Part shown: piece by piece, positions 1-64,000 of the stretch | Position numbering within the stretch: position 1 is the stretch's first letter | Layout: the number at the start of each line of letters is the position of its first letter | Origin: a virus | IMG/VR virus record: IMGVR_UViG_3300008120_009632 | Location: 23,452-87,451 of that record | DNA: 64,000 bases | Strand: one strand, 5' to 3' | Position numbers and translations under genes: made by a program | Notes under the pieces: generated by a model | What the model was told of the DNA's origin: nothing | The model's database searches: none | Seen by the model: only the letters and a program-made list of their open reading frames with translations

Positions 1-115
1 ACAACCTTTTGTATTCTATTCCAAAATAATCTAATAAAGATTCTATATTATCGCATAGTTTATCTGATAATAGTTTTAATTTATGTTGATTATACGAAAC
101 TGATTTCTTCGTCAT
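1..115 (-). CDS. Probable DNA primase, N-terminal fragment (runs off the window)
   Basis: An open frame starts at ATG 115 on the minus strand, overlaps the helicase 3' end by 26 bp and stays open to base 1, giving about 38 residues. The start reads MTKKSVSYNQHKLKLL, followed by a helical stretch ending near GIEYKRL. A short helical lead of this kind placed directly after the replicative helicase fits a DnaG-type phage primase just before its CHC2 zinc domain. The zinc motif itself lies outside the window, so the name rests on position and on resemblance of the N-terminus. Confidence 0.5.
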   Translation of the reverse strand, partial: MTKKSVSYNQHKLKLLSDKLCDNIESLLDYFGIEYKRL

Positions 116-1547
116 TATTGTCTTCATTTACTATAAATCCATCTTTTTCATGTTTAACACCGTTAGATATCTCTAGTTTTGTTTGTCCTTCTGTAATCTT
201 TGCACACCACCCCTTAAGATTAAAATTAATATAATCATTATCGTCTAAACAACCACCATGTCTAGATATTAGTGGAACCAGTTTTCTGTTTCCGCTTTTT
301 CCAGAGTCCTCTGCCATTTCCTCGTCAGACTTTCTTTTAAAAATAGAGAAATTGCTACATAGCCAGATAATCCTATCTGATCCAGACGCTGTGTCGGTGC
401 TCTCTTTAGAGATCCCGTCTCTGTTTAATTGTATGAAACTCAAAATTGGTATTTGGTACTTAACAGCAAAATTATGCAGTGCTGTCATCATGAATCCTAG
501 AATTTGGTATTCTTTTAGGTCCTGACTAATCCCAGCACTATCCATAAGTTTTAAATAATCATATATAATAACGCAATCCTTGGCTGTTCCATCTGCATTT
601 AATCCAACATCTTTACATAACCATCTTCTCATTATGCTCAGCTGTTCGTCGAATGGTTTGCCAGCAATAGACTTATAGTATAGTTTGGTATTCTTTAATG
701 ATTCTGTTGCCTCATTGATCTTTTTATTTGTTACTGGAATGGATGCAAATTTACCTGTTTCAATACTATTAATTTCTGTCTCTGTCATCATAGCTAATAT
801 TCTATGAATATGATCATTCGTGCTCATTTCTGTATCCATATTCAATACAGGAATGCCCAGTTTATTAGCTATATAAAATCCTATATTGTCAGCCAATAAT
901 GTTTTACCAACCTTTGGTCTTGCCGCAATAACATTAACTGTTCCTTTTCTGAATCCTCCGCCGATAGCATGGTCATATATTGGGAAACCTGTTGATATGC
1001 CAAGCTGATCTACAGGATTGCTTTTTAAATAATCAATATAGGTATCTATTCCATCTCCAATAGATTTTGGTTCATTATCATTTGATAAATGAGAACCAAA
1101 GTCTAATAATGTATCTTCAGCAATAGATAATATAGATGATATTGGTTCTGAGCCAGTAACATCTAATAATTTTTCTTGTGCCGTTTCTAGCTCCTTATGT
1201 AAAGATCTTGCTATTTCAAGCTTCTTTATTTTAGTTGCGAATTGATTGATGTTCTCTATACTTGCCGGAAAATCCAAAATAGCCTTTAAATGCTGAGCTT
1301 CTTCTTTTTTGCTCAGAATATGCGACATACCCAAATCTTGGGATGCAGAGTATATAGAGGCTATATCGAGAGTAGTAACTTGTCCATTGGCAAATATATT
1401 TTTGATACAACTATAAATTAGTTGATTACTATCTATAGTAAAACATGATTCGCTTATGATATCATTAATCTCATAATATGCTTTTTCCCCATATTGCATT
1501 ATGCAGCTAAGCACCGCTCTTTCCGCTGACGGATCACACAAAACCAT
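90..1547 (-). CDS. dnaB: Replicative DNA helicase, DnaB/gp41-like
   Basis: RecA-fold hexameric helicase that unwinds DNA at the phage fork. The N-terminal half is helical (DnaB N-domain, roughly residues 1-140), then a linker and the ATPase core: Walker A in AARPKVGKTLL near residue 210, a TEMS segment after it, Walker B in CVIIYDYLKLMD near residue 330, and a terminal acidic tail. Start chosen at ATG 1547 rather than a codon at 1568: it overlaps the stop of the upstream gene (TAATG) and has GGAG/AGGA just upstream. The 485-residue length is normal for the family. The gene is followed by a probable primase, as in many phage replisome operons. Confidence 0.93.
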   Translation of the reverse strand: MVLCDPSAERAVLSCIMQYGEKAYYEINDIISESCFTIDSNQLIYSCIKNIFANGQVTTLDIASIYSASQDLGMSHILSKKEEAQHLKAILDFPASIENINQFATKIKKLEIARSLHKELETAQEKLLDVTGSEPISSILSIAEDTLLDFGSHLSNDNEPKSIGDGIDTYIDYLKSNPVDQLGISTGFPIYDHAIGGGFRKGTVNVIAARPKVGKTLLADNIGFYIANKLGIPVLNMDTEMSTNDHIHRILAMMTETEINSIETGKFASIPVTNKKINEATESLKNTKLYYKSIAGKPFDEQLSIMRRWLCKDVGLNADGTAKDCVIIYDYLKLMDSAGISQDLKEYQILGFMMTALHNFAVKYQIPILSFIQLNRDGISKESTDTASGSDRIIWLCSNFSIFKRKSDEEMAEDSGKSGNRKLVPLISRHGGCLDDNDYINFNLKGWCAKITEGQTKLEISNGVKHEKDGFIVNEDNNDEEISFV

Positions 1548-1948
1548 TATCCTGGCTCCTTTGAACATCTGTTACATTTATATCTATTCGGTGCATCATT
1601 CATTAATGCTGGATTAATACTTTCTTCTCTTCCGCATACCCTGCATTTTACATCGACAGGAGAAAACTCTCGCGACCTGATTGTTGGTGGATACTTTGAT
1701 AATAATTTATCAATTTCGAGATCTTCTTTATGTAAATTTTTTTCCATCATCAGGTCAAACTTATTTGCAGATCCAGACCTTTTTGTACGACCGCTTTGTT
1801 TTGATACAGAGACGTCTGCCTGCTGTATCTTACCCCTTTTACGTTTGGGCTTCTCTATTACTTCTGGAACAGATTCATCTTGGTCAGATGACAGCCCCTT
1901 CTGTAAAATTGCTATTAATTGTTTGATATCATTATTATCAAGAGGCAT
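1547..1948 (-). CDS. Small basic protein with C-terminal zinc ribbon
   Basis: 133 residues. The N-terminal two thirds are Lys/Arg-rich and look disordered (KRKRGKIQQ and a Ser-rich stretch); the C-terminus holds a CRVCG...YKCNRC pair of CxxC knuckles spaced for one zinc. Not recognised as a named family. It is translationally coupled to the helicase (TAATG overlap) and sits between it and a helical protein, so a nucleic-acid-binding accessory role such as helicase loading or a zinc-binding regulator is possible but only inferred from context. Confidence 0.7.
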   Translation of the reverse strand: MPLDNNDIKQLIAILQKGLSSDQDESVPEVIEKPKRKRGKIQQADVSVSKQSGRTKRSGSANKFDLMMEKNLHKEDLEIDKLLSKYPPTIRSREFSPVDVKCRVCGREESINPALMNDAPNRYKCNRCSKEPG

Positions 1949-2429
1949 GTTTCACCTTGGTTCTTTGTATAGAAAGAAGTATATCTGATAAATTTTTAAT
2001 ATTATTGGCCAAATAACTTAGTCTATCCATGCGTTGTTGTGCATATTTTTTAATCTTATATAGATTAGAGGCCCTATCATTGTGTTTGATGGCCTGTAAT
2101 GATTTCTCTAAGTATCCATAACCTTTATAATTATTTATTTCGTCAGCTATGGTCTCTTTGATACTTTCTTCTGCCCAATTAAATCTGGCTATTTCCCTGT
2201 TCAAACTACGTTGTAAATAGAATCCGAATTGAGATAATCTATAAGATATTTGAGCACAATCTTCTGGATTTAATTTTTCTATCTCATCTCTAGACATACT
2301 AAGATAATGGTTTATTTCTGCCTCAGGAACAGAACATCCAGATGAATATTCTGGTAGAGATAATGTTTTCTCATAATCGTCTAGAATTTTATCCCAATGC
2401 TGTATTTCTTCTTGTGTTGTTTTACTCAT
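1938..2429 (-). CDS. Unrecognised all-helical protein of the replication cluster
   Basis: 163 residues, predicted almost entirely helical and charged, no Cys pair, no membrane segment. No family recognised. It overlaps its upstream neighbour (nuclease-like gene) by 8 bp and its downstream neighbour by 11 bp, so it belongs to the same transcript as the recombinase and helicase. Size, helicity and location between recombinase and helicase would fit a helicase-loader type protein, but no motif supports this. Confidence 0.7.
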   Translation of the reverse strand: MSKTTQEEIQHWDKILDDYEKTLSLPEYSSGCSVPEAEINHYLSMSRDEIEKLNPEDCAQISYRLSQFGFYLQRSLNREIARFNWAEESIKETIADEINNYKGYGYLEKSLQAIKHNDRASNLYKIKKYAQQRMDRLSYLANNIKNLSDILLSIQRTKVKHAS

Positions 2430-2829
2430 ATTTTAGCTTTTCTTTCCATTCTGATTCAGATTCGTGACATGCCAATACTATTTGTCTGATATTATTCTTT
2501 TCGCACCATTCTGTTTTTTCTTTGTCTCTTTTCTGAGATTTTAAAAAACTAAGAATATTATTATGATAAAATGGAACAAACTTAAAATGCTGTTCACCAT
2601 GAACTTCTATGCATAATTTAGGTAACGGTAAATAAAAATCTAAATATAGTGTTTCTGATTTCCTTAAGGGTATTGAAACTTCTTCCAAAATTTGTAGAGT
2701 TGGAAAAGTATCAGTAATGAGCTTTCTTGCCATCAGATGGAAAGAAGACTTATTGGTAAGTTTACCCTTCGCTATATGACCTGTCAAGTGCCAAGTATGG
2801 ATATTTCCATCCAAGTCTACGATTTTCAT
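2422..2829 (-). CDS. PD-(D/E)XK-like endonuclease (Vsr/DUF559-type fold)
   Basis: 135 residues. The middle shows a restriction-endonuclease-like core: a conserved Glu in EEVSIP, then LYLDFYLP with an Asp, then LCIEVHGEQHF with the E-x-H pair seen in Vsr and very-short-patch-like nucleases, followed by a helix with RDKEKTEWC and a strand IRQIVL. This pattern predicts a metal-dependent DNA nuclease. The gene overlaps the recombinase gene by 4 bp (ATGA), which points to a role in recombination, repair or genome processing rather than a selfish element. The exact substrate cannot be told. Confidence 0.7.
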   Translation of the reverse strand: MKIVDLDGNIHTWHLTGHIAKGKLTNKSSFHLMARKLITDTFPTLQILEEVSIPLRKSETLYLDFYLPLPKLCIEVHGEQHFKFVPFYHNNILSFLKSQKRDKEKTEWCEKNNIRQIVLACHESESEWKEKLKYE

Positions 2830-3839
2830 TTGATTCCCAAAACACTCTTAACATCTTGTTCTATCTTTTTATACGCTTCATTATTTTCTAATAGGAATGC
2901 CCTTACTTTTTCCGTTCCTTGAAACTTTGGCTTATCTTCTAAATTAGTGATAGTATACCATGCACCACCCTTATTAATAATACCAACATCTGAAGCGAGA
3001 TTAACAAGTTCTGTATATTTATCTATCCCCTGACCATATCTAATATAACTTGTTGTAGTTGCACCAGGAGGGCCAAGAGCAGAGCATACCACTTGCCATT
3101 CTATCTCTTGGCCTATTTGTGTATTATCGGTACCAATAATCCATGGCTTGAATGTTTTTGCTCGTAATTTTATATCCGTTTGATATGCAATAGCTTGTCC
3201 GCTCTTTTCTTTAAACTCTGCACCATATCCTGTTGGATTGCCCATTAAGTGAGTAATACCAATAACTATGTTTTTATTGACAGGTATAACATTTGCAACC
3301 TTGCGACAAAATTTTGCTAATAATTTAGCCCCATCAGCTCTTTGCATTTTATCCATATCGCTTGTAATTTCGGCTTCTGTGCATAATGCTGAATAAGAAT
3401 CAATAATTAGAATACATCCAGGTATTTCATTAATAATTCTTTCTGCTATTTGTAAATACTCTTCAGCATGTAGTATTTTTCCTTGTTGACTACCTATGAT
3501 ATGAAATTTAGTTAGATCTAATCCTGGTATACCTTCTAAATCTCTTTTCTTAAGTCTACCCTCAATGTTAAGGTAGTACACTTGCCTACCATCTTTAAAA
3601 GATCCATAAGCATATTCTTTCTTTTGTGCGGTAGCTGCAAAATCTAATGACGTTGTTGTTTTACCGCATTTTGGTTGTCCTGTTAGAACAACGAAACTTC
3701 CTTCTGGAATACCTCCATTTAAGGCAATGTCTAAAGATGGTCCTACGGGAATAGTAAGAACTTTTTTATCTACTAGTGCGTTACCACTTAAGATAATTTC
3801 GTCACCAAAATTCTTAATCACATCCTCTTTAAGTGTCAT
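2826..3839 (-). CDS. uvsX: UvsX/RecA-type recombinase
   Basis: 337-residue RecA-fold strand-exchange ATPase. Walker A is GQPKCGKTTT at residues 54-63; Walker B is CILIIDSYSAL near residue 140; an HLMGNPTGYG segment near residue 200 fits the L1/L2 region. Length is between RecA (about 350) and T4 UvsX (about 390). It forms filaments on single-stranded DNA for recombination-dependent replication and repair. It overlaps genes on both sides by 4 bp, in one operon with the helicase and the nuclease. Confidence 0.9.
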   Translation of the reverse strand: MTLKEDVIKNFGDEIILSGNALVDKKVLTIPVGPSLDIALNGGIPEGSFVVLTGQPKCGKTTTSLDFAATAQKKEYAYGSFKDGRQVYYLNIEGRLKKRDLEGIPGLDLTKFHIIGSQQGKILHAEEYLQIAERIINEIPGCILIIDSYSALCTEAEITSDMDKMQRADGAKLLAKFCRKVANVIPVNKNIVIGITHLMGNPTGYGAEFKEKSGQAIAYQTDIKLRAKTFKPWIIGTDNTQIGQEIEWQVVCSALGPPGATTTSYIRYGQGIDKYTELVNLASDVGIINKGGAWYTITNLEDKPKFQGTEKVRAFLLENNEAYKKIEQDVKSVLGIK

Positions 3840-4246
3840 TCTAATTCCTCTAATCTTGAGATAATACTATTCGTTTGTTGCTTGGGCCTAAGAGTCAACT
3901 TATCTTTTCTATCAAATTTTTGTGTTAATACAGTATTTTGAGCGTTGATCTCATTTTGCATTTTTTCTATTATAGCAGGAAGGTGTGGCGCTCGCAATGA
4001 GTATATTTTTTCTGCGTCCTTGTGCCTAAGTGCTGCTATGATAGCTTTTACATCATACTTTTCTATTAGTTTATTAGCTGATGCTATTTGATTTCTGTAA
4101 TATGCAGACCATGATTTCGTAGTCCAAAATCTATAATGTAAATCTAATTTATCTTTTTTAGCTTTATTTTCACATATTAATTCTGTTATATATTGTGCTG
4201 CTGATACCAATTTTCCATTCGAATATTTTGAAGTATATTTATCCAT
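3836..4246 (-). CDS. Unrecognised helical protein upstream of the recombinase
   Basis: Basic, helical protein of about 136 residues with a Trp/Tyr-rich segment (YRFWTTKSWSAYYRN). No family recognised. Two starts are possible: ATG 4276 without a ribosome site, inside the preceding gene, or ATG 4246 with GAAGAG five bases upstream and only an 8-bp overlap; the second is chosen. It is coupled to the recombinase by an ATGA overlap, so it may assist recombination, but this is inference from position only. Confidence 0.65.
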   Translation of the reverse strand: MDKYTSKYSNGKLVSAAQYITELICENKAKKDKLDLHYRFWTTKSWSAYYRNQIASANKLIEKYDVKAIIAALRHKDAEKIYSLRAPHLPAIIEKMQNEINAQNTVLTQKFDRKDKLTLRPKQQTNSIISRLEELE

Positions 4247-4574
4247 TACTCTTCGGTCTAAAGATAGAATTTTCATTGTTATTCACTGTTTGTGTTTTAT
4301 GTCTTGCTGCGTCATGTTGTTCAGAAGCCTCTTTGGTCATAATTGCTACGTTTTTTGTTCTCTTACCAGAGGTTTCTGTTATCATACTTGATTGTTTTAC
4401 CGGGCTTTGTTTTTCTTCTATGGCATTGCTTTTGTCTGATGAACCATATTTTTCCAATGTCTTTATAACTTGTTCTATATTAAGATCAAGCTCTGCTGCT
4501 ATTCTTTCTTGTGTGGTTCCTTGATTAGCCAACCATCTTATAGCATATATCTGTGTTTTATTTAGTTTTGACAT
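4239..4574 (-). CDS. Small helix-turn-helix protein
   Basis: 111 residues. The first 45 residues read as a helix-turn-helix (TQIYAIRWLANQG, then TTQERIAAELDLNIEQVIKTL), similar to resolvase or sigma-4-like HTH units. The remainder is polar and probably disordered, with a short segment TKNVAIMTKEASE. It may be a DNA-binding regulator of the phage. It starts one base after the stop of the gene 4574-4963 in a TAATG-like junction, inside the replication operon. Confidence 0.7.
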   Translation of the reverse strand: MSKLNKTQIYAIRWLANQGTTQERIAAELDLNIEQVIKTLEKYGSSDKSNAIEEKQSPVKQSSMITETSGKRTKNVAIMTKEASEQHDAARHKTQTVNNNENSIFRPKSNG

Positions 4575-4963
4575 TATATATCCTCTCTTTCAGCGTTTAA
4601 GATCCATGAACCATTACCGGTTTTAAGAAACATTAGATAAAAATCAAATGCTTTTTTATTAACTTCTTTGAATAATGTTGTCTCTTTACCAATAGAATGT
4701 AATAGTTTAATATTTTTAGTTTCTGGCAAATCTAATGTTGGATTAAATAATTTTTTAGTATCATCTATTCGTATTAGATATTTTGGCATACCATTAGGTT
4801 TGTATTTAATCTTTGCTAATACTTTATTATCTTCTGTATTACATCTTGGATTATTTTCTTTATCAATAAAGTCTTTATCTGCTAACAAACAGAAAAACCT
4901 ATCTTTATTGGTTTCTAAATTATTAGATGAATTTTGTTGAAAAATAAAATTATTTTCTTTCAT
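4574..4963 (-). CDS. Unrecognised protein, paralogue of the product of 5642-6055
   Basis: 129 residues, no known domain. It aligns over nearly its whole length with the product at 5642-6055: DRFFCLL / DKFYTIN, then D-x-x-N/G-x-PR with a Thr-Glu pair, KYLIRIDD / RYYILTD, LFNP / LYNP, and a C-terminal Y-x-x-FLKT followed by AERE / AQRE. This is a duplicated phage gene with the two copies separated by two unrelated small genes. The copy 4574-4963 carries an N-terminal Asn/Gln-rich extension. Confidence 0.75.
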   Translation of the reverse strand: MKENNFIFQQNSSNNLETNKDRFFCLLADKDFIDKENNPRCNTEDNKVLAKIKYKPNGMPKYLIRIDDTKKLFNPTLDLPETKNIKLLHSIGKETTLFKEVNKKAFDFYLMFLKTGNGSWILNAEREDI

Positions 4964-5289
4964 TTTGAACTTTCTTGTATTCCATTTATTAAACAGGTTT
5001 CAATATGATCAAAAAATGTTTTCATAAATATTTCGTAATCTTTATCTATTGGTACAGGGATGTGGTAATTTTTGGAACACACCTCTCTTGTTCCTGTTAA
5101 TTCTCCTTTTTCATTTTCCATTAATACTGTTGCATTTACAGAAAATACTATTTCATGAGGACATGCTATTAGCTTTTGATTTTCATCAGTCTCATATTCA
5201 CTTTTAATCTCTAGAATATTTTTAAGTTCTTCTATACTAAGATCTTGTAATTCTTTTAGTTTTTCATTCATTAAATTTTGATCTAGCAT
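4960..5289 (-). CDS. Unrecognised small acidic protein
   Basis: 109 residues. The N-terminal 30 residues are a charged helix; a central strand-rich part contains two isolated Cys (IACPHE and EVCSKNYH). No family recognised. It is coupled by ATGA to the next gene and starts 4 bp after the FmdB-like zinc-ribbon gene, so it is a member of the same operon. Confidence 0.65.
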   Translation of the reverse strand: MLDQNLMNEKLKELQDLSIEELKNILEIKSEYETDENQKLIACPHEIVFSVNATVLMENEKGELTGTREVCSKNYHIPVPIDKDYEIFMKTFFDHIETCLINGIQESSK

Positions 5290-5293
5290 AATA

Positions 5294-5638
5294 TTATGTC
5301 CATTTTACCTTGTTTTGTTTTTTAAGTCTTGTCATTCCTTTTGGGAGTGGCTTATCGCTAACTTCTTCTTTATACGAATTATGTTTTATATAAAGAGCAT
5401 TTTTTTCATCATCAGACATTCTATCTCTATTTCTATTTGCGAGATCTCCAATAGTTTTTAATTCTGTATCAGATTTTTTAACGGACGAATTGAGAGTGAG
5501 CATGTCTATGCTGTAGTCGCGATCTGTAGTATTCTTATTGCATTGTGGACACTGTGGATGTTCAGTATAATCCTTAATATACAAAAATAATTCAAATCCA
5601 CAATTACAATTATTGCACAAATAAGAATATGTCGGCAT
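5294..5638 (-). CDS. FmdB-like zinc ribbon protein
   Basis: 114 residues. The first 42 residues match the FmdB regulatory zinc-ribbon layout: MPTYSYLCNNC with CxxC, then HPQCPQC with a second CxxC. The rest is charged and probably disordered, ending in KGMTRLKKQNKVKWT. Small zinc ribbons of this type are frequent in phage genomes; they probably bind nucleic acid or protein, but the role is unknown. Confidence 0.75.
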   Translation of the reverse strand: MPTYSYLCNNCNCGFELFLYIKDYTEHPQCPQCNKNTTDRDYSIDMLTLNSSVKKSDTELKTIGDLANRNRDRMSDDEKNALYIKHNSYKEEVSDKPLPKGMTRLKKQNKVKWT

Positions 5639-5641
5639 AAT

Positions 5642-6055
5642 TTATATTTCTCGTTGAGCCGAGACTAAAAATTTTTTACTTTTTGTTTTCAGAAAAGAAA
5701 CATATTGGTTAAATATGCTATGAGTAACTTCAGTAAAGATTTGCTCGTTCTTGCAAACTTTATTGATATATGACTGATTCTTTGTTGTAATAGATAATAG
5801 CGATGACTCTTCTATTGGATTATAGAGATTATTATTGGAATCTGTTAATATATAATATCTATACTGAAGTAATTTATTGTGAATATCTTTTGATGAATAA
5901 CTTTTAATAGCTTTAGCATATATCTTATCAGACTCTGCTGTTGTTCTAGGATCTCCATTATCGTCTATAAAAGATTCTAAGCCATTGATAGTATAAAACT
6001 TATCTTCTGTGGTATCTCTGGTACTAATTTTATAATCAGATGCATTTACTCTCAT
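5642..6055 (-). CDS. Unrecognised protein, paralogue of the product of 4574-4963
   Basis: 137 residues; see the paralogue at 4574-4963 for the shared motifs. Conserved features here are DKFYTING, FIDDNGDPRTT, YRYYILTD, LYNPIEE, YVSFLKTK and a terminal AQRE. Both copies end a few residues after the AxRE motif, which suggests the full domain is retained in both. No enzymatic motif is visible. The gene overlaps the HNH endonuclease gene by 20 bp. Confidence 0.75.
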   Translation of the reverse strand: MRVNASDYKISTRDTTEDKFYTINGLESFIDDNGDPRTTAESDKIYAKAIKSYSSKDIHNKLLQYRYYILTDSNNNLYNPIEESSLLSITTKNQSYINKVCKNEQIFTEVTHSIFNQYVSFLKTKSKKFLVSAQREI

Positions 6056-6638
6056 TATTAATATAACCTTCTATAAATGGAGCCCATTCAGGAAAACTAC
6101 CATCTATAGTAAAAAAGTCACGATACCACGGCAAGTAGACGGAGCAATATTTTGGTATAATTGGCTGATTAAGAAGTTTCATATTGGCTTCTTTTGGTGT
6201 TCTATTCCCTTTTTTATTATTGCATTCCCAACAACAGGTTACGATATTAATCCAATTTGTGCATTTATGTTTATTGTTTCTGTCAAATCTACTTTTTGGA
6301 ACAACATGATCATATGTCAACTGTGCAATAGGTAATTTTTTGGCACAGTATTGGCATGTATAATTATCTCTTATGAATAAATTTTTACGAGAAAAATTAA
6401 TGGTTCTATGGTAGAGATTAAAAAAGTTTCGGATTTTTGCTACGGCAGGAACTGGGTATCTTTTCCCACAACTGCCTTGTATAAATTCATCATCATAATA
6501 AGATATTATTTCAATAGCATATTTATGTTCTAAAGTATATTTCATAGACCATATAATGGCTTTTTTCCAAGATATTATATGTATCGGTGTGTAGTCAGCA
6601 TTTAATAAAAGGCACTGTTTATGATTTATTTCTTTCAT
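6036..6638 (-). CDS. HNH endonuclease
   Basis: 200 residues. The central region carries the zinc-stabilised HNH fold: CQYCAKKL (first CxxC), TYDHVVPKSR (catalytic DH), WINIVTCCWECNNKKGNRTP (Asn and second CxxC). The N-terminal 80 residues (LLLNADYTPIHIISWKKAI) are the conserved lead of stand-alone HNH proteins of the McrA/RE_Alpha type. The nuclease could act in DNA packaging, host DNA breakdown or as a mobile homing enzyme; its tight coupling on both sides favours a resident phage gene. Confidence 0.88.
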   Translation of the reverse strand: MKEINHKQCLLLNADYTPIHIISWKKAIIWSMKYTLEHKYAIEIISYYDDEFIQGSCGKRYPVPAVAKIRNFFNLYHRTINFSRKNLFIRDNYTCQYCAKKLPIAQLTYDHVVPKSRFDRNNKHKCTNWINIVTCCWECNNKKGNRTPKEANMKLLNQPIIPKYCSVYLPWYRDFFTIDGSFPEWAPFIEGYINNESKCI

Positions 6639-7347
6639 AAGTATCTAATCTTGATAAAATATCTGATATAATTGCATTTCTAACAATATCAGATGATTCT
6701 AATTTACAATATCCTATTCCAGGTACTCCTTCAAGGGCTTCTATCATAGTAATGAAGCCACCCTGCAAATGCCTGCTGAGATCAGACTGTCCTATGTCTC
6801 CTGTGAGCACCATTTTACTTTGCTGGCCTGTTCTTGTCAATAACATCTTTAATTGTTCGTATGACGCATTTTGACACTCGTCGGCTACGATGAAACAATG
6901 ATGAAAATTTCTTCCTCTCATTAATCCTAGTGGAACAACTTCTATTTTATTATTTAGTTTGAAGGATGCATATTGGGCTGGAGTAATAAAATGATGAATT
7001 TCATCAATGATTGGTAACAGATACGGATGGAGTTTTTCTTCTGCCGATCCTGGAAGATATCCTAATTTTTCTCCAGCTTCTATCACTGGTCTTGTTATTA
7101 TGATTTTATTAACTTTATTTTCTAATAGTGATTCTATTGCCATACCAATAGCAATATGTGTTTTTCCACTACCAGCTAATCCTTGACAAAATGTAATAGT
7201 ATTATCTACTATGGATTTAGTATAGTTTTTTTGATTTTCAGTTCTAGGTTTTAATTTATTTCTATAAGACAATCCGGTAGGTTGAATATTGTTTGTTGCG
7301 TCGATTACTTTTTGTTTGTTCTTACCAGTTTTATTATTTTTTTTCAA
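6619..7347 (-). CDS. phoH: PhoH-like ATPase
   Basis: 242 residues with Walker A GLAGSGKTHIA near residue 57, ITRPVIEAGEKLGYLPG, Walker B FIVADECQNA and LTGDIGQSD, the full set of the PhoH family. PhoH proteins are RNA/DNA-dependent ATPases, very common in marine phages, of uncertain function. The start is TTG 7347 with GAGAGG at good distance and no in-frame ATG before the conserved core. A putative promoter motif lies 40-50 bp upstream. Long N-terminal Lys/Asn-rich tail. Confidence 0.9.
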   Translation of the reverse strand: MKKNNKTGKNKQKVIDATNNIQPTGLSYRNKLKPRTENQKNYTKSIVDNTITFCQGLAGSGKTHIAIGMAIESLLENKVNKIIITRPVIEAGEKLGYLPGSAEEKLHPYLLPIIDEIHHFITPAQYASFKLNNKIEVVPLGLMRGRNFHHCFIVADECQNASYEQLKMLLTRTGQQSKMVLTGDIGQSDLSRHLQGGFITMIEALEGVPGIGYCKLESSDIVRNAIISDILSRLDTYERNKS

Positions 7348-7388
7348 TTGAGCCTCTCTTTACAGAAAGATGTAAGCAATAATATGTA

Positions 7389-7400
7389 ATATAATACACC
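7389..7400 (-). promoter_or_regulatory. GGTGTA-type promoter-like motif upstream of phoH
   Basis: The minus strand reads GGTGTATTATAT in the 66-bp gap between the dUTPase and phoH genes, about 45 bp before the phoH start. The GGTGTA core followed by an A/T-rich -10-like block recurs in the intergenic gaps at 10546, 19115, 23241, 33958, 40865, 54376 and 62245. No -35 element is evident. Confidence 0.5.
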
Positions 7401-7413
7401 TTACTATAAAATA

Positions 7414-7839
7414 TTATTTAGTTCCAGATGACCCAAATCCTTTCTCAGATCTTTCAGAATCACTCAGGTTATCACTCCAACCAAATGATTCTTTATGATA
7501 TGTTTCTATAATTAGTTGAGCAATTTTATCACCAACATTGATTTCATAGGAATTATCCTTGTCTGTATTATATACAATAACACCGATAGTACCTCTGTAT
7601 CCTTCATCTATAACGCCAGCCAAAATATCAAGACCATGTTTAAATGCTAGACCAGATCTTGGTGCAATGCGACCGTATACATTTTCTGGTAATTCTATAG
7701 TAATACCCGTACTGATTAAAGCTCTAGTTAATGGTTCAATGATTTTATGCTCAACAGAATATAAATCTGCACCAGCATCATTATTATTTACTCTGGTAGG
7801 AAGTTTAGCTTCTGGATGTACACTTTTCACTTTTATCAT
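7414..7839 (-). CDS. dut: dUTP diphosphatase (dUTPase)
   Basis: 141-residue trimeric dUTPase converting dUTP to dUMP and pyrophosphate. All five signature motifs are visible: DAGADLYS (1), PRSGLA (2), GVIDEGYRGTI (3), GDKIAQLII (4) and the terminal GFGSSG (5, RSEKGFGSSG). It prevents uracil incorporation and supplies dUMP. It begins right at the stop of the nrdA gene, in the nucleotide operon. Confidence 0.95.
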   Translation of the reverse strand: MIKVKSVHPEAKLPTRVNNNDAGADLYSVEHKIIEPLTRALISTGITIELPENVYGRIAPRSGLAFKHGLDILAGVIDEGYRGTIGVIVYNTDKDNSYEINVGDKIAQLIIETYHKESFGWSDNLSDSERSEKGFGSSGTK

Positions 7840-9489
7840 TTATGCCTCGCATGATGAACAGGTTAAAATACTACGTACTAATTCTTGAGCAGGATTGGAT
7901 GACCTTTGATAATAAAATGTTTTCACTCCATTCTCCCATCCGTATATTAATAGCTCACTCACTTCTTTGGCCTGACAGTTTGGCGGAATCATTAGGTTTA
8001 AGGAAATAGCTTGATCGATATATTTTTGTCTTTGAATATTTTGAATAACAATCTCTTTCTGAGAAATCTCACCAAAAGTTTTAAAAATATCCTTTTCTTC
8101 CTGTGATAAAAAATCTAAATGTTGTACAGATCCTCCTCTGATCAAAATATCTTTCCAGATATGCTCTTTATCTTGATCTTTATCTTTTAATAATTTTTTT
8201 AGATATGGATTTTTATATGTAAAATTACCCTTAGCTAATTTTTTAACAAAATAATTTGAATTAAGCGGCTCAATAGATGGGCTAACCTGACCAAGAATAA
8301 AAGAACTTGAAGTAGTTGGTGCAACAGCTAATGTTGTTACATTTCGTCTACCATATCCCTTTAATAAAGGAGGTTCTCCTAAAAGTTTTGCTAATTCAAC
8401 AGTTGCATTATCTGCTTTTGATCTTATAATTTTCCAAATTTCTGTATTCAATAATTTAGCCTGCATAGATTCGAAACCAATCATTTTAGACTGCAATAAA
8501 GAATGCCATCCTAGAACACCCATACCCAAAGCTCTTTGGTTCATGGCGAAATTTCTAGCAGCCTCCATAAATCTTAAATTTTTTGTCTTACGAATAAATT
8601 CTTCATTAACAGAGTCTAAGAAATATATTAATGTCTCTATAGCATCTGTATCTTTGATCTCATCCCAATGAAGTAGGTTCAGAGAAGACAAAACGCAAAC
8701 AAATGAATTTTGCTCATCAGTAAACAAGGTTATCTCTGAGCATAGATTGCTATTTTTAATCTTTAATTTTTGATCTATGTATGGTTGTGGGGCATGATTA
8801 TTAACATTATCTATAAATACAAGATAAGGATATCCTGTCTCAAATCTTTTTTGAATAATTTTAGCCCAAATTTTTCTCTTGTCTTTATCTCCGTTAACCA
8901 TGTCTTTCATCCAATCATCAGTGATTGTGACACCAATACTCATATTTTGAATATTATGTCCTTCTGATCTGATTTGTAAGAATTCGTTAACATCTGGATG
9001 TTCTATTGGTAAATAAGCAGCAAATGATCCTCTACGTGCTGACCCTTGAGATACAACTTCGGCAACTTTATCAAAAAGTTCCATAAAATGTACAGGACCA
9101 CTGGATTCTCCACCAACACTAATCTTGGCTCCTCTTGCTCTTAGATCGCCAAAGAATCCTGATGTTCCTCCGCCCAACTTACTCATCATTCCAACTTCTG
9201 CTACTTTATCTAATATTCCATCCATAGTATCAGGAATATAGGAACTAAAACATGAAACAGGAAGTCCCCTATTGTTACCGTAGTTCGTCCACACAGGCGT
9301 TGATAAGGAATAAAATCCCCTACTCATATAATCTTCAAACTTATCTGCAAATCCAGGAATATGTAAAATACTCTCTGCATTTTCAGCAATCTGTCTGATT
9401 CTTTCTTCTGGAGTAATACCTTCTTTTAGATAACCTCTCTCAAGGAAAATTCTGCTATGAGAATTTAACCAGTAATATTTCTTATTCAT
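7840..9489 (-). CDS. nrdA: Class I ribonucleotide reductase, large (alpha) subunit, short form
   Basis: 549 residues; reduces ribonucleoside diphosphates to deoxy forms with the beta subunit encoded just upstream. Visible are the substrate-pair cysteine in LPVSCFSSY, GGGTSGF, the active-site NLCSEI, RALGMGVLGWHS, the radical-path Tyr pair in FYYQRSS and a C-terminal redox pair CSSC. Bacterial NrdA is about 750 residues: here the N-terminal ATP-cone is absent, so allosteric activity control is probably lost, as is common in phage enzymes. AAGGA lies before the ATG. Confidence 0.93.
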   Translation of the reverse strand: MNKKYYWLNSHSRIFLERGYLKEGITPEERIRQIAENAESILHIPGFADKFEDYMSRGFYSLSTPVWTNYGNNRGLPVSCFSSYIPDTMDGILDKVAEVGMMSKLGGGTSGFFGDLRARGAKISVGGESSGPVHFMELFDKVAEVVSQGSARRGSFAAYLPIEHPDVNEFLQIRSEGHNIQNMSIGVTITDDWMKDMVNGDKDKRKIWAKIIQKRFETGYPYLVFIDNVNNHAPQPYIDQKLKIKNSNLCSEITLFTDEQNSFVCVLSSLNLLHWDEIKDTDAIETLIYFLDSVNEEFIRKTKNLRFMEAARNFAMNQRALGMGVLGWHSLLQSKMIGFESMQAKLLNTEIWKIIRSKADNATVELAKLLGEPPLLKGYGRRNVTTLAVAPTTSSSFILGQVSPSIEPLNSNYFVKKLAKGNFTYKNPYLKKLLKDKDQDKEHIWKDILIRGGSVQHLDFLSQEEKDIFKTFGEISQKEIVIQNIQRQKYIDQAISLNLMIPPNCQAKEVSELLIYGWENGVKTFYYQRSSNPAQELVRSILTCSSCEA

Positions 9490-9503
9490 ATTCCTTATAT
9501 GTC

Positions 9504-10478
9504 CTAATTAAATAAATCTTCTTCTGTAAAACTTTGTGTGCTTTTTGCGTATTCTACTGGTCTGCTATGGAAAAAATCTGTCATATTATTTCCTAGTACC
9601 TGTTCATCAAACCACGATGTTTTCCCTATAACTTCTTCATCGATATCAAATACGGGATCAAATCCTATTTTAATTAATGATTCGTTCATTCTGTTTTTAA
9701 TGAATTCTTTTAAGAGCGGTGAATTTAACTTATCATGATCATACCCATTTACAATCCACTCTATTATTTGGCATTCATATTTGATCGCTTCTGATGCTTC
9801 TGATATTATCTTGTCTTTTAGCTCATCATCAAACAATTCTGGATACTCTTCTTGGATAGCATTGATAATCTTTATGCCTATCATAGCGTGTAGATTTTCT
9901 TCTCTGGATGTATATTCTACTTGTTTGTTTGTATCCTTAAGAAGGTTTTTATATCTACCAAACCAACTTATTGTATAAAACTGAGAAAATAAAGCGATAT
10001 TTTCAACAAACAATGTAAATAGTATTAAAGAGTAAATGAATTGTTTTTTATTATTTTCATGGAATTTATGCAAATGTTTTCTGAGATAGTTTACTCGTCC
10101 TTTGATGATATCCAATTTTAGAATCTCATCAAAACTATCATCGATACCTAATACTTCTAGTAATCTTTCATAAGCATCTCCATGAATGACCTCTACATTG
10201 GCCATCACATATCCCATATCATTAATCGATGGATGAGGAAGATTATCTCCTAGTTTAGCCCAAAATTTCTTTACTGATATCTCTAATTGACCTATTGTAG
10301 ATAAAGCTCTTATAACAATCTGTTTTTCTTGGTCTGTTAAATTAACAAGAAAATCTTGAACATCACTTTGGAAATTAAATTCTCTATGAGTCCAAAATCC
10401 GTTGTGCATTGCCTCTATAAAATCTTGTGTCCAAGGATAATGATCTGGTTTTCTGGTAATTTGTTCATCAAATATCAT
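9504..10478 (-). CDS. nrdB: Class I ribonucleotide reductase, small (beta) subunit
   Basis: 324 residues. Di-iron carboxylate ligands are in GQLEISVKK, EVIHGDAY and SREENLHAM; the E-x2-H-x3-Y spacing in EVIHGDAY retains the tyrosine that forms the radical in the standard enzyme. The helical ferritin-like core and the C-terminal tail ending in FTEEDLFN, which docks to the large subunit, are intact. It precedes nrdA by 14 bp in the same operon. A GGTGTA-type motif is located upstream. Confidence 0.93.
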   Translation of the reverse strand: MIFDEQITRKPDHYPWTQDFIEAMHNGFWTHREFNFQSDVQDFLVNLTDQEKQIVIRALSTIGQLEISVKKFWAKLGDNLPHPSINDMGYVMANVEVIHGDAYERLLEVLGIDDSFDEILKLDIIKGRVNYLRKHLHKFHENNKKQFIYSLILFTLFVENIALFSQFYTISWFGRYKNLLKDTNKQVEYTSREENLHAMIGIKIINAIQEEYPELFDDELKDKIISEASEAIKYECQIIEWIVNGYDHDKLNSPLLKEFIKNRMNESLIKIGFDPVFDIDEEVIGKTSWFDEQVLGNNMTDFFHSRPVEYAKSTQSFTEEDLFN

Positions 10479-10545
10479 ACACTTATTCCTTTGTCGAGTA
10501 TTTTTACGCAGAATGACGTAGACTGTTGTAAAATTTTAGGTGATA

Positions 10546-10557
10546 TCATAATACACC
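10546..10557 (-). promoter_or_regulatory. GGTGTA-type promoter-like motif upstream of nrdB
   Basis: Minus strand GGTGTATTATGA, overlapping the stop codon of the deaminase gene, 68-80 bp before the nrdB start. It is the same core as in the other intergenic copies. Here the A/T block also encodes the last residues of the deaminase, so chance is harder to exclude. Confidence 0.4.
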
Positions 10558-11013
10558 GCAAAGATTCTTAATCCACGAAAGATCAGGTTTTACTATCAGT
10601 ATTTCTATTCCGCTCATTTTTACAAAGTCATCAAATCTTTTTTTTGCTTCACTATCAAATAATTTTGTCCCATGATCATCTGTCATAAAAACTTTTGTCA
10701 CTCCTTCTTGCCACAATGCCATAATACAATCATTGCAGCATTGACCAGTAACATATGCAACACCATTATCTGGCCTAACAACACAATTGGATAAAGCGTT
10801 TCTTTCGGCATGAATCATCCATGGATATTTTTCTGGCCTGGTTTTTGGTAATTGTTGATCATCCAATCCTCTGGCAAAGCCATTATATCCGGCACCCAAA
10901 ATTCTATTATTTACGTCCGTGATAATACAACCGTGTTTTGTATGAATATCGTGACTACGTTGAGATACAACTTTAGCCATGCCCAGAAAATAGTTTGTCC
11001 ACGATGGTCTCAT
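10546..11013 (-). CDS. Deoxycytidylate (dCMP) deaminase
   Basis: Zinc deaminase producing dUMP for thymidylate synthesis. The zinc site shows HAERNAL (His and catalytic Glu) and CCNDCIMALWQ (the usual PCxxC appears as C-C-N-D-C, so Pro is replaced by Cys). The N-terminus WTNYFLGMAKVVSQRS is typical of the family. The start is set at ATG 11013 (MRPSWTN), since the alternative upstream codon at 11040 is TTG without a ribosome site; the protein is then 155 residues. It stands with RNR and dUTPase in a deoxynucleotide block. Confidence 0.9.
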   Translation of the reverse strand: MRPSWTNYFLGMAKVVSQRSHDIHTKHGCIITDVNNRILGAGYNGFARGLDDQQLPKTRPEKYPWMIHAERNALSNCVVRPDNGVAYVTGQCCNDCIMALWQEGVTKVFMTDDHGTKLFDSEAKKRFDDFVKMSGIEILIVKPDLSWIKNLCGVL

Positions 11014-11056
11014 GAAGATATGATACTCGATGCTGATCAAAAGTCAACAGTGTTTT

Positions 11057-12532
11057 TTATATCGTGTCGAGTATGATTTTGGGCGCTGAGAATTCTGAAA
11101 TTATATAATCAATATTTTGTGTTGTTTTATTTGGTGTTTTATTGAGATTTAAATTTTTTAGTTTTCTAGAAATAGTATTGAGATCATTGTTATGATCGTA
11201 TAAAATAATAAAATTTTCTAGTTTTTCTTTTGGATGTTCATAGTGGATATTTTTATCTAATACTATGATTTTTTTATTCATATACAGATTCTCTAATACA
11301 ACAAAGGGACAAGGGTCGGATATACTTGTTAAGAAAAAATAGTCCAGAATATTGAAATACTTGTACGGATTTTCTGTTGTTGAGACAATAAATAAATTCT
11401 TGATATTCTTGTATTTTTCTTCTACCTTCTTAGGATCTGCCCCAATCCATAAAAATTGTACATAAGGGTGCTTAGAGCATAGATTAGCAAAGAGATCGAA
11501 ATTTTTCCTTTTACATACGGTTCCACACATACCTATAATGACTTTATTCTTGTCTAATCTATTTTTTCCATTAACACTAATAATAGGCTGGTCTATATTC
11601 TCATGTTTTAAAAGATCTATCTTGGATTGTTCTTCTGTTGGTAAGAATGGTGGAGAAACGTGGATATTTGTAAACCCTTTAGATATAAACTCATTTTTAA
11701 TTTTTTCTGTTACCACATAAATTGGTTGATTTTTTAATAAGTTATTATATTTATCATTAGTAAAAATGCTAAAACCATTATATGTTTCATGAAAGTATAA
11801 TGTTGTATATTTTAATTCTTCTATAAATTTAGACACATATAACAAATAAATATTTAATGAATTAGAATATATTTTAGATGGATTACTTTTACTAATAATT
11901 TGTTTTAATAGGTGCATATTGTTTAGATGATACGCTTGATTGTCAACATTTAAACAATTAGTTGGAAGAATATCAACAAATAATACCTTTAAATTTTGTT
12001 TAATTAAATGATGATATATATTTACTAGAGCTTTTGGTGCCCCGGTTAACGACGACGCATGATTAATTAATAATATATCTGCTTTTTGTATTTTTGCTAT
12101 ACTTTTACTGGAAGTTTCTAATATATCATTATATTTATAATCTGTTAAATATTCTCTTTTCTCTTGTATTCCGTGTCGTAAAAAATGTAACGTGGCGTCC
12201 TCATCGGTAAAATAAGATAAATCCACATTTAATATTTTATATATTTTTGGATCAAATTGATAATTTTGTAAAATATTTTCATATTCTTTTAAAGAAAATG
12301 TTTTGTCCACTAGTTTTTCTTTATAATTTCTATATTCGCTTTTACCATATAATACATAATGAATTTTAGCTTCTAATTCTGTGCTAAATTCATAAACATG
12401 TACAAGATCAGCACTATTTTTGAGATATGCTTTCCAATCAAAATCATCAGGAATTAGACACGGATGATCTGTTAAGAGTTTTTGAAAAATAGGATTGTGT
12501 ATTAAATCTTTAATTGATTGAATTTTTTGCAT
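11057..12532 (-). CDS. GT4-type glycosyltransferase with N-terminal repeat module
   Basis: 491 residues. The first 130 residues contain two degenerate copies of a short motif (FDWKAYLKNS...HYVLYGKSEYRNY and FDPKIYKIL...HFLRHGIQEKREY) that precedes glycosyltransferase domains in surface polysaccharide enzymes. From residue 150 follows a GT-B fold, with the C-terminal half typical of family 4: IGMCGTVCKRKNFDLF, VQFLWIGADPKK, and FVVLENLYMNKKIIVLD in place of the E-x7-E region. It transfers an unknown sugar. It is next to an RgpF-like gene with a short overlap. Confidence 0.82.
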   Translation of the reverse strand: MQKIQSIKDLIHNPIFQKLLTDHPCLIPDDFDWKAYLKNSADLVHVYEFSTELEAKIHYVLYGKSEYRNYKEKLVDKTFSLKEYENILQNYQFDPKIYKILNVDLSYFTDEDATLHFLRHGIQEKREYLTDYKYNDILETSSKSIAKIQKADILLINHASSLTGAPKALVNIYHHLIKQNLKVLFVDILPTNCLNVDNQAYHLNNMHLLKQIISKSNPSKIYSNSLNIYLLYVSKFIEELKYTTLYFHETYNGFSIFTNDKYNNLLKNQPIYVVTEKIKNEFISKGFTNIHVSPPFLPTEEQSKIDLLKHENIDQPIISVNGKNRLDKNKVIIGMCGTVCKRKNFDLFANLCSKHPYVQFLWIGADPKKVEEKYKNIKNLFIVSTTENPYKYFNILDYFFLTSISDPCPFVVLENLYMNKKIIVLDKNIHYEHPKEKLENFIILYDHNNDLNTISRKLKNLNLNKTPNKTTQNIDYIISEFSAPKIILDTI

Positions 12533-13490
12533 TTTTATCTTTAACTATTGTATGTTTATCTATAATAATATAATTTTGATATATAATAGTTGGCATATGA
12601 AGCCATTCTATTAGCATAGTATCTTTATTTTTGTCTATAATATTACCATAGGCATTTAGATCTTCTGTCAAATAACAGTGATTATCATAAGTGATGATTA
12701 AAGAATAATATTGCTCATTCGGAGCTTGGTCATTCAAAATTTTAATAACATCGTGCTGAGGGAAATTAAATGTTTTATAATTTGCTTTTATAATATAGCC
12801 AAATATTCTTTCTAAAGAATGAGCGTATGTTCCGCTTGCGGTATCATCTACTTTACCTTTTTCTTGTTGTAGATAAAAATTTAATTTTTCACATATTTTT
12901 GGAGTAAAATATTTTTTATAGATTGATGTTTTTGACCAAAACATATTACCAGCTGGAAATGATGAATTTGCCACATAGTCATAATCTATATTCATCATAT
13001 TGACAATATTTTTTATAATATCAGTATTTCTGATTTCTCTATTGTCTAATAACAGATTTTGATTACATATCATACCAACAGTCGGATCTAATAATTGTAC
13101 TATATTATTATCAAATATTTGTTTTGATCCTATGAGATCATGAACCAAAACAGATCTCCACTGGATATTGTTCTTGACGCCCCACGATGATTTCTTAGAG
13201 TGTATTTTAATAAATGTGGGTTCAGACACTGTCTGTATTTGATTTAAAAATGGCGCAACGTCACAGCCATAATTATTTTGATAATATAATTTGTGATCCA
13301 AAGTTTTGATATCTTTTTCTATTTGTGGATAATCAGAAATTGTACTATCACACAAACCTAAATATAAAACAATATTATCAGATAATGGTTTTAACAGATT
13401 ATAGAATTCTGGCCATAGATCAATATGATACAACCAAAGAATAACTGCTACTTTATCTTGCTGTTGAATTGAGTTTGTTATACAGGACAA
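12510..13490 (-). CDS. Rhamnan synthesis RgpF-like glycosyltransferase
   Basis: 326 residues. Family signatures are NYGCDVAPFL, FIKIHSKKSSWG, WRSVLVHDLIGS, VGMICNQ and PAGNMFWSKTSIYKK, as in RgpF/rhamnan-synthesis F proteins that extend cell-surface rhamnose polymers. The start is uncertain: TTG 13490 gives a 38-bp overlap with the upstream membrane-protein gene and no better in-frame ATG exists before the conserved core. Together with the upstream GT4 gene's product it may build or modify a glycan on host surface or virion. Confidence 0.78.
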   Translation of the reverse strand: MSCITNSIQQQDKVAVILWLYHIDLWPEFYNLLKPLSDNIVLYLGLCDSTISDYPQIEKDIKTLDHKLYYQNNYGCDVAPFLNQIQTVSEPTFIKIHSKKSSWGVKNNIQWRSVLVHDLIGSKQIFDNNIVQLLDPTVGMICNQNLLLDNREIRNTDIIKNIVNMMNIDYDYVANSSFPAGNMFWSKTSIYKKYFTPKICEKLNFYLQQEKGKVDDTASGTYAHSLERIFGYIIKANYKTFNFPQHDVIKILNDQAPNEQYYSLIITYDNHCYLTEDLNAYGNIIDKNKDTMLIEWLHMPTIIYQNYIIIDKHTIVKDKNAKNSIN

Positions 13491-13707
13491 GGGTTAGAAT
13501 TCCTCCGGCTACCCCCATAAATATACCAGCAGGGCTAAGACTACTATACTCGCCCAGCATATATAATACGGCTCCACCCATATATGAGCCAGCTACTCCT
13601 AGTGCTACAGTTTTTACAAAACCAAAATTTTCTTCTCCTGGCACTATTGATTTGGCTATACTGCCGACAAATAAACCATATACACACCAAACTAATAAAT
13701 TAAACAT
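13453..13707 (-). CDS. GlsB/YeaQ/YmgE-type small membrane protein
   Basis: 84 residues with three hydrophobic helices and the family pattern GLFVGSIAKSIVPGEE followed by Gly-rich helices (ALGVAGSYMGGAVLY, GIFMGVAGGILTLVLY). The family is annotated as stress-response or transglycosylase-associated membrane proteins in bacteria; function unknown. GGAGG precedes the ATG. Its presence in a phage is unusual; it heads a run of small membrane proteins that may affect the envelope or lysis. Confidence 0.75.
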   Translation of the reverse strand: MFNLLVWCVYGLFVGSIAKSIVPGEENFGFVKTVALGVAGSYMGGAVLYMLGEYSSLSPAGIFMGVAGGILTLVLYNKLNSTAR

Positions 13708-14101
13708 TGGATGCCTCCAGTAGTGTTAATGCTTCGCCATCCGTGATAGTTTCTCCTTTATCTAGCAGAACTTCAGTTAATTTTATAGCATATTTATGAT
13801 AGTCTTCTTTTGAGAGCTGTTGACGCATAATACGTTTGATTCTTAATCTGGTAAACCAGCCTCGTTTGAGACTGTAGGATCGTATTTCTGCACCATAAAG
13901 ACCACCGACTTCTTTGGATGTCATATTTAAAGTTTTATTTTTATTACATTCTTGTAAAACTCTAATTACAGTTAATATTATACTAATTACCATTAAGATA
14001 GCAATTATGCTTCCAAAATTCTGATCTTCTGGAATATTAGCTTTTTTAAGAACATCTTTAGCTATATTTTCTAATTGTTTATTATTTTTAGATTTAGCCA
14101 T
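13700..14101 (-). CDS. Unrecognised membrane protein with one transmembrane segment
   Basis: 133 residues. A polar N-terminus is followed by a strong membrane segment around residues 27-48 (FGSIIAILMVISIILTVI), then a basic region (SLKRGWFTRLRIKRIM) and a helical C-terminus. No family recognised. It overlaps the downstream GlsB-like gene by 8 bp. The topology predicts an inner-membrane protein with a cytoplasmic or periplasmic C-terminal domain. Confidence 0.65.
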   Translation of the reverse strand: MAKSKNNKQLENIAKDVLKKANIPEDQNFGSIIAILMVISIILTVIRVLQECNKNKTLNMTSKEVGGLYGAEIRSYSLKRGWFTRLRIKRIMRQQLSKEDYHKYAIKLTEVLLDKGETITDGEALTLLEASNV

Positions 14102-14102
14102 A

Positions 14103-14435
14103 TTATTGCCTCACATTTATTGGCTTACAGGAACCCGTAGTGCAATTCTGCTCCAAAACAACAGGAGGATGAACAACAACTTTAGATGGTTGTTTGGTGT
14201 CTGGCTCGCAGTACCCACAGTCTACTTTCTTAATTCCGTCACCGCTTATATACCATCCTTTACCTTTGCATACTGGGCAATCTTTTCTTTTATATTTATT
14301 GGTGGTTTCTGAGTGTTGAGCTTTTATAATTGATCCTGCTAAAACTACTGATGCTTTTGTAGAACCATTATATTCATAGCTCATAGGCAAAGCTACTACA
14401 GATAGTAATAATATAGTATTAAGTATTTTGATCAT
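14103..14435 (-). CDS. Secreted small protein with DnaJ-type zinc motif
   Basis: 110 residues. A signal peptide covers the first 20-25 residues (hydrophobic LNTILLLSVVALPMS). The mature part has CPVCKGKGWYISG...VDCGYC, a pair of CxxC units with the CxGxG form of the DnaJ central zinc finger, then a Pro-rich stretch and two more Cys near the end (NCTTGSCK). Probably a periplasmic or exported zinc-binding or disulfide protein; role unknown. GGAG before the ATG. Confidence 0.65.
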   Translation of the reverse strand: MIKILNTILLLSVVALPMSYEYNGSTKASVVLAGSIIKAQHSETTNKYKRKDCPVCKGKGWYISGDGIKKVDCGYCEPDTKQPSKVVVHPPVVLEQNCTTGSCKPINVRQ

Positions 14436-14586
14436 TGTTTCTCCATGGTAATATTTTTTTACGTTTTGGTTTTGGTATTTCTATATCATCTATGGATTTA
14501 GGAGCAAAAATTTTTAATATACCCAGTATAAAATTAGTAATAATGCTAATTAATCTATTTAATGCTATTTGATCTAATAGTCTCAT
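14419..14586 (-). CDS. Short membrane protein (55 residues)
   Basis: An intact 55-residue frame with ATG 14586 overlapping the stop of the preceding gene (TAATG) and its end overlapping the start of the zinc-motif gene by 17 bp. It has an amphipathic start (MRLLDQIALNRL), a hydrophobic segment SIITNFILGILKIF and a basic tail PKPKRKKILPWR. It fits a small membrane-associated phage protein and fills what otherwise would be a 150-bp gap. No family recognised. Confidence 0.55.
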   Translation of the reverse strand: MRLLDQIALNRLISIITNFILGILKIFAPKSIDDIEIPKPKRKKILPWRNNDQNT

Positions 14587-15317
14587 TATGGAATATCTAC
14601 TCCTCTAATATAAAAATTATTTCCTCGTTTTAAAACTCGCGCTTTATTATTGGTCATTCCAACAAAAACATTTGTTGTGTATGAAGATGTTCCGGTACCG
14701 CAAGTATCTGACATATCTAATGTAGAGATTATTCCTGAATCACCATGGGTACTTACTGTCCAAACGTCACCAGTTCCCGCTCCATCACTAATAGGAGGTT
14801 CCGATGCACTACCACCAAAAGTATAGTATTCATCAGTACCACCTACTGGATAAATTCTCCATTGATTATAAGTTTGTACTATTCTAAATAAATTATTACT
14901 ATTAACAAAACTATGCCCATAATCATCTGTAGCATAGGTATATGTTCCGTTTATGTCGCTAGTACCTCCTTCCGTCCCTGCCCCTGTAATAATAATTTTA
15001 TTAAAAACATAGGATCCATTTACTTGCGTACTCCAATTATATGCATATGTTTTTATGGCTGGTGCAATTCCATTTACGGCCGACCAGCTATCGTAACTAA
15101 TAGGTAAAGATGGATTCACGGATGTTAGTAGAGTATATAATACTAAACTATTTTGATTATTAATAAGTTGCCAAGTGGTACCACTATTTGTTAAATAAAT
15201 AGCTCCTATTGTCCCAAATATATCATTTGGTTTTGTAAAAGTAGTATCAAAATTATCTCCATCATAAATACCATTAAATGTGGATGAACCACCACAAGCA
15301 ACATAAATTCTTGTCAT
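14586..15317 (-). CDS. Gly/Thr/Ser-rich repeat protein, probable virion-surface protein
   Basis: 243 residues, beta-rich, few charges. Two halves repeat: residues near 10 (GSSTFNGIYDGDNF...WQLINNQ) and near 113 (GTSDINGTYTYATDDY...WRIYPVG), each with an NGxY motif and a Trp-x-I strand about 40 residues later. This resembles beta-sandwich repeats of phage decoration or fibre proteins. The start MTRIYVACGG has no signal peptide. Location right before the papain-like gene's downstream end suggests co-transcription. Confidence 0.6.
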   Translation of the reverse strand: MTRIYVACGGSSTFNGIYDGDNFDTTFTKPNDIFGTIGAIYLTNSGTTWQLINNQNSLVLYTLLTSVNPSLPISYDSWSAVNGIAPAIKTYAYNWSTQVNGSYVFNKIIITGAGTEGGTSDINGTYTYATDDYGHSFVNSNNLFRIVQTYNQWRIYPVGGTDEYYTFGGSASEPPISDGAGTGDVWTVSTHGDSGIISTLDMSDTCGTGTSSYTTNVFVGMTNNKARVLKRGNNFYIRGVDIP

Positions 15318-16240
15318 AAATAATCCTCAAAACCATAAGAAGGAAGTTTTTGTACAGGAAATCCGTCAAAGTTACTAAAAGCATATGAGCCATTTGCTGC
15401 TAACATTCCAGCGGCTACTTCGGCACGGATTAAAAATGATCCATCAGGAATAGGACCCCATTCTGGATGACCTCCATCATTCCATTTGCCCCAACTATTT
15501 TGAACTAAGAATAATGGTTCACTGCCAGTATCATCACAGGCTATCCAAGCCATACAATGGGCCCAGTTACCACTAACATTAGCTATGCCTTTTTTATCTC
15601 TTTTATTGCTAAAGCCATAATTAGAGCATACTGCTAATCCATATCCATTAGCAAGAGCATCTCGTGCTTCTTCTATAGTAGTAACTAAACTTACTGTTTT
15701 TATTTGATGGTCATTAGCTATATCTATAACTTTATCTGGTAGTCCTCTTGCTCCCCAGCCAGCTCCAAGATTACCATTATATTTGCTAAAATCTGCTACT
15801 CCGTTATAGTTTTTTCTTAGTACTATTCCACCATTTTTATTTACAAATTCTGCTGCTCTGGCACAACTCATGCCTTGGCCACCATGACCTCTTGCTCCAT
15901 AAATAGCCTCTGTTGCTCCTCTTGCTACCCAAGATTCTTTTTCTCTATTTATATCTATCTCAACAGCTCTACTAACATCACAAGCATTTCTTGTGCCATG
16001 ACTTACACAATCTCCAGTAGTTTGTCTCTCTTCGTAAGCTTTTTTATCAAACTTTAATACGCTTTTATATGGCGTACTTAATTTTCCTTTACCACTATTA
16101 CTAATCCTTTTGCTAGCATCTCCAAATAACGGATATTTACTATTTTCCATTAAATGATCAAAAACATGCTGTTCCCATAAACAGCCACTAAAACCTTTTC
16201 TATAATTAGTATATAATTCTTCTGGCGTAAATCTAGCCAT
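15314..16240 (-). CDS. Papain-like (C1 family) cysteine peptidase
   Basis: 308 residues. Catalytic Cys in RQTTGDCVSHGTRNA (Gln of the oxyanion hole just before), catalytic His in NWAHCMAWIACDD, Asn in FLVQNSWGKWNDGG: the complete papain pattern. It lacks a signal peptide and a clear propeptide. In phages such enzymes could process structural proteins or act in lysis; the run of small membrane-protein genes around it makes a cell-wall or envelope role conceivable. GAGC precedes its ATG. Confidence 0.82.
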   Translation of the reverse strand: MARFTPEELYTNYRKGFSGCLWEQHVFDHLMENSKYPLFGDASKRISNSGKGKLSTPYKSVLKFDKKAYEERQTTGDCVSHGTRNACDVSRAVEIDINREKESWVARGATEAIYGARGHGGQGMSCARAAEFVNKNGGIVLRKNYNGVADFSKYNGNLGAGWGARGLPDKVIDIANDHQIKTVSLVTTIEEARDALANGYGLAVCSNYGFSNKRDKKGIANVSGNWAHCMAWIACDDTGSEPLFLVQNSWGKWNDGGHPEWGPIPDGSFLIRAEVAAGMLAANGSYAFSNFDGFPVQKLPSYGFEDYL

Positions 16241-16731
16241 TATTTAGCTCCTTGATCGTATGCCCATGCTAAATACCTAAAAGCTTTTACTGCTTCTGCT
16301 CGTAGTTCAGCACTTAATGGTACAGAATCATCACCTATGACTGAGACAATAACATCTTTGCTCTCCTTAGCAAGATTTTGGTATTTATCTTTTATATCCA
16401 ACTTAAGCATAAGACCAGATAAACTATTAGCCTGTTTAATCTCTTCTGTATTTCTAATAACTTCATTTTCTTGATCCAAAGCTATCAAATCAGCAATATC
16501 TGCATAAAGATCTCTTAATCTTATAGCATCAGTTTTATTTCCATTTTTTACAACAGCTATAACATCGTCACATTCTTTTTTGATAGTATCATCTGTGGGA
16601 GCTTCAAGATTTAATACTACTCGATTAGTATTATTTTTTGATGGGATAAGATTAGATAAATTTGGTTTTAATAATCCTATAACAACTAAAATTCCAGCAA
16701 TAATTAATAAAATACTATTTTTGTCTTTCAT
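16240..16731 (-). CDS. Membrane-anchored helical protein
   Basis: 163 residues: an N-terminal membrane segment (NSILLIIAGILVVIGLL, residues 5-21) and a soluble helical domain. No family recognised. It overlaps or abuts its neighbours (ATGA-type 4-bp overlap with the upstream gene), placing it in the membrane-protein block with the papain-like peptidase. Confidence 0.65.
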   Translation of the reverse strand: MKDKNSILLIIAGILVVIGLLKPNLSNLIPSKNNTNRVVLNLEAPTDDTIKKECDDVIAVVKNGNKTDAIRLRDLYADIADLIALDQENEVIRNTEEIKQANSLSGLMLKLDIKDKYQNLAKESKDVIVSVIGDDSVPLSAELRAEAVKAFRYLAWAYDQGAK

Positions 16732-17093
16732 AGAACATTTCCTTTATCTGGTGAACAAGCATTTGGGGACAAGTGTGGAAACATTTCATCTGCTACTTTA
16801 ACAGCTTCTGAGCATCCACTTTTAACAGCCAAGTCTCTGGTTTGTTTCCAGCTTGCTACTAATTGAAAAAATACATCCTCAGACGATTTGGGTTTGGATA
16901 CAACAACTGGAGTTTTAACATCCACTGGGAGAGAGAATTGATCTTTATTAAAGAGTTTTAGCAAAGCGGACTGAACCGGACTTAATTGATCTTTGAACAA
17001 GACCCATAGAATTAATCCAACACCAGCATAAAGAGCCAAATCCATGGCACCGAGTCCTTTAGAAAATTCTTCAAAACTTTGTGTAACGTTCAT
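16728..17093 (-). CDS. Small membrane protein, holin-block member
   Basis: 121 residues with one hydrophobic segment (LALYAGVGLILWVLF, residues 18-32), a short linker with KDQLSPVQSALLKLFNKD and a soluble C-terminus with two Cys. No family recognised. One of four small one-pass proteins between 13700 and 17798, which may together form a membrane or lysis unit. Confidence 0.6.
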   Translation of the reverse strand: MNVTQSFEEFSKGLGAMDLALYAGVGLILWVLFKDQLSPVQSALLKLFNKDQFSLPVDVKTPVVVSKPKSSEDVFFQLVASWKQTRDLAVKSGCSEAVKVADEMFPHLSPNACSPDKGNVL

Positions 17094-17110
17094 ATATTTT
17101 TCCTTTTTAT

Positions 17111-17605
17111 TTATGGCACTTCATTGACTGTTACTGCTGACAAATAATCTTTTGATGGGAATATTCCAATCTCTCTGAATGTTGCAACCATTGCATCTAT
17201 ACTGGAACTAACCAAAATCATCAAAAAACTTTTTGTGTACTTATGTATAATAGATTCTGCAACAGATGGAACAAGGGGAATATCTATCGCTATAAAGACA
17301 GCATCATAAAATTGTGATAATAGTGACATTGCTATTTCTTTTTTATCTTTTCCTGCTAAACTTTTGCTTTTATTTTCTATACTTTGTACTATTTTAGCTA
17401 CTGCTAGTTGCAAAATTTTCCATGCTTGTGCAATAGCAACAGATTTAACTTCGCCTAGGATTTTTTGATTTTCTTGAATTAGGTTTTCTAGATCTACTTT
17501 TAGATTTTCTGCTTGGTACTGGAACTGGTTCATTTGATTGAGTATTTTCTGTTGTTGTTGGACTAGTAGAAGAATAGAATGTCTTTTTGATCTCTTTCCT
17601 ACCAT
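17111..17605 (-). CDS. Helical protein, possibly the second half of a frameshifted holin-like gene
   Basis: Up to 164 residues, helical, with QENQKILGEVKSVAIAQAWK and a C-terminal SFLMILVSSSIDAMVATFREIGIF segment. The frame overlaps the holin-like gene 17445-17798 by 161 bp. No ribosome site precedes ATG 17605 or ATG 17533. The first 25 residues look like an out-of-frame reading of the Ser/Thr/Pro linker of that gene, while the linker's last residues look like an out-of-frame reading of this helix. A single gene broken by an indel near 17490-17530, or a +1 frameshift, would explain both. Confidence 0.5.
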   Translation of the reverse strand: MVGKRSKRHSILLLVQQQQKILNQMNQFQYQAENLKVDLENLIQENQKILGEVKSVAIAQAWKILQLAVAKIVQSIENKSKSLAGKDKKEIAMSLLSQFYDAVFIAIDIPLVPSVAESIIHKYTKSFLMILVSSSIDAMVATFREIGIFPSKDYLSAVTVNEVP

Positions 17606-17798
17606 TTAAATATTTAACTAATATGGCTAATTGACCACCTATTAGTATAATACTTTCTACACCATGACTAACATCTCGTATCAAATCTTCTTTTTGTTGA
17701 GAATCTTCGCCAAATAACCCTATTAAATATAGTCCACTAAATATGAAACTGACTAATGTAAACCAAAATTCACTAGTTTTATAACCTGGTTTGATCAT
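17445..17798 (-). CDS. Holin-like membrane protein (N-terminal part)
   Basis: 117 residues with two hydrophobic helices (FWFTLVSFIFSGLYLIGLF and IILIGGQLAILVKYL) separated by a charged loop, and YKTSEFWFTL at the start, a pattern common in phage holins and related small membrane proteins. AGGGGA precedes the ATG. The C-terminal 40 residues become Ser/Thr/Pro then Arg/Lys/Ser-rich and are probably partly an artefact of a frameshift into the gene 17111-17605. Confidence 0.6.
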   Translation of the reverse strand: MIKPGYKTSEFWFTLVSFIFSGLYLIGLFGEDSQQKEDLIRDVSHGVESIILIGGQLAILVKYLNGRKEIKKTFYSSTSPTTTENTQSNEPVPVPSRKSKSRSRKPNSRKSKNPRRS

Positions 17799-17820
17799 AT
17801 TATATTTCCCCTAAAATATA

Positions 17821-18891
17821 TTAATATTCTAATAGCATACAATCTCCGGGATTTGCTGCCCAATCAGAGCATCCAACAGTATAACCAATTACAGAACCAT
17901 TATTCACATGTCTTTGTCCAATAAGACCTCTGTTTACAAAACTTATTCCTCTTAACTTACCCACCATTTCATTTGAATCTTGGTATTTATATACCATCGG
18001 TATTTTAACATATCTTCCAGATGGAGTTCTGAGTGAAGAAGAACCATTGCTTTGATTGGGTGTCATAACTAAATTTGAATATTTTATAGTACTTGTTCCA
18101 GGAGCAAATAATCCACAATGAGCATTAGAACTGCTTGATGCATGACCATGAATAAATCCTCTAGCGGCATTATTATAAAATGCACTACCAACAGCGGTAC
18201 CATTAAAATGATCTATACCCCATATACCATAAGTATTCCAAGGAACGCCATAAGCTGTAGAATGACCGCTAGTAATCATTCCATAAAGATTACCATCAGT
18301 TTCAGCATCAGAAGAGTGAGAACTTTCTGGATCCCATAAAGCTCCAGCAATACCTCCATTACTATATGATGCTGCAGTACTAACTCCTGTAGATATAAAG
18401 AAGACCGCTACTGACTCTTTACTTTCATATAAATGTATATTTCCAGTAAAAGTAGTTAATCCAGAATTTGCTGCTGCTCTGGATCCTAAAATTTTCCAAT
18501 ATCCAAAAGTTGAGCCACTAGTAAAAGGATTAGAATTATTCCAACTAGAAAAAGCACCAGCATTTTTAGTAATATTCATCATTAATGTATTAGTAGTATA
18601 AGTATCAGGACTAGCCATCGTAGGAGAAGGAGATGGTGTGGTGCTACTTCCAGCAATTAATATTTTTGCTGATCCTGCATTAGGTGTAACATGTAATGCT
18701 TCTGTTGTTCCAGCATTTTGATATCTGTCCCATGTTCCTGCTGAACCTGTGCCATTAGAACGCGATGATCCGTCTTGGTATGTGGAAGATGTTGCTAGTG
18801 TGTATATAGCATTCATTATAGTGTCTACAGTACCATTACTACTAATAGATGCTACTCCAACATATCTCCATTCAACCGGCATTAATGACAT
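17821..18891 (-). CDS. Ser/Thr/Gly/Asn-rich structural protein, probable tail fibre component
   Basis: 356 residues, extremely rich in Ser, Thr, Gly, Asn and aromatic residues, no signal peptide or membrane segment, few Lys/Glu. This composition is typical of beta-structured phage tail or adhesin proteins. Segments such as HSTAYGVPWNTYGIWGIDHF and a C-terminus GCSDWAANPGDCMLLEY are distinctive but not recognised. GGAG precedes ATG. It opens the large structural cluster. Confidence 0.7.
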   Translation of the reverse strand: MSLMPVEWRYVGVASISSNGTVDTIMNAIYTLATSSTYQDGSSRSNGTGSAGTWDRYQNAGTTEALHVTPNAGSAKILIAGSSTTPSPSPTMASPDTYTTNTLMMNITKNAGAFSSWNNSNPFTSGSTFGYWKILGSRAAANSGLTTFTGNIHLYESKESVAVFFISTGVSTAASYSNGGIAGALWDPESSHSSDAETDGNLYGMITSGHSTAYGVPWNTYGIWGIDHFNGTAVGSAFYNNAARGFIHGHASSSSNAHCGLFAPGTSTIKYSNLVMTPNQSNGSSSLRTPSGRYVKIPMVYKYQDSNEMVGKLRGISFVNRGLIGQRHVNNGSVIGYTVGCSDWAANPGDCMLLEY

Positions 18892-18900
18892 GTTTTACTC

Positions 18901-19080
18901 CTAATTAATGGTAGCTTCATACGAAATAAATTGTTCATAATTAATAGATCCAACATATACATCTAAAATATCAGAAGAATAATATTCTGGAGTAAATCCA
19001 CTTGGAAAAATACTCTGATCATATATTAGAATATTTCCTAGATATATTTTAGATATATTATTATTTAATATTATTGGCAT
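18901..19080 (-). CDS. Short tail-type protein sharing the SKIYLGN motif
   Basis: 59 residues from ATG 19080 (MPII start, like the neighbouring structural genes); an alternative start lies at 19092. It contains NNISKIYLGNILIYD, nearly the same as NNISKIFLGNNIVYS in the protein of 20454-21074. This motif occurs at the N-terminus of phage tail proteins and may dock them to a common baseplate partner. The rest (SGFTPEYYSSDILDVY) is unrecognised; the gene may be a truncated fibre. Confidence 0.55.
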   Translation of the reverse strand: MPIILNNNISKIYLGNILIYDQSIFPSGFTPEYYSSDILDVYVGSINYEQFISYEATIN

Positions 19081-19114
19081 AAATGTAATCAATATATGTA
19101 TATTAATGTATTAT

Positions 19115-19126
19115 ATATTATACACC
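19115..19126 (-). promoter_or_regulatory. GGTGTA-type promoter-like motif upstream of 18901-19080
   Basis: Minus strand GGTGTATAATAT in the 43-bp gap after the bifunctional glycosyltransferase gene, about 25-35 bp before the next start. One of the best matches to the GGTGTATAAT consensus. Confidence 0.5.
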
Positions 19127-19135
19127 AAAAATTGA

Positions 19136-20380
19136 TTATATTTCTAGCAGTCCTGGAAATCTAGGATTTTGATCTTTGATAGATATTAAATCTGCGAACA
19201 CAACAGGAATATTATTTATTCTCCACCAGCTTGAAGGATAATCTGTTTCTAGTCTGGAAATTTGGAACTTCACAGTATCATTTCTTATATATCGGGCCTG
19301 TTGTTGTTTAGTATAATACCAAAAACTATTTTGATTCCAAAAAGAAACGTGTGTAGGATCTTGAAATGCTCCTCTACCATCTGTTGATGGAACTTGTATA
19401 AAGACCCATCCTCCATGAACTAAAACTCTATGTATTTCTTTCATAGTTTTAAATGGATCTCGTAAATGTTCTATCACATGACTAGCATTAACAACATAAC
19501 AGGAATTATCTGGCATTGGTATTTCATCATTTAAATCACAAATAATATCTGATCCTTCTTGATCAATTGATATGTATCCTTTTCTACCATCTATGCCTCC
19601 GCCTATATCTATCATTTTTAGATTCTTTAGTTCAGCATCTCTTTCTGCAAGGCTTTGAATCCATTTATTTCTAAGTTGTACTGTTCCTGTTTGTATTTCT
19701 TTATTTCTTTCTAACCATGTATTTTCTCCATGTATCCTGTAAATGTATAATGGTTCTGGTATATGATAAAATTTAGTAATTAAATATGTTCTAATTATTA
19801 ATTCTTGATCATCTAATATAGATAAGTTATCATTATGGCCGCCAACTTTATGGTAAATTTCTTTTCTCCATGATCTAACATGATCTGGCGCGAACCATAT
19901 TAATGATACTGAATGACTACTTGGTTCAAATGATTGAGGAACCCATAAGCTTTTTCCATTATAGGATATTTTTTGGTGTTTCCATCCGTATGCTGTGTTA
20001 TATGGTTTAAAGTTCTCGTTAAGTTTAGCATTATCAGAATAAACAAATCCAACATCAGGATGATTCTCGTATGCTTGTTTTAGTTTTTCTAAGCATTGAG
20101 GTAATAGTATATCATCATGATCAACTTCTACCAAAATATCTCCAGAACCTAAATTAAATGCTTTATTTTTATGGTATCCTACATTAGTATTATTAGAATA
20201 GTCACAATATATTTTAACTCTATTATCTGGTGTTAAAAAATTAAAATGATCATGCGTTGCAGATCCATTGATATATATAATCCATTCCCAATTTTGATAG
20301 GTTTGTTTAGTAATAGATTGATATAATTCTTGTATATATGAAGTATTTTTATGTGTGGGAGTTATAATAGAAAATTTCAT
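19136..20380 (-). CDS. Bifunctional GT2 glycosyltransferase / class I methyltransferase
   Basis: 414 residues. Residues 1-220 are a GT-A family 2 domain: MKFSIITPTHKN, WEWIIYINGS, the metal-binding VDHDDILL, and DDQELIIRTYL. Residues 245-414 are an SAM-dependent methyltransferase of the methyltransf_11 type: KMIDIGGGIDGRKGYISID, DNSCYVVNASHVIEHLRDP, EIHRVLVHGGWVFIQVP. The fusion suggests that a sugar is transferred and then methylated, or two steps of one glycan. It is inserted among fibre genes, so a virion protein may be the target. Fusion of these two domains also occurs in bacterial surface glycan clusters. Confidence 0.88.
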   Translation of the reverse strand: MKFSIITPTHKNTSYIQELYQSITKQTYQNWEWIIYINGSATHDHFNFLTPDNRVKIYCDYSNNTNVGYHKNKAFNLGSGDILVEVDHDDILLPQCLEKLKQAYENHPDVGFVYSDNAKLNENFKPYNTAYGWKHQKISYNGKSLWVPQSFEPSSHSVSLIWFAPDHVRSWRKEIYHKVGGHNDNLSILDDQELIIRTYLITKFYHIPEPLYIYRIHGENTWLERNKEIQTGTVQLRNKWIQSLAERDAELKNLKMIDIGGGIDGRKGYISIDQEGSDIICDLNDEIPMPDNSCYVVNASHVIEHLRDPFKTMKEIHRVLVHGGWVFIQVPSTDGRGAFQDPTHVSFWNQNSFWYYTKQQQARYIRNDTVKFQISRLETDYPSSWWRINNIPVVFADLISIKDQNPRFPGLLEI

Positions 20381-20396
20381 AATATGTCCATGAGAA

Positions 20397-20425
20397 TAAC
20401 TATTGCATATCTAATATAATAGTTA
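20397..20425. repeat. Inverted repeat in the 73-bp gap 20381-20453
   Basis: TAACTATT and AATAGTTA are separated by 13 bases upstream of the bifunctional GT/MT gene. It has no U-tract, so it is no classical terminator. It could be an operator or simply an A/T-rich coincidence; no GGTGTA motif is present in this gap. Confidence 0.3.
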
Positions 20426-20453
20426 CAGATCCAAAATAGTCCAGATAATCTAT

Positions 20454-21074
20454 TTAAATTGTGTTTTGATCAACAAAGCCAAAGCAAAGAGTACAATAAT
20501 ACTCTGGAACTGTATAATTAAAAGTTACTGTGCTTGCTGTACCGTCTATTCTAATAATATTAAATCCTTCTTCTCCAGTAAATTGATAATATTGAGTACC
20601 ATTTACTCCGCTCTGATATGTTGTATCCATACTCCAAATTGGAGTAAATGGCACTGATACTATAACAGGAACAGGTAGTCCAGGTTGGCCAACACTAGCA
20701 AATGCGACCAAAGCATCTGTAACAGATTCGCTAAAAACTGCTGTGAATATTCCTGCTTGACTATTTAATATTTGAGTTCCACTAATTGGAATACCATATT
20801 GTTCTGGAAAAGTAGATGCTCCATACATACCATCATGAGTATTCATACCTCCGCCGTCTTGAGTAATTGACACCGTAATATCATTCTGGCCAATTCCAGA
20901 TGCTGAAGTTGCTGTGACAGAATTAATTGTCATCCATTGAAAACCAGAACTACCAAAAGAGGTTGTTGAATATACTATATTATTTCCTAAAAATATTTTA
21001 GAAATATTATTGCTTCCTAATTTAGCAGAGTTAATGTTGAAACTATTTAAGTATAGATCGCTATCTATTGGCAT
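20454..21074 (-). CDS. Tail-type structural protein with SKIFLGN motif
   Basis: 206 residues. The N-terminus MPIDSDLYLNSFNINS is followed by NNISKIFLGNNIVYS, the anchor-like motif shared with 18901-19080. The rest is a beta-rich domain with VTATSASGIGQNDITVSI and a C-terminus YCTLCFGFVD. It probably contributes to a tail fibre or baseplate spike. It directly precedes the bifunctional GT/MT gene in transcription order and follows the collagen-like fibre. Confidence 0.65.
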   Translation of the reverse strand: MPIDSDLYLNSFNINSAKLGSNNISKIFLGNNIVYSTTSFGSSGFQWMTINSVTATSASGIGQNDITVSITQDGGGMNTHDGMYGASTFPEQYGIPISGTQILNSQAGIFTAVFSESVTDALVAFASVGQPGLPVPVIVSVPFTPIWSMDTTYQSGVNGTQYYQFTGEEGFNIIRIDGTASTVTFNYTVPEYYCTLCFGFVDQNTI

Positions 21075-21083
21075 AAAGATTTC

Positions 21084-22367
21084 TTAATCATTGATTATAT
21101 ATAATGTATTTGGGTCGGGACTACTTATACTATCATAATTAGTTTGACTAAGTTGAACAATATTAGTAATAGTAGAGGCTCCTGTTATGCCAGTTATATC
21201 ACTAACAACCAAGTTATTAGGAAGTATTGCCTGTTCGCCTTGGTAACCCTGACTACCTTGTTCGCCTTGGTAGCCCTGATCACCTTGGTAACCCTGACTA
21301 CCTTGTTCGCCTTGGTAGCCCTGATCACCTTGGTAACCCTGACTACCTTGGTCTCCTTGATATCCTTGATCGCCCTGATAGCCTTGATCTCCTTGGTAAC
21401 CTTGTTCTCCTTGGTAGCCTTGATCACCTTGATAACCTTGGTAACCCTGATTTCCGTCATTACCTTGGTAACCCTGATCTCCTTGAAAACCTTGATCACC
21501 TTGGAATCCCTGAGTTCCTCCATTACCATCAGCACCTTGAGCACCTTGATCACCTTGGTAGCCTTGATCGCCTTGATCGCCTTGAAAACCTTGATTGCCA
21601 TCTGGGCCTTGAGACCCTTGTGGGCCTTCTAATCCTTGATTTCCGTCCGGACCTTGGTTTCCGTCCGGACCTTGGAATCCTTGATTACCATCTTGCCCCG
21701 GAAGGCCTTGATTGCCATCTGGTCCTTGGTTTCCAGAATCTCCTTGAGATCCTTGGAATCCAATATCTCCTTGGTTACCTTGATATCCTTGTTCCCCCTG
21801 ATAACCTTGATAACCTTGATCTCCTTGAAAACCTTGATCGCCCTGATAGCCTTGGTAACCCTGGTCGCCTTGTGGACCTTGATTACCAGAAAATCCTGCC
21901 TCTCCTTGATAACCTTGATCACCTTGATATCCCTGATAGCCTTGATCTCCTTGGTATCCTTGTTCACCTTGATAGCCTTGTTCGCCTTGATAACCTTGAT
22001 CTCCTTGAAAACCTTGAGCACCATCATTACCTTGAAATCCTTGATCCCCTTGATTTCCTTGATTACCCTGTTCACCTTGGTAGCCTTGTTCACCTTGGGA
22101 TCCTTGATCACCCTTGCTAAGAACTAATGTCCAATTTCCAGGATATGCTACTGGATTATAACCAGCAGCACCAATATAAGCTGTCATAACATACAATGAT
22201 CCGTTATATGTAATTGCCTGACCTTCTGAGTAAGTCACGCCGTCATTATATGCTCCTAAATAATTAAATGCTTGAGATCCTTGAGGACCAGCATCTCCTT
22301 GTGGACCTTGATCTCCTTGACTACCTTGCGGACCAGAATCTCCTTGAGATCCCTGATCTCCTTGCAC
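21084..22367 (-). pseudogene. Collagen-like fibre, 3' part after a frameshift
   Basis: The frame encodes about 420 residues: Gly-x-Gln/Gly-Tyr-Gln-Gly triplets, a non-collagen insert (FNYLGAYNDGVTYSEGQ, a carbohydrate-binding-like module near residues 33-85), about 270 residues of GxY triplets and a C-terminal cap of about 55 residues ending in PDPNTLYIIND. It continues the gene of 22256-22969 in a frame shifted by two bases; the only possible start is GTG within the repeat. Removing one copy of the 107-bp duplication at 22341-22554 would restore one gene from 22969 to 21084, about 590 residues. Gln-rich GxY repeats are typical of phage collagen-like fibres. Confidence 0.75.
21261..21350 (-). 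repeat. In-frame 45-bp tandem repeat in the collagen-like gene
   Basis: Two exact consecutive 45-bp copies (21261-21305 and 21306-21350), with a partial third copy just before (from 21241). Each encodes 15 residues, five GxY triplets. In contrast with the 107-bp repeat, it keeps the frame, so it alters only the fibre length. Confidence 0.85.
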
Positions 22368-22554
22368 TCCTTGATCTCCCTGAGATCCCTGATCTCCTTG
22401 ACTTCCCTGACTACCTTGAGATCCTTGGTCTCCTTGGTTTCCTTGATTCCTTGAGATCCCTGATCTCCTTGCACTCCTTGATCTCCCTGAGATCCCTGAT
22501 CTCCTTGACTTCCCTGACTACCTTGAGATCCTTGGTCTCCTTGGTTTCCTTGAT
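22341..22554 (-). repeat. Exact 107-bp tandem duplication that breaks the collagen-like frame
   Basis: Bases 22341-22447 and 22448-22554 are identical over all 107 positions by direct comparison, and the flanking bases differ. 107 is two more than a multiple of three, so the second copy shifts the frame by two. The 5' and 3' collagen frames differ by exactly this amount. Confidence 0.95.
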
Positions 22555-22580
22555 GGCCTTGTTCTCCTTGGAGTCCTTGA

Positions 22581-22663
22581 TTACCATCTGGCCCTTGGTT
22601 ACCGTCTGGCCCTTGATTACCGTCTGGCCCTTGATTACCGTCTGGACCTTGATTACCGTCTGG
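22581..22663 (-). repeat. 18-bp tandem repeats encoding GPDGNQ
   Basis: Four full and one partial 18-bp units with single-base variation (start positions 22581, 22599, 22617, 22635, 22653). In frame in the 5' collagen part. Confidence 0.85.
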
Positions 22664-22974
22664 ACTACCTTGAAAACCTTGCGGACCAGTATCTCCTTGA
22701 TCTCCTTTGGACCCCTGACTACCTTGAGAGCCTTGAACCCCTTGATATCCTTGAGGGCCTTGAACTCCTTGAAAGCCTTGGTTACCTTGGGTTCCTAAAC
22801 TTCCTTGATATCCTTGTGGGCCTTGAGCACCAGAACCTGAGGACAATAATGAATTGACGGTTATATATTCAGTAATAGCAGACCCACTAGGGTCACTCAT
22901 TATGACTAATAAATCGTTGCCGTTTATGTTTTCATTTTCTGGTAATTCATTAATTCTAATAATAGGCATTTATA

Positions 22975-23211
22975 TTAAACTCCTAATACGTTGCCATTAA
23001 TACTTCCGCCACCGCCACCGCCACCATAGTAGTAACTAGGATCATCAAATCTAGTTTCATATTTGGTTTCAATACTTGCAATATTAGGAGTATTGTTTAC
23101 GTATGTATTTAAAAAATCTTTATTTGTTGATCCTGTAACTTTTGTACTAATTATAATTGAACCATTTTTAATTGGATTGTTTTCTATACTCTTAACTATA
23201 TCTATAGCCAT
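22975..23211 (-). CDS. Small structural-cluster protein with poly-Gly end
   Basis: 78 residues: a soluble start (MAIDIVKSIENNPIKNGSI), a hydrophilic middle and a Gly-run GGGGGGGSINGNVLGV near the C-terminus. AAGGAG lies before the ATG, with a GGTGTA-type motif about 35 bp upstream. Probably a small tail or fibre-associated protein; no family recognised. It starts the transcription unit that carries the collagen-like gene. Confidence 0.6.
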   Translation of the reverse strand: MAIDIVKSIENNPIKNGSIIISTKVTGSTNKDFLNTYVNNTPNIASIETKYETRFDDPSYYYGGGGGGGSINGNVLGV

Positions 23212-23240
23212 AATTAAACTCCTTATTATAGTATATAATT

Positions 23241-23252
23241 AATTTATACACC
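23241..23252 (-). promoter_or_regulatory. GGTGTA-type promoter-like motif upstream of the fibre unit
   Basis: Minus strand GGTGTATAAATT in the 70-bp gap after the trypsin-like gene, about 30-40 bp before ATG 23211. The TATAAAT block resembles the T4-type late -10 element. Confidence 0.55.
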
Positions 23253-23281
23253 ATATGATATATTATATATTAGCCAATTAA

Positions 23282-24661
23282 CTAGAGGCTATCAATATGA
23301 GAATAACTATTATTTTTAGTACATCCAGCCTGATAATATGTAATTCCATTAATAATTACAGTATCTTGTGCTGATCTAGGATCATCAAAATCACAAACTG
23401 CTATTCTGGAAAGAACAGCATTAGTAGGAGGTGTTCCGGTTGTACTAGTATACGGATTACCACAAGGACTACCAGTATTAAAAGTATAACTATTATCCCA
23501 TGCTCTAATATTCATTTGATCAGCAATTTCATCTATTCTACAGAATAGAGCAAAATTTGTTCCAGCAGCAAATACCAATCCTACAATTTTTAACACACCT
23601 CCTATATCTGCTATTACAGCAGATCCAGAATCTCCAGGTACTATCGGATAATCTCCTCCATCTTCATATATAAAATATACAATATTATTAAATGTAATAA
23701 CATGACTATTCATAGAAACAGAGCTGGACGCTCCGACTAGATAAGGGATAAGCCTACAAGATACTGTTTCTTCCCATCCTTTTGGTCCAGTGGTTCTACC
23801 TGTAGAATATAATCTATTATTATCTGATAATAAATTATCTATTTCTAATGTTGTAGCGAATGGTAGTTTTGAAGTCATTTGTGGTAAAGTTGAGGGCTTA
23901 TGTATAGCAAATGATTGATTAGTGACTATATTATTATCTAAAAATAACACAGCACAATCAACAGTATTTCCCAATGTTTTTCTAAATGAAGAATACCTTT
24001 TGATTCTTGGGCCAGAAAGGAATAGGCCACCGGTACTAGTATCGTTACAGAGAGATCCTGGCGCTCCACTTATTGATGGGATTGGCGGCCAAGCTCTTTC
24101 TTCATATATATTATATGGATCATTTGTCTCTTGATTTTTTATTCTATCAGAAGCTAGAAATGGATTATTGCAAACAACGTGAGCATTTGTTATTCCAATA
24201 ATATTATTATCTACATTATCTATAGCTAAAAAACCCAATGTTCCAACAGTAAATGACCATTGTGTTTGTCCCCCAACTACGGAAGATGTTGCTCCGGTTG
24301 GGAATTGATATATTTCTTGTCCTCCTTTAATAGGATATAAAAATGCGGGATTTCCACGAAGTCTATTTATTTCGCTATCTAATGGTGATCTGCTATAACA
24401 TTCTATACCTGATGGCAAAGTTGATTGCTCGATAACATCTGTAGTATAAGAGTTACCTCCAATATTTACAGAAGACGGTAGAATTTCATCAGGATTTAAT
24501 TCTGATAATGGTTTTTTCTTATAAACACTAAAGACTATACCTATTTCATTTGTTCTTTGATTATTAACAAATTTATATCCTAATCCAACAGAGTGTACAT
24601 TTTCTGGAGTATCATTATACAAATCTGGTATTTGAGATTTTAACGCTTCTGTTAAATTCAT
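23282..24661 (-). CDS. Trypsin-like serine protease, probably virion-associated
   Basis: 459 residues without signal peptide. The chymotrypsin-fold triad is visible: His in IGITNAHVVCNN, Asp in GNTVDCAVLFLD, Ser in IVPGDSGSAVIAD, followed by KIVGLVFAAGT. The N-terminal 120 residues (VHSVGLGYKFVNNQRTN) match the lead domain of Nal1-like and related bacterial trypsin-like proteins. AGGAG precedes ATG. It may mature fibre proteins or cleave host surface proteins; located between propeller and fibre genes. Confidence 0.82.
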   Translation of the reverse strand: MNLTEALKSQIPDLYNDTPENVHSVGLGYKFVNNQRTNEIGIVFSVYKKKPLSELNPDEILPSSVNIGGNSYTTDVIEQSTLPSGIECYSRSPLDSEINRLRGNPAFLYPIKGGQEIYQFPTGATSSVVGGQTQWSFTVGTLGFLAIDNVDNNIIGITNAHVVCNNPFLASDRIKNQETNDPYNIYEERAWPPIPSISGAPGSLCNDTSTGGLFLSGPRIKRYSSFRKTLGNTVDCAVLFLDNNIVTNQSFAIHKPSTLPQMTSKLPFATTLEIDNLLSDNNRLYSTGRTTGPKGWEETVSCRLIPYLVGASSSVSMNSHVITFNNIVYFIYEDGGDYPIVPGDSGSAVIADIGGVLKIVGLVFAAGTNFALFCRIDEIADQMNIRAWDNSYTFNTGSPCGNPYTSTTGTPPTNAVLSRIAVCDFDDPRSAQDTVIINGITYYQAGCTKNNSYSHIDSL

Positions 24662-24671
24662 AATGTTTCTC

Positions 24672-27026
24672 CTAGTTGTAGTCTGTCCATGCTATAAACA
24701 TGGTTTTTAGGGTTTCTGGCAATGTAGGGGTTGGTGTTGGTGTTAGAGTTGCGGTAGGGGTAGGTGTTGAAGAAGATCCTGGTGATTTTGTTGGTGTTGG
24801 TGTCAATGTGGCTGTTGGGGTTTGTGTTACTGTTACTGTTGGAGTTGGCGTTTGGGCTCCAAATAATAATTCACACGAGGCTTTGTAGAGATATTCTGAT
24901 CCATTACTACCTGATCTTCCACTTGCAGAAAGATAAACCATATCTCCACTGCTAGATATTGCAACACCAGTCATATATCTGATTACCGGTTCATTTTGAT
25001 CTGATAATTGAACCCAAGAATCGCCACCATCTTTGCTAACGATATAAGAATAAGTTCCATATCTTATTCCAACTATAGTATTTAAATTATTAGAACATGT
25101 TAAATTTCCAGCAAACCCATCTATATATTGTATATTTGTCCAAGTTAATCCTCCATCAAGACTTCTCCATATTCCGTTAGCAACATCTGGTCTACCATAA
25201 CCAGTTCCATTTTCTCTTACAGATACTATCATTTTTGTGCCATCAGAAGACACACATCCGCCACTTAAATTAACTACAGGATTTGGTCCTAGAACATATG
25301 GTGTCCATGAAAATCCACCATTAGTACTGATGAAAACATGGCCAGCTGAGAAACTATTTCCAACAGCTAATAGTTTTGAACCATCGCTAGAGCAAGCAAT
25401 GGAGCTTATTGCAAAAGATACGTCCGACGTTATACTATAAGAAGTCCAATTTAGACCATAATCTGTTGTTTTTAAGATGTTTCTATAATTTCTTTCTACC
25501 ACATATATAGTGCTTCCATCGTCTGATGAGCATATACTAGAAGCTTCTATATCAAATCTGGTTGGCGAAGCAACAGAAAATTGGGTTGCTTGATCCCAAG
25601 ATGCTCCACTATTACTTGATATCCATATATTATCGCTATCATGTATTACTCCAATCTGTCCATTTTTAGAGATAAAACATGATATTAAAGAAGATGGCGC
25701 TAATATTTTTGTCCATGTTGTTCCTCCGTTAGAACTAATATGAACTCCTATCGCGTTGGCATCAGCTGAACTTGAGTTTGCAACTGCAATTAATTTTTGT
25801 CCATCAGCAGAACAGGATATGTCTGTCCAATACCCAGCAGTATTTATTATTTTTTGAAAATAGTTACAAGCATTGATTATTGGTGAACTTACTGTTGGGG
25901 TTGGAGTCGGAGTTGAGGTGGCTGTTGGTGTCGGAGTATTTGTTGCTATCGGACACATTAGTAATAAATTATCTCTATTATCATCATTTGGATTATTATA
26001 GATAATATTTGAAATTATATATTCACCAGCTATAGGAGTAGTAAAAGGATTTAATATATCAGGAGTATTAGACCATACTGCTCCTGAAGTTAATCCAGAA
26101 ATAGATCCACCAAAAGCAACTTGTTGCCATCCTTCAAAACAAGATGTATCTGGGTTAAAAAAAGCAACAGTAGGTGTTGGCGTAGGAGTACATGTAGATG
26201 TGGCACTAGGAGTTGGGTTTGCTGCTGATGTTGCTGTTGGGGTTTGTGTTACCGTTGCTGTTGGAGTTGGTGTTACCGTTGCTGTTGGAGTTGGTGTTAC
26301 TTGTGGACAATTACTATCAGCAGTTACGAATCCAGAAATGATTTGATCTTTAACATAGCCTGATACTAGACCATTTTCTTTCACTTTCCATTGTCCAAAA
26401 AGACTATCTGAATAAAATGAATCTATCATTTCTAAATTCATTTTCCATAACTGATCAATATTATCATAATATATATATGTGTTTAAATTAATATCTAACC
26501 AAATATAATAACCAATATATACAAAAGTAAAATCTCGTAATCCACCACTTGTATATGGAATAGAACAACCGTATATTCTAAATGGATATGGAGTGTCATT
26601 ATTACATTCTTCAATATCTTGATGACGTGTTTTATTTACTATATTAGTATCTATAGATTTACTATATTGATTTTTATTCATAGAATAAACTATAGATAAT
26701 TTTTGTTTACATAATCTGTAAAGAGATGTTTGCGGCCATCCGTTGCTAAAGTCACCAGTTTCTAAATTAAATTGATTTGTTCTTATAGCTTCTGCTATTT
26801 TATTTATATATATAGATCTAGCTTCATTAATTCCATTCTCTTTAAAATTAAATTTTTTGTTTTGATTTAGTACTGGATCAAACTCTATTTTTTCTTCTCC
26901 ATATTCTGAATATTTTTCATTATATGTTTTTTGATATTGTTTAGATAATATTGGTTTATCATTGATACCTGTATTTAATATTACTCCTGAAATCTCTGTA
27001 GTTTTAGGATTAAAAATATGTGACAT
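24672..27026 (-). CDS. BNR-repeat beta-propeller with TPTPT linkers
   Basis: 784 residues. Residues 1-250: unrecognised domain with YCKxK-like helices and aromatic strands. Then Thr/Pro linker blocks (TPTATVTPTPT), a small domain, another linker, and at about 390-730 a beta-propeller of sialidase/Ycf48-type repeats with Asp-box-like motifs (SSNGGTTWTKI, STNGGFSWTPY, SLDGGLTWTNI, SKDGGDSWVQL). A third TPTPT block precedes the end. No sialidase catalytic Arg/Tyr set could be assigned, so carbohydrate binding is more likely than hydrolysis. Probably an exposed adhesin or tail spike. Confidence 0.75.
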   Translation of the reverse strand: MSHIFNPKTTEISGVILNTGINDKPILSKQYQKTYNEKYSEYGEEKIEFDPVLNQNKKFNFKENGINEARSIYINKIAEAIRTNQFNLETGDFSNGWPQTSLYRLCKQKLSIVYSMNKNQYSKSIDTNIVNKTRHQDIEECNNDTPYPFRIYGCSIPYTSGGLRDFTFVYIGYYIWLDINLNTYIYYDNIDQLWKMNLEMIDSFYSDSLFGQWKVKENGLVSGYVKDQIISGFVTADSNCPQVTPTPTATVTPTPTATVTQTPTATSAANPTPSATSTCTPTPTPTVAFFNPDTSCFEGWQQVAFGGSISGLTSGAVWSNTPDILNPFTTPIAGEYIISNIIYNNPNDDNRDNLLLMCPIATNTPTPTATSTPTPTPTVSSPIINACNYFQKIINTAGYWTDISCSADGQKLIAVANSSSADANAIGVHISSNGGTTWTKILAPSSLISCFISKNGQIGVIHDSDNIWISSNSGASWDQATQFSVASPTRFDIEASSICSSDDGSTIYVVERNYRNILKTTDYGLNWTSYSITSDVSFAISSIACSSDGSKLLAVGNSFSAGHVFISTNGGFSWTPYVLGPNPVVNLSGGCVSSDGTKMIVSVRENGTGYGRPDVANGIWRSLDGGLTWTNIQYIDGFAGNLTCSNNLNTIVGIRYGTYSYIVSKDGGDSWVQLSDQNEPVIRYMTGVAISSSGDMVYLSASGRSGSNGSEYLYKASCELLFGAQTPTPTVTVTQTPTATLTPTPTKSPGSSSTPTPTATLTPTPTPTLPETLKTMFIAWTDYN

Positions 27027-27050
27027 TATAATAACCTTTATTTTATATTA

Positions 27051-29990
27051 TTAAGTATTTAAAATAATACCATGACCAGTACTTGTTGCGGTTACCCATC
27101 CAGGGAGACTATTACTCTGAGTAGCATAAGTCCAATAATTAGCTGTTGTGTTATTAGAGTTAGTTCCAGCATAATATGCCGCTTTATACCATTCATTTTC
27201 ATCAGGAATAAAGTAAAGAGCACAATTTGACCTGAGCCAGCCACTAACGCTGCTATCAAACGAGGATCCATTATTATCAAATTGATAAACTCCACTTTGT
27301 TGATATTTCCATCCATTCTGTTTATTATTATGCAACCAATTGATATATCTACAAGCCATTTTTCTATTAATAAATCTCACAGGCTTGTATAACATATTTG
27401 TTTGTTCTGTAAAAACATATGGATTTGCTATAGTGCCGCTACCTGATCTATTTATACCACCATAGCATCCACTCATGTATGGATGATATACCCATTCTAC
27501 AACAGTTGGAGAAGTATTACTTTGTCCATCTATTCCTGTGGTCGCAGTACTATTTAAAAATTGAGTGTATTCTGAATTATTTACTGGATAAATACCAATT
27601 TGGTATGAATAATTAACAGAACCATATCCTGTGTCAGGATCACTATTATTTCCTGTTGGTGGAGAACCTATATCAGTTATTGGTATCATTCCACTAAAAT
27701 TATATGGATTAGTATATGACCCTACTCTAAATCCAATATAATCATCATATTGATTATTGGTGTCAGTGTCAAATGAGAATCTTGCATATTTTCCAATAAT
27801 AGTACTATTAAACGAACCTCCTCTATAAATATATCCACTACTTTGACTTATAGAATTTGTAATATAACATACTTCTAAAATATTTCCATCTTGGTCATAA
27901 GTTCCATAAGAACTTGGACCACCATTCGTTCCTACTCTAGTAACGCTAGCAAATCTTCTTAACTCTGGAGGTTTGCCAGGACAATCAGAACTACAATATC
28001 CCCAAATAGACCTATTGTTATAGTTTGCATAATTTTGATAAGCATTATCACAACTTTCTGCACACCTAACAGCGACATAGTTTGATACACTATAAGGAAT
28101 ATCTATTCTAGATAGTGTTACTTTAGCAATAGCATTACTATTATTATTTAATGCTAATAAAGAAGTGATTCTATTAGGACTACCGCTAGCTCCACCAAAT
28201 GATACTCTACCACTATTAGGCATAAATATTACATCTTCAGTGCTTGAAGACAGAGTAAAGGAATATATTTTTCCAGGTTGAGGGTCTGTTACATTCATTA
28301 CTAATGGGACATATTGATCACATAGTCCACCGCTAATGTTAATAATATTTTGAGATAGTGGTGACTGAAATGCTATTCCAGCTTTATCTAATTGAGAAAT
28401 AGTTGGCAATAAATTTTGATCTAAAGATATTCTTAAAGAATCATTACAACCAGGACAATAATCAGTAGATATGTCTAAATTTAAAGTATTATAAATATCT
28501 ATATCTTTATAGATTCTAAGCTCATCTTGTTCTAGATGGTTATAGTCTAAATTAGTATTAAATATAATTGTTCCATATATATCATTTGGTTTAAATTTTA
28601 AAATAGCATTAAGATAATAGTTGTCAGATGATGCAATAAAGGAACCGGAGAGTGGTTCTATTCTACTAGGCCAATTTGATCCTTCTGAAGAAAATCCATA
28701 AAAATATTTTTGTCCAATATTTAGATTTGATATCTTAGCTTTTATTGGAAAAATATAATTACCAGATGATGCATTTTCTAGATTCTCTAATTGAACTGAT
28801 GGACAGTAATTCTGTGATAAAGCATAGTTATATTTATTATATGAATTAGCATCAATAGAATTTTCTATAAGATATTTCATATCTTTTTTATTTATAAAAC
28901 TATTGATAATATCATTACCAGTAATGATCAATGGAATAGTTTGTTCTACTGATGCTTGATATTCTGAAGATATGACATTTCCAGTTAAATCACATATTAC
29001 GGCTGTTGGATCTTCATCACTTTTATTACCATATTTCCAATACTTGTTATTTAATACATCATAATATGCAGCTTTATACCATTCGTTCTCGCTTGGTAAG
29101 AAATATTTTGCTGTATCTTGTCTGTAGCATCCAGATACAGTTATGGGATTAGTATATAATGAAGCTATATCATACGATCCTGATGTGATACTTAGAATAT
29201 CCGACTGTTGGTCATTTGTAAGCCAATTGCAATATTGTGCTGCCATTATCCATTTAATAAATGTAACTGGTTTATTACCAAAATTATTTTTTACAGAATA
29301 TAGGAATCCTACATCATTGCAACTGTTAAAGGCGATGCCTCCAACTGGCGACTCATTCATTCTTTCATCGTATATCTGATATTTTTTTGATCCGGATGGG
29401 TCTATTATATTTAAATAATTACAATATTCTGTATTAGTAACTAATTGATCTTGTATATTATATAAATAATTAACCTGACCTAATTTAGAATCTAAACCAT
29501 ATTCACAATTATCTGGAGTATTTCCAGTATCTGATATAGTTGTATATATACTATTTGAATTTAATGGTTTTGCTGTATTAGATGATTCATTATTAGCAAC
29601 TCTAAATCCTATGCATCCATAATCTAGCATTGAAAAAATATCAAAATGCTTACTGTGCTCTTTGCTTAAATTAGCTGGATCTGTATCAGCAAAACATCCA
29701 CCTCTTAATATTTTTAGATTATTGTTTTTTTGAGATAATCCAGATTTAAATAATGATGACGTGGATGGTGGCAATTCAGAGAATGGGCAAGAATCAGTCC
29801 ATTGATATAGTTGTCCAGCCATATCATATATTGAGTATGCTGATGAATCTCCATTAGATCCTGTAACCGTAACATTACCATTGATAGAATTATTCCAGTT
29901 GGCTAATTTTTTATAATTAGCAGTAGTAGTACTAGAATTTTTAGGTTCTATATTAATTACTAATTCTATATTAGAGTATATATTATTCAT
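27051..29990 (-). CDS. Giant tail-type protein with two permuted FGE/SUMF1 modules
   Basis: 979 residues. Module 1: C-half at about 22-131 (SSAYSIYDMAGQLYQW, RGGCF, CIGFRV) before N-half at 170-330 (TNTEYCNYLN, KPVTFIKWIMAAQYCNWL, ENEWYKAAYY). Module 2 repeats this order at the end: C-half about 655-760 (YGTYDQDGNILE, RGGSF, IGFRV) and N-half about 790-965, ending soon after NYWTYATQS. Between them lie Ig-like repeats with a GSNWP motif. Normal FGE-like proteins have N-half first. No catalytic role is implied; FGE folds often serve as ligand-binding tail domains. ATG has no strong ribosome site. Confidence 0.8.
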   Translation of the reverse strand: MNNIYSNIELVINIEPKNSSTTTANYKKLANWNNSINGNVTVTGSNGDSSAYSIYDMAGQLYQWTDSCPFSELPPSTSSLFKSGLSQKNNNLKILRGGCFADTDPANLSKEHSKHFDIFSMLDYGCIGFRVANNESSNTAKPLNSNSIYTTISDTGNTPDNCEYGLDSKLGQVNYLYNIQDQLVTNTEYCNYLNIIDPSGSKKYQIYDERMNESPVGGIAFNSCNDVGFLYSVKNNFGNKPVTFIKWIMAAQYCNWLTNDQQSDILSITSGSYDIASLYTNPITVSGCYRQDTAKYFLPSENEWYKAAYYDVLNNKYWKYGNKSDEDPTAVICDLTGNVISSEYQASVEQTIPLIITGNDIINSFINKKDMKYLIENSIDANSYNKYNYALSQNYCPSVQLENLENASSGNYIFPIKAKISNLNIGQKYFYGFSSEGSNWPSRIEPLSGSFIASSDNYYLNAILKFKPNDIYGTIIFNTNLDYNHLEQDELRIYKDIDIYNTLNLDISTDYCPGCNDSLRISLDQNLLPTISQLDKAGIAFQSPLSQNIINISGGLCDQYVPLVMNVTDPQPGKIYSFTLSSSTEDVIFMPNSGRVSFGGASGSPNRITSLLALNNNSNAIAKVTLSRIDIPYSVSNYVAVRCAESCDNAYQNYANYNNRSIWGYCSSDCPGKPPELRRFASVTRVGTNGGPSSYGTYDQDGNILEVCYITNSISQSSGYIYRGGSFNSTIIGKYARFSFDTDTNNQYDDYIGFRVGSYTNPYNFSGMIPITDIGSPPTGNNSDPDTGYGSVNYSYQIGIYPVNNSEYTQFLNSTATTGIDGQSNTSPTVVEWVYHPYMSGCYGGINRSGSGTIANPYVFTEQTNMLYKPVRFINRKMACRYINWLHNNKQNGWKYQQSGVYQFDNNGSSFDSSVSGWLRSNCALYFIPDENEWYKAAYYAGTNSNNTTANYWTYATQSNSLPGWVTATSTGHGIILNT

Positions 29991-29993
29991 AGT

Positions 29994-32249
29994 TTATGCC
30001 GGGGTTGATGATGGAGTTGGCGTTAATGTTGGTGTTGGCGTTGCTTTTAATAAATTAGCATTCTGTCCTCGGACAGCATCCGCACAAAATTCAAAGATGC
30101 TAGATATCGTAGTATTATTATGAGACATAATAGTTCCAGATAACGGATATATAGAGCATGCTTGGTTTGCATCTTTAAGTCTATAATAGTATGTAACATT
30201 ATACTTATCCAGATCAGGCAATCCAGACAGAGATATATCTATTTGTTTGATTAGACTACCGCTACCGGATACTGGAATAGTATGAGTATCAGTATTGATA
30301 TCTATAGATAATGGCTCACTATAAATTAAATTAGAACTATTTGAAACATAGATATTTAAACAATCTTTAGATGTATTAATAGATTTTATACAATTATCAT
30401 TGTATTCAGAATATTCAAATATAATATCTTCTAATAATGCTTCCAGCTCTTTCTGTTTAATAGTATCTGATGAGTATTGTTTGATATCTTTCTTAGTTAC
30501 ATTTATTGCAGTAGTGTAAGCTACATGACTATTATCTGTTACTAAATTTTTAATATCACTACCATCTAAAGATAAAGACTTAATTTTTTGGATCAGATAT
30601 TGAGATAAATACGGTGTTTTTGATTTATGTATTAATGGTAATTTTAGAGGTAATTTTGCATCCGCATTTGTTATAAAGTAATATGATTTTCCGGGATCTA
30701 ATGATGTTAATGTAGATTTATTATTAGGTATAGTATGATTACCACTAGAAGTCGTATTAAAAAATATAGTATTATTTGAAGTAGAATAGATAGTTGAAAT
30801 ATTATTTATGAAGTTATTCCAATCTTTAACAATTTCATTATTATGACTAAGTCCAGTAGGGGCGGACAACAATGATAAATTTCCCATAGCATATGCAGGA
30901 TATTCTTTAATACTATATATTTTATCCAAAATTTCTGGATCACATACTGGTTCTTTTGATGGTGTTATAGAGATTGTCGGTGTAACTGTTGGAGTCCTTG
31001 TCGGAGTCTTTGTTATTGTAGGAGTAACCGTTGGAGTTCTAGTTGGTGTTTTTGTTGGTGTTGCTGTTTGTGTTCTGGTTAGTGTTATTGTTGGGGTTAT
31101 TGTAACAGTGGGAGTAGGGGTTTTTGTCGGGGTTTTTGTTGGAGTTTGAGAGATTGTTGGTGTTATTGTTATAGTATTAGTGATTGTTGGAGTTACCGTT
31201 GGAGTAGTACTAATAGTAGGAGTCAAACTATTAGTTGGAGTAACCGTTTGTGTTGGTGTTGGAGTTTGACTAGCCCCAATACTTTGAGTTGGTGTGGGAG
31301 TTGGAGTTGTGGTAGAGGTTACAGATACTGTTGGAGTTGGAGTTGGTGTTGGATCTTGATTTGTGACACCACCATCTCCTATACTGCTATCAAAAGGGAC
31401 ACAACCAGTAGACCCAACCGGACAAGGTACGGTATCTGTTTGAGTGGCATAAGTCCAATATTTTGGTACAGAACTATCATAAAAAGCTGCTTTATACCAT
31501 TCATTAATTGTTGGTATTGCATAGATGGCATCTATATTTCTAGTAAAAATAGAATTATTAATTATAGTATATGCACCAGAATTAATATCACTAGCAGATC
31601 CATTGTGTAGCCAATTACACATTCTAGCAGCACTAATAAAGGATACATAATTAACTGGTTTATTTTGAAAATTTGTTTTTGTAACATACTTCGATCCTGA
31701 CGGATTAGTTGTAACAAAATTTATTCCACCTCTTGGATTATTATTTCCATTTAATAATTTAGACATCAAATTAGAATATAGTCCATAAGTATTTAATCCA
31801 TTGGGATCGACAGCATTTAGAAAGGCCGCATATTGACTATTCGTAACAGGTTCGATCATTATCCTATAGTTATAAGCTACGGATCCATATCCTGTTCTAC
31901 TGTCATTACTATTGTTGATATCAGGAATATCTACACAAGAAAGAAAACTATTTAATACTGTAAAACTAACAAGTCGAAAACCAATATTATTTGATAATGT
32001 TGAATAATTAATAGTATTTTTACCATAACACGATAATGAATCACTATTTGTATTCCATGATCCTCCAAAAATATCAGAATATATTAAACTATCAATATCA
32101 TTTAAGGATTCTAGCCATTCCCATACATTACCAGACTGATCTAATGTTCCATATGAGCTTGGCATACCATTAGTACCAACGGATGTAACATTACCATTAA
32201 CTCCGTTCCATACTGCTTCACTATTATAGTTAGCGCTATTATAGGACAT
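29994..32249 (-). CDS. Permuted FGE/SUMF1 module fused by TPTPT linker to Ig-like repeats
   Basis: 751 residues. The C-half comes first (residues 5-97: [34 protein letters not shown]), then the N-half (120-283: [54 protein letters not shown]). A 130-residue Thr/Pro linker follows (about 300-430), then beta-rich domains similar to the neighbour 32262-33917 ([17 protein letters not shown]...YPLSGTI) and a second TPTPT block at the C-terminus. No signal peptide; probably an extended, glycosylatable tail protein. Confidence 0.78.
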
Positions 32250-32261
32250 AAAATTTCCCTA

Positions 32262-33917
32262 CTATGTTGGTAATGTTGGTATTTTGTTTGGACATCTTAA
32301 TATGATATTATCAACTGCATAAATATTAGTAGTTGGATCGGAGACTACTAACCTTACAGTGGTTCCAGGTCTATTATTAAGGTTGTAAACTGCTCCTATT
32401 TTACCTACGCCATTTCCAAAGGATATAGTGCCAGATAGTGGTGTTATAGATACTAAACTATTACTATTATAAAATCTATAGTTATATTGTTTACCACAAC
32501 AAGCTCCACTAACAGTAGCCATAAGAATTTGATCTTTATTACAGCATAGAGTATCTGATAAGTTAATCTCAGATCCTGGTCTATTATTTTCTGTTAATCC
32601 TCCTGATGGATAGATATTATCAGTATTATCAAATTTAATATATAGACTGTCAATACAATCTTCATTTCGAGATTCTATATTCCCTTGAATAACAATAGAT
32701 TCTCTATAAATATTATTTGAAGATTCATTAACAGATAAAGTTAGAATCGTATAAATATTTTGATCAATAAATTTTTCAGTATAAAAAGGTTCTAAATTAT
32801 ATTGTAGATTAGGCCAAGAGTCAAACGGATTGTAGACTGTTGACATAGAAAAATTTGTTTCTATTACACCTGTCCCATATATCATTTGTGATTCATTATC
32901 TTCATACATGCTTTTTGGTCTGATAGTTTGTGATTTAGGTAAAATCTTGCACGGCCAATTGCTCCCAGCAGAAAAAAATCCGTATGTATAGGTTTTTGAA
33001 GGATCTAATCCAGAATAGTTTATATATATTGGCATAGTTCCGCTGCAATATACTCCACTAACCGATGCAAAACTACCTAGAATATTAGATAATTTAAAAA
33101 TTGGAGTTTTTCTTGTTGTATTAGGTAAACATTCATTACACTTAATATTTATTTGATCATTAAATAATAGATTCATATCTTCTGAATATAAGGATATATT
33201 CAATACCGTAAAAATATTTTTATAGTAAAAATTACTATTTGTATCTATATTTGAATCATACGGAATACTATTAAGATAGTTATCTCCACTTGGATAATAA
33301 CTAAATAAAGATTTTATAATACCACTAGTAAACCCAGAAGGATTGGTGGTATTTGATCCTTGTAGATATCCGGATAAAGAAGATAATTTTGCTGGCCAAT
33401 TAGAATATACTGGTATTATTTCATAAAAATATGTTTTAGATGGATATATATTATCTATTTGTAAATTGATATCATATGTATATTCATTACTAAGTTCTAT
33501 ATTTTGATATGATTTATCTATAGTATTTGGTTTTCCATAACATGAATACGATAGATTGCACTCATGATCATGACGATGACAATCATGATTATTTAAAAAT
33601 TCTTCTGAATCAATATTTTTAGGAATAGTCAAAGGCAAATTTTCTTCTGATATTAATACTATATAATATGTTTTATTTGGATCTAGACTACTTAATGTAC
33701 TACCTCTATCTGGCTCTCTCTGCGTAGTTGATGGTATAATCTTAGTAAAAAAAACAGGAATTGTTCCATCAAATTTAGTTTGACCATAAACATATAGTAT
33801 GCTATTAATAAACTTATTATATTCTGATTTACCTTTAGAATCCTGTGGACTATTAAATAAATCAAATGATGTCTCGCCATCATATTTAAATATTGCAGTT
33901 TTAGAATATATGATCAT
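32262..33917 (-). CDS. Ig-like repeat structural protein
   Basis: 551 residues of repeating beta domains about 130-150 residues long. Repeated signatures: LDPNKTYYI, TYFYEIIPVYSNWPAKLSSLSG, KTYTYGFFSAGSNWPCKI, each followed about 80 residues later by a Cys-containing end (INIKCNEC, ESRNEDC). The same module is found in the two downstream giant proteins. Likely a rod-like virion protein. It starts with MIIYSKTAIFKYDG, without signal or membrane segment. Confidence 0.7.
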   Translation of the reverse strand: MIIYSKTAIFKYDGETSFDLFNSPQDSKGKSEYNKFINSILYVYGQTKFDGTIPVFFTKIIPSTTQREPDRGSTLSSLDPNKTYYIVLISEENLPLTIPKNIDSEEFLNNHDCHRHDHECNLSYSCYGKPNTIDKSYQNIELSNEYTYDINLQIDNIYPSKTYFYEIIPVYSNWPAKLSSLSGYLQGSNTTNPSGFTSGIIKSLFSYYPSGDNYLNSIPYDSNIDTNSNFYYKNIFTVLNISLYSEDMNLLFNDQINIKCNECLPNTTRKTPIFKLSNILGSFASVSGVYCSGTMPIYINYSGLDPSKTYTYGFFSAGSNWPCKILPKSQTIRPKSMYEDNESQMIYGTGVIETNFSMSTVYNPFDSWPNLQYNLEPFYTEKFIDQNIYTILTLSVNESSNNIYRESIVIQGNIESRNEDCIDSLYIKFDNTDNIYPSGGLTENNRPGSEINLSDTLCCNKDQILMATVSGACCGKQYNYRFYNSNSLVSITPLSGTISFGNGVGKIGAVYNLNNRPGTTVRLVVSDPTTNIYAVDNIILRCPNKIPTLPT

Positions 33918-33957
33918 AATACGGCTAATATCCCACTAGAGAGTTATTCCTGATATT

Positions 33958-33969
33958 GATTTATACACC
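33958..33969 (-). promoter_or_regulatory. GGTGTA-type promoter-like motif upstream of 32262-33917
   Basis: Minus strand GGTGTATAAATC. It overlaps the stop codon of 33961-34329 and lies 41-52 bp before the next start. Close to the copy at 23241. Confidence 0.5.
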
Positions 33970-34329
33970 AGTAACACTATCTATGTAATTAGCGCAAGCT
34001 ATTCCAGAATAATGCTCACCGGGAATTAAATTATCAATATTGATATTAACAGAATATTTATTATTTTGTTGTATTCCAAAATCAATTATACAATTATTTG
34101 AACAGGAGCACCTTTCATTAGCGTATAAGAAATACGTTTCAGTTTTATCTGTTCTAGTATTAGTTAATTGTATTTCTACAATAACAGCATCTGATCCCGA
34201 TGGCTTAATAATATCAAAAGCTAAATTCTGACGTCCTGTCCCAAAACATCTTTCATCTTTATGAGAGTTTTGCCCTGGACAAAAAAATAAGAATTCATTT
34301 GGCTCTACTAATAAGCAGTCTTTAGTCAT
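33961..34329 (-). CDS. Small Cys-containing beta-rich structural-cluster protein
   Basis: 122 residues, beta-rich, with Cys in FFCPGQN, ERCFGTGR, ERCSCSNNC and IACANY. The middle IVEIQLTNTRTDKTETYFLY and NIDNLIPGEHYSGIACA resembles one Ig-like module of the following protein. No signal peptide. Possibly a small capping protein for the repeat rod; not recognised. Confidence 0.6.
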   Translation of the reverse strand: MTKDCLLVEPNEFLFFCPGQNSHKDERCFGTGRQNLAFDIIKPSGSDAVIVEIQLTNTRTDKTETYFLYANERCSCSNNCIIDFGIQQNNKYSVNINIDNLIPGEHYSGIACANYIDSVTGV

Positions 34330-34331
34330 TG

Positions 34332-34652
34332 TTATTTATTTTCTATCTTTTCTTCCAGAGCTTCTAGTGTCTTTCCCAATGTTGCTAACTGTACTTTAAG
34401 ATCATTCATAACATCGCTATTTCTTTGTAAAGCATTAGCAAATGCTGCTTGTGTTTCTTTATTAATAGCTAGCCTTTCCATAATAAATTGCTTATCTTGT
34501 AAATAAGGAGAGTCATTTTTAACCATTTCTGAAATTTCTTCTCTGGATACAATTTTTCTCCCTATTCCAACCCAAAATCCTATCAGAGTAACTATTATAC
34601 CTAAACTAACAGTTGCGAGTGATTGCCAGAAATGGGTAATTGGTTCAGACAT
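34332..34652 (-). CDS. Membrane protein with C-terminal coiled coil
   Basis: 106 residues from ATG 34652 (MSEPITHFWQSL); a preceding ATG at 34667 is rejected because GGAG inside it serves as ribosome site for 34652. One membrane segment (VSLGIIVTLIGFWVGIG, about residues 13-29) and a helical coil with heptads to the end (LKVQLATLGKTLEALEEKI). This layout occurs in phage lysis accessory and spanin-like proteins, but the function is not determined. Confidence 0.65.
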   Translation of the reverse strand: MSEPITHFWQSLATVSLGIIVTLIGFWVGIGRKIVSREEISEMVKNDSPYLQDKQFIMERLAINKETQAAFANALQRNSDVMNDLKVQLATLGKTLEALEEKIENK

Positions 34653-34667
34653 ATTATGGTTCTCCAT

Positions 34668-34698
34668 AAAAAAATAAGCCAGATCTCTCTGGCTTATT
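34668..34698 (-). terminator. Rho-independent terminator after the 34726-35256 gene
   Basis: An 11-bp perfect stem (minus strand AATAAGCCAGA / TCTGGCTTATT, loop GAGA) followed directly by seven T on the transcribed strand. It follows the stop of 34726 by about 28 bp. It is the only strong hairpin plus U-tract seen in the window. Confidence 0.85.
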
Positions 34699-34705
34699 AT
34701 ACACT
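34696..34705 (-). promoter_or_regulatory. Weak GTGTATAAT motif overlapping the terminator
   Basis: Minus strand AGTGTATAAT, one mismatch in the GGTG part. It lies 44-53 bp before the chosen start of 34332-34652, but it overlaps the terminator stem, which could also explain the sequence. Confidence 0.3.
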
Positions 34706-34725
34706 ATAAATATAGTTATATTTGA

Positions 34726-35256
34726 TTATCTCTTAGAGTCATATGATCTGGAAGATGGGATTGAGCCGACTAAATATACCATCTTACCAGTATTAGACCT
34801 ATTAGCATTCGCTGCCGTATCGATATACTGAGTAGATGATCTGGCTTTATGAAAGGTATCTGTTACTGTAGATGGCTCAACGACGAACTGACCAGTATAT
34901 AGATTATAGTCGCCGTCTCTAAACGAAGTCGATTGTTTACGAGTAATTATACTTTCAATTTTATGAATTCCAACTATTAATCCTGGAACAGCTGCTCCAC
35001 TTAATAGTGTAGTATCTGGTAATCCACCTAGTTTTGTTGACACTCTTTTAGCTACTGGATCTCTGCTATTGTGAGCAAAATCCCCACCAACAAGAGCTGG
35101 ATCAGTATCTGTGCCATCAATAACAATAGAGCCTAAAGCTACTGCTTCTAGTCCCTGTCCTATTGAGCCTAAAACAGATGAATTACCTAGGTTAATACCT
35201 GTACCAGAATTATTATCAATATTAGAATTATCATCTTGGGCATTATGTAGTGACAT
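34726..35256 (-). CDS. Unrecognised protein, own transcription unit, possibly structural
   Basis: 176 residues: Gly/Ser/Asn-rich N-terminal half (GINLGNSSVLGSIGQGLEAV), a hydrophobic stretch ALGSIVI, then VAKRVSTKLGGL, DGDYNLYTGQFV and an Arg/Ser-rich C-terminus. No family recognised. GGAG before ATG. It is bounded by a strong terminator downstream and a GGGGTAATAT element at 35289-35299 upstream, so it may be expressed at high level as a single gene, as minor virion proteins are. Confidence 0.6.
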   Translation of the reverse strand: MSLHNAQDDNSNIDNNSGTGINLGNSSVLGSIGQGLEAVALGSIVIDGTDTDPALVGGDFAHNSRDPVAKRVSTKLGGLPDTTLLSGAAVPGLIVGIHKIESIITRKQSTSFRDGDYNLYTGQFVVEPSTVTDTFHKARSSTQYIDTAANANRSNTGKMVYLVGSIPSSRSYDSKR

Positions 35257-35313
35257 GGGTTTTCTCCATTGGAAGAATTACATCAATAGATATTACCCCA
35301 AAATCTTTATTTT

Positions 35314-35994
35314 TTATTTTTTTAGATTAATATGCTCTATAAACATATGCAAACTGTTAATATTAAATAGTCTTATACCATATAATTCAGCCATTTTTAT
35401 TACACTATTAGCGTGTTTTTCATTATAGATATTTCCCGTGCTAATAGTATTAATTCTACTTTTACTCATTAAAAAATTACAAGCGATTAAATTATCATTA
35501 ATATCATCAATCATAGTGCCAGAAGAAGGTAAGACTGTATGGATTCCATAGTCCATCAGTATTTGACAAACTTTGGCTAAGACATCATGATTATATATAC
35601 GATATTCCAATATATATCTAAGTTGGATATTAAACTCATTACATGTTTCTAAATTAGATTTGATATCATCTCTAAATTTATCATATTTTCTATTGGTAAT
35701 AATTTTTGTAGGAATAAATAAATCTATAGTTTTAATAAGATTATTGTATGTTTTGCACAGATTGGACACTGCAAATGATCGTGTTTTCAGGTCGGCAACG
35801 CCCGTAGGGAAATCTATTGGGCATGAGATATTGATATTTTTTTCTTTGATATCAGGTAGAGATCTGATAGTACTTAAAGTATATGGTAATACAGAAATAT
35901 TCGTTATACCGTGTTTAATAGCGTCTGTTATGTTTTTAGCTGTCTCGATTTCATTAATAGAATAATCTAGACAAGCATATTCTGTATAAATCAT
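35314..35994 (-). CDS. DeoC-like TIM-barrel protein, catalytic lysine not seen
   Basis: 226 residues. The beta-alpha order resembles deoxyribose-phosphate aldolase: ITNISVLPY, CPIDFPTGVADLKTR (the FPxG loop), IDLFIPTKII, LRYILEYRI, and a GNIYNEKHA segment. The family motif with the Schiff-base Lys (KTSTGF) is here TVLPSSGTM, without Lys, so aldolase activity is doubtful. It overlaps clpP by 4 bp. DeoC normally breaks down deoxyribose phosphate; here it could be a regulator or altered enzyme. Confidence 0.55.
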   Translation of the reverse strand: MIYTEYACLDYSINEIETAKNITDAIKHGITNISVLPYTLSTIRSLPDIKEKNINISCPIDFPTGVADLKTRSFAVSNLCKTYNNLIKTIDLFIPTKIITNRKYDKFRDDIKSNLETCNEFNIQLRYILEYRIYNHDVLAKVCQILMDYGIHTVLPSSGTMIDDINDNLIACNFLMSKSRINTISTGNIYNEKHANSVIKMAELYGIRLFNINSLHMFIEHINLKK

Positions 35995-36668
35995 AATTTT
36001 TTAGCATAATGTTTTATATAGTCTATATTTGGAAATTGTTTCGAACCCAAAATACCATCTGCAAAACCATAATCTACTGCTTCTGGAGCTGTTAATATCC
36101 AATCACATTTATTAGCAATTTGAGATATTATATGTTTTCTTGCGATCATTTTTTTCCATTTTTTTTCTTTTGCTATCTTACTTGATATACACCTATCTGT
36201 GAAGATATCTATCATCTTATCACACTCTTGTTCATTCCAGTGAATAGAACTGGCTGCTGCTTTACTATGCTCTTCATTAATACTAAATGACCCATAATGG
36301 ATCAATACGTTTGTATTTGGCATCAAAATTCTTAAATCTGCAGATTGTAATAAAACACTACTAGAGGATTCAGCTTTGGCATAAGCAAGTATTATTATAT
36401 TACATGTACATGATTGTATCGCATCGTACATACCTAAGCAGTCTTGCCATTCTCCGCCTGGTAAATGCATATGAACCAATATGGGATCCATAGATATCAT
36501 ATTTAGATATCTTAAATTTTTTTCAAATACAATCGCACTTCTATAGTCTACTCCTCCTTCGATTTCGCCATCAGATATATAAGAGTGTAGATAGATTTCT
36601 CTATTATTGATATCTATGTTATAGTTATGAACATAGTCTATGTCTTGTGTTTCTTTATTTATCTTCAT
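35991..36668 (-). CDS. clpP: ClpP-type protease
   Basis: 225 residues of the ClpP/crotonase serine protease fold: SDGEIEGGVDYRSAIV, DPILVHMHLPGGEW (oxyanion loop), a nucleophile region in AKAESSSSVLLQSAD where the usual G-x-A-S becomes A-E-S-S, and LIHYGSFSI with the catalytic His replacing the MIHQP motif. The C-terminus ends DWILTAPEAVDYGFADGILG as in ClpP. No ClpX/ClpA ATPase is nearby, so it may borrow a host one or act alone, for example as a prohead protease. Confidence 0.8.
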   Translation of the reverse strand: MKINKETQDIDYVHNYNIDINNREIYLHSYISDGEIEGGVDYRSAIVFEKNLRYLNMISMDPILVHMHLPGGEWQDCLGMYDAIQSCTCNIIILAYAKAESSSSVLLQSADLRILMPNTNVLIHYGSFSINEEHSKAAASSIHWNEQECDKMIDIFTDRCISSKIAKEKKWKKMIARKHIISQIANKCDWILTAPEAVDYGFADGILGSKQFPNIDYIKHYAKKL

Positions 36669-37104
36669 TATTATCTGCTATTTCGTAAACGGTATCTTGA
36701 ATATTTTTTTTGACATCAGAGTCATAAAAGGCTTTGCCTATTGCGACTCTAAATCTATATCTAGTAAAAATATCTAAACATTCTACTCCATTGATTTGCT
36801 CTATAGTTTCTGCTATTTTTCTTGTAATATCAAAATTAGTATGACCGATCCAGAAATTAAAAAGTTTACCACTAGCTGTATTTTCATTAACAGGTATAAT
36901 ACCCATTGGAGTTGCAATAACTTTTATTTGTTTTTTACCAAACTGATTGAATGCATTATTTAATTCATTGAGATCTTCTTCTTGATTGTCTTCATCGTCA
37001 TAAAAATTACTATACGGCTCTTCGTCTATATCGTTATCATCTTTTTCTCCAAATGGATCTCTCCATTTTTCCCACATGATAATTTTTGTTTCGTTGTTAC
37101 TCAT
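36655..37104 (-). CDS. Acidic protein of unknown function, ClpP-linked
   Basis: 149 residues. Residues 1-60 are acidic (WRDPFGEKDDNDIDEEP). The rest is a compact alpha/beta domain with KVIATPMGIIPVNENT, FNFWIGHTNFDITRKIA and GVECLDIFTRYRFRVAIGKAF; this domain is frequent in large phages directly before the ClpP gene, but I know no assigned function. It overlaps clpP by 14 bp, so the two are co-expressed. Confidence 0.7.
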   Translation of the reverse strand: MSNNETKIIMWEKWRDPFGEKDDNDIDEEPYSNFYDDEDNQEEDLNELNNAFNQFGKKQIKVIATPMGIIPVNENTASGKLFNFWIGHTNFDITRKIAETIEQINGVECLDIFTRYRFRVAIGKAFYDSDVKKNIQDTVYEIADNNEDK

Positions 37105-37135
37105 TTTATTATCGCAAAAGAATAGATTAAATCTA

Positions 37136-37531
37136 TTATATCTTAAATACTTGAGATGGTTTGACTACAGGTTGATTATATTGTACATAATTTTTTTTAT
37201 TTTTTTTGTATTGCTCATATAATAATCCCCAAAATGAAATAATATTATCTATAAATAGATACTGCTGATTATTATTTTGGTCTATTTTAGATTGCAAAAT
37301 AGTGACTATATTATTCTTATGAAGGCCTTGATTAATTGACAATAAAAATTCAGCATATCTTTCGGCCACGACAGCTATATTGTCTGGAGTAGCTTTCGAC
37401 ATATCTGGAAGATCTACATTAATATCAACAGAATAATTATCTAATATAGAAAAATTAATTGATCCAATAATCCCATGTTGTTGTGGTTTATTACGCCACG
37501 TTAGTAATTTTTCTAAGTAACGGATGATCAT
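37136..37531 (-). CDS. Unrecognised protein
   Basis: 131 residues, with an N-terminal alpha/beta part (GIIGSINFSILDNYSVDINVDL), a helical middle (AERYAEFLLSINQGLHK) and a polar end. AGAGGA precedes ATG 37531, which lies 41 bp inside the upstream gene, so the overlap is probably real. No family recognised. Confidence 0.65.
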   Translation of the reverse strand: MIIRYLEKLLTWRNKPQQHGIIGSINFSILDNYSVDINVDLPDMSKATPDNIAVVAERYAEFLLSINQGLHKNNIVTILQSKIDQNNNQQYLFIDNIISFWGLLYEQYKKNKKNYVQYNQPVVKPSQVFKI

Positions 37532-37841
37532 TAACTAAGTCCTCTGTATAAAGTTTATAACAATTTTTCAATTCTATATTATAGGGTATCCAACAAAAGT
37601 ATGATAATATTACATTCTTATTCTCTATCCTCGGTTCAAGATGAATAAATTTAATATAATCAGATGATATAGATATATAATTTTCTATTAGTTTAGATAG
37701 AATAAAATTGAGACTATTTGTGTCTTCTTTTATCTCATCTGATAAAACAATAAACTTCTCTGAATGTTTAGATAGTGTTTGATACTTTTGTGTATCTCTA
37801 TCAAGAACGATACAATACAGTTCAACTATACATTTGGTCAT
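37491..37841 (-). CDS. Unrecognised alpha/beta protein
   Basis: 116 residues; MTKCIVELYCIVLDRDTQKY and IKFIHLEPRIENKNVILSYF suggest strands of a small alpha/beta fold. No motif of known enzymes found. It overlaps the sigma factor gene by 20 bp upstream and the following gene by 41 bp. Confidence 0.65.
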   Translation of the reverse strand: MTKCIVELYCIVLDRDTQKYQTLSKHSEKFIVLSDEIKEDTNSLNFILSKLIENYISISSDYIKFIHLEPRIENKNVILSYFCWIPYNIELKNCYKLYTEDLVNDHPLLRKITNVA

Positions 37842-38427
37842 ATGTTTTGATAGTCTCTATTGCTCTTTTTATACTTTGTCTAACTGCTTCACGAGACACT
37901 CCAAAATGTTTACCAATTTTTGATAGTGTTAGATTATCAAAATAATACATCATAATTTGTTGTTTTTGTTTTTCTGAGATATTTGCATTATCAAGTAGTT
38001 GTGTGATATTTTTTGAAACTTCTTGTTGTTCTTCTTTTTCTATAATTTTTTCTAGTGGATCTTTTTCAGAAGATGACGCTAACAGATCATAAGCATTAAC
38101 GTGTTCTTCTATTGAGCTTAAATTATTATCTAAACTTAAAGATTTTTTATTTTTATTCTTATATTTATGAGTAACATATGTTTTAATTGCCCATATGGCG
38201 CATTGGTTTCTGTAAGAGTAAAGTGTCTTTTTCAAGCCAGTTTTTCCTGATCTTTCTGGATCAAATCTCCAATCGGCATACATAATAGCAGTAGCAACAT
38301 CTGAGACTGCTTCTTCGTTTGCAAGCATTTCCTTTGCTAGTCCATTATAAAATCTTGGAGCAAATTTTGATATGGTCTTTTTTGCTAAAGATACATATAT
38401 AGACAAAGTATCAAATTCAGTATTCAT
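37822..38427 (-). CDS. Sigma-70-family transcription initiation factor
   Basis: 201 residues. Region 2-like helices include VSDVATAIMYADWRFDPERSG, KKTLYSYRNQCAIWAIKTYV; after a 50-residue linker with Glu-rich EKEEQQEV comes a region 4 HTH: ILDN.., ISEKQKQQIMMYYFDNLTLSKIG with HFGVSREAVRQSIKRAI. It should bind host RNA polymerase and recognise phage promoters; the GGTGTATAAT-type motifs are candidate targets. The length is like small T4 gp55-type or ECF-type sigmas. A direct repeat of AAATCTT lies in its leader (38446-38462). Confidence 0.85.
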   Translation of the reverse strand: MNTEFDTLSIYVSLAKKTISKFAPRFYNGLAKEMLANEEAVSDVATAIMYADWRFDPERSGKTGLKKTLYSYRNQCAIWAIKTYVTHKYKNKNKKSLSLDNNLSSIEEHVNAYDLLASSSEKDPLEKIIEKEEQQEVSKNITQLLDNANISEKQKQQIMMYYFDNLTLSKIGKHFGVSREAVRQSIKRAIETIKTYDQMYS

Positions 38428-38471
38428 TGGTGTCCTTTCGTGTCCTTAAATCTTAAATCTTAAACTATAAA

Positions 38472-38969
38472 TTACTTATCTTTTTTAGTCAGCTTTTTCC
38501 ACTGTTCGGGATTTGGTCTATCTTTATCTCCGGGTTTGGCTGGCTTATATTTTTTACCCATTTTTTCTTTTTTCTTTCTGATATTTTCCCATAAGCCCGG
38601 AAGGTTTTTAGCAGCCTCTGCTCCTTCTGTATCGGTTTCACTTTCTCCGAACATGAGGAAATTGTGGATGGTGATCATATAATCTTCCGTTACCGCGATT
38701 TTACCCTGTAACCAGCTCTCTGTCAAGCCTTCTTTGACAGACGGATTTTCTAGTGCATCTACTATGGCTTGTGCATGTTTAGCAATTGACATTATTGATC
38801 CTAAACTCATTTGATAAAAATCATACTTATATTCCATCAATTCCATCTCTGGAGTTTCAACTTCCATTTCTTCTACTTTTGTAAAATCTCCGTCTTCACC
38901 TTTAGCTTGTTGATTTTTTTGTACTAAGGTCTCATTGACAGCATTTAGTATATCATGTAAACGGTCCAT
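38472..38969 (-). CDS. Unrecognised helical protein with acidic middle and basic tail
   Basis: 165 residues from ATG 38969 (MDRLHDILNAV), preceded by GGAGG at eight bases; the earlier codon at 38987 is not used. Long helices KYDFYQMSLGSIMSIAKHAQ and ESWLQGKIAVTEDYMITIHNF, and a Lys-rich tail ending KKLTKKDK. The charge profile and helicity resemble head-morphogenesis or scaffold-type phage proteins, but no family was recognised. Confidence 0.65.
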   Translation of the reverse strand: MDRLHDILNAVNETLVQKNQQAKGEDGDFTKVEEMEVETPEMELMEYKYDFYQMSLGSIMSIAKHAQAIVDALENPSVKEGLTESWLQGKIAVTEDYMITIHNFLMFGESETDTEGAEAAKNLPGLWENIRKKKEKMGKKYKPAKPGDKDRPNPEQWKKLTKKDK

Positions 38970-38970
38970 A

Positions 38971-39627
38971 TTATTTACCTCCAGCAAGTTTTGTATATAG
39001 TATTGTAGCTAATTTATTTCCAGCAATAACATCCGACTTATAGTGAACACCCTGAATCATTCTTGCCAATCCTGTCATGTTTACTATATTATCTATTTTT
39101 TGTGTTATTTTTGGATAATATTTTTTTATCATATTTGCGGCTAAACTAGTATACACCACATGTCCAGAAGGATATGACGGAGTATGATGAGTTTCACTTT
39201 CTAAGATTTCTATATTTAGGCCGTAAAATATTCCCAATTGATATGGTCTAGGTCTATTATATATAGATTTAATATTTAATAATATTGGTTTTATAATATT
39301 ATACAATATATCAAATTCTTCTCTTGGAAATTCTATCTTTTGTTTTTCTAAATAATCGTACAAATATTTATTTGGATCTCTATCAATAGTATATACAAAT
39401 TCAATATCTTGTTTTGATCTTGATAGCGATAGATTATAAATTTCTAATAATTCTTTGTAGGTTTGCGCAGACGAGTTTTCTGGCGGTTTATTTAAAATAT
39501 TTTTCCATTCAAAATCAATTATATCTGGTATAGGATATTCCTCTAAAATACCATAATATTTTATTTTATCTATATCTATTTTTTGTGATATAGCATTTAT
39601 TTCAGATAGTATCTTGTTTGATGACAT
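38971..39627 (-). CDS. PAP2-family phosphatase
   Basis: 218 residues with the three PAP2 motifs: RPRPYQLG (KxxxxxxRP-like), HTPSYPSGHVVY (PSGH) and ARMIQGVHYKSDVIAG (SRxxxxxHxxxD type). It is an acid phosphatase or lipid-phosphate phosphatase fold. Membrane helices are not obvious, so a soluble form is more likely. Substrate unknown; the gene lies between ferritin-like and helical proteins. Confidence 0.85.
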   Translation of the reverse strand: MSSNKILSEINAISQKIDIDKIKYYGILEEYPIPDIIDFEWKNILNKPPENSSAQTYKELLEIYNLSLSRSKQDIEFVYTIDRDPNKYLYDYLEKQKIEFPREEFDILYNIIKPILLNIKSIYNRPRPYQLGIFYGLNIEILESETHHTPSYPSGHVVYTSLAANMIKKYYPKITQKIDNIVNMTGLARMIQGVHYKSDVIAGNKLATILYTKLAGGK

Positions 39628-40166
39628 TATACTTGTAATGTTAAGAAATTATCTATTCCCATCTGATCAATAAGCTTTAGATAGCTTTCATATAATTCTA
39701 TTCCATTTTCACTACCTTGTAGTAGTGGTATCATACTATTGGCTGTTAGTTCATCTCCAACAGCTCTTGCAGCAGTTATAGTGGCTCGTTCTGTTGCTGC
39801 TGCTTCTCTAACGGAAGCTAAATTATATTGGATCATAGCAACCATATCATGTCTGGTCCATGTTGGAGGACTAACCACCAGTGGTTGATAATCGACATCA
39901 AAAAATTCTAATCTTTTAATATTAATAATAGCATGTCGATGTTCTTCTTCTGCATCATCTTTTAGTACGGCTGCTAGTTTTTTATATCCCCATCTTTCAA
40001 GGTGTACAGCTTGTGCTGATAATGCTGTTGTTTGTTGCCAGTGAATATTTAATGATTGTTTCAATAATTCTATTACTGGATTAGCAGAATAACCTTCTAC
40101 TGTTTGTGCTTCTGCTTCCATTTGATCCCCTTGTTCGTTTTTTAATAATTCATCTATAGTTTTCAT
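39627..40166 (-). CDS. Ferritin-like (bacterioferritin/Dps-fold) protein
   Basis: 179 residues from ATG 40166 with GGTGA upstream; an ATG at 40178 is also possible. Four-helix-bundle with the E-x2-H di-iron pair in DAEEEHRHAIINI, a Glu in the first helix (HLERWGYKK) and Glu residues in later helices (REAAATERATI). It could bind or store iron, or protect DNA. Ferritin-like proteins are unusual in phages. The start overlaps the preceding gene's stop. Confidence 0.75.
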   Translation of the reverse strand: MKTIDELLKNEQGDQMEAEAQTVEGYSANPVIELLKQSLNIHWQQTTALSAQAVHLERWGYKKLAAVLKDDAEEEHRHAIINIKRLEFFDVDYQPLVVSPPTWTRHDMVAMIQYNLASVREAAATERATITAARAVGDELTANSMIPLLQGSENGIELYESYLKLIDQMGIDNFLTLQV

Positions 40167-40171
40167 ATTAT

Positions 40172-40840
40172 TCACCATGCTCTACATGACCAGTATCGAG
40201 CTTTCCATTTAGGACCAGGATTATCGCAATTATGTCTTGCTCTAAAGCTCTTACGTCTTTCCGGAATATTTTTTTTGATTTTCATATTAGGATCACCAAA
40301 ATTAACTTTGACAACATTACCCTTATCATTTTTAACATATACACTAGATTTTTTAGGACCATTAGGAGTTCTAAAAGGTTTGTTTAGCTGAACCTTTCTT
40401 CCCTGATACTCTGATCCTTTTCCTATATATATCAATTGTCTTCCATCTTTAGTGTGAATTCCTCTTCTGTCGTAATAATATAATTCATTTGTCACCGGAT
40501 CCCTATATTCAAATTTAGAAAAGATAAGGTCAAATTCTTCTATATCTTCTATGGGATAACCTATGTCCTCATAGTCTTCTTCTTTCGGATTATAAAAATT
40601 TTCTGCTGTTACTTCTTCTGTGAATCCTAATTCTAGATCTTCTAATATTTTTATATACTCAATAGCTTCACAAACATCTTCTAATATAGAAGCAGCGTCA
40701 GATTTTTTTGATGTTTGACCTAAACAAATAGCTATTCTTTGTTTGTTGTCTGGATAGTCTTTCACCATAACATCGCTACTCATACATCTGGCAACGAACT
40801 TCTTTTTTTCTTCATTTTTCTCTGGTTGTGGTATTGGCAT
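40172..40840 (-). CDS. Probable capsid-morphogenesis protein (DUF5872-like)
   Basis: 222 residues. The N-terminus MPIPQPEKNEEKKKFVARCM...QRIAICLGQ and the C-terminus KVNFGDPNMKIKKNIPERRK, RHNCDNPGPKWKARYWSCRAW are two signature segments that I know from phage prohead/head protein genes. The acidic middle holds EDIGYPIEDIEEFDLIF. It probably takes part in prohead assembly or maturation; the exact role is not established. Its gene is the first after a GGTGTA-type motif. Confidence 0.65.
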   Translation of the reverse strand: MPIPQPEKNEEKKKFVARCMSSDVMVKDYPDNKQRIAICLGQTSKKSDAASILEDVCEAIEYIKILEDLELGFTEEVTAENFYNPKEEDYEDIGYPIEDIEEFDLIFSKFEYRDPVTNELYYYDRRGIHTKDGRQLIYIGKGSEYQGRKVQLNKPFRTPNGPKKSSVYVKNDKGNVVKVNFGDPNMKIKKNIPERRKSFRARHNCDNPGPKWKARYWSCRAW

Positions 40841-40862
40841 AATAAAATCCTTTATTGAGATA

Positions 40863-41924
40863 TTAAAATATACACCTCAAAATGCAGTCAGTAGTATTTG
40901 ACCAAGTATATTTATTGGCCGTTATAATACCATTAGGATTTGTTGTGACCCTATTAGTATATGCATATCTCATATGATAGATTATTTGATCTATTTGTTT
41001 AGGTCCTATTTTTGCCCAATTACCCTGACCATTAAATGCTTTATTATCAAATGCTTTTTCTGTTGAATCAATATCTACAAGCATACAATTATCTTTGTTA
41101 CAAAACTCAGTATGGGCAGAGTAATCTGTTGCTATAGCTGGTTTATTCATAGCCATTGTTTCTAATAATTCCAAATTCCACCCCTCTGCTCTTGATGGAT
41201 ATAGACCACAATCAGAGTTTGCTATTAATTGAGCAATTTGGTATTGATTATCAACTCCATTAAACAGTTTGATTCTAGGGTCGGTTGAATATATATCTTT
41301 CCATGTTTTTAATTCGTTTGCATTGGAGTAATTATTAGTTTGTTCAGAGGCTAGGACCCATAGTTCAACATCCTCTTCTGTTGGAAAAGCATCCTTAAAA
41401 ACTTTATAAATAAAATCATGGCCTTTTCTAATTTCCCATTTTCCAATATTCAAGAATACATATTTATGATCAGTTCTGGTTCTTTGAATTTTTTGGTAAT
41501 CAAAAATAGTACAATCCACACCAAGCGGAACTATTTCGGTTAGCGTTGAAACATTATCTTGTATAATATTTTTAGCCCATTGACTAGTTGCAAAGATTAC
41601 ATCTGGAACACTTAAACTCATTTGTTCTTGATGATTGAATGTGTCTAGTTCAAAAAATGGAAATGCATAATATTGACCTCGTCCAATATGTTCCAGTAGG
41701 TCAAACTGATGCCATATTTTAAGATATGGGGAATTAACATCAAATTTTAATCTTCTGTTATACATCTGGACGAGCATTTTTTGGTCTTGCTCAGAATTTA
41801 TTGATGGATTTCCTATTGGAAAATAGATTATATCCTGTTCTTTTTCATATAAAGATTTTAATATATTAATAGATGCTAGTCCATAGCCAGTATTATTTAC
41901 AGGACAAGATATTGCTATACTCAT
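40863..41924 (-). CDS. GT4-type glycosyltransferase
   Basis: 353-residue GT-B enzyme: NTGYGLASINILKSL at the N-terminus, VPLGVDCTIFDY, FLNIGKWEIRKGHDFIYKVF at the linker between domains, and the C-terminal DCGLYPSRAEGWNLELLETMAMNKP with the E-x7-E pair of family 4. It transfers an unknown sugar from an activated donor. Start MSIAISCPVNN overlaps the GMP-reductase gene by 4 bp (ATGA). First gene of the glycosylation island. Confidence 0.88.
   Translation of the reverse strand: MSIAISCPVNNTGYGLASINILKSLYEKEQDIIYFPIGNPSINSEQDQKMLVQMYNRRLKFDVNSPYLKIWHQFDLLEHIGRGQYYAFPFFELDTFNHQEQMSLSVPDVIFATSQWAKNIIQDNVSTLTEIVPLGVDCTIFDYQKIQRTRTDHKYVFLNIGKWEIRKGHDFIYKVFKDAFPTEEDVELWVLASEQTNNYSNANELKTWKDIYSTDPRIKLFNGVDNQYQIAQLIANSDCGLYPSRAEGWNLELLETMAMNKPAIATDYSAHTEFCNKDNCMLVDIDSTEKAFDNKAFNGQGNWAKIGPKQIDQIIYHMRYAYTNRVTTNPNGIITANKYTWSNTTDCILRCIF
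40865..40876 (-). promoter_or_regulatory. GGTGTA-type promoter-like motif upstream of the head-protein-like gene
   Basis: Minus strand GGTGTATATTTT, overlapping the last codons of 40863-41924 and about 25-35 bp before ATG 40840. Confidence 0.45.
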
Positions 41925-43042
41925 TTTTCATATACTTTATTATGTGTATTATTTACTTGTATAAAGGTTGTTTTTTTCCCAAAATCTTTAATTTTATTGG
42001 CTCCGATATAGGTACATGCGCTTCGTATACCACCATAAATATCTTGTAATATCTGTGTTCCTGTTCCTTTATATGATACAGTGACGCATTTACCTTCTGC
42101 TGTTCTATATGTTGCTACTCCATTATGGTGTTTATTCATAGCATTTTCGCTACTCATCCCATAATACTGGAGGGTGGTTTTTCTTGTTCTTGGAGGGTCA
42201 AATTTATATCCTGGATCTAATGGTTGCCAAAATCCCATACTTGTTAAATATTCATATTTCCATTCTCCTTCACACTCATCTGCTCCAGCAAACATACTTC
42301 CTAACATTACAAAATCACTATTGCCACCAAATGCTTTGCAAATATCTCCGACCACCTTACAACCTCCATCAGAACAGATATGCCCACCAAGACCATGGGC
42401 AGCATCAGCGCATTCCATCACAGCACTCAATTGAGGGTATCCTACGCCAGTTTTTAAACGTGTAGTACATACACTACCAGAACCTATACCAACCTTAACT
42501 ATATCAACCTGTCCATGAATAATCAGTTCTTCTGTCATTTCTGGAGTAACAACATTTCCAGCCATTAGAATAGATTCTGGAAATAGTTTACGTATTTTAT
42601 GAGCTGTCTTAACAAAGTGTTCAGTATAGCCATTTGCTACATCCAGACAAATATTTGGAGATTTTTTGCCTTTGGTATATAAAGCTTCGGTTATATGAGT
42701 AAATTTATTTAAATCTTTTTCTGATGTTCCTATAGAATAAAATGTTTTTTCTGTAATATTATTTGATTCGTTAGTAAAAAAATTAATTATATCAGTTGTT
42801 ACATAGTGCTTATGCAAGCAAACTATTGATCCTGACTGACACAATGTTCTAGCCATAGCAAAAGTTCCTACTGTATCCATATTAGCAACCATAATAGGAA
42901 CAACAGATAATTTTCTTGGAGAATACTTAAATTTAAATTCTCTTTCTATACAAACTTCAGATCGACTATTTAATGTGGATCTTTTTGGTCTGATTAGTAC
43001 GTCATCGAAATCTAGTTTTAGTTCGTTAATTATTTTCTGCAT
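41921..43042 (-). CDS. GMP reductase / IMP dehydrogenase family enzyme
   Basis: 373-residue TIM barrel: DFDDVLIRPKRSTLNSR, MVANMDTVGTFAMA, VKVGIGSGSVCTTRLKTGVGYPQ with the catalytic Cys, CSDGGCKVVGDICKAFGG, and YGMSSENAMNKH with YRTAEGK downstream. No CBS domain is present, and the VCTTRLKTGVGYPQ form of the active loop fits GMP reductase (GuaC), which converts GMP to IMP with NADPH, better than IMP dehydrogenase. It would reshape purine pools. It overlaps the GT gene by 4 bp. Confidence 0.85.
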   Translation of the reverse strand: MQKIINELKLDFDDVLIRPKRSTLNSRSEVCIEREFKFKYSPRKLSVVPIMVANMDTVGTFAMARTLCQSGSIVCLHKHYVTTDIINFFTNESNNITEKTFYSIGTSEKDLNKFTHITEALYTKGKKSPNICLDVANGYTEHFVKTAHKIRKLFPESILMAGNVVTPEMTEELIIHGQVDIVKVGIGSGSVCTTRLKTGVGYPQLSAVMECADAAHGLGGHICSDGGCKVVGDICKAFGGNSDFVMLGSMFAGADECEGEWKYEYLTSMGFWQPLDPGYKFDPPRTRKTTLQYYGMSSENAMNKHHNGVATYRTAEGKCVTVSYKGTGTQILQDIYGGIRSACTYIGANKIKDFGKKTTFIQVNNTHNKVYEK

Positions 43043-43043
43043 A

Positions 43044-43247
43044 TTAAATTTCTTTTAAATGTTTATCGGTATCGTAACATTTCCATTTTCTAAAATCTTC
43101 AAAACCTTGTTCGCTTATGCAAATTTTTGGTCCTGTTATAAGTCCGCGACCCTTATAATGAGTCAGAGCTGCTAATATAGCACATTTATGGTCTGTACAA
43201 TCTACTATAAATTTGATCTGGCCAGATTTTACATAATATTTTGGCAT
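43044..43247 (-). CDS. Small phage protein of unknown function
   Basis: 67 residues: MPKYYVKSGQIKFIVDC, a Cys pair (VDCTDHKCAIL), GLITGPKICISEQGF. No family recognised. It lies between the GMP reductase and deoxyribosyltransferase-like genes with gaps of one and seven bases. Confidence 0.6.
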   Translation of the reverse strand: MPKYYVKSGQIKFIVDCTDHKCAILAALTHYKGRGLITGPKICISEQGFEDFRKWKCYDTDKHLKEI

Positions 43248-43254
43248 AGATGAT

Positions 43255-43788
43255 CTAGATATTAAAGAAGTACCATCTTTTATGATTATTTATTTCTGAT
43301 GAGACATGGATGTATTGTAAATATTCTTTAATGGATTGCCAAGAAGAAAAGATCATTTCATGTGGTATAGTTCCAAATAACCAATCAGGAGCATTTTGTT
43401 TGCCCTGAACCATATGTATCAATATTGGTTTTTTTTGACGATTAGCCCAAAAAATTTCTTCATATGTTCCACATGGATGAATATCAAGATCTAAATTAAC
43501 TATCAGAAAATCACTAATATCAACTAAACGTAAGTCTACTGATCTGATGGTTTTCATTAAATTGGATAATTTATCATACTCATTATTTGTTTTGTAAGCT
43601 TTTTTAAGAGACTGAACTTCTTCGTCTTCTTTTCCTATAGATGTTGGCTTTTTTATAGGATTGAATACAACGATTCCTAAAGATTCCAGAAATGGAGTTA
43701 TATCATCTCTCCATCCGTTACCTCTATCAGCAACACGATCCATCGCACCAGCTAAATAAACTCTTTGATTTTGTAATTTTTTATTCAT
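43255..43788 (-). CDS. Nucleoside 2-deoxyribosyltransferase-like protein
   Basis: 177 residues: RVYLAGAMDRVADRGNGWR, LRLVDISDFLIVNLDLDIHPCGTYEEIFWAN, with the YLAGxM start and the D-x-x-x-G-x-x-E pair typical of the DRTGG-less NDT family, plus TRP-containing C-terminus. It could move deoxyribose between bases (salvage) or process modified nucleotides; substrate unknown. ATGA overlap with the next gene (43785). Confidence 0.75.
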   Translation of the reverse strand: MNKKLQNQRVYLAGAMDRVADRGNGWRDDITPFLESLGIVVFNPIKKPTSIGKEDEEVQSLKKAYKTNNEYDKLSNLMKTIRSVDLRLVDISDFLIVNLDLDIHPCGTYEEIFWANRQKKPILIHMVQGKQNAPDWLFGTIPHEMIFSSWQSIKEYLQYIHVSSEINNHKRWYFFNI

Positions 43789-44621
43789 AAAATAGAATCA
43801 AAATATTCCTTACATTCATTATTAGAAGTTTTCTGACTATTCTCTATAATCTCATTAATTCTTTCGTCAGATACTTTATTTGCTATTCCATATTTTCCAA
43901 TATACTTATATAGATTATTTTTATGTATACAAATTAAATCTTCTACACAAAAAGGAAATTTACTTGTTGAAAAAAATGGAATTAATCCGTGTTGATGCGG
44001 GAGAAAACAAAGGTATCCGATATCTTCCATGAGTTTGAGTAGAACCTGTGGGGTTTTATTATGTTTTATTAGACAATATCCATTCATTTCTAATAAAATT
44101 GGTGGTAAAAATTTATTAATAGTATTCATAGCCCCATTAATAGCTTCATATTCGTTGCCTTCAATATCTATTTTTAGTGCTATGACCTTATCTATATTAT
44201 GTTTTTTTACTATATTATCTAGAGTATCCGATACTTGATCTCCATCATCAGATAATGACGCTGAACCAAATGGTCCATAATCTGAAGAAAAATTACATTT
44301 AGCTACTTTGTCTAAAAGTATGCATTGCTCTATTTTTGCATTTGGTAAATTACGAAATGTTTGTTGCAAACATTCTATATTTTTAGATGCACCATCTATC
44401 ATCAAAATATTTTGTTTATTTATTGCTGGTAAAAATCCAAAGGTTCCTATGTGAGATCCGCAATCTATGATCCAGCCATCATGATTATCTTCTTGGATAA
44501 AAGCGTTTAATATAAAATAATTATTAGATCCAAATAGTTGACCATTTTTTAAATAGGAGATTACAGGATCTGTTGAGTCATAATAGTAGAAATCATGATC
44601 ACTAATTTTTATGGAATTCAT
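43785..44621 (-). CDS. FkbM-type SAM-dependent methyltransferase
   Basis: 278 residues. Typical FkbM order: DGWIIDCGSHIGTFGF (SAM motif I), ILMIDGASKNIECL, VIALKIDIEGNEYEAI (motif with DIEG) and LPPILLEMNGY. This intact protein is a ruler for the truncated relative at 45570-46082. Probably O-methylates a sugar in the glycan made by the island. Confidence 0.85.
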   Translation of the reverse strand: MNSIKISDHDFYYYDSTDPVISYLKNGQLFGSNNYFILNAFIQEDNHDGWIIDCGSHIGTFGFLPAINKQNILMIDGASKNIECLQQTFRNLPNAKIEQCILLDKVAKCNFSSDYGPFGSASLSDDGDQVSDTLDNIVKKHNIDKVIALKIDIEGNEYEAINGAMNTINKFLPPILLEMNGYCLIKHNKTPQVLLKLMEDIGYLCFLPHQHGLIPFFSTSKFPFCVEDLICIHKNNLYKYIGKYGIANKVSDERINEIIENSQKTSNNECKEYFDSIL

Positions 44622-44627
44622 ATGGTC

Positions 44628-44768
44628 CTATTTAAAGAAAAAGAAAGAGATAAAATAATTTGGAGATTGATCAGTAGTATATTGAACACTACTATTGATT
44701 TTTTTACCTCCGTCTATCCATCCAAGAATAACAGCAAAAACAAGACAGAACAAGATAAAACTTGACAT
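44628..44768 (-). CDS. 46-residue small membrane protein
   Basis: A short frame with AAGGAG at seven bases from ATG 44768: MSSFILFCLVFAVILGWIDG (one hydrophobic helix), then a polar tail. A sigma-70-like promoter lies just upstream (44788-44815). It has its own promoter and ribosome site, both rare among the small proteins here, so it is probably real. No family recognised. Confidence 0.6.
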   Translation of the reverse strand: MSSFILFCLVFAVILGWIDGGKKINSSVQYTTDQSPNYFISFFFFK

Positions 44769-44787
44769 ACCAAACTCCTTTACATCT

Positions 44788-44815
44788 ATTATACGGGATC
44801 AGACGAGAAAAACAA
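44788..44815 (-). promoter_or_regulatory. Sigma-70-like promoter for the 46-residue gene
   Basis: Minus strand TTGTTT (44810-44815) and TATAAT (44788-44793) with a 16-base spacer; the start codon lies 19 bases further. The -10 is perfect, the -35 matches four of six. Confidence 0.55.
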
Positions 44816-44829
44816 CATGGTGTTATAAC

Positions 44830-45588
44830 TCAAATTTGAATCCATGTATCTGGTATCATTCCTATACTATTGTTATCTTGTACGCCAAACCATCTTTTGG
44901 GAGCCACAACTGTTTTATTATTGCTTTGATTGATCCAGGCTGACCACCAACTGAATGAACTATTAGCTATAATATTATGTTTACAATATGACATTAAAAT
45001 CAAATCTTCTATATTTGAATGACCGGTGACAAATACCATATTATCGTATTTAAGATTATTTTTGCACCATTCTATATCATCAGAAAACACAAAAATTTTA
45101 TCGTAGTTATCCATATGATTCAAAGCATTGTTATAGTATTGAATATCTTGTACAGGATGGTAGTTCTGGTGAAGTAGATAGTCTGTTCTTCTAACGTGTA
45201 GGGAGACACTGTTACAATTGATAATAGGTTCATAGAATTTATTATTTTTGATACTATCTAAATTGAGATAATTTAATATAATCTGTTTATTATGTTTAAA
45301 ATATTTTTCTTTTTGAAAATATCCATTTAAGTAGTAATTAGAATTTTTATTAATATTTTCTATAGGAGTATTATCATTGATAATATATAACGGTTGATTA
45401 TATTCGATATCTATTGGTTTTTCTTGGATTAATGGAAATTTATTTAACTCTAAATATCTTTTGGTAATTCCTGGTATATCTTGATACAAAAAAGATAGAT
45501 CAAGATAAAGTTCTGTATTTAAGTCTATAGACAGGCTTTTTCCAAATGCCCACTGAAATAATTGATTTCCTAAACCACCTTGTAATTT
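44830..45588 (-). pseudogene. GT11-like (fucosyltransferase family) glycosyltransferase, start missing
   Basis: The in-frame coding similarity begins upstream of the first listed start (TTG 45489): KLQGGLGNQLFQWAFGKS is the donor-site N-terminus of family 11 alpha-1,2-fucosyltransferases. No ATG, GTG or TTG precedes it before the next in-frame stop at 45616-45618. Downstream: VSLHVRRTDY, LILMSYCKHNIIANSSFSWW and APKRWF complete the family set. The first residues of this gene and the last ~40 residues of the FkbM gene 45570-46082 appear deleted together, joining the two genes. Confidence 0.8.
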
Positions 45589-46082
45589 TTGTTTTTTGAT
45601 CCAGTTAAATACATGTTATGTTCTACGGTGATAAGGTTACAGACATACTTATCAAAAGGGAATTTAGAAAGAGCTTTACTTTCATATCCTTCTATGTCTA
45701 AACTCATATAGTCTATAATTTGAGGAACATTATATTTAATAAATAATTCTTGAAATGTAGTACTCTCTATATTATAGGACTTATTTGTGTTTTCAAGTAC
45801 TATTTTGCTTGACATAGATATGTCATTAATTTTGATGAATCCACAATAGTCACTAACTGCAACCATAACATTTTGAGAATTTGGTCTATTGTTTTTTAAT
45901 AATTCAAAATTATTAGGATTTGCTTCGACCAATAATCCTGTCCAGTCATGTTCAGTTTCTAGTAAATATGAATTAGAAAAATGAATACCGTCATATGCTC
46001 CTATGTCTAGAAAATATCCATTTTTTTTATAGTTTGTTGTTTTTATAACCCATAGATCTTGTTCAATTTGCGAGTATGTCAT
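45570..46082 (-). pseudogene. FkbM-type methyltransferase, C-terminally truncated
   Basis: 170 residues read with YFLDIGAYDGIHFSNS (SAM motif I), WTGLLVEANPNNFELL and YMSLDIEGYESKALSKF. The intact relatives in this window are 234 and 278 residues. The end reads NLITVEHNMYLTGSKNKNYKVV: the last residues are an out-of-frame reading of the GT11 start, so about 40 residues of the normal C-terminus are lost at the joint near 45575. Function may be impaired. Confidence 0.8.
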
Positions 46083-46090
46083 TTATATTC

Positions 46091-46858
46091 CTAAAAATAA
46101 AGTATTAAATTATCATTAAATGTCTCAGGATCTTCCTTTAATAATTTACACATGTGTTGTTTATTGAACAGACAGATGAGACTGTCTTTGGTATGGGACT
46201 CTATATTAAACAAATGACTAATAAAATTTAATGTAAAATATCCATTTTTAGACTGCTTGATTATATTTTCATAATAAAAATTTTGAAGATCTTTGCTCAG
46301 TTCTGAATAAGCATAATTACTTATGACCAGATCATATTCTATGTTTTTATTATTTATTAATTCATCTATAGTTATGAGTTGAAAATTAATATTAAGTTTT
46401 GTTAAATATTTATTTATCAAAGATTGTGTCTCAGGTATATCTACGATATAATATGTTTTAAATTTAAATACTTGATTTAACATAAAACATTGGCCACCAT
46501 ATCCGCATCCTATTTCTATGATAGTTTTATTATTTAAGTCTTGAAATATATTAATAATATCAGAGACAACTTTAATATATCTTAATGATGATGGAGATAT
46601 TAATCCTATATCTGGGTAGTCATATACTACTGATCCTCCTAGGCTATCATTTATTTTAAATTTATTTATATATTTTATATAGTCAGGAAAATTTGTTTTT
46701 ATATTATTTAGATATAATAATCCATTTTCATAAGTTGTATGTTCTAGAATTTCTGTATAATGTCTATTCCTTTTAAAGGTTTCAAAAACTGAATCATTAC
46801 TTGCTGCTAACTTACAAATGTTAACATAGTTATTGTTTTTTTGACTAATGCTATTCAT
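46091..46858 (-). CDS. Putative sugar O-methyltransferase
   Basis: 255 residues. IIEIGCGYGGQCFMLNQVF is the SAM motif I; YYIVDIPETQSLINKYL, LVISNYAYSELSKDLQ and LNFISHLFNIESHT are the downstream motifs of the putative sugar O-methyltransferase family in surface-polysaccharide clusters. ATGA overlap with the next gene. No signal peptide. Confidence 0.8.
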   Translation of the reverse strand: MNSISQKNNNYVNICKLAASNDSVFETFKRNRHYTEILEHTTYENGLLYLNNIKTNFPDYIKYINKFKINDSLGGSVVYDYPDIGLISPSSLRYIKVVSDIINIFQDLNNKTIIEIGCGYGGQCFMLNQVFKFKTYYIVDIPETQSLINKYLTKLNINFQLITIDELINNKNIEYDLVISNYAYSELSKDLQNFYYENIIKQSKNGYFTLNFISHLFNIESHTKDSLICLFNKQHMCKLLKEDPETFNDNLILYF

Positions 46859-47574
46859 ATATACATGTTTCTAATTATTTGTTCTGATATTTGTTGTTCT
46901 TTTCTGCCTCCAGAGGCTGATCCAGATTTATGATCATTGAAGGGGCTAATATCATTATATATTAATAATATTTTTGGTATATGTTTATATCTATCTTGGC
47001 CAGCCATTTCAAGCATGGGAAAAGAGTATGCCATGTCAGCAGTTATCTTAAAATAATCATTAGTTCTGGGATCTATAAAATATTTTTTATCAATACTTCT
47101 CCATAAAGAAGCTTTCCATGATCTCAAATGAGAAAATATAAATGGAGACTGTCTAATATTTGATATAATAACGGAATTAGAAAACCCAATCCTGCCATCA
47201 CAGTATACAAACTTACTATTACTAATTAAAATTTTTGAATTATTATATGTTTCATATATAGTATCAATAACATCATCATTTGCTAACCAATCATCTCCAT
47301 CTAATTCTAGTATAATATCATCAGTTTGTATAAGATTTTCATCAGATATAAGATTATCAAAATTTTTGAGTTTATATTTTTTTTCTGTATTTTTTATTAA
47401 TGTTATATTTGAAATATTATTAATTTTATCTTTAATTATGCTAATAGAATTATCTGATGATACATCATCAATTATAAACATATGAAAGTTTTGATTTTTC
47501 TGTTGTTTAACAGAGTCTATACATTTTCCTATGTATTGTTCAGCATTCCATACGCATGTTAAGATATTTATCAT
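46855..47574 (-). CDS. GT2-type glycosyltransferase
   Basis: 239 residues: MINILTCVWNAEQYIGKCIDS, FHMFIIDDVSSDNSISII and the metal-binding ILELDGDDWL of family 2, then a segment RSWKASLWRSIDKKYF typical of GTs in capsule loci. Short form without C-terminal extensions. It sits 2 bp before the next gene. Sugar unknown. Confidence 0.86.
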   Translation of the reverse strand: MINILTCVWNAEQYIGKCIDSVKQQKNQNFHMFIIDDVSSDNSISIIKDKINNISNITLIKNTEKKYKLKNFDNLISDENLIQTDDIILELDGDDWLANDDVIDTIYETYNNSKILISNSKFVYCDGRIGFSNSVIISNIRQSPFIFSHLRSWKASLWRSIDKKYFIDPRTNDYFKITADMAYSFPMLEMAGQDRYKHIPKILLIYNDISPFNDHKSGSASGGRKEQQISEQIIRNMYI

Positions 47575-47576
47575 AA

Positions 47577-48458
47577 TTATATCTTATCTATAATAGACCA
47601 AAAAGTTTGTGGTCTTGAGGAAATGTAATCTAATGTTTTAGATTCTTCTTTCCACCACCATTCGGTAACATGCTGACAATTGATATTAGTTATAACATGT
47701 AGTCCTAATAGTCTTGCCTCTATAATTGCTCTAGGACAAGTATCATCAATAATAGGTAAAAATACTAATCCTTTATATTGAGATAATAACTTAATATGAT
47801 TTTCATATTTTTGTATAGGTAAAATATCATATTCTAGATTATTGGTTATGCAAAAATTTTTAGCTATATCAGCGCCCTTTGCTTCGCTATGCCATCCTCC
47901 AAAACCTTGTAAAATAGCATATCTATTATTTTTTGGAGTAGCTTTCAATGATTCAAAAAGAGCTAACGACTGCTTTGAGAAACATGAAGATAATATTGTC
48001 GTTTTAGAAAAATCTAATAATGGTATATGATTTGCATATATTGATCGTTGCCTTTCTGACATAAAGAATATATGACTAGCTTTTTCTATTATTTTATTAT
48101 ACGTTGAAGCTATTTGATTAATTCCAGTTGTACCGTATGGACATGAGCATCTATTATTTCCTAGTTTTTCGTGTGGTATCTCTCCGCGATACGGACAAAA
48201 ATTATAATCAAATTCAATTTTTACAAATCTTGTAATAGTATCAAATAAAACATCTCTGATATCGTCTTGTCTCTGGAAAAGATTCATAATATTACCAATA
48301 ATCCATATCTTATCGGCATGTTTAATAAGATCTAATTTTGACAAATCTCTTGTTGATAGTCTTACTGTTTCATTGATTCTGTCTTCAAACATAGATAGAA
48401 TAGTTAAATTAGTGCCGCCTATTTCTATCGCATCATCATCTAGTAAGACATATTTCAT
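47577..48458 (-). CDS. Glycosyltransferase-like protein (group 1 type)
   Basis: 293 residues. YAILQGFGGWHSEAKGADIA, GLVFLPIIDDTCPRAIIEAR and LGLHVITNINCQH are the nucleotide-sugar side of a GT-B enzyme; the N-terminal half (KIWIIGNIMNLFQRQ, FVKIEFDYNFCPYRGEIPH) is distinctive and Cys-containing, and could bind zinc. Not assigned to a family with certainty. Confidence 0.65.
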   Translation of the reverse strand: MKYVLLDDDAIEIGGTNLTILSMFEDRINETVRLSTRDLSKLDLIKHADKIWIIGNIMNLFQRQDDIRDVLFDTITRFVKIEFDYNFCPYRGEIPHEKLGNNRCSCPYGTTGINQIASTYNKIIEKASHIFFMSERQRSIYANHIPLLDFSKTTILSSCFSKQSLALFESLKATPKNNRYAILQGFGGWHSEAKGADIAKNFCITNNLEYDILPIQKYENHIKLLSQYKGLVFLPIIDDTCPRAIIEARLLGLHVITNINCQHVTEWWWKEESKTLDYISSRPQTFWSIIDKI

Positions 48459-48738
48459 ACATATAATCCTTAATAATATTTTTCATGTGCGATCTAATTT
48501 GGTTTCTGGATTCATCTGAATGTCCGAAACTTAGTTCTGACTCATCAAAATCCCAATCTGCATGATATTTACGACATAATTTTTCTATTATAGCAGTATC
48601 AATAGTGATATCTATAATCTGTTTATTATTGATAATATTTTTTATACCATCTATTATTTCAGCATCTTTTTCATGGTATTTAAATATGAGTCTATTGCTC
48701 AACCATTCCAAAAAAACTTTACTTGCGTTTATAGCCAT
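48436..48738 (-). CDS. Small helical protein of unknown function
   Basis: 100 residues from ATG 48738 (MAINASKVFLEW), overlapping the macro-domain gene end by 20 bp; a longer reading from 48795 lies inside that gene and is less likely. It contains CRKYHADWDFDES and HSDESRNQIRSHMKNIIKDYM. No family recognised. Confidence 0.6.
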   Translation of the reverse strand: MAINASKVFLEWLSNRLIFKYHEKDAEIIDGIKNIINNKQIIDITIDTAIIEKLCRKYHADWDFDESELSFGHSDESRNQIRSHMKNIIKDYMYEICLTR

Positions 48739-49300
48739 GACTATCTGCTTTATTAAAAAGATGTACTGTGACATTATATTTGCCCCAGATATCATATATT
48801 AATTCATTAATAAAATTCCAGTTGCCTCCTGCAAGACCACTTCCAAATTTAGGGCAATGTATTTCTATATTCTCTGACTTATTTAAAAATCCGGTATTAG
48901 ACATGATGAATGATGACATAGAGCCCATCGCTTTGGATAAAGCATAATAGTTTAATGGTCTAGGATTATTATGAGATTTTACTCCATTTTGAGCAATCAT
49001 ATTCACTATATAAAGCTTTTGTTTGGTTTTTGGTTCTTCGATTACTTTTATTATTTGACAATATCCAAAATTATTTTTTAGAAAAGTTTTCCCTAACATG
49101 TGATAATCTGCTTTTACTGACGGAAAACGTTCAGCCACATCGGCAGCAAATCCTGCACCAAATAGGTCTATATTATTACAAACATGAGGAATAAATACTG
49201 TTGCTCCATTATTTGGAGTCATTACTCTATTTTTTGACATTTCAAATATGTCAGAGTTTGATACCATTATTCTGTTAGGATTTAGTATATTTGTTTTCAT
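48719..49300 (-). CDS. Macro-domain protein (ADP-ribose-binding type)
   Basis: 193 residues. The signatures of the phage-type macro domain are present: ATVFIPHVCNNIDLFGAGFA, NMIAQNGVKSHNNPRPLNY, CPKFGSGLAGGNWNFINELI. Such proteins bind or hydrolyse ADP-ribose derivatives; in phages they may counter ADP-ribosylation-based host defences or process nucleotides. No catalytic assignment from the sequence alone. Confidence 0.85.
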   Translation of the reverse strand: MKTNILNPNRIMVSNSDIFEMSKNRVMTPNNGATVFIPHVCNNIDLFGAGFAADVAERFPSVKADYHMLGKTFLKNNFGYCQIIKVIEEPKTKQKLYIVNMIAQNGVKSHNNPRPLNYYALSKAMGSMSSFIMSNTGFLNKSENIEIHCPKFGSGLAGGNWNFINELIYDIWGKYNVTVHLFNKADSHGYKRK

Positions 49301-49545
49301 GATATTTTATTCCATTTTCCTATTGGACATTCTTGATCGGCCCATGCTAATTTATTTAGAAACTTACTTTTATTGCTAATAGCACATCCACATACTCCAC
49401 ATTCTAATCTTTGAGAATTATATTTATCACAATTAATGCATATATTATATCTATAAATAATTTGCTCTTTAGTGGATTTTGGAAATCCAGCATAAACATG
49501 AAACATTAAAGATTTTAAAAAGGTCTTAATTCTGATTAATAACAT
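49297..49545 (-). CDS. Cys-rich small protein (DUF6171-like)
   Basis: 82 residues with four or more zinc-like Cys: RYNICINCDKYNSQRLECGVCGCAISNKSK and the end WADQECPIGKW. This layout is frequent in phage small proteins. Metal binding is probable. ATGA overlap with the macro-domain gene. Confidence 0.65.
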   Translation of the reverse strand: MLLIRIKTFLKSLMFHVYAGFPKSTKEQIIYRYNICINCDKYNSQRLECGVCGCAISNKSKFLNKLAWADQECPIGKWNKIS

Positions 49546-49771
49546 TGTCTTCTTTTTTCCTCTCTTTAATGGCTATTATATTAGAGTCTTTGTCAAATGT
49601 GAATATATCTATTATATCTACAATTTCATTAGATTCTATCCATTTAATAGATCCATCAACTAAAGAGATAGACATTCTTTTTCCATTATTTTTAAAGTCT
49701 GTTGTTAATATATACTTTATATTATTGTATATAAAACAATCACCAAAAGATATTTCTTCAATATATTTCAT
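49526..49771 (-). CDS. Small conserved-type phage protein
   Basis: 81 residues: EISFGDCFIYNNIKYILTTD, KRMSISLVDGSIKWI. A single small SH3-like beta barrel is plausible. Not assigned. It overlaps the Cys-rich gene by 20 bp. Confidence 0.55.
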   Translation of the reverse strand: MKYIEEISFGDCFIYNNIKYILTTDFKNNGKRMSISLVDGSIKWIESNEIVDIIDIFTFDKDSNIIAIKERKKEDNVINQN

Positions 49772-49776
49772 ATATT

Positions 49777-49977
49777 TTAGTGATTATAATATCTATCCCA
49801 ATCTTCCCATTCTTCATCTTCAAATTCTTCTTTTATCTTTTTAAGTTCTTTTTTCTGAAGATGGCTTTTTTCCTGGTTTTCGTCCTCAAAAGAAAAATCT
49901 CTTCTAAGATTCTTCTTCTTGATTTTTTCTCTTCTGACGTTCTTTCTGTCTGTATTGTCTTCTTCTTTGTTTTTCAT
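49777..49977 (-). CDS. Small highly charged protein
   Basis: 66 residues from ATG 49977 (MKNKEED), because ATG 49998 would lie at or upstream of the expected transcription start of the 50004-50031 promoter. Very Lys/Glu-rich, ending DEEWEDWDRYYNH. Likely a disordered regulator or binding protein. First gene of the minus-strand divergent unit. Confidence 0.55.
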   Translation of the reverse strand: MKNKEEDNTDRKNVRREKIKKKNLRRDFSFEDENQEKSHLQKKELKKIKEEFEDEEWEDWDRYYNH

Positions 49978-50003
49978 TTTCTCTAGTCCAAAGTTCATAA
50001 TTC

Positions 50004-50031
50004 ATAGTACTCTTGGTCACAAAAAAGTCAA
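50004..50031 (-). promoter_or_regulatory. Sigma-70-like promoter, leftward
   Basis: Minus strand TTGACT (50026-50031) and TACTAT (50004-50009) with a 16-base spacer. It would transcribe the small genes at 49777 and below. Back-to-back with the rightward promoter at 50055. Confidence 0.5.
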
Positions 50032-50054
50032 CACCCAGATAAAAAATTTCAAGC

Positions 50055-50085
50055 TTGACATCATACCGTATTCTAATTATATATT
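50055..50085 (+). promoter_or_regulatory. Sigma-70-like promoter, rightward, for the plus-strand island
   Basis: TTGACA (50055-50060) with TATATA (50078-50083, 17-base spacer) or TATATT (50080-50085, 19-base spacer). It stands before the only plus-strand gene block. Confidence 0.55.
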
Positions 50086-50125
50086 ATGCAGTCGGTTGGA
50101 TTTAATCTTATGTAAGACATTTATA

Positions 50126-51787
50126 ATGATAAATACTACTATAGTTACTGGTATTTGGGATCTAGGAAGATCCAATTTATCAGACGGTTGGTCTAGGAAT
50201 TTTGACCACTATATAAACAATTTCAAAAAATTACTATCTAGTTTGGGTGACGATGTTCCTGTTATAGTTTTTATAGATAAAGAACATGAGGATATTGTTT
50301 GGTCTATTAGAAACAGATCAAATACAGCAGTATATCATCAACCAAAAGATGGTTTTTCTGGAAATTTTTTTCCATTTTTTGATAAAGTACAGAAAATAAG
50401 AACTAATAATCAATGGCTTGAGCAAACAGGATGGCTAAAGGATAGTACTCAAGCTAAAATGGAATTATATAATCCTATGGTTATGAGCAAAATGTTCATG
50501 CTACATAATGCAAAAATATATAATCCATTTAATACAGAATATATGTTTTGGCTAGACGGAGGAATAACTAATACTGTACATGAAGGTTATTTTAGTCATG
50601 ATAAGGTTATACATAAGCTAGAAAAAATAGTAGATAAATTTTTCTTTATATGTTTTCCATACGAAACAAATTCTGAAATACACGGATTTAGAATAGATGG
50701 GATGAATAGATACTCAAAAGCAAAAGTTAATAGAGTTGCCAGAGGAGGATTATTCGGTGGTCATATAGATTATATATCTGAAGCTAATGGATTATATTAC
50801 TCATTATTAAACGACTCACTTACAGAAGGATTAATGGGTACAGAGGAAAGTATTTTCACAATAATGACCTATCTTGATGAAGATACATATAAATATCACA
50901 TGATAGAGAATAATGGACTAATTAATAAATTTTTTGAAGATATCAAAAATATATCTAGTGAAGATATTAATAGCATTCATAATAAAAGTAGAAAACCTTA
51001 TGAAAATAATGATGTATTGTTGTATATAAATACATTTAATTCACCTGAACAACTCCAAATGGTTTTAGATAGTTTTGAATTATATGATAATAATTTTCTG
51101 AATAAAACAAAAAAAATACTAATTAATAATTCAACTAAAGTAAATCTAAAAGATCAATATGATAAAATATGTAATAAATATAATTTTATAGAACATATAT
51201 GTAAAGGTAATTTAGGAATTTGTGGAGCTAGACAATTTGCAGCAGAAGATTTTGACAATAAAAAATCAAAATATATGATTTTTTTTGAAGATGATATGCT
51301 ATTAGATCTTTCTAAAAATATATGTAATGTTGGATTTTCTAAGTATGTTAATAATTTGTATGATAATATCATTAAAATAATGAATAAAGAACACTATGAT
51401 TTTCTAAAATTTTCATTCGCTGAGTTTTTTGGACATAATGGAGATCAATGGAGTTGGCATAATTTACCATCAGAACAAAAAATTAAATACTTTGGACCAG
51501 TAAAGAAAAAACCACATACAAATATTAAACATATAAAAACATTTAATAATGTTCCATATGCTGAAGGAGAAATATATTATTCAAATTGGCCTCATATAAT
51601 TGATCAAGAAGGAAATCAAAAATTATTTTTAGACACTAAATGGGATAATCCTTTTGAGCAGACTTGGATGAGCCACATTTATACTCTAACAAAACAAGGT
51701 ATCGTTAAACCAGCTATACTATTAGCTAGTCCAATTACACATAATAGGGTTCATTTTTATGAAGGAAATGAGAGAAGAGAAAACTAA
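50126..51787 (+). CDS. HtrL/WlaTC-type protein fused to a GT-like domain
   Basis: 553 residues from ATG 50126 (MINTTIVTGIWDLGRSNL). Residues 1-280 match the HtrL/YibB family (TGIWDLGR, YNPMVMSKMFMLHNAKIYNPF, FWLDGGITNTV, RVARGGLFGGHIDYI). Residues 300-450 are GT2-like: VLLYINTFNSPEQLQMVLDSF, NLGICGARQFAAEDF, YMIFFEDDMLL. The longer frame from 49919 is rejected because its first 69 codons lie in the promoter region and reverse the opposite gene. No strong ribosome site is seen. Confidence 0.75.
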   Translation: MINTTIVTGIWDLGRSNLSDGWSRNFDHYINNFKKLLSSLGDDVPVIVFIDKEHEDIVWSIRNRSNTAVYHQPKDGFSGNFFPFFDKVQKIRTNNQWLEQTGWLKDSTQAKMELYNPMVMSKMFMLHNAKIYNPFNTEYMFWLDGGITNTVHEGYFSHDKVIHKLEKIVDKFFFICFPYETNSEIHGFRIDGMNRYSKAKVNRVARGGLFGGHIDYISEANGLYYSLLNDSLTEGLMGTEESIFTIMTYLDEDTYKYHMIENNGLINKFFEDIKNISSEDINSIHNKSRKPYENNDVLLYINTFNSPEQLQMVLDSFELYDNNFLNKTKKILINNSTKVNLKDQYDKICNKYNFIEHICKGNLGICGARQFAAEDFDNKKSKYMIFFEDDMLLDLSKNICNVGFSKYVNNLYDNIIKIMNKEHYDFLKFSFAEFFGHNGDQWSWHNLPSEQKIKYFGPVKKKPHTNIKHIKTFNNVPYAEGEIYYSNWPHIIDQEGNQKLFLDTKWDNPFEQTWMSHIYTLTKQGIVKPAILLASPITHNRVHFYEGNERREN

Positions 51788-53039
51788 TAATACTATTTTT
51801 ATTCAAATTGCTAGTTATAGAGATCCTCAATTATTGCCAACATTAAGAGATATGCTTAGTAAGGCTGATCATCCAGAGAATTTAAGAATAGGTATTTGTT
51901 GGCAACATTCTAAAGATGATAGTTGGGATAATCTTGATGAATACGCTAATGATCATAGATTTAGAATTATAGATATTAATTATCTTGACTCCAAGGGAGT
52001 TTGTTGGGCCAGAAATTCAGTCCAACAATTATACGATAATGAAAAATATACTATGCAATTAGATAGTCATCATAGATTTATTGAGCATTGGGATACTGAA
52101 CTTATAGATATGATTAAATATTTACAAAAAAAGGGTCACTCCAAACCATTATTAACAGGATATATACCAAGTTTTGATCCAGATAATGATCCACAAGCAA
52201 GAGTTATGGAACCATGGAAAATGAATTTTGATAGATTTATTCCAGAAGGAGCCGTGTTCTTTCTTCCTGCATCATTTGATATTTGGGATTCAAAAGATGA
52301 ACCCCTACCAGCCAGATTTTATAGTGCTCATTTTGCTTTTACAATTGGAGAATTTGCTAAAGAGGTACAGCATGATCCTGAATATTATTTTCATGGAGAA
52401 GAAATTAGTATAGCAGTTAGAGCGTATACTCATGGATATGATTTGTTCCATCCTCATAAAGTTATTTGTTGGCACGAATATACTAGAAAAGGAAGAAAAA
52501 AACAATGGGATGATGATCCAACATGGTTTAAGAAAAATGATCGATGTCATCTAAAAAATAGAAAACTATTTGAAATGGATGGTGAAAAAAGAGATGTAGA
52601 TTTTAGTATATATGGATTTGGTACAGTTAGGTCACTTAGAGACTATGAAAAATATAGTGGCTTAAGCTTTAACAAAAGGGCAATACAAAAAAGAGTTTTG
52701 GATCATAAGGCTCCACCAGATCCAGAAACATCAGACTTAAATGACGATGAATTTAATGCAAAATTATTACAAATATTTAAACATTGTATAGATATACAAT
52801 ACTCTCAAGTTCCAGAAGATGACTATGATTTTTGGGCTGTTGCATTCAAAGATCATAATGGTAATGATATATACAGAAAAGATGCAGATAAAGATGAAAT
52901 ATCAAGAATGAAAAATGATCCTGATGGATATTGTAAAGTATGGAGAGAGTTTCAAACAGATCAAAAACCAAGCAGTTGGCTAGTTTGGCCTCATAGTATA
53001 TCTAAGGGTTGGAGTGATCCAATTACTGGCAATCTATAA
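51759..53039 (+). CDS. GlcNAc-transferase-like glycosyltransferase
   Basis: 426 residues. IFIQIASYRDPQLLPTLRDM, LRIGICWQHSKDDSWDNL, GVCWARNSVQQLYDNE, YTMQLDSHHRFIEHWD and EEISIAVRAYTHGYDLFHPH match the GlcNAc-transferase family (the Skp1 GlcNAc transferase type, PF11397). The D-x-H motif is the metal site. C-terminal 130 residues form an additional domain ending in a Trp-rich tail. It overlaps both neighbours by 29 and 1 bp. Confidence 0.85.
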   Translation: MKEMREEKTNNTIFIQIASYRDPQLLPTLRDMLSKADHPENLRIGICWQHSKDDSWDNLDEYANDHRFRIIDINYLDSKGVCWARNSVQQLYDNEKYTMQLDSHHRFIEHWDTELIDMIKYLQKKGHSKPLLTGYIPSFDPDNDPQARVMEPWKMNFDRFIPEGAVFFLPASFDIWDSKDEPLPARFYSAHFAFTIGEFAKEVQHDPEYYFHGEEISIAVRAYTHGYDLFHPHKVICWHEYTRKGRKKQWDDDPTWFKKNDRCHLKNRKLFEMDGEKRDVDFSIYGFGTVRSLRDYEKYSGLSFNKRAIQKRVLDHKAPPDPETSDLNDDEFNAKLLQIFKHCIDIQYSQVPEDDYDFWAVAFKDHNGNDIYRKDADKDEISRMKNDPDGYCKVWREFQTDQKPSSWLVWPHSISKGWSDPITGNL

Positions 53040-53707
53040 TGCTTCATATTCTCGGATACTGCACAGACATAAATCATCAAAATATATCTTTTTTAAAAAA
53101 TAGATTACCGTCTTTAGAAATTATTAATTCTAATGAAATAGAATTATCTCAAACCTTTTATGCAAAATCGTATTACATACTTGAAAAAATAAAAACATAT
53201 AACAAAAATGATTATGTTATTGTTTGCGATTTATATGATGTTTTACCACTATGGTATACAAATATAGATAGTTTATACGAAAGTATAAAAATAAATTTTG
53301 ATCTAGATAAAATTACGTTTAATGCCGAAGTCGGTTGTTATCCAGATTGCTCTATTGCTAATTCTTATCCAAAACAAAACTATAAATGGAAATATCTAAA
53401 TGCTGGATTATATTTTGGTAAAGTATTAAACATTATAAATATGTTAAATATATCTATAGATAAAATTAAAACCGAAATGGATCAATTGGTATTTAGTAAA
53501 TTATTTTTAAGTAGTAATTTGATAGCTTTAGACTATGAATGTAGAGTATTTCAATCTGTATACGAAGGCACAATAGGCGGATCAATGAATTTGAATGATT
53601 TTTATATACAAGATAATATAATATATAATAAATATTTTAATACTAAACCATTGTTTTTTCACGGAAACGGAAAAACAAATATGTCTAAGTTATCTCCATA
53701 TTTGTGA
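53039..53707 (+). CDS. PLOD-like glycosyltransferase domain protein
   Basis: 222 residues. IVCDLYDVLPLWYTN, ITFNAEVGCYPDCSIANSYP and KYLNAGLYFGKV match the GT domain of procollagen lysine hydroxylases (PLOD) and the virus collagen transferases. In those systems it glucosylates hydroxylysine of collagen. It converges with the minus-strand gene 53690-54343 (18-bp overlap). Confidence 0.75.
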   Translation: MLHILGYCTDINHQNISFLKNRLPSLEIINSNEIELSQTFYAKSYYILEKIKTYNKNDYVIVCDLYDVLPLWYTNIDSLYESIKINFDLDKITFNAEVGCYPDCSIANSYPKQNYKWKYLNAGLYFGKVLNIINMLNISIDKIKTEMDQLVFSKLFLSSNLIALDYECRVFQSVYEGTIGGSMNLNDFYIQDNIIYNKYFNTKPLFFHGNGKTNMSKLSPYL

Positions 53708-54343
53708 CTGTGGATGCCTACCATCCCAGTTCATATATATTGGACCTATATGATCAACATCGCAAGGTAAGCATTTTTTTTGTTTGAAAGTATTAGCAAA
53801 CATACAATCATAAACACTAGCGTTCCTAGATTCAGAAAAATTTTTCAAATTCGACTTATGAAATAATTGAAAATATCCTATATGATAACAACCTCCTTGA
53901 ACATATTTTTTGTTTAGATAATCATTAAACGTATTATATATTCTACGCCCACAGCTATATAAGCATTCATTGCTTTTGTCTGGTAATTGATTAAATACAT
54001 CAATCATACTTGTTGATCTTGGATCTGTAATATTAGATATTATACAGTCTGAGTCCAATAAAAGTATATACTCATAACTATTATCTTTAAGAGTTAAATT
54101 TTTAAAAAACGAGTTTAGAGCTCTAGCTTTATTAAAAGGATTATCATTATGATAAAATTCATTTGTTATATAGCAATTTATATTTTTTTGTTTACAAAAT
54201 TCTTGTGTTGACGTATCTTTTTCTGTAGTTATTATAAAATAATAATTATTAAGCAGTATTTCTTTATTTTTCTCAAAACAAAAAGATAAATAATCTAAAT
54301 AATCAACGCAAATACTTACGATTAATATTTTCATGTTAGTCAT
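53690..54343 (-). CDS. Galactosyltransferase-type GT, inserted antisense
   Basis: 217 residues: MKILIVSICVDYLDYLSFC, FNKARALNSFF, YILLLDSDCIISN, CDVDHIGPIYMNWDGRHP. The FNKxxxLN, DSD and HIGPxxxNW motifs match the GT7/GT27-type galactosyltransferase N- and C-terminal domains. It is the only minus-strand gene within 50126-56724, with its own GGTGTA-type motif. ATG 54334 is an equal alternative start. Confidence 0.7.
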   Translation of the reverse strand: MTNMKILIVSICVDYLDYLSFCFEKNKEILLNNYYFIITTEKDTSTQEFCKQKNINCYITNEFYHNDNPFNKARALNSFFKNLTLKDNSYEYILLLDSDCIISNITDPRSTSMIDVFNQLPDKSNECLYSCGRRIYNTFNDYLNKKYVQGGCYHIGYFQLFHKSNLKNFSESRNASVYDCMFANTFKQKKCLPCDVDHIGPIYMNWDGRHPQSQIWR

Positions 54344-54375
54344 TTCTATTAGTTTAAATATTAAAAATCATATTC

Positions 54376-54387
54376 AATAATTACACC
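54376..54387 (-). promoter_or_regulatory. GGTGTA-type promoter-like motif upstream of the antisense GT
   Basis: Minus strand GGTGTAATTATT, about 35 bp before ATG 54343. It serves the one minus-strand gene in the plus-strand block, which supports a promoter role. Confidence 0.5.
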
Positions 54388-54408
54388 ATTAATTACTTAA
54401 AATAAATT

Positions 54409-55113
54409 ATGAATAATATAAATAAATACATATCAGATTGGGATAATATTCATTGCGAACAACATGTTGTTAATCTTGTTGAACAAATATATAAAAAAAT
54501 TAATGCATATTATATACATGATGAGTCAATATGTGTAGTAGATATTGGAGCAAATGTTGGAAAAGTATATGATTTATTATCTAAAAAGATATCTTTAGAA
54601 CAATACTATATGATTGAACCAAATATCGAACTCTATAAATATCTAATAGATAAATATAAAAATAATTCTAACATAAAAATTTACAATAATGCAGTAGGGT
54701 TGACTGATAATATTGTTTATTTTGACACTTCCTCTATGGAGTATCAAATAAAAAATAATTCTACTAATTTAAATTTTGGACTATGTAAAGTTTCCAATAA
54801 TCCAACTAATCAGGAGATTAAGAGTATAAAAATATCTCAGTTTTTTCAAGATAATCCTATCCTATACGGAAAACCATGTTTTATAAAAATAGATACCGAA
54901 AATTTTGATTATCAAATATTATCAGACTTAGTAAATGTTATAGATTTATTTAATAAAAAACCCATTATAGAATTTGAAAATAACTATTTTTGTGATGGAC
55001 ATAGTATAGAATGGGCTCAGAGTATAGTTGATCAATATATTAATAAAGGATATCAAAAAATAGAAGTAACAAGACATATGGGTGATGGCATATTAGAACC
55101 GTATTATGAATAA
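54409..55113 (+). CDS. FkbM-type SAM-dependent methyltransferase
   Basis: 234 residues: VVDIGANVGKVYDLL (SAM motif I), YYMIEPNIELYKYL, CFIKIDTENFDYQILSDL and PIIEFENNYF. Probably O-methylates a sugar of the island's product. It overlaps the next gene by 8 bp. Confidence 0.85.
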   Translation: MNNINKYISDWDNIHCEQHVVNLVEQIYKKINAYYIHDESICVVDIGANVGKVYDLLSKKISLEQYYMIEPNIELYKYLIDKYKNNSNIKIYNNAVGLTDNIVYFDTSSMEYQIKNNSTNLNFGLCKVSNNPTNQEIKSIKISQFFQDNPILYGKPCFIKIDTENFDYQILSDLVNVIDLFNKKPIIEFENNYFCDGHSIEWAQSIVDQYINKGYQKIEVTRHMGDGILEPYYE

Positions 55114-56122
55114 ATTAATAATTAGACATACGTTTAGGAATATTTCTGACAGAGGGTGTGACTACTATGCTACAACTTTTTTTATAAAACTATTTGATAT
55201 ATTAAAAAATAGATATCCCAATATAGATTTTCAAATTGATGAATGCAAAAAATATGAATCTATGGGATATGGTGGATTATCTAGTTGTATGCATTTATCC
55301 ATACTTAATCCAATTAATAATAAATATATTCTTATTTCATTATTTGATAATTGGAAATATCATTTTAATCGAGTTCTAGGTTGGGATCCAGATAATATGG
55401 TACAATTTTTTTATGCTGGATCATTTGATTTTTTAGATTTTTATGCCTATAAACAATTAGTTTCTTACAACAAAGACTTTGTATTTCCTAATAATATTCA
55501 AGATATACATAAACAATTTTTTTATATACCTTGTTATGATTGTTTATACGATACTTTAACTAATCTTTTTAATAATAGAAATATTAATAATTTAAAAAAA
55601 CCTAATTTATTTTTTAGAGGTTATTTATGGGATACTAGAAAATTAATGATAAGTAATATAAAAAATATATCTAATGATATTATTATTATTGATAAAAATA
55701 CAGAAAATAATAATTTTCATTATAGCAATTTTGTATCGGAACTCGCATCTTATAAAGCATCATTAAGTTTACCTGGAGGAACTTCTATTTGTCATAGAGA
55801 TATAGAAAGTTTTGCTGTTGGAACACCAGTATTTAGACCATTATTAACAACTAATTATCCAGATCCATTATTACCCAATCATCATTATATTGCTTTTTAT
55901 GGTTTATGTGATTATAGTAATGAACATCATCCAACATTTGTATCCTATGAAGATTTTCAAAATAATTTATTATATTGGTGGAATAAATTAAAGAATAATG
56001 AAGAATATCTAAATTATATATCAGTAAATGCTAGAGATTGGTTCGTTAAACACTGCACAATGGATAAAAATATAGAATACGTTTTATCTCAATTAAATAT
56101 AGAAAAACTTAATTATGATTAA
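55106..56122 (+). CDS. GT90/exostosin-like glycosyltransferase
   Basis: 338 residues. NLFFRGYLWDTRKLM, YKASLSLPGGTSICHRDIESFAVGTPVFRP and WFVKHCTMDKNIEYVL resemble the C-terminal nucleotide-sugar side of GT90 (CAP10/KDELC) and related transferases. The N-terminal half is not assigned. Low GC like its neighbours. It overlaps the CmcI-like gene by 8 bp. Confidence 0.65.
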   Translation: MNKLIIRHTFRNISDRGCDYYATTFFIKLFDILKNRYPNIDFQIDECKKYESMGYGGLSSCMHLSILNPINNKYILISLFDNWKYHFNRVLGWDPDNMVQFFYAGSFDFLDFYAYKQLVSYNKDFVFPNNIQDIHKQFFYIPCYDCLYDTLTNLFNNRNINNLKKPNLFFRGYLWDTRKLMISNIKNISNDIIIIDKNTENNNFHYSNFVSELASYKASLSLPGGTSICHRDIESFAVGTPVFRPLLTTNYPDPLLPNHHYIAFYGLCDYSNEHHPTFVSYEDFQNNLLYWWNKLKNNEEYLNYISVNARDWFVKHCTMDKNIEYVLSQLNIEKLNYD

Positions 56123-56724
56123 TATTAATCTTCGTGAAGAATTATCTTGTTCTGGTAAAAATTGTTTTGATAATAATTTTTTTATAAATAGCTTGAGTGG
56201 AGATATTGCTCATTTATCCTATAAAGGACTATCAACAGAGCAAAATCCTAATATTATATATCCTTTTAATACGTTAATAGCAAATGCCAAACCATCAAGA
56301 ATAATAGAGATAGGAACATTTTATGGTGGATTAACATTAATATTAAGAGCACTACTTCATAATAATATGCTATATAGCTCACAAATTTTCACATATGATA
56401 TAAATTGCCCTGCTCATCTCTTATCTTTAATTAATGATTCAAGCAATATTAAATCATATACCAAAAATTTATTTTCTGAATCTTATTCTGAAAAAGTGTG
56501 AGTTTAATATTTTGTCTGCTTATCTCAAACCCAATGATATCATCATGGCCCATGACTATTGTCCAAATAGAAACTATTTTGAAGACAATATGAAAGGTAA
56601 ACAGTGGAACTGGTGCGAGATAGAGGATAATGATATCAATAATAGTATTACTACAAATAATTTAACAAAATTTATGTATGAAGATTTTCTATCTGTCGGC
56701 TGGCTATGTATGAAAAAATCATAA
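56115..56724 (+). pseudogene. CmcI/cephalosporin-hydroxylase-type methyltransferase, frameshifted with deletion
   Basis: First part 56115-56501: HLSYKGLSTEQNP, RIIEIGTFYGGLTLILRAL (SAM site). It ends in SESYSEKV and a stop. Second part, another frame, from about 56490: KKCEFNILSAYLKPNDIIMAHDY with the metal His/Asp motif and an intact C-terminus. Family members have about 15-20 residues with a CDGG motif between these parts; they are absent here, so a deletion of about 50 bp or more removed them and shifted the frame near 56490. Confidence 0.8.
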
Positions 56725-57630
56725 TACTGGATATAGTATTCCATATCCTTGATATTTTTTAATACCTTTATATTCTTTATTTTGCAAATCTTTAGCCGAC
56801 TGTTTAAACACATTAATATAATCTTCAACAGTATCTAGTTTATATTTTTTATATTTTCTATTATATGATAATAACAAACTAGCACATCCCACAACAAATG
56901 GATTACTCATACTAGTGCCACTCATTAAAGCATACTTATTTCCTGGAACACAACCCAAAATATTATATCCTGGAGCAAGAAAATCTAACGAATCTCCACT
57001 ACAGGTAAAGTCTGTCCTATCTAAATTTTCATTTATTGCACCAATAGCTATAGTATGATTATATTTAGCTGGATACATTATATCTGTATTTTTTCCTGAA
57101 TTACCAGCAGCACAGAACATTACGCAACCTTTGCTTGCCGCATAATCTATCGCTGATTCTAGTAATTGAGCAGGGTATGGGGAGCCTAAACTCATTGTAA
57201 TAAAATCTACTTTTCTATCAGCTGCCCATTTAATTGCTTTAGCTATATTATTTAAATTACCATTACCATTATCTCCAAGAGCTTTTACTGCTATTATTTT
57301 TGTTTTTGGTGCCACCCCTACCATACCTGTTCCATTATTTTCTGCTGCTATCGTTGATGAGACATGAGTACCATGACCAGCAATATCATTAACCTTTTGA
57401 TTAGGATTATCAAAATTTATACTATCTATTATATTATTTTTAATATCTTCATGATTTATATCACAACCAGTATCTATAACAGCCACAGTTACTCCATCTC
57501 CTTGAGATTTATTCCATAAAGATTTAATTCCAAATTTATCTATTTCCCATCCAGTAATTTGTTTTGTTTCTGGAGTAATTCCGAATAAATCTTCTCTTGT
57601 ATATGGTAGTAATCCAATTTTATTGACCAT
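56719..57630 (-). CDS. Subtilisin-like serine protease (S8)
   Basis: 303 residues. Catalytic Asp in VTVAVIDTGCDINHED, His in GHGTHVSSTIA, oxyanion Asn in FCAAGNSG, Ser in SGTSMSNPFVVG: a complete S8 enzyme. There is no signal peptide and the propeptide is short (about 45 residues), as in intracellular subtilisins. It converges with the pseudogene 56115-56724 (6-bp overlap). It may process the virion or host proteins. Its start overlaps the trypsin-like gene by 11 bp. Confidence 0.9.
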   Translation of the reverse strand: MVNKIGLLPYTREDLFGITPETKQITGWEIDKFGIKSLWNKSQGDGVTVAVIDTGCDINHEDIKNNIIDSINFDNPNQKVNDIAGHGTHVSSTIAAENNGTGMVGVAPKTKIIAVKALGDNGNGNLNNIAKAIKWAADRKVDFITMSLGSPYPAQLLESAIDYAASKGCVMFCAAGNSGKNTDIMYPAKYNHTIAIGAINENLDRTDFTCSGDSLDFLAPGYNILGCVPGNKYALMSGTSMSNPFVVGCASLLLSYNRKYKKYKLDTVEDYINVFKQSAKDLQNKEYKGIKKYQGYGILYPVL

Positions 57631-58387
57631 TATGTTTCTCCATTATTTTAATTTTTCGTTCTTTTATCCATGATATAAATTTGCTTATTCTTGTATGACC
57701 ACACTCATCTCCGTATGTGGAATCTGGTTTTTTATCGGCAGCCATAACACAGGAGTTTATTCCTGCTAATCTATTATCTATAAATAATCCACCACCACTA
57801 TCACCGCTTGCTATTATAAACTCTAGTGATGTTTTTTTATAGGAACCAGATGGTGAACAAATTAATAGATCATTGTCTATACTATCTATAGTATTTAATC
57901 CTGCTCTTCTATTATCATCAGATTTTATAGCGCCAGTTTCAAAAGTTCCAGTTAAACCATATCCGGACATACTACATACTTTATCAAGCTCATCTGTATT
58001 TTCATATAATTCAGGATAAATAGTTAATCCAATATCATTATCACAATATCCTATAGCTATATCTTTAAATCCAAAATTTTTTGGTTCAAATTCTATTGGA
58101 TATTCTAAATTTATTACTTTGATTGTTTTACCATTTATGGTAATATTACAACTTTTTGCTTCCTTTATAACATGTGCTGCTGTTAATATAAATCTATTAT
58201 CTATAGCCACAGCAGAAGCACAGTATTGTTTATTATCTCCAGCTATTCCACATAATTTTCCAACACAACTAAATTTTTGTCCATATTCTATATATTTCAT
58301 ATCTTCGTTATAAGGATCAATAGTTCCAGCAGATACTTGGAAAGTACTGCTTAATAGTATTATTAATAAAATAATATATTTGATCAT
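57620..58387 (-). CDS. Secreted trypsin-like serine protease
   Basis: 255 residues from ATG 58387, preceded by TTGGAG. A signal peptide covers MIKYIILLIILLSSTFQVSA. His in FILTAAHVIKEA, Asp in GFKDIAIGYCDND, Ser in IIASGDSGGGLFID, plus six or more Cys (SCVGKLCGI, KSCNIT, YCDN, VCSMSG). It is of the S1 family and active outside the cytoplasm. Coupled with subtilisin downstream. Confidence 0.88.
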   Translation of the reverse strand: MIKYIILLIILLSSTFQVSAGTIDPYNEDMKYIEYGQKFSCVGKLCGIAGDNKQYCASAVAIDNRFILTAAHVIKEAKSCNITINGKTIKVINLEYPIEFEPKNFGFKDIAIGYCDNDIGLTIYPELYENTDELDKVCSMSGYGLTGTFETGAIKSDDNRRAGLNTIDSIDNDLLICSPSGSYKKTSLEFIIASGDSGGGLFIDNRLAGINSCVMAADKKPDSTYGDECGHTRISKFISWIKERKIKIMEKHNGQ

Positions 58388-58408
58388 AACTATCTCCAAT
58401 CGTTCTAA

Positions 58409-59410
58409 TCATACGGGAGGACAGCACTTTCCGTTTGTGTAAATCCAAGAACTTGGACAACATATTAAATCTCCATTACCATCAAGACCACAAGAATCAT
58501 AAGAAATTACACCAACAGAGACAGCAGTACTGATATTCCCATTCTGAGTTACTGTGTAATTTTCTAGAATAGATTGATTATTATTATATATTCCTATAAA
58601 TATATTTCCAGATATATATTCATAATTGATTGTAAAACACGAAGTAGGATTATCTGAATCACAAATTTCTAAAGCACCACCATTTGGGTCGAATCCTATT
58701 GTTGAGTCAACTTCCAGAGTATGAGCATCTGGACAAGTTACTGCCGGTCCATTTGATGGTCCTCCATCTGGAGGTTGTGGTGGAGTTGGAGGATCTCCCC
58801 AAGGATTTGTTCCCGGAGGAGGAGGAGGAGGAGGAGGAGGAGGAGATGGTGGACTAGGAGGACTAGGAGGCCCAGGAAACAATCCGCCACCACCTCCACC
58901 CGGAGGAAATCCTGGCTGATTAGGAAATCCTGGTTCTTCTTGACTATTGCAACTCCCACATTTACCATTGACAAAATTACCTCCACAAGGAGATAATGGA
59001 TTAGATGGAGGATATTCACTAAATTCACCACCTCGTTTATCTTGACATTCATTTTTACATCCGCATTCTGTCATTGACTTTCCAGGTTTTTTCATTTGTT
59101 GACAAGTTAAAATATTATAACAACCATCTCCATCTTTATCAAAATAACAAGTAGCTGTTGTTTCAGAGTCTACAATACCGCCATACGTTGGAGTCTTATA
59201 AAAGTCACAAATATTTTCATCTGTAAATCCAAAATCTTCTAATGTTTTTTTAGAACAATCAGCTTTTGATGATGCTTGTATACAAGCTTTAGGTCCTTGA
59301 TAACTAAAATAAGCTCCACACTTTTTCGGAGTAGCACAACATTGTGAACATATTGCATCAGATTCTTCTGATGACTGTATTTCAAAACTATTAAATTTAA
59401 ATATTTTCAT
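58409..59410 (-). CDS. Cys-rich protein with polyproline hinge
   Basis: 333 residues: N-terminal MKIFKFNSFEIQSSEES, then about 140 residues with about 20 Cys in pairs (CSQCCATPKKCG, CGCKNECQDKRGG), then a Pro-Ser-Pro block with a run of P near residue 190, a second globular part and a Cys-rich end (DLICCPSSWIYTNGKCCPP). It lacks a signal peptide. It is a relative of 59416-60927 by layout. Probably an extended disulfide- or metal-stabilised virion protein; family not recognised. Confidence 0.6.
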   Translation of the reverse strand: MKIFKFNSFEIQSSEESDAICSQCCATPKKCGAYFSYQGPKACIQASSKADCSKKTLEDFGFTDENICDFYKTPTYGGIVDSETTATCYFDKDGDGCYNILTCQQMKKPGKSMTECGCKNECQDKRGGEFSEYPPSNPLSPCGGNFVNGKCGSCNSQEEPGFPNQPGFPPGGGGGGLFPGPPSPPSPPSPPPPPPPPPPGTNPWGDPPTPPQPPDGGPSNGPAVTCPDAHTLEVDSTIGFDPNGGALEICDSDNPTSCFTINYEYISGNIFIGIYNNNQSILENYTVTQNGNISTAVSVGVISYDSCGLDGNGDLICCPSSWIYTNGKCCPPV

Positions 59411-59415
59411 TATTA

Positions 59416-60927
59416 TTATTGATTAATTATTAATGGTTCTTGACATACTGGAAGTATTGGGGGTAATGGAGTGGGATCGGGTATTGTAGAGGATGAACAA
59501 TCACCACTACCACATAAATAATTTAAGCAGGATAAGTATGAATCGTGTGGACCTGTTGGATCTTGAACACAATGACCATCAAAACAAATATATCTAGCAT
59601 CACACTTACAGCTACAAATTTGTTCAAATAATAATATATCATTAATATTATTTAATATTTCTATATTGCTACAAGGATTATTCGTATTCGGTATTGGTGT
59701 TGGACCTATACTTGTAGGAGGAGGACTTGGTGGACTTGGAGGAGATAAAGCTGATTGAAATGTAATCGAATTATTCATTCCGTCATATGCTACAAGAACA
59801 GGACCATTATCAAGTTGAGTACCAAATACAGAACTTATTGATTCATTACTGAATATCATTGCTCCACTAATAGGAGTATTTGATAAGTAACCTCCTGGTA
59901 AATCAATAATAATAGTTGGTTTATTATGCTCATTAATTTGAAACAAATCACCAGACGCTGATCCATTAGTCTTGCTAAATGTCATTGGACTAGTAGAAGT
60001 ATGAATTTTTACATACCTATCTCCTGTACCGCCAGAACAACTTAGCATCAATGGCCCAGCATCGGTGCCAATTTCTGATCCAATAGATGGAGTATTTTGT
60101 CCTGAAGAATTATAATTAGCAAGATTCCATATGCCTGACCATGATCCTACTAGATCTCCATTATCCTCATTCCATGTCACCATAATAGATGCCAAAGATG
60201 GATTTGGTGGAGGAGGGAGGTCACAGCACTCAGCGCCAATTTCCTGTCTTGTAATTTTATCTACACATATCCAATCTGAACCTCTTTTCTCTAAAGTTCC
60301 TGACACATATTTTCTACATGGAGGATCCGGATCTGGACTAGGCGGTGGACTTGGAGGACTAGGTGGACCAGGAGGTGGCGGTGGAGGAGGTGGTGGAGGA
60401 GGTCCGGGTGGAGGAGGATTTGTCGGATCACACATTGAATTATCACATGCTGGACAATTAAAACAGTCGGATACTTCTCCATCTTGTTCTCTTATGCACT
60501 GTCCACAAGTTGCACTAGTTGGATTATCATCACAAAATACTATTGTTGTACAACAAGGATTTTTATCTTCACAAGGATTTTCTACAGAGCATTTATAAAT
60601 ACATCTACTATCTCCACACTCTCCAATAATAGCACAATCATTTTCATCATATCCCATAAAACATTTTCTACTTACAGAATCAAATCCTATACATGTTGTG
60701 TATGTTATTCCTTCAAGATTTGCTTCGCTACATGAAACAGTAGGCTGAGCACAATCAGTGCAACCACATGGAGATGCTATTTCTGTCCACTCATTTCCAA
60801 CATTATATAAACTTGGTAAGCATTGCCAAACACACCTATTATCCGAACAAGAACAGTCGCTTCCTCCTTCAGTTGTTTGAATATTATACTGGATAGCATT
60901 CGGTATTGATAATTTAAATAATTTCAT
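59416..60927 (-). CDS. Cys-rich protein with polyproline hinge, second copy type
   Basis: 503 residues. Like its neighbour: MKLFKLSIPNAIQYN start, about 170 residues of Cys-rich repeats (CSCSDNRCVWQCLPS, ECGDSRCIYKCSV, CCTTIVFC), a Pro-Ser hinge (PPGPPSPPSPPPSPDPD), a beta-rich globular domain of about 180 residues (SIMVTWNEDNGDLVGSWSG) and a second PSPPSPPP block with a Cys-rich end. The C-x-W-Q-C/C-x-x-K-C units recur at least twice. Overlaps the actin-like gene by 4 bp. Confidence 0.6.
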   Translation of the reverse strand: MKLFKLSIPNAIQYNIQTTEGGSDCSCSDNRCVWQCLPSLYNVGNEWTEIASPCGCTDCAQPTVSCSEANLEGITYTTCIGFDSVSRKCFMGYDENDCAIIGECGDSRCIYKCSVENPCEDKNPCCTTIVFCDDNPTSATCGQCIREQDGEVSDCFNCPACDNSMCDPTNPPPPGPPPPPPPPPPPGPPSPPSPPPSPDPDPPCRKYVSGTLEKRGSDWICVDKITRQEIGAECCDLPPPPNPSLASIMVTWNEDNGDLVGSWSGIWNLANYNSSGQNTPSIGSEIGTDAGPLMLSCSGGTGDRYVKIHTSTSPMTFSKTNGSASGDLFQINEHNKPTIIIDLPGGYLSNTPISGAMIFSNESISSVFGTQLDNGPVLVAYDGMNNSITFQSALSPPSPPSPPPTSIGPTPIPNTNNPCSNIEILNNINDILLFEQICSCKCDARYICFDGHCVQDPTGPHDSYLSCLNYLCGSGDCSSSTIPDPTPLPPILPVCQEPLIINQ

Positions 60928-61928
60928 AAAATTTTAGCTGCTATTAAACACCCTTTAGCAACAGCATGAAGAGGATCTTTTGCATGTTTAACTTCTTTGA
61001 TATTTAAAGGAAAGTCGTTATCGGTAATTTTTTTTGTAAATTCTTCTATGTATCCATCTGCTTGTGATGTTCCACCAGCAACTACTATAGTTAATGGATT
61101 CTTAAATTTAGGTAATAATTTATGACCAGTTAAAGCAGCAGATAATTGTTTAGTAGTATAATCTATTAGTCTTTCATAATATGCAGATACAGCAGCAAGA
61201 ACAGGATTGTCTGTCTGTTCTCCTATTTTAAAACCACCAGCCTCCTTTTCCGCTTGAACAACACTGTCAGGTTCTCCTGTGGCTACAGAACTCATACGAT
61301 CTATCCAATCCCCAGACTTTGTTGTGCTAAATGTTACCGTAGGTTCTCCATTAAGCATCACACAAACATTTGTCATACCAGCACCACAACTAACACCAAT
61401 TCCAGTATAATCTTCATTTTCTAATTCAGCATAACATAGAGCTTCTGCTTCATTTATTGCTCTCGCCTCATAACCAATTTCTGCCAGAATTGTTTTTACT
61501 ACATCTTCATGATATCCAACATCAAAATCTTCATCTTCTTGATCTACTGGTTGAGCAGGAATACAGAATACTAATTTTTCACCTTGCTCTGAAGATTTCT
61601 GAACAACTTCTTGTAAGATAAAAGCTAATATTTTTTTAGCATCTTTTTCTTTTGAGGATACGACACCCTTATACATCGGTCGCCTCGCCGTATCATTTCT
61701 TTCTACTGCTTTTTCTATTGCATCTTTTCCTAGCAGAATAAATGATCCGTCACTATCTTTAATAAAAATTTTCCCAGTTAGTCCCTTTTCTATCATTTTT
61801 GTTGCTACTGGAGTTGTAGGCTTAATAATATAAAAAGCATCTCTAAAATCTTTGTATGATATATTTCCAGAACTTATTTCTTCTGATAAAACTATAAAAC
61901 TTGTTCCGACATCTAAACCTTTTGCCAT
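60924..61928 (-). CDS. Actin/Hsp70-fold ATPase, ParM/MreB-like
   Basis: 334 residues: GLDVGTSFIVLS (phosphate 1), GIGVSCGAGMTNVCVMLNGE (phosphate 2), VVAGGTSQADGYIEEF (adenosine) and INEAEALCYAEL: the ATPase core of the actin/Hsp70 superfamily. AAAGGA before ATG. It may form filaments (DNA segregation or virion transport) or act as a chaperone; the sequence does not decide. The Cys-rich genes are coupled downstream, and a one-pass membrane gene upstream. Confidence 0.78.
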   Translation of the reverse strand: MAKGLDVGTSFIVLSEEISSGNISYKDFRDAFYIIKPTTPVATKMIEKGLTGKIFIKDSDGSFILLGKDAIEKAVERNDTARRPMYKGVVSSKEKDAKKILAFILQEVVQKSSEQGEKLVFCIPAQPVDQEDEDFDVGYHEDVVKTILAEIGYEARAINEAEALCYAELENEDYTGIGVSCGAGMTNVCVMLNGEPTVTFSTTKSGDWIDRMSSVATGEPDSVVQAEKEAGGFKIGEQTDNPVLAAVSAYYERLIDYTTKQLSAALTGHKLLPKFKNPLTIVVAGGTSQADGYIEEFTKKITDNDFPLNIKEVKHAKDPLHAVAKGCLIAAKIL

Positions 61929-61932
61929 GCTT

Positions 61933-62223
61933 TTATCCTTTCATACTTTTTAATTTACTAATAGAGGACACTATATTCTCATTGGATTCTGTTGATTGTG
62001 CAATATCTTGATATTTTTTTTCTAATCCAGTAGTTTTTATCTCCGTAACAAATTTCTTATCGTCTATATCTATTTTTGGTTTGTTTTTAGATTTTGATAC
62101 AATAGACTGTCCTGGAGCCAATGCTTCGATAATATTATTTCTACCTAATAATAGTCCAATACTAAAAAATAATATATTTAAGGACACTACACATAATATA
62201 ATCAATATTTGGTATATATCCAT
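61933..62223 (-). CDS. Small membrane protein upstream of the actin-like gene
   Basis: 96 residues; a membrane helix at residues 6-26 (ILIILCVVSLNILFFSIGLLLG), then a polar, Lys-rich tail. No family recognised. It is four bases before the actin-like gene and may anchor or regulate it. A GGTGTA-type motif is 20-35 bp upstream, AAGGA close to the ATG. Confidence 0.65.
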   Translation of the reverse strand: MDIYQILIILCVVSLNILFFSIGLLLGRNNIIEALAPGQSIVSKSKNKPKIDIDDKKFVTEIKTTGLEKKYQDIAQSTESNENIVSSISKLKSMKG

Positions 62224-62244
62224 AATAAATAGTATTCCTTATAA

Positions 62245-62256
62245 ATAGATTACACC
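62245..62256 (-). promoter_or_regulatory. GGTGTA-type promoter-like motif upstream of the membrane/actin unit
   Basis: Minus strand GGTGTAATCTAT, in the 37-bp gap after the oxygenase gene, about 22-33 bp before ATG 62223. Confidence 0.45.
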
Positions 62257-62260
62257 TAAC

Positions 62261-63148
62261 TTAATTATTCACTAACTGGTCCAGACTACCATTGAAATAT
62301 TTGGTATAATGTGGGTCGTTCTCTATTGGCCAGTATCCACCTTTAGGATTATTACCCCATCTCTCTATTAGTGATTCATTTTTTTTAGCCATTTTATAGT
62401 ATTTTTTCCAATGTCTATTTATTATGTACGCTGGAGATGAGTGATACCACCCTACAACACAAGACCTATCAAAATTACTTCCAACATATGCATGGAAACT
62501 ATTATGACATATTTCAAACATGAATAATCGATTATTAATTGGTTTTATTTCATCAATTTTTTTGCCATTATAAGCATCATAGATGCCTGTTCCCCCACCA
62601 TAATAGTTCTCTAAATTATTTGGATTATTTAAGTAATACAAAAAAGCTATGCTTCTAACAACCTTTTCTGTATGAGGTTGGGCAGCAGCACTGTCGTCGG
62701 TATACATACAATTATTTACAACTATTTTTTTAGATAAATCTTTTTTAAAAGAACAGATATTCATATCTCTATGAATAAAACCATCTTTTGAAGGCGATTT
62801 ATGGAAATGTGCAGATGGAGACATATACTTATTAGTCTCTATACTAAAAGCACTTTCTGTAAAAGTCTTCAATTCATCTGATATAAAAAAATCATATCCG
62901 TCTATACAATCATCTAAAGATAATCCAGAAATATATCCCTCGTAGTTGCTCGTTGCCCCAGGCTGATCTTTATATGGGATAGTTCTATCTATAAAAGATT
63001 TAAATTTAGTACTAATTTTTTTGTAAATATCTTCATTAAATAAATTGTCAATAATTAAATAATTAAATGGTTTTTTAAAATACTGAAAATTAATACTACT
63101 AAATATATATGTATGTTTTTTTAAGTTATCTTCGATCAATTTATGCAT
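62261..63148 (-). CDS. 2-oxoglutarate/Fe(II) oxygenase, P4H-like
   Basis: 295 residues. Fe ligands: HxD in GFIHRDMNICS, distal His in FEICHNSFHAYVG and the oxoglutarate Arg in DRSCVVGWYHSS; core fold strands NYLIIDNLF and RSIAFLYYLN. This is the prolyl-hydroxylase-type oxygenase superfamily. Possible targets include collagen-like Pro/Lys residues or sugars; substrate not known. Overlaps the sulfotransferase gene by 13 bp. Confidence 0.8.
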   Translation of the reverse strand: MHKLIEDNLKKHTYIFSSINFQYFKKPFNYLIIDNLFNEDIYKKISTKFKSFIDRTIPYKDQPGATSNYEGYISGLSLDDCIDGYDFFISDELKTFTESAFSIETNKYMSPSAHFHKSPSKDGFIHRDMNICSFKKDLSKKIVVNNCMYTDDSAAAQPHTEKVVRSIAFLYYLNNPNNLENYYGGGTGIYDAYNGKKIDEIKPINNRLFMFEICHNSFHAYVGSNFDRSCVVGWYHSSPAYIINRHWKKYYKMAKKNESLIERWGNNPKGGYWPIENDPHYTKYFNGSLDQLVNN

Positions 63149-63969
63149 AGTGTTTTTTGTATATTGCTTAGGTTTATTGAATTTGTAAAATCAAGCATAT
63201 TATCAAATACAATAGTATTATTTTGTTTAAAAAAATACTCATTATTATTCAGAGAGAGACTTATTTCTGATTGTATCATTTTATTTTTCAAATAACTAAT
63301 CTTATCTTTATATGATATATTTTTATCGTCTTGATGCAATTCTTCATACGATACTATAAATTTAGGCTTATTAAAACTATTATATTTTGTTTTTAAAATA
63401 GATACATTAGACAATAAATTATTAACATATTTTTTATATTTATCCTCACACCATAATATTTTATGATAATTATCCATTCTAGAATTTTGATCAGAAAACC
63501 AAACTCCACTGACTCTTGCTTTTTCTAGACTATAGAAACTAGCTATCAAATCATGTCTATAATTTAATATCAAATAATCAATATTATCTAAAAAGTTATC
63601 AGATAAATATTTTATGTGTTGAGGAAATATTTTAAATACTAAATTTTTATTATGTTTTTTACAAATATCAGTAAACAGATCAAGTATCTGTTGATTGTAT
63701 ATAGATTTATTTAGAATATTATTTTTTATTTGACTATAACTAAATGTATCAATAAAAAAATTATTATAGTGATATATTGAAGATAAAAAATCTAATAATT
63801 TAGGATCAACATTATATATTTTACTAAATATTTGTTTACATTTCATCATCCATAATAATGGATCGTCGCTAAATATTTCATGAATTGATATTGTTTCTGG
63901 TGTGTCAAATGCTGCTGATAGCCACCCAGACCCTGTTCTCTCATATGTTAAAACACAGATAGTCTTCAT
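63136..63969 (-). CDS. Stf0-type sulfotransferase
   Basis: 277 residues: MKTICVLTYERTGSGWLSAAF is the 5'-phosphosulfate loop, ILNYRHDLIASFYSLEKARVSG the 3'-phosphate/dimer motif. It transfers sulfate from PAPS to sugar hydroxyls. It could sulfate the glycan built by the island. An upstream stop overlaps the ATG (ATGA). Confidence 0.75.
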   Translation of the reverse strand: MKTICVLTYERTGSGWLSAAFDTPETISIHEIFSDDPLLWMMKCKQIFSKIYNVDPKLLDFLSSIYHYNNFFIDTFSYSQIKNNILNKSIYNQQILDLFTDICKKHNKNLVFKIFPQHIKYLSDNFLDNIDYLILNYRHDLIASFYSLEKARVSGVWFSDQNSRMDNYHKILWCEDKYKKYVNNLLSNVSILKTKYNSFNKPKFIVSYEELHQDDKNISYKDKISYLKNKMIQSEISLSLNNNEYFFKQNNTIVFDNMLDFTNSINLSNIQKTLCIN

Positions 63970-64000
63970 TGTATCATTTTTATACCATCGCCATCTATAT
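63966..64000 (-). CDS. C-terminal fragment of an upstream gene (window edge)
   Basis: The last eleven codons of a frame that enters at base 64000 and ends IDGDGIKMIQ with TGA overlapping ATG 63969. The overlap layout is typical here; identity cannot be told. GGTATAAAAATG, a weak likeness to the GGTGTATAAAT motif, also lies in it. Confidence 0.4.
   Translation of the reverse strand, partial: IDGDGIKMIQ

Follow-up and report, generated by a model that had tools for sequence, protein, structure and literature searches.

Two FGE-like proteins in a viral structural gene neighborhood

The window analyzed here is a 64,000-nt stretch of the 87,451-bp IMG/VR record IMGVR_UViG_3300008120_009632, which derives from an uncultivated bacterial virus. 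Two adjacent genes encode proteins A and B, which carry three modules with sequence similarity to the PF03781 (FGE/SUMF1) profile, each made up of a C-half, a joint, and an N-half (Table 1). The initial annotation called both proteins giant; at 979 and 751 aa they are large only, and relatives reach up to 3,063 aa. The pair lies downstream of ORF 32262–33917 and upstream of a Sortilin-like propeller. "SNWPxxIxPLSG"-type repeats are common to A, B, and the upstream ORF, which likely belongs to the same structural unit. Neither flanking ORF contained an FGE half detectable with Pfam, so no partner half lies next door. Comparison of A and B with their counterparts in L006, a contig 82% identical to the window, indicated purifying selection (omega of 0.13 for A, 0.18 for B, and below 0.2 for each half).

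Table 1. Features of proteins A and B, neighboring genes, and one nested relative (coordinates refer to the window unless a contig is named).
Feature	Coordinates	Strand	Basis or remarks
Upstream ORF	32262..33917	-	"SNWP...PLSG" repeats as in A and B
Protein B, 751 aa	29994..32249	-	N-terminal permuted FGE-like module, Thr-Pro-rich linker, C-terminal beta-rich part
B C-half, residues 4-95	31965..32240	-	PF03781 150-254; half-profile E 1e-33; begins 3 residues past protein start
B joint of old C- and N-termini, residues 96-118	31896..31964	-	Homologous to canonical N-terminal leader
B N-half, residues 119-279	31413..31895	-	PF03781 35-138; half-profile E 7e-63
B Thr-Pro repeat linker, about residues 300-432	30954..31352	-	Sequence; low-complexity matches
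Protein A, 979 aa	27051..29990	-	Permuted module, beta-rich repeats, permuted module
A module 1 C-half, residues 23-133	29592..29924	-	PF03781 147-254; custom half-profile
A module 1 joint, residues 134-168	29487..29591	-	
A module 1 N-half, residues 169-333	28992..29486	-	PF03781 37-141; custom half-profile
A inter-module stretch, residues 334-652	28035..28991	-	"SNWPxxIxPLSG"-type repeats
A module 2 C-half, residues 653-758	27717..28034	-	Custom half-profile
A module 2 joint, residues 759-786	27633..27716	-	
A module 2 N-half, residues 787-968	27087..27632	-	PF03781 35-133; custom half-profile; ends 11 residues short of protein end
Downstream ORF, Sortilin/Vps10-type propeller	24672..27026	-	PF15902 E 3.4e-10; Thr-Pro linkers
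Collagen-like tail fiber	21084-22367		A and B lie upstream
Protease	23282-24661		A and B lie upstream
Head-maturation-type protease	35991-36668		A and B lie downstream
Nested canonical-in-permuted region, residues 950-1405	L007 ORF 5995-12831	+	

Swapped halves in the window and among relatives

In all three modules the C-half precedes the N-half, as had been proposed from the sequence alone, and the boundaries found with Pfam and with custom half-profiles agree with that proposal to within a few residues. PF03781 scored 82.4 bits on A and 57.2 bits on B (cut-off, 23.3) as half-length stretches, and a scan of the whole virus record returned five half-hits in reversed profile order, among which the N-half of A module 2 scored 15.9 bits and thus fell under the cut-off. 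The custom half-profiles located every half at E≤2e-27. Since they were built from the three modules themselves and then iterated over relatives, the Pfam profile serves as the independent check. Motifs conserved in the family are present in both halves (EYxxFLN, NWL, NEWYKAAYY, GNVxEW, RGGS, and GFR). Judged by sequence, the modules clearly belong to the FGE family and depart from the collinearity of the known fold, with none of the three showing the N-then-C order of the superfamily. Compared with PF03781 family members (FGE, SUMF2, PvdO, CarF, and the C-terminal domain of EgtB), which they resemble in that both halves match family sequence and motifs, the A and B modules differ by their reversed halves, by the absence of the FGE cysteine pair, and by their placement within large virion-type proteins.

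The same arrangement recurs in related viruses. Scanning viral contigs with the B module yielded 14 loci, most of which matched residues 4 to 275, i.e., in permuted order. An N-half query, which carries no order information, found 75 loci in IMG/VR; pairing of adjacent halves then classified 86 viral modules as permuted and 5 as canonical. When 84,980 bacterial and archaeal genomes were searched with the same query, 80 loci were recovered, mostly from Planctomycetota and Verrucomicrobiota, and their modules were all canonical (78 canonical, 0 permuted; Fisher p 1e-42, a descriptive value only, as the sequences are related). In the sets tested, the swapped order marks a large virus-specific branch of the FGE-like family. 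Searching by halves, as suggested in the initial annotation, matched both halves in reversed order here and in relatives; hits to one half alone, which would have spoken against the proposal, were not what Pfam gave. Because L006 and 86 distinct modules, spread over dozens of contigs that are independent of one another, show the same order, neither chance nor an assembly slip accounts for it. Even a canonical query retrieved more permuted modules (58) than canonical ones (36) from IMG/VR. Many of the latter are single-domain proteins of ~300 aa on short contigs, which may be host DNA. Permuted modules occur in viral contigs of up to about 240 kb.

The closest cellular relatives found are canonical FGE-like proteins of Planctomycetota and Verrucomicrobiota (33 to 41% identity over the N-half), which are often single-domain proteins of about 300 to 350 aa with a leader like the permuted joint, but whose modules read N-C in 78 of 78 cases. 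No full-length permuted match at E≤1e-66 was obtained from 681 genomes of these phyla (392 Planctomycetota and 289 Verrucomicrobiota), a threshold that permuted modules passed in seven of seven positive-control virus records; scoring covered the few best candidates of each genome, and rare prophage copies could thus be missed. Among 50,697 GenBank phage records, no match was obtained with A, with either of two permuted homologues, or with a canonical viral module.

Both orders can also share a chain as separate units. In a 3,062-aa ORF present in L007, L024, and L233, a canonical module (about residues 1038 to 1292) sits inside the N-half of a permuted module (residues 950 to 1001, resuming at about 1282 to 1405), and in another contig (L011, L036, and L177) a canonical module directly follows a permuted one. 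Other arrangements include L018 2036–5950, L054 813–4625, and L078 3744–6368, which are permuted with 286 to 306 residues between C-half and N-half, the large insert lying at the joint of the old termini, and L064 1395–6677 and L080 1383–6668, in which the orders are mixed, as C-(170 aa)-N-(17 aa)-C; the 170 residues might hide a divergent N-half.

Probable local pairing of the halves and predicted fold

The initial annotation raised the alternatives of a permuted fold and of halves pairing in trans, and noted that each protein begins or ends without a partner half. The latter observation is not supported, as each half in A and B has a partner 23 to 35 residues away, across the joint. AlphaFold2 (27 relatives) modeled B residues 1 to 290 as a single confident domain (pLDDT 88.6, pTM 0.89), the outcome of the single-module check that had been suggested, and a canonical viral module taken as a control (L011 residues 890 to 1180) reached pLDDT 82.9 and pTM 0.88. 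The helices and strands of the B model are those of the canonical module, with their order swapped. The C-half and N-half are therefore predicted to pair locally into one PF03781-type domain; for B residues 1 to 290, this single domain is a feature of the model.

Structure searches behaved as a permuted chain would lead one to expect. Foldseek aligns in sequence order, and with the B model, although better predicted than the control, it gave no match in the PDB at E≤1e-3 (best, the FGE paralogue 1y4j at E 0.97). The canonical control gave 77 matches, including TvpA (best, 5.9e-11), CarF, PvdO, FGE, and EgtB, with FGE-type structures in all of the best 50 of the 77. Viral predicted structures likewise yielded no significant match, as would be anticipated when a permuted fold is aligned sequentially. 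When the permuted profile was instead compared with FGE-family PDB chains, stretches aligned in swapped order; on 5aoh, for example, profile positions 163 to 257 fell on chain residues 62 to 160 and positions 30 to 93 on residues 199 to 263, the N-half stretch being weak.

The joint itself resembles the product of a fusion. It corresponds to the ordinary N-terminal leader of the family fused behind the C-terminal GFRxAS strand: a profile made from the leaders of canonical bacterial proteins (consensus ...VTVGDPGNAADTTG) matches the residues between GFRxAS and GYGSV, and 55 of 86 joints scored above 5 bits against it, whereas control flanks reached this score once among 71 and never among 65, and none of 86 shuffled joints did. 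Gaps between the halves of permuted modules span 22 to 61 residues (median, 27). Chain ends respect the permuted unit, with 21 of 64 protein starts lying within 13 residues of the C-half and 21 of 66 protein ends within 25 residues past the N-half (the next value being 151), and stand-alone permuted proteins of 311, 320, and 322 aa exist in other viruses (L070, L094, and L042, respectively). The old termini are thus joined, the new termini lie at one fixed internal site, and the same secondary-structure elements are present, as in a circular permutation.

Local halves also diverge together. The correlation between local partners was 0.49 over 25 modules and 0.53 over 14 (0 of 500 shuffles), and canonical bacterial modules gave r 0.57, whereas the correlation of each N-half with the next C-half along the chain was 0.22 (27 of 500 shuffles). 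These values bear on two other readings. In one, a C-half complements an N-half from a different chain, and pairing in trans or domain swapping of this kind stitches the fiber together. Almost every protein opens its modules with C and closes them with N, forming in formal terms an open chain of halves, and joints of 22 to 37 residues might be long enough to permit exchange. We nonetheless regard such pairing in trans as very improbable, because the B module on its own is modeled as a single compact domain, because C-N proteins stand alone, because the joint carries the family leader expected of a cis fusion of the old termini, and because the halves codiverge with their local partners. Every half has such a partner, and trans pairing is not needed, although a domain-swapped oligomer of permuted modules is formally possible. 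In the other reading, N1 and C2 of A form a canonical module around an insert of about 320 aa, leaving C1 and N2 as remnants. A long stretch does divide N1 from C2, and relatives carry big inserts within modules (the nested canonical module of L007, and L018 and L078). This pair is the only candidate for normal-order pairing within one chain, an arrangement that would have told against permutation, and it is disfavored by the weaker correlation (r 0.22 versus 0.53), by the presence of just one C-N pair in B and in many relatives, and by the conservation of the outer halves, which equals that of the inner ones (omega <0.2); we give it hardly any weight.

Of the two initial proposals, the permuted fold is the one strongly backed, by the single-module prediction, the stand-alone homologues, the leader-derived joint, the codivergence, and the canonical-fold control. 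We consider it highly probable that the three modules of A and B are circularly permuted, fold in cis, and represent a virus-specific lineage of noncatalytic binding modules in virion proteins.

Probable function, origin, and significance of the permuted modules

The superfamily includes several enzymes, and the modules might accordingly be enzymatic in the manner of FGE, EgtB, or PvdO rather than binding modules. Catalytic human FGE carries the cysteine pattern GG..CxxxxC. This active-site pair, i.e., CxxxxC after the GGS motif of a formylglycine-generating enzyme, was found in 0 of 86 viral permuted and 0 of 78 bacterial modules, a result that speaks to the FGE cysteine pair only, and the genes sit amid tail fiber genes; an enzymatic role seems very unlikely. 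Binding is the function to which the surroundings point. Tail fibers, Ig-like repeats, and Thr-Pro linkers suggest a virion adhesin or binding module, and in L070 the stand-alone permuted gene lies directly behind a 1,212-aa fiber with Mtd_N and phage-tail-repeat domains. Given the gene context in the window and in L070, a role as a virion-borne ligand-binding module is likely.

The Mtd_N fiber next to the L070 gene provides a link to the variable proteins Mtd and TvpA of diversity-generating retroelements, with which the permuted modules share the FGE subclass of the C-type-lectin fold. Of the two, Mtd serves a phage in receptor binding (PMC5006420). Unlike the permuted modules, Mtd and TvpA are retroelement diversified and not permuted. 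FGE-type C-type-lectin domains are classic targets of such retroelements (PMC5006420), and TvpA headed the PDB matches of the canonical control; variation could conceivably be aimed at the C-half. The C-halves are, however, conserved (82 to 89% identical to L006; omega, 0.04 to 0.15), and a search of the 87-kb record, which may be incomplete, for a reverse transcriptase (PF00078) gave none. We give this reading next to no probability.

How the permutation might serve binding is suggested by the fold. In C-type-lectin domains the first and last strands (beta1 and beta5) pair (PMC5006420), which places the termini side by side and makes them easy to join. In Mtd and TvpA, helix 2 and strand 2 are separated by an insert that helps to support the ligand-binding variable region (PMC5006420). 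Mapped by sequence motif, the permutation cut appears to fall in this insert, which would move the points of chain attachment. We tentatively propose, as a possibility that we hold somewhat below even, that the permuted modules are a class of adhesin specific to viruses. In this reading, the chain was opened in the insert that separates helix 2 from strand 2, close to the ligand-binding sheet, and closed at beta1/beta5, changing how the module is mounted on the fiber; for this reason, the permuted form would be the prevailing one in these phages, whereas bacteria have retained the canonical form.

The trees point to a limited number of origins. A careful analysis of 55 modules gave a tree in which one branch, supported at 100/100, sets the permuted modules apart from the others, making one or few origins likely, and in which the viral canonical modules formed no group of their own. 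A larger quick tree placed the L044 canonical module among Akkermansiaceae proteins (support, 99) and the L011/L036 one among planctomycete proteins. Quick trees of 153 modules required 2 order changes when concatenated and 4 and 8 for the single halves, compared with ~51 by shuffling. One or few permutation events, with canonical modules captured from bacteria on separate occasions, fit best; the extra changes in the larger quick trees may reflect a second origin or a reversal of half order.

The following scheme can be proposed. The permuted order probably has one or a few origins, and the simplest route would be that canonical modules were duplicated in tandem and the outer halves then lost; bacteria do have arrays of canonical modules in tandem (e.g., L132, L151, and L166). 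The chain would have been cut in the loop between "...YWxYATQS" at the end of the N-half and "xxANYNxxAxWN" at the start of the C-half, and the old C-terminal strand (GFRxAS) joined to the old N-terminal leader (FVxVGDxxNxxD-GYGSV). Each C-N pair would fold locally, in cis, as one complete domain, and the permuted form would then have spread as a virus-specific lineage of noncatalytic binding modules, strung together with Ig-like repeats and Thr-Pro linkers in what are probably tail or fiber proteins of the virion. The chain would enter and leave on a different face than in ordinary FGE-like domains, and the modules would likely bind host surface ligands.

Searches of the open-access literature retrieved no paper on permuted FGE/SUMF1 domains and nothing relevant on permuted C-type-lectin phage domains, and no domains of the FGS type (C-type-lectin fold) were reported in a survey that covered 224 jumbo phages (PMC7824862). 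As Pfam returns half-domains only and sequential structure searches miss the fold, permuted modules are probably underannotated. A whole viral branch of the FGE-like family is permuted, and this sharp contrast between the viral and bacterial versions of one fold offers a natural experiment on why the chain entry point matters in the binding domains of phage fibers.

Several other genes in the window deserve mention. An ORF at 60924–61928 (minus strand) gave a full-length match to the actin-like protein Volactin (PF25216, E 4.8e-63) and adjoins a 503-aa ORF (59416–60927); a phage-encoded filament system is possible. On the strand opposite to A and B, positions 49919–53039 (plus strand) encode an HtrL_YibB-like protein and a GlcNAc-type glycosyltransferase (PF11397, E 1.6e-73); more glycosyltransferases and an FkbM methyltransferase are found in the window, and together these genes suggest glycan modification. 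The large and small subunits of a ribonucleotide reductase are encoded at 7840–10478 (minus strand), near genes for a UvsX-like recombinase and a DnaB helicase.
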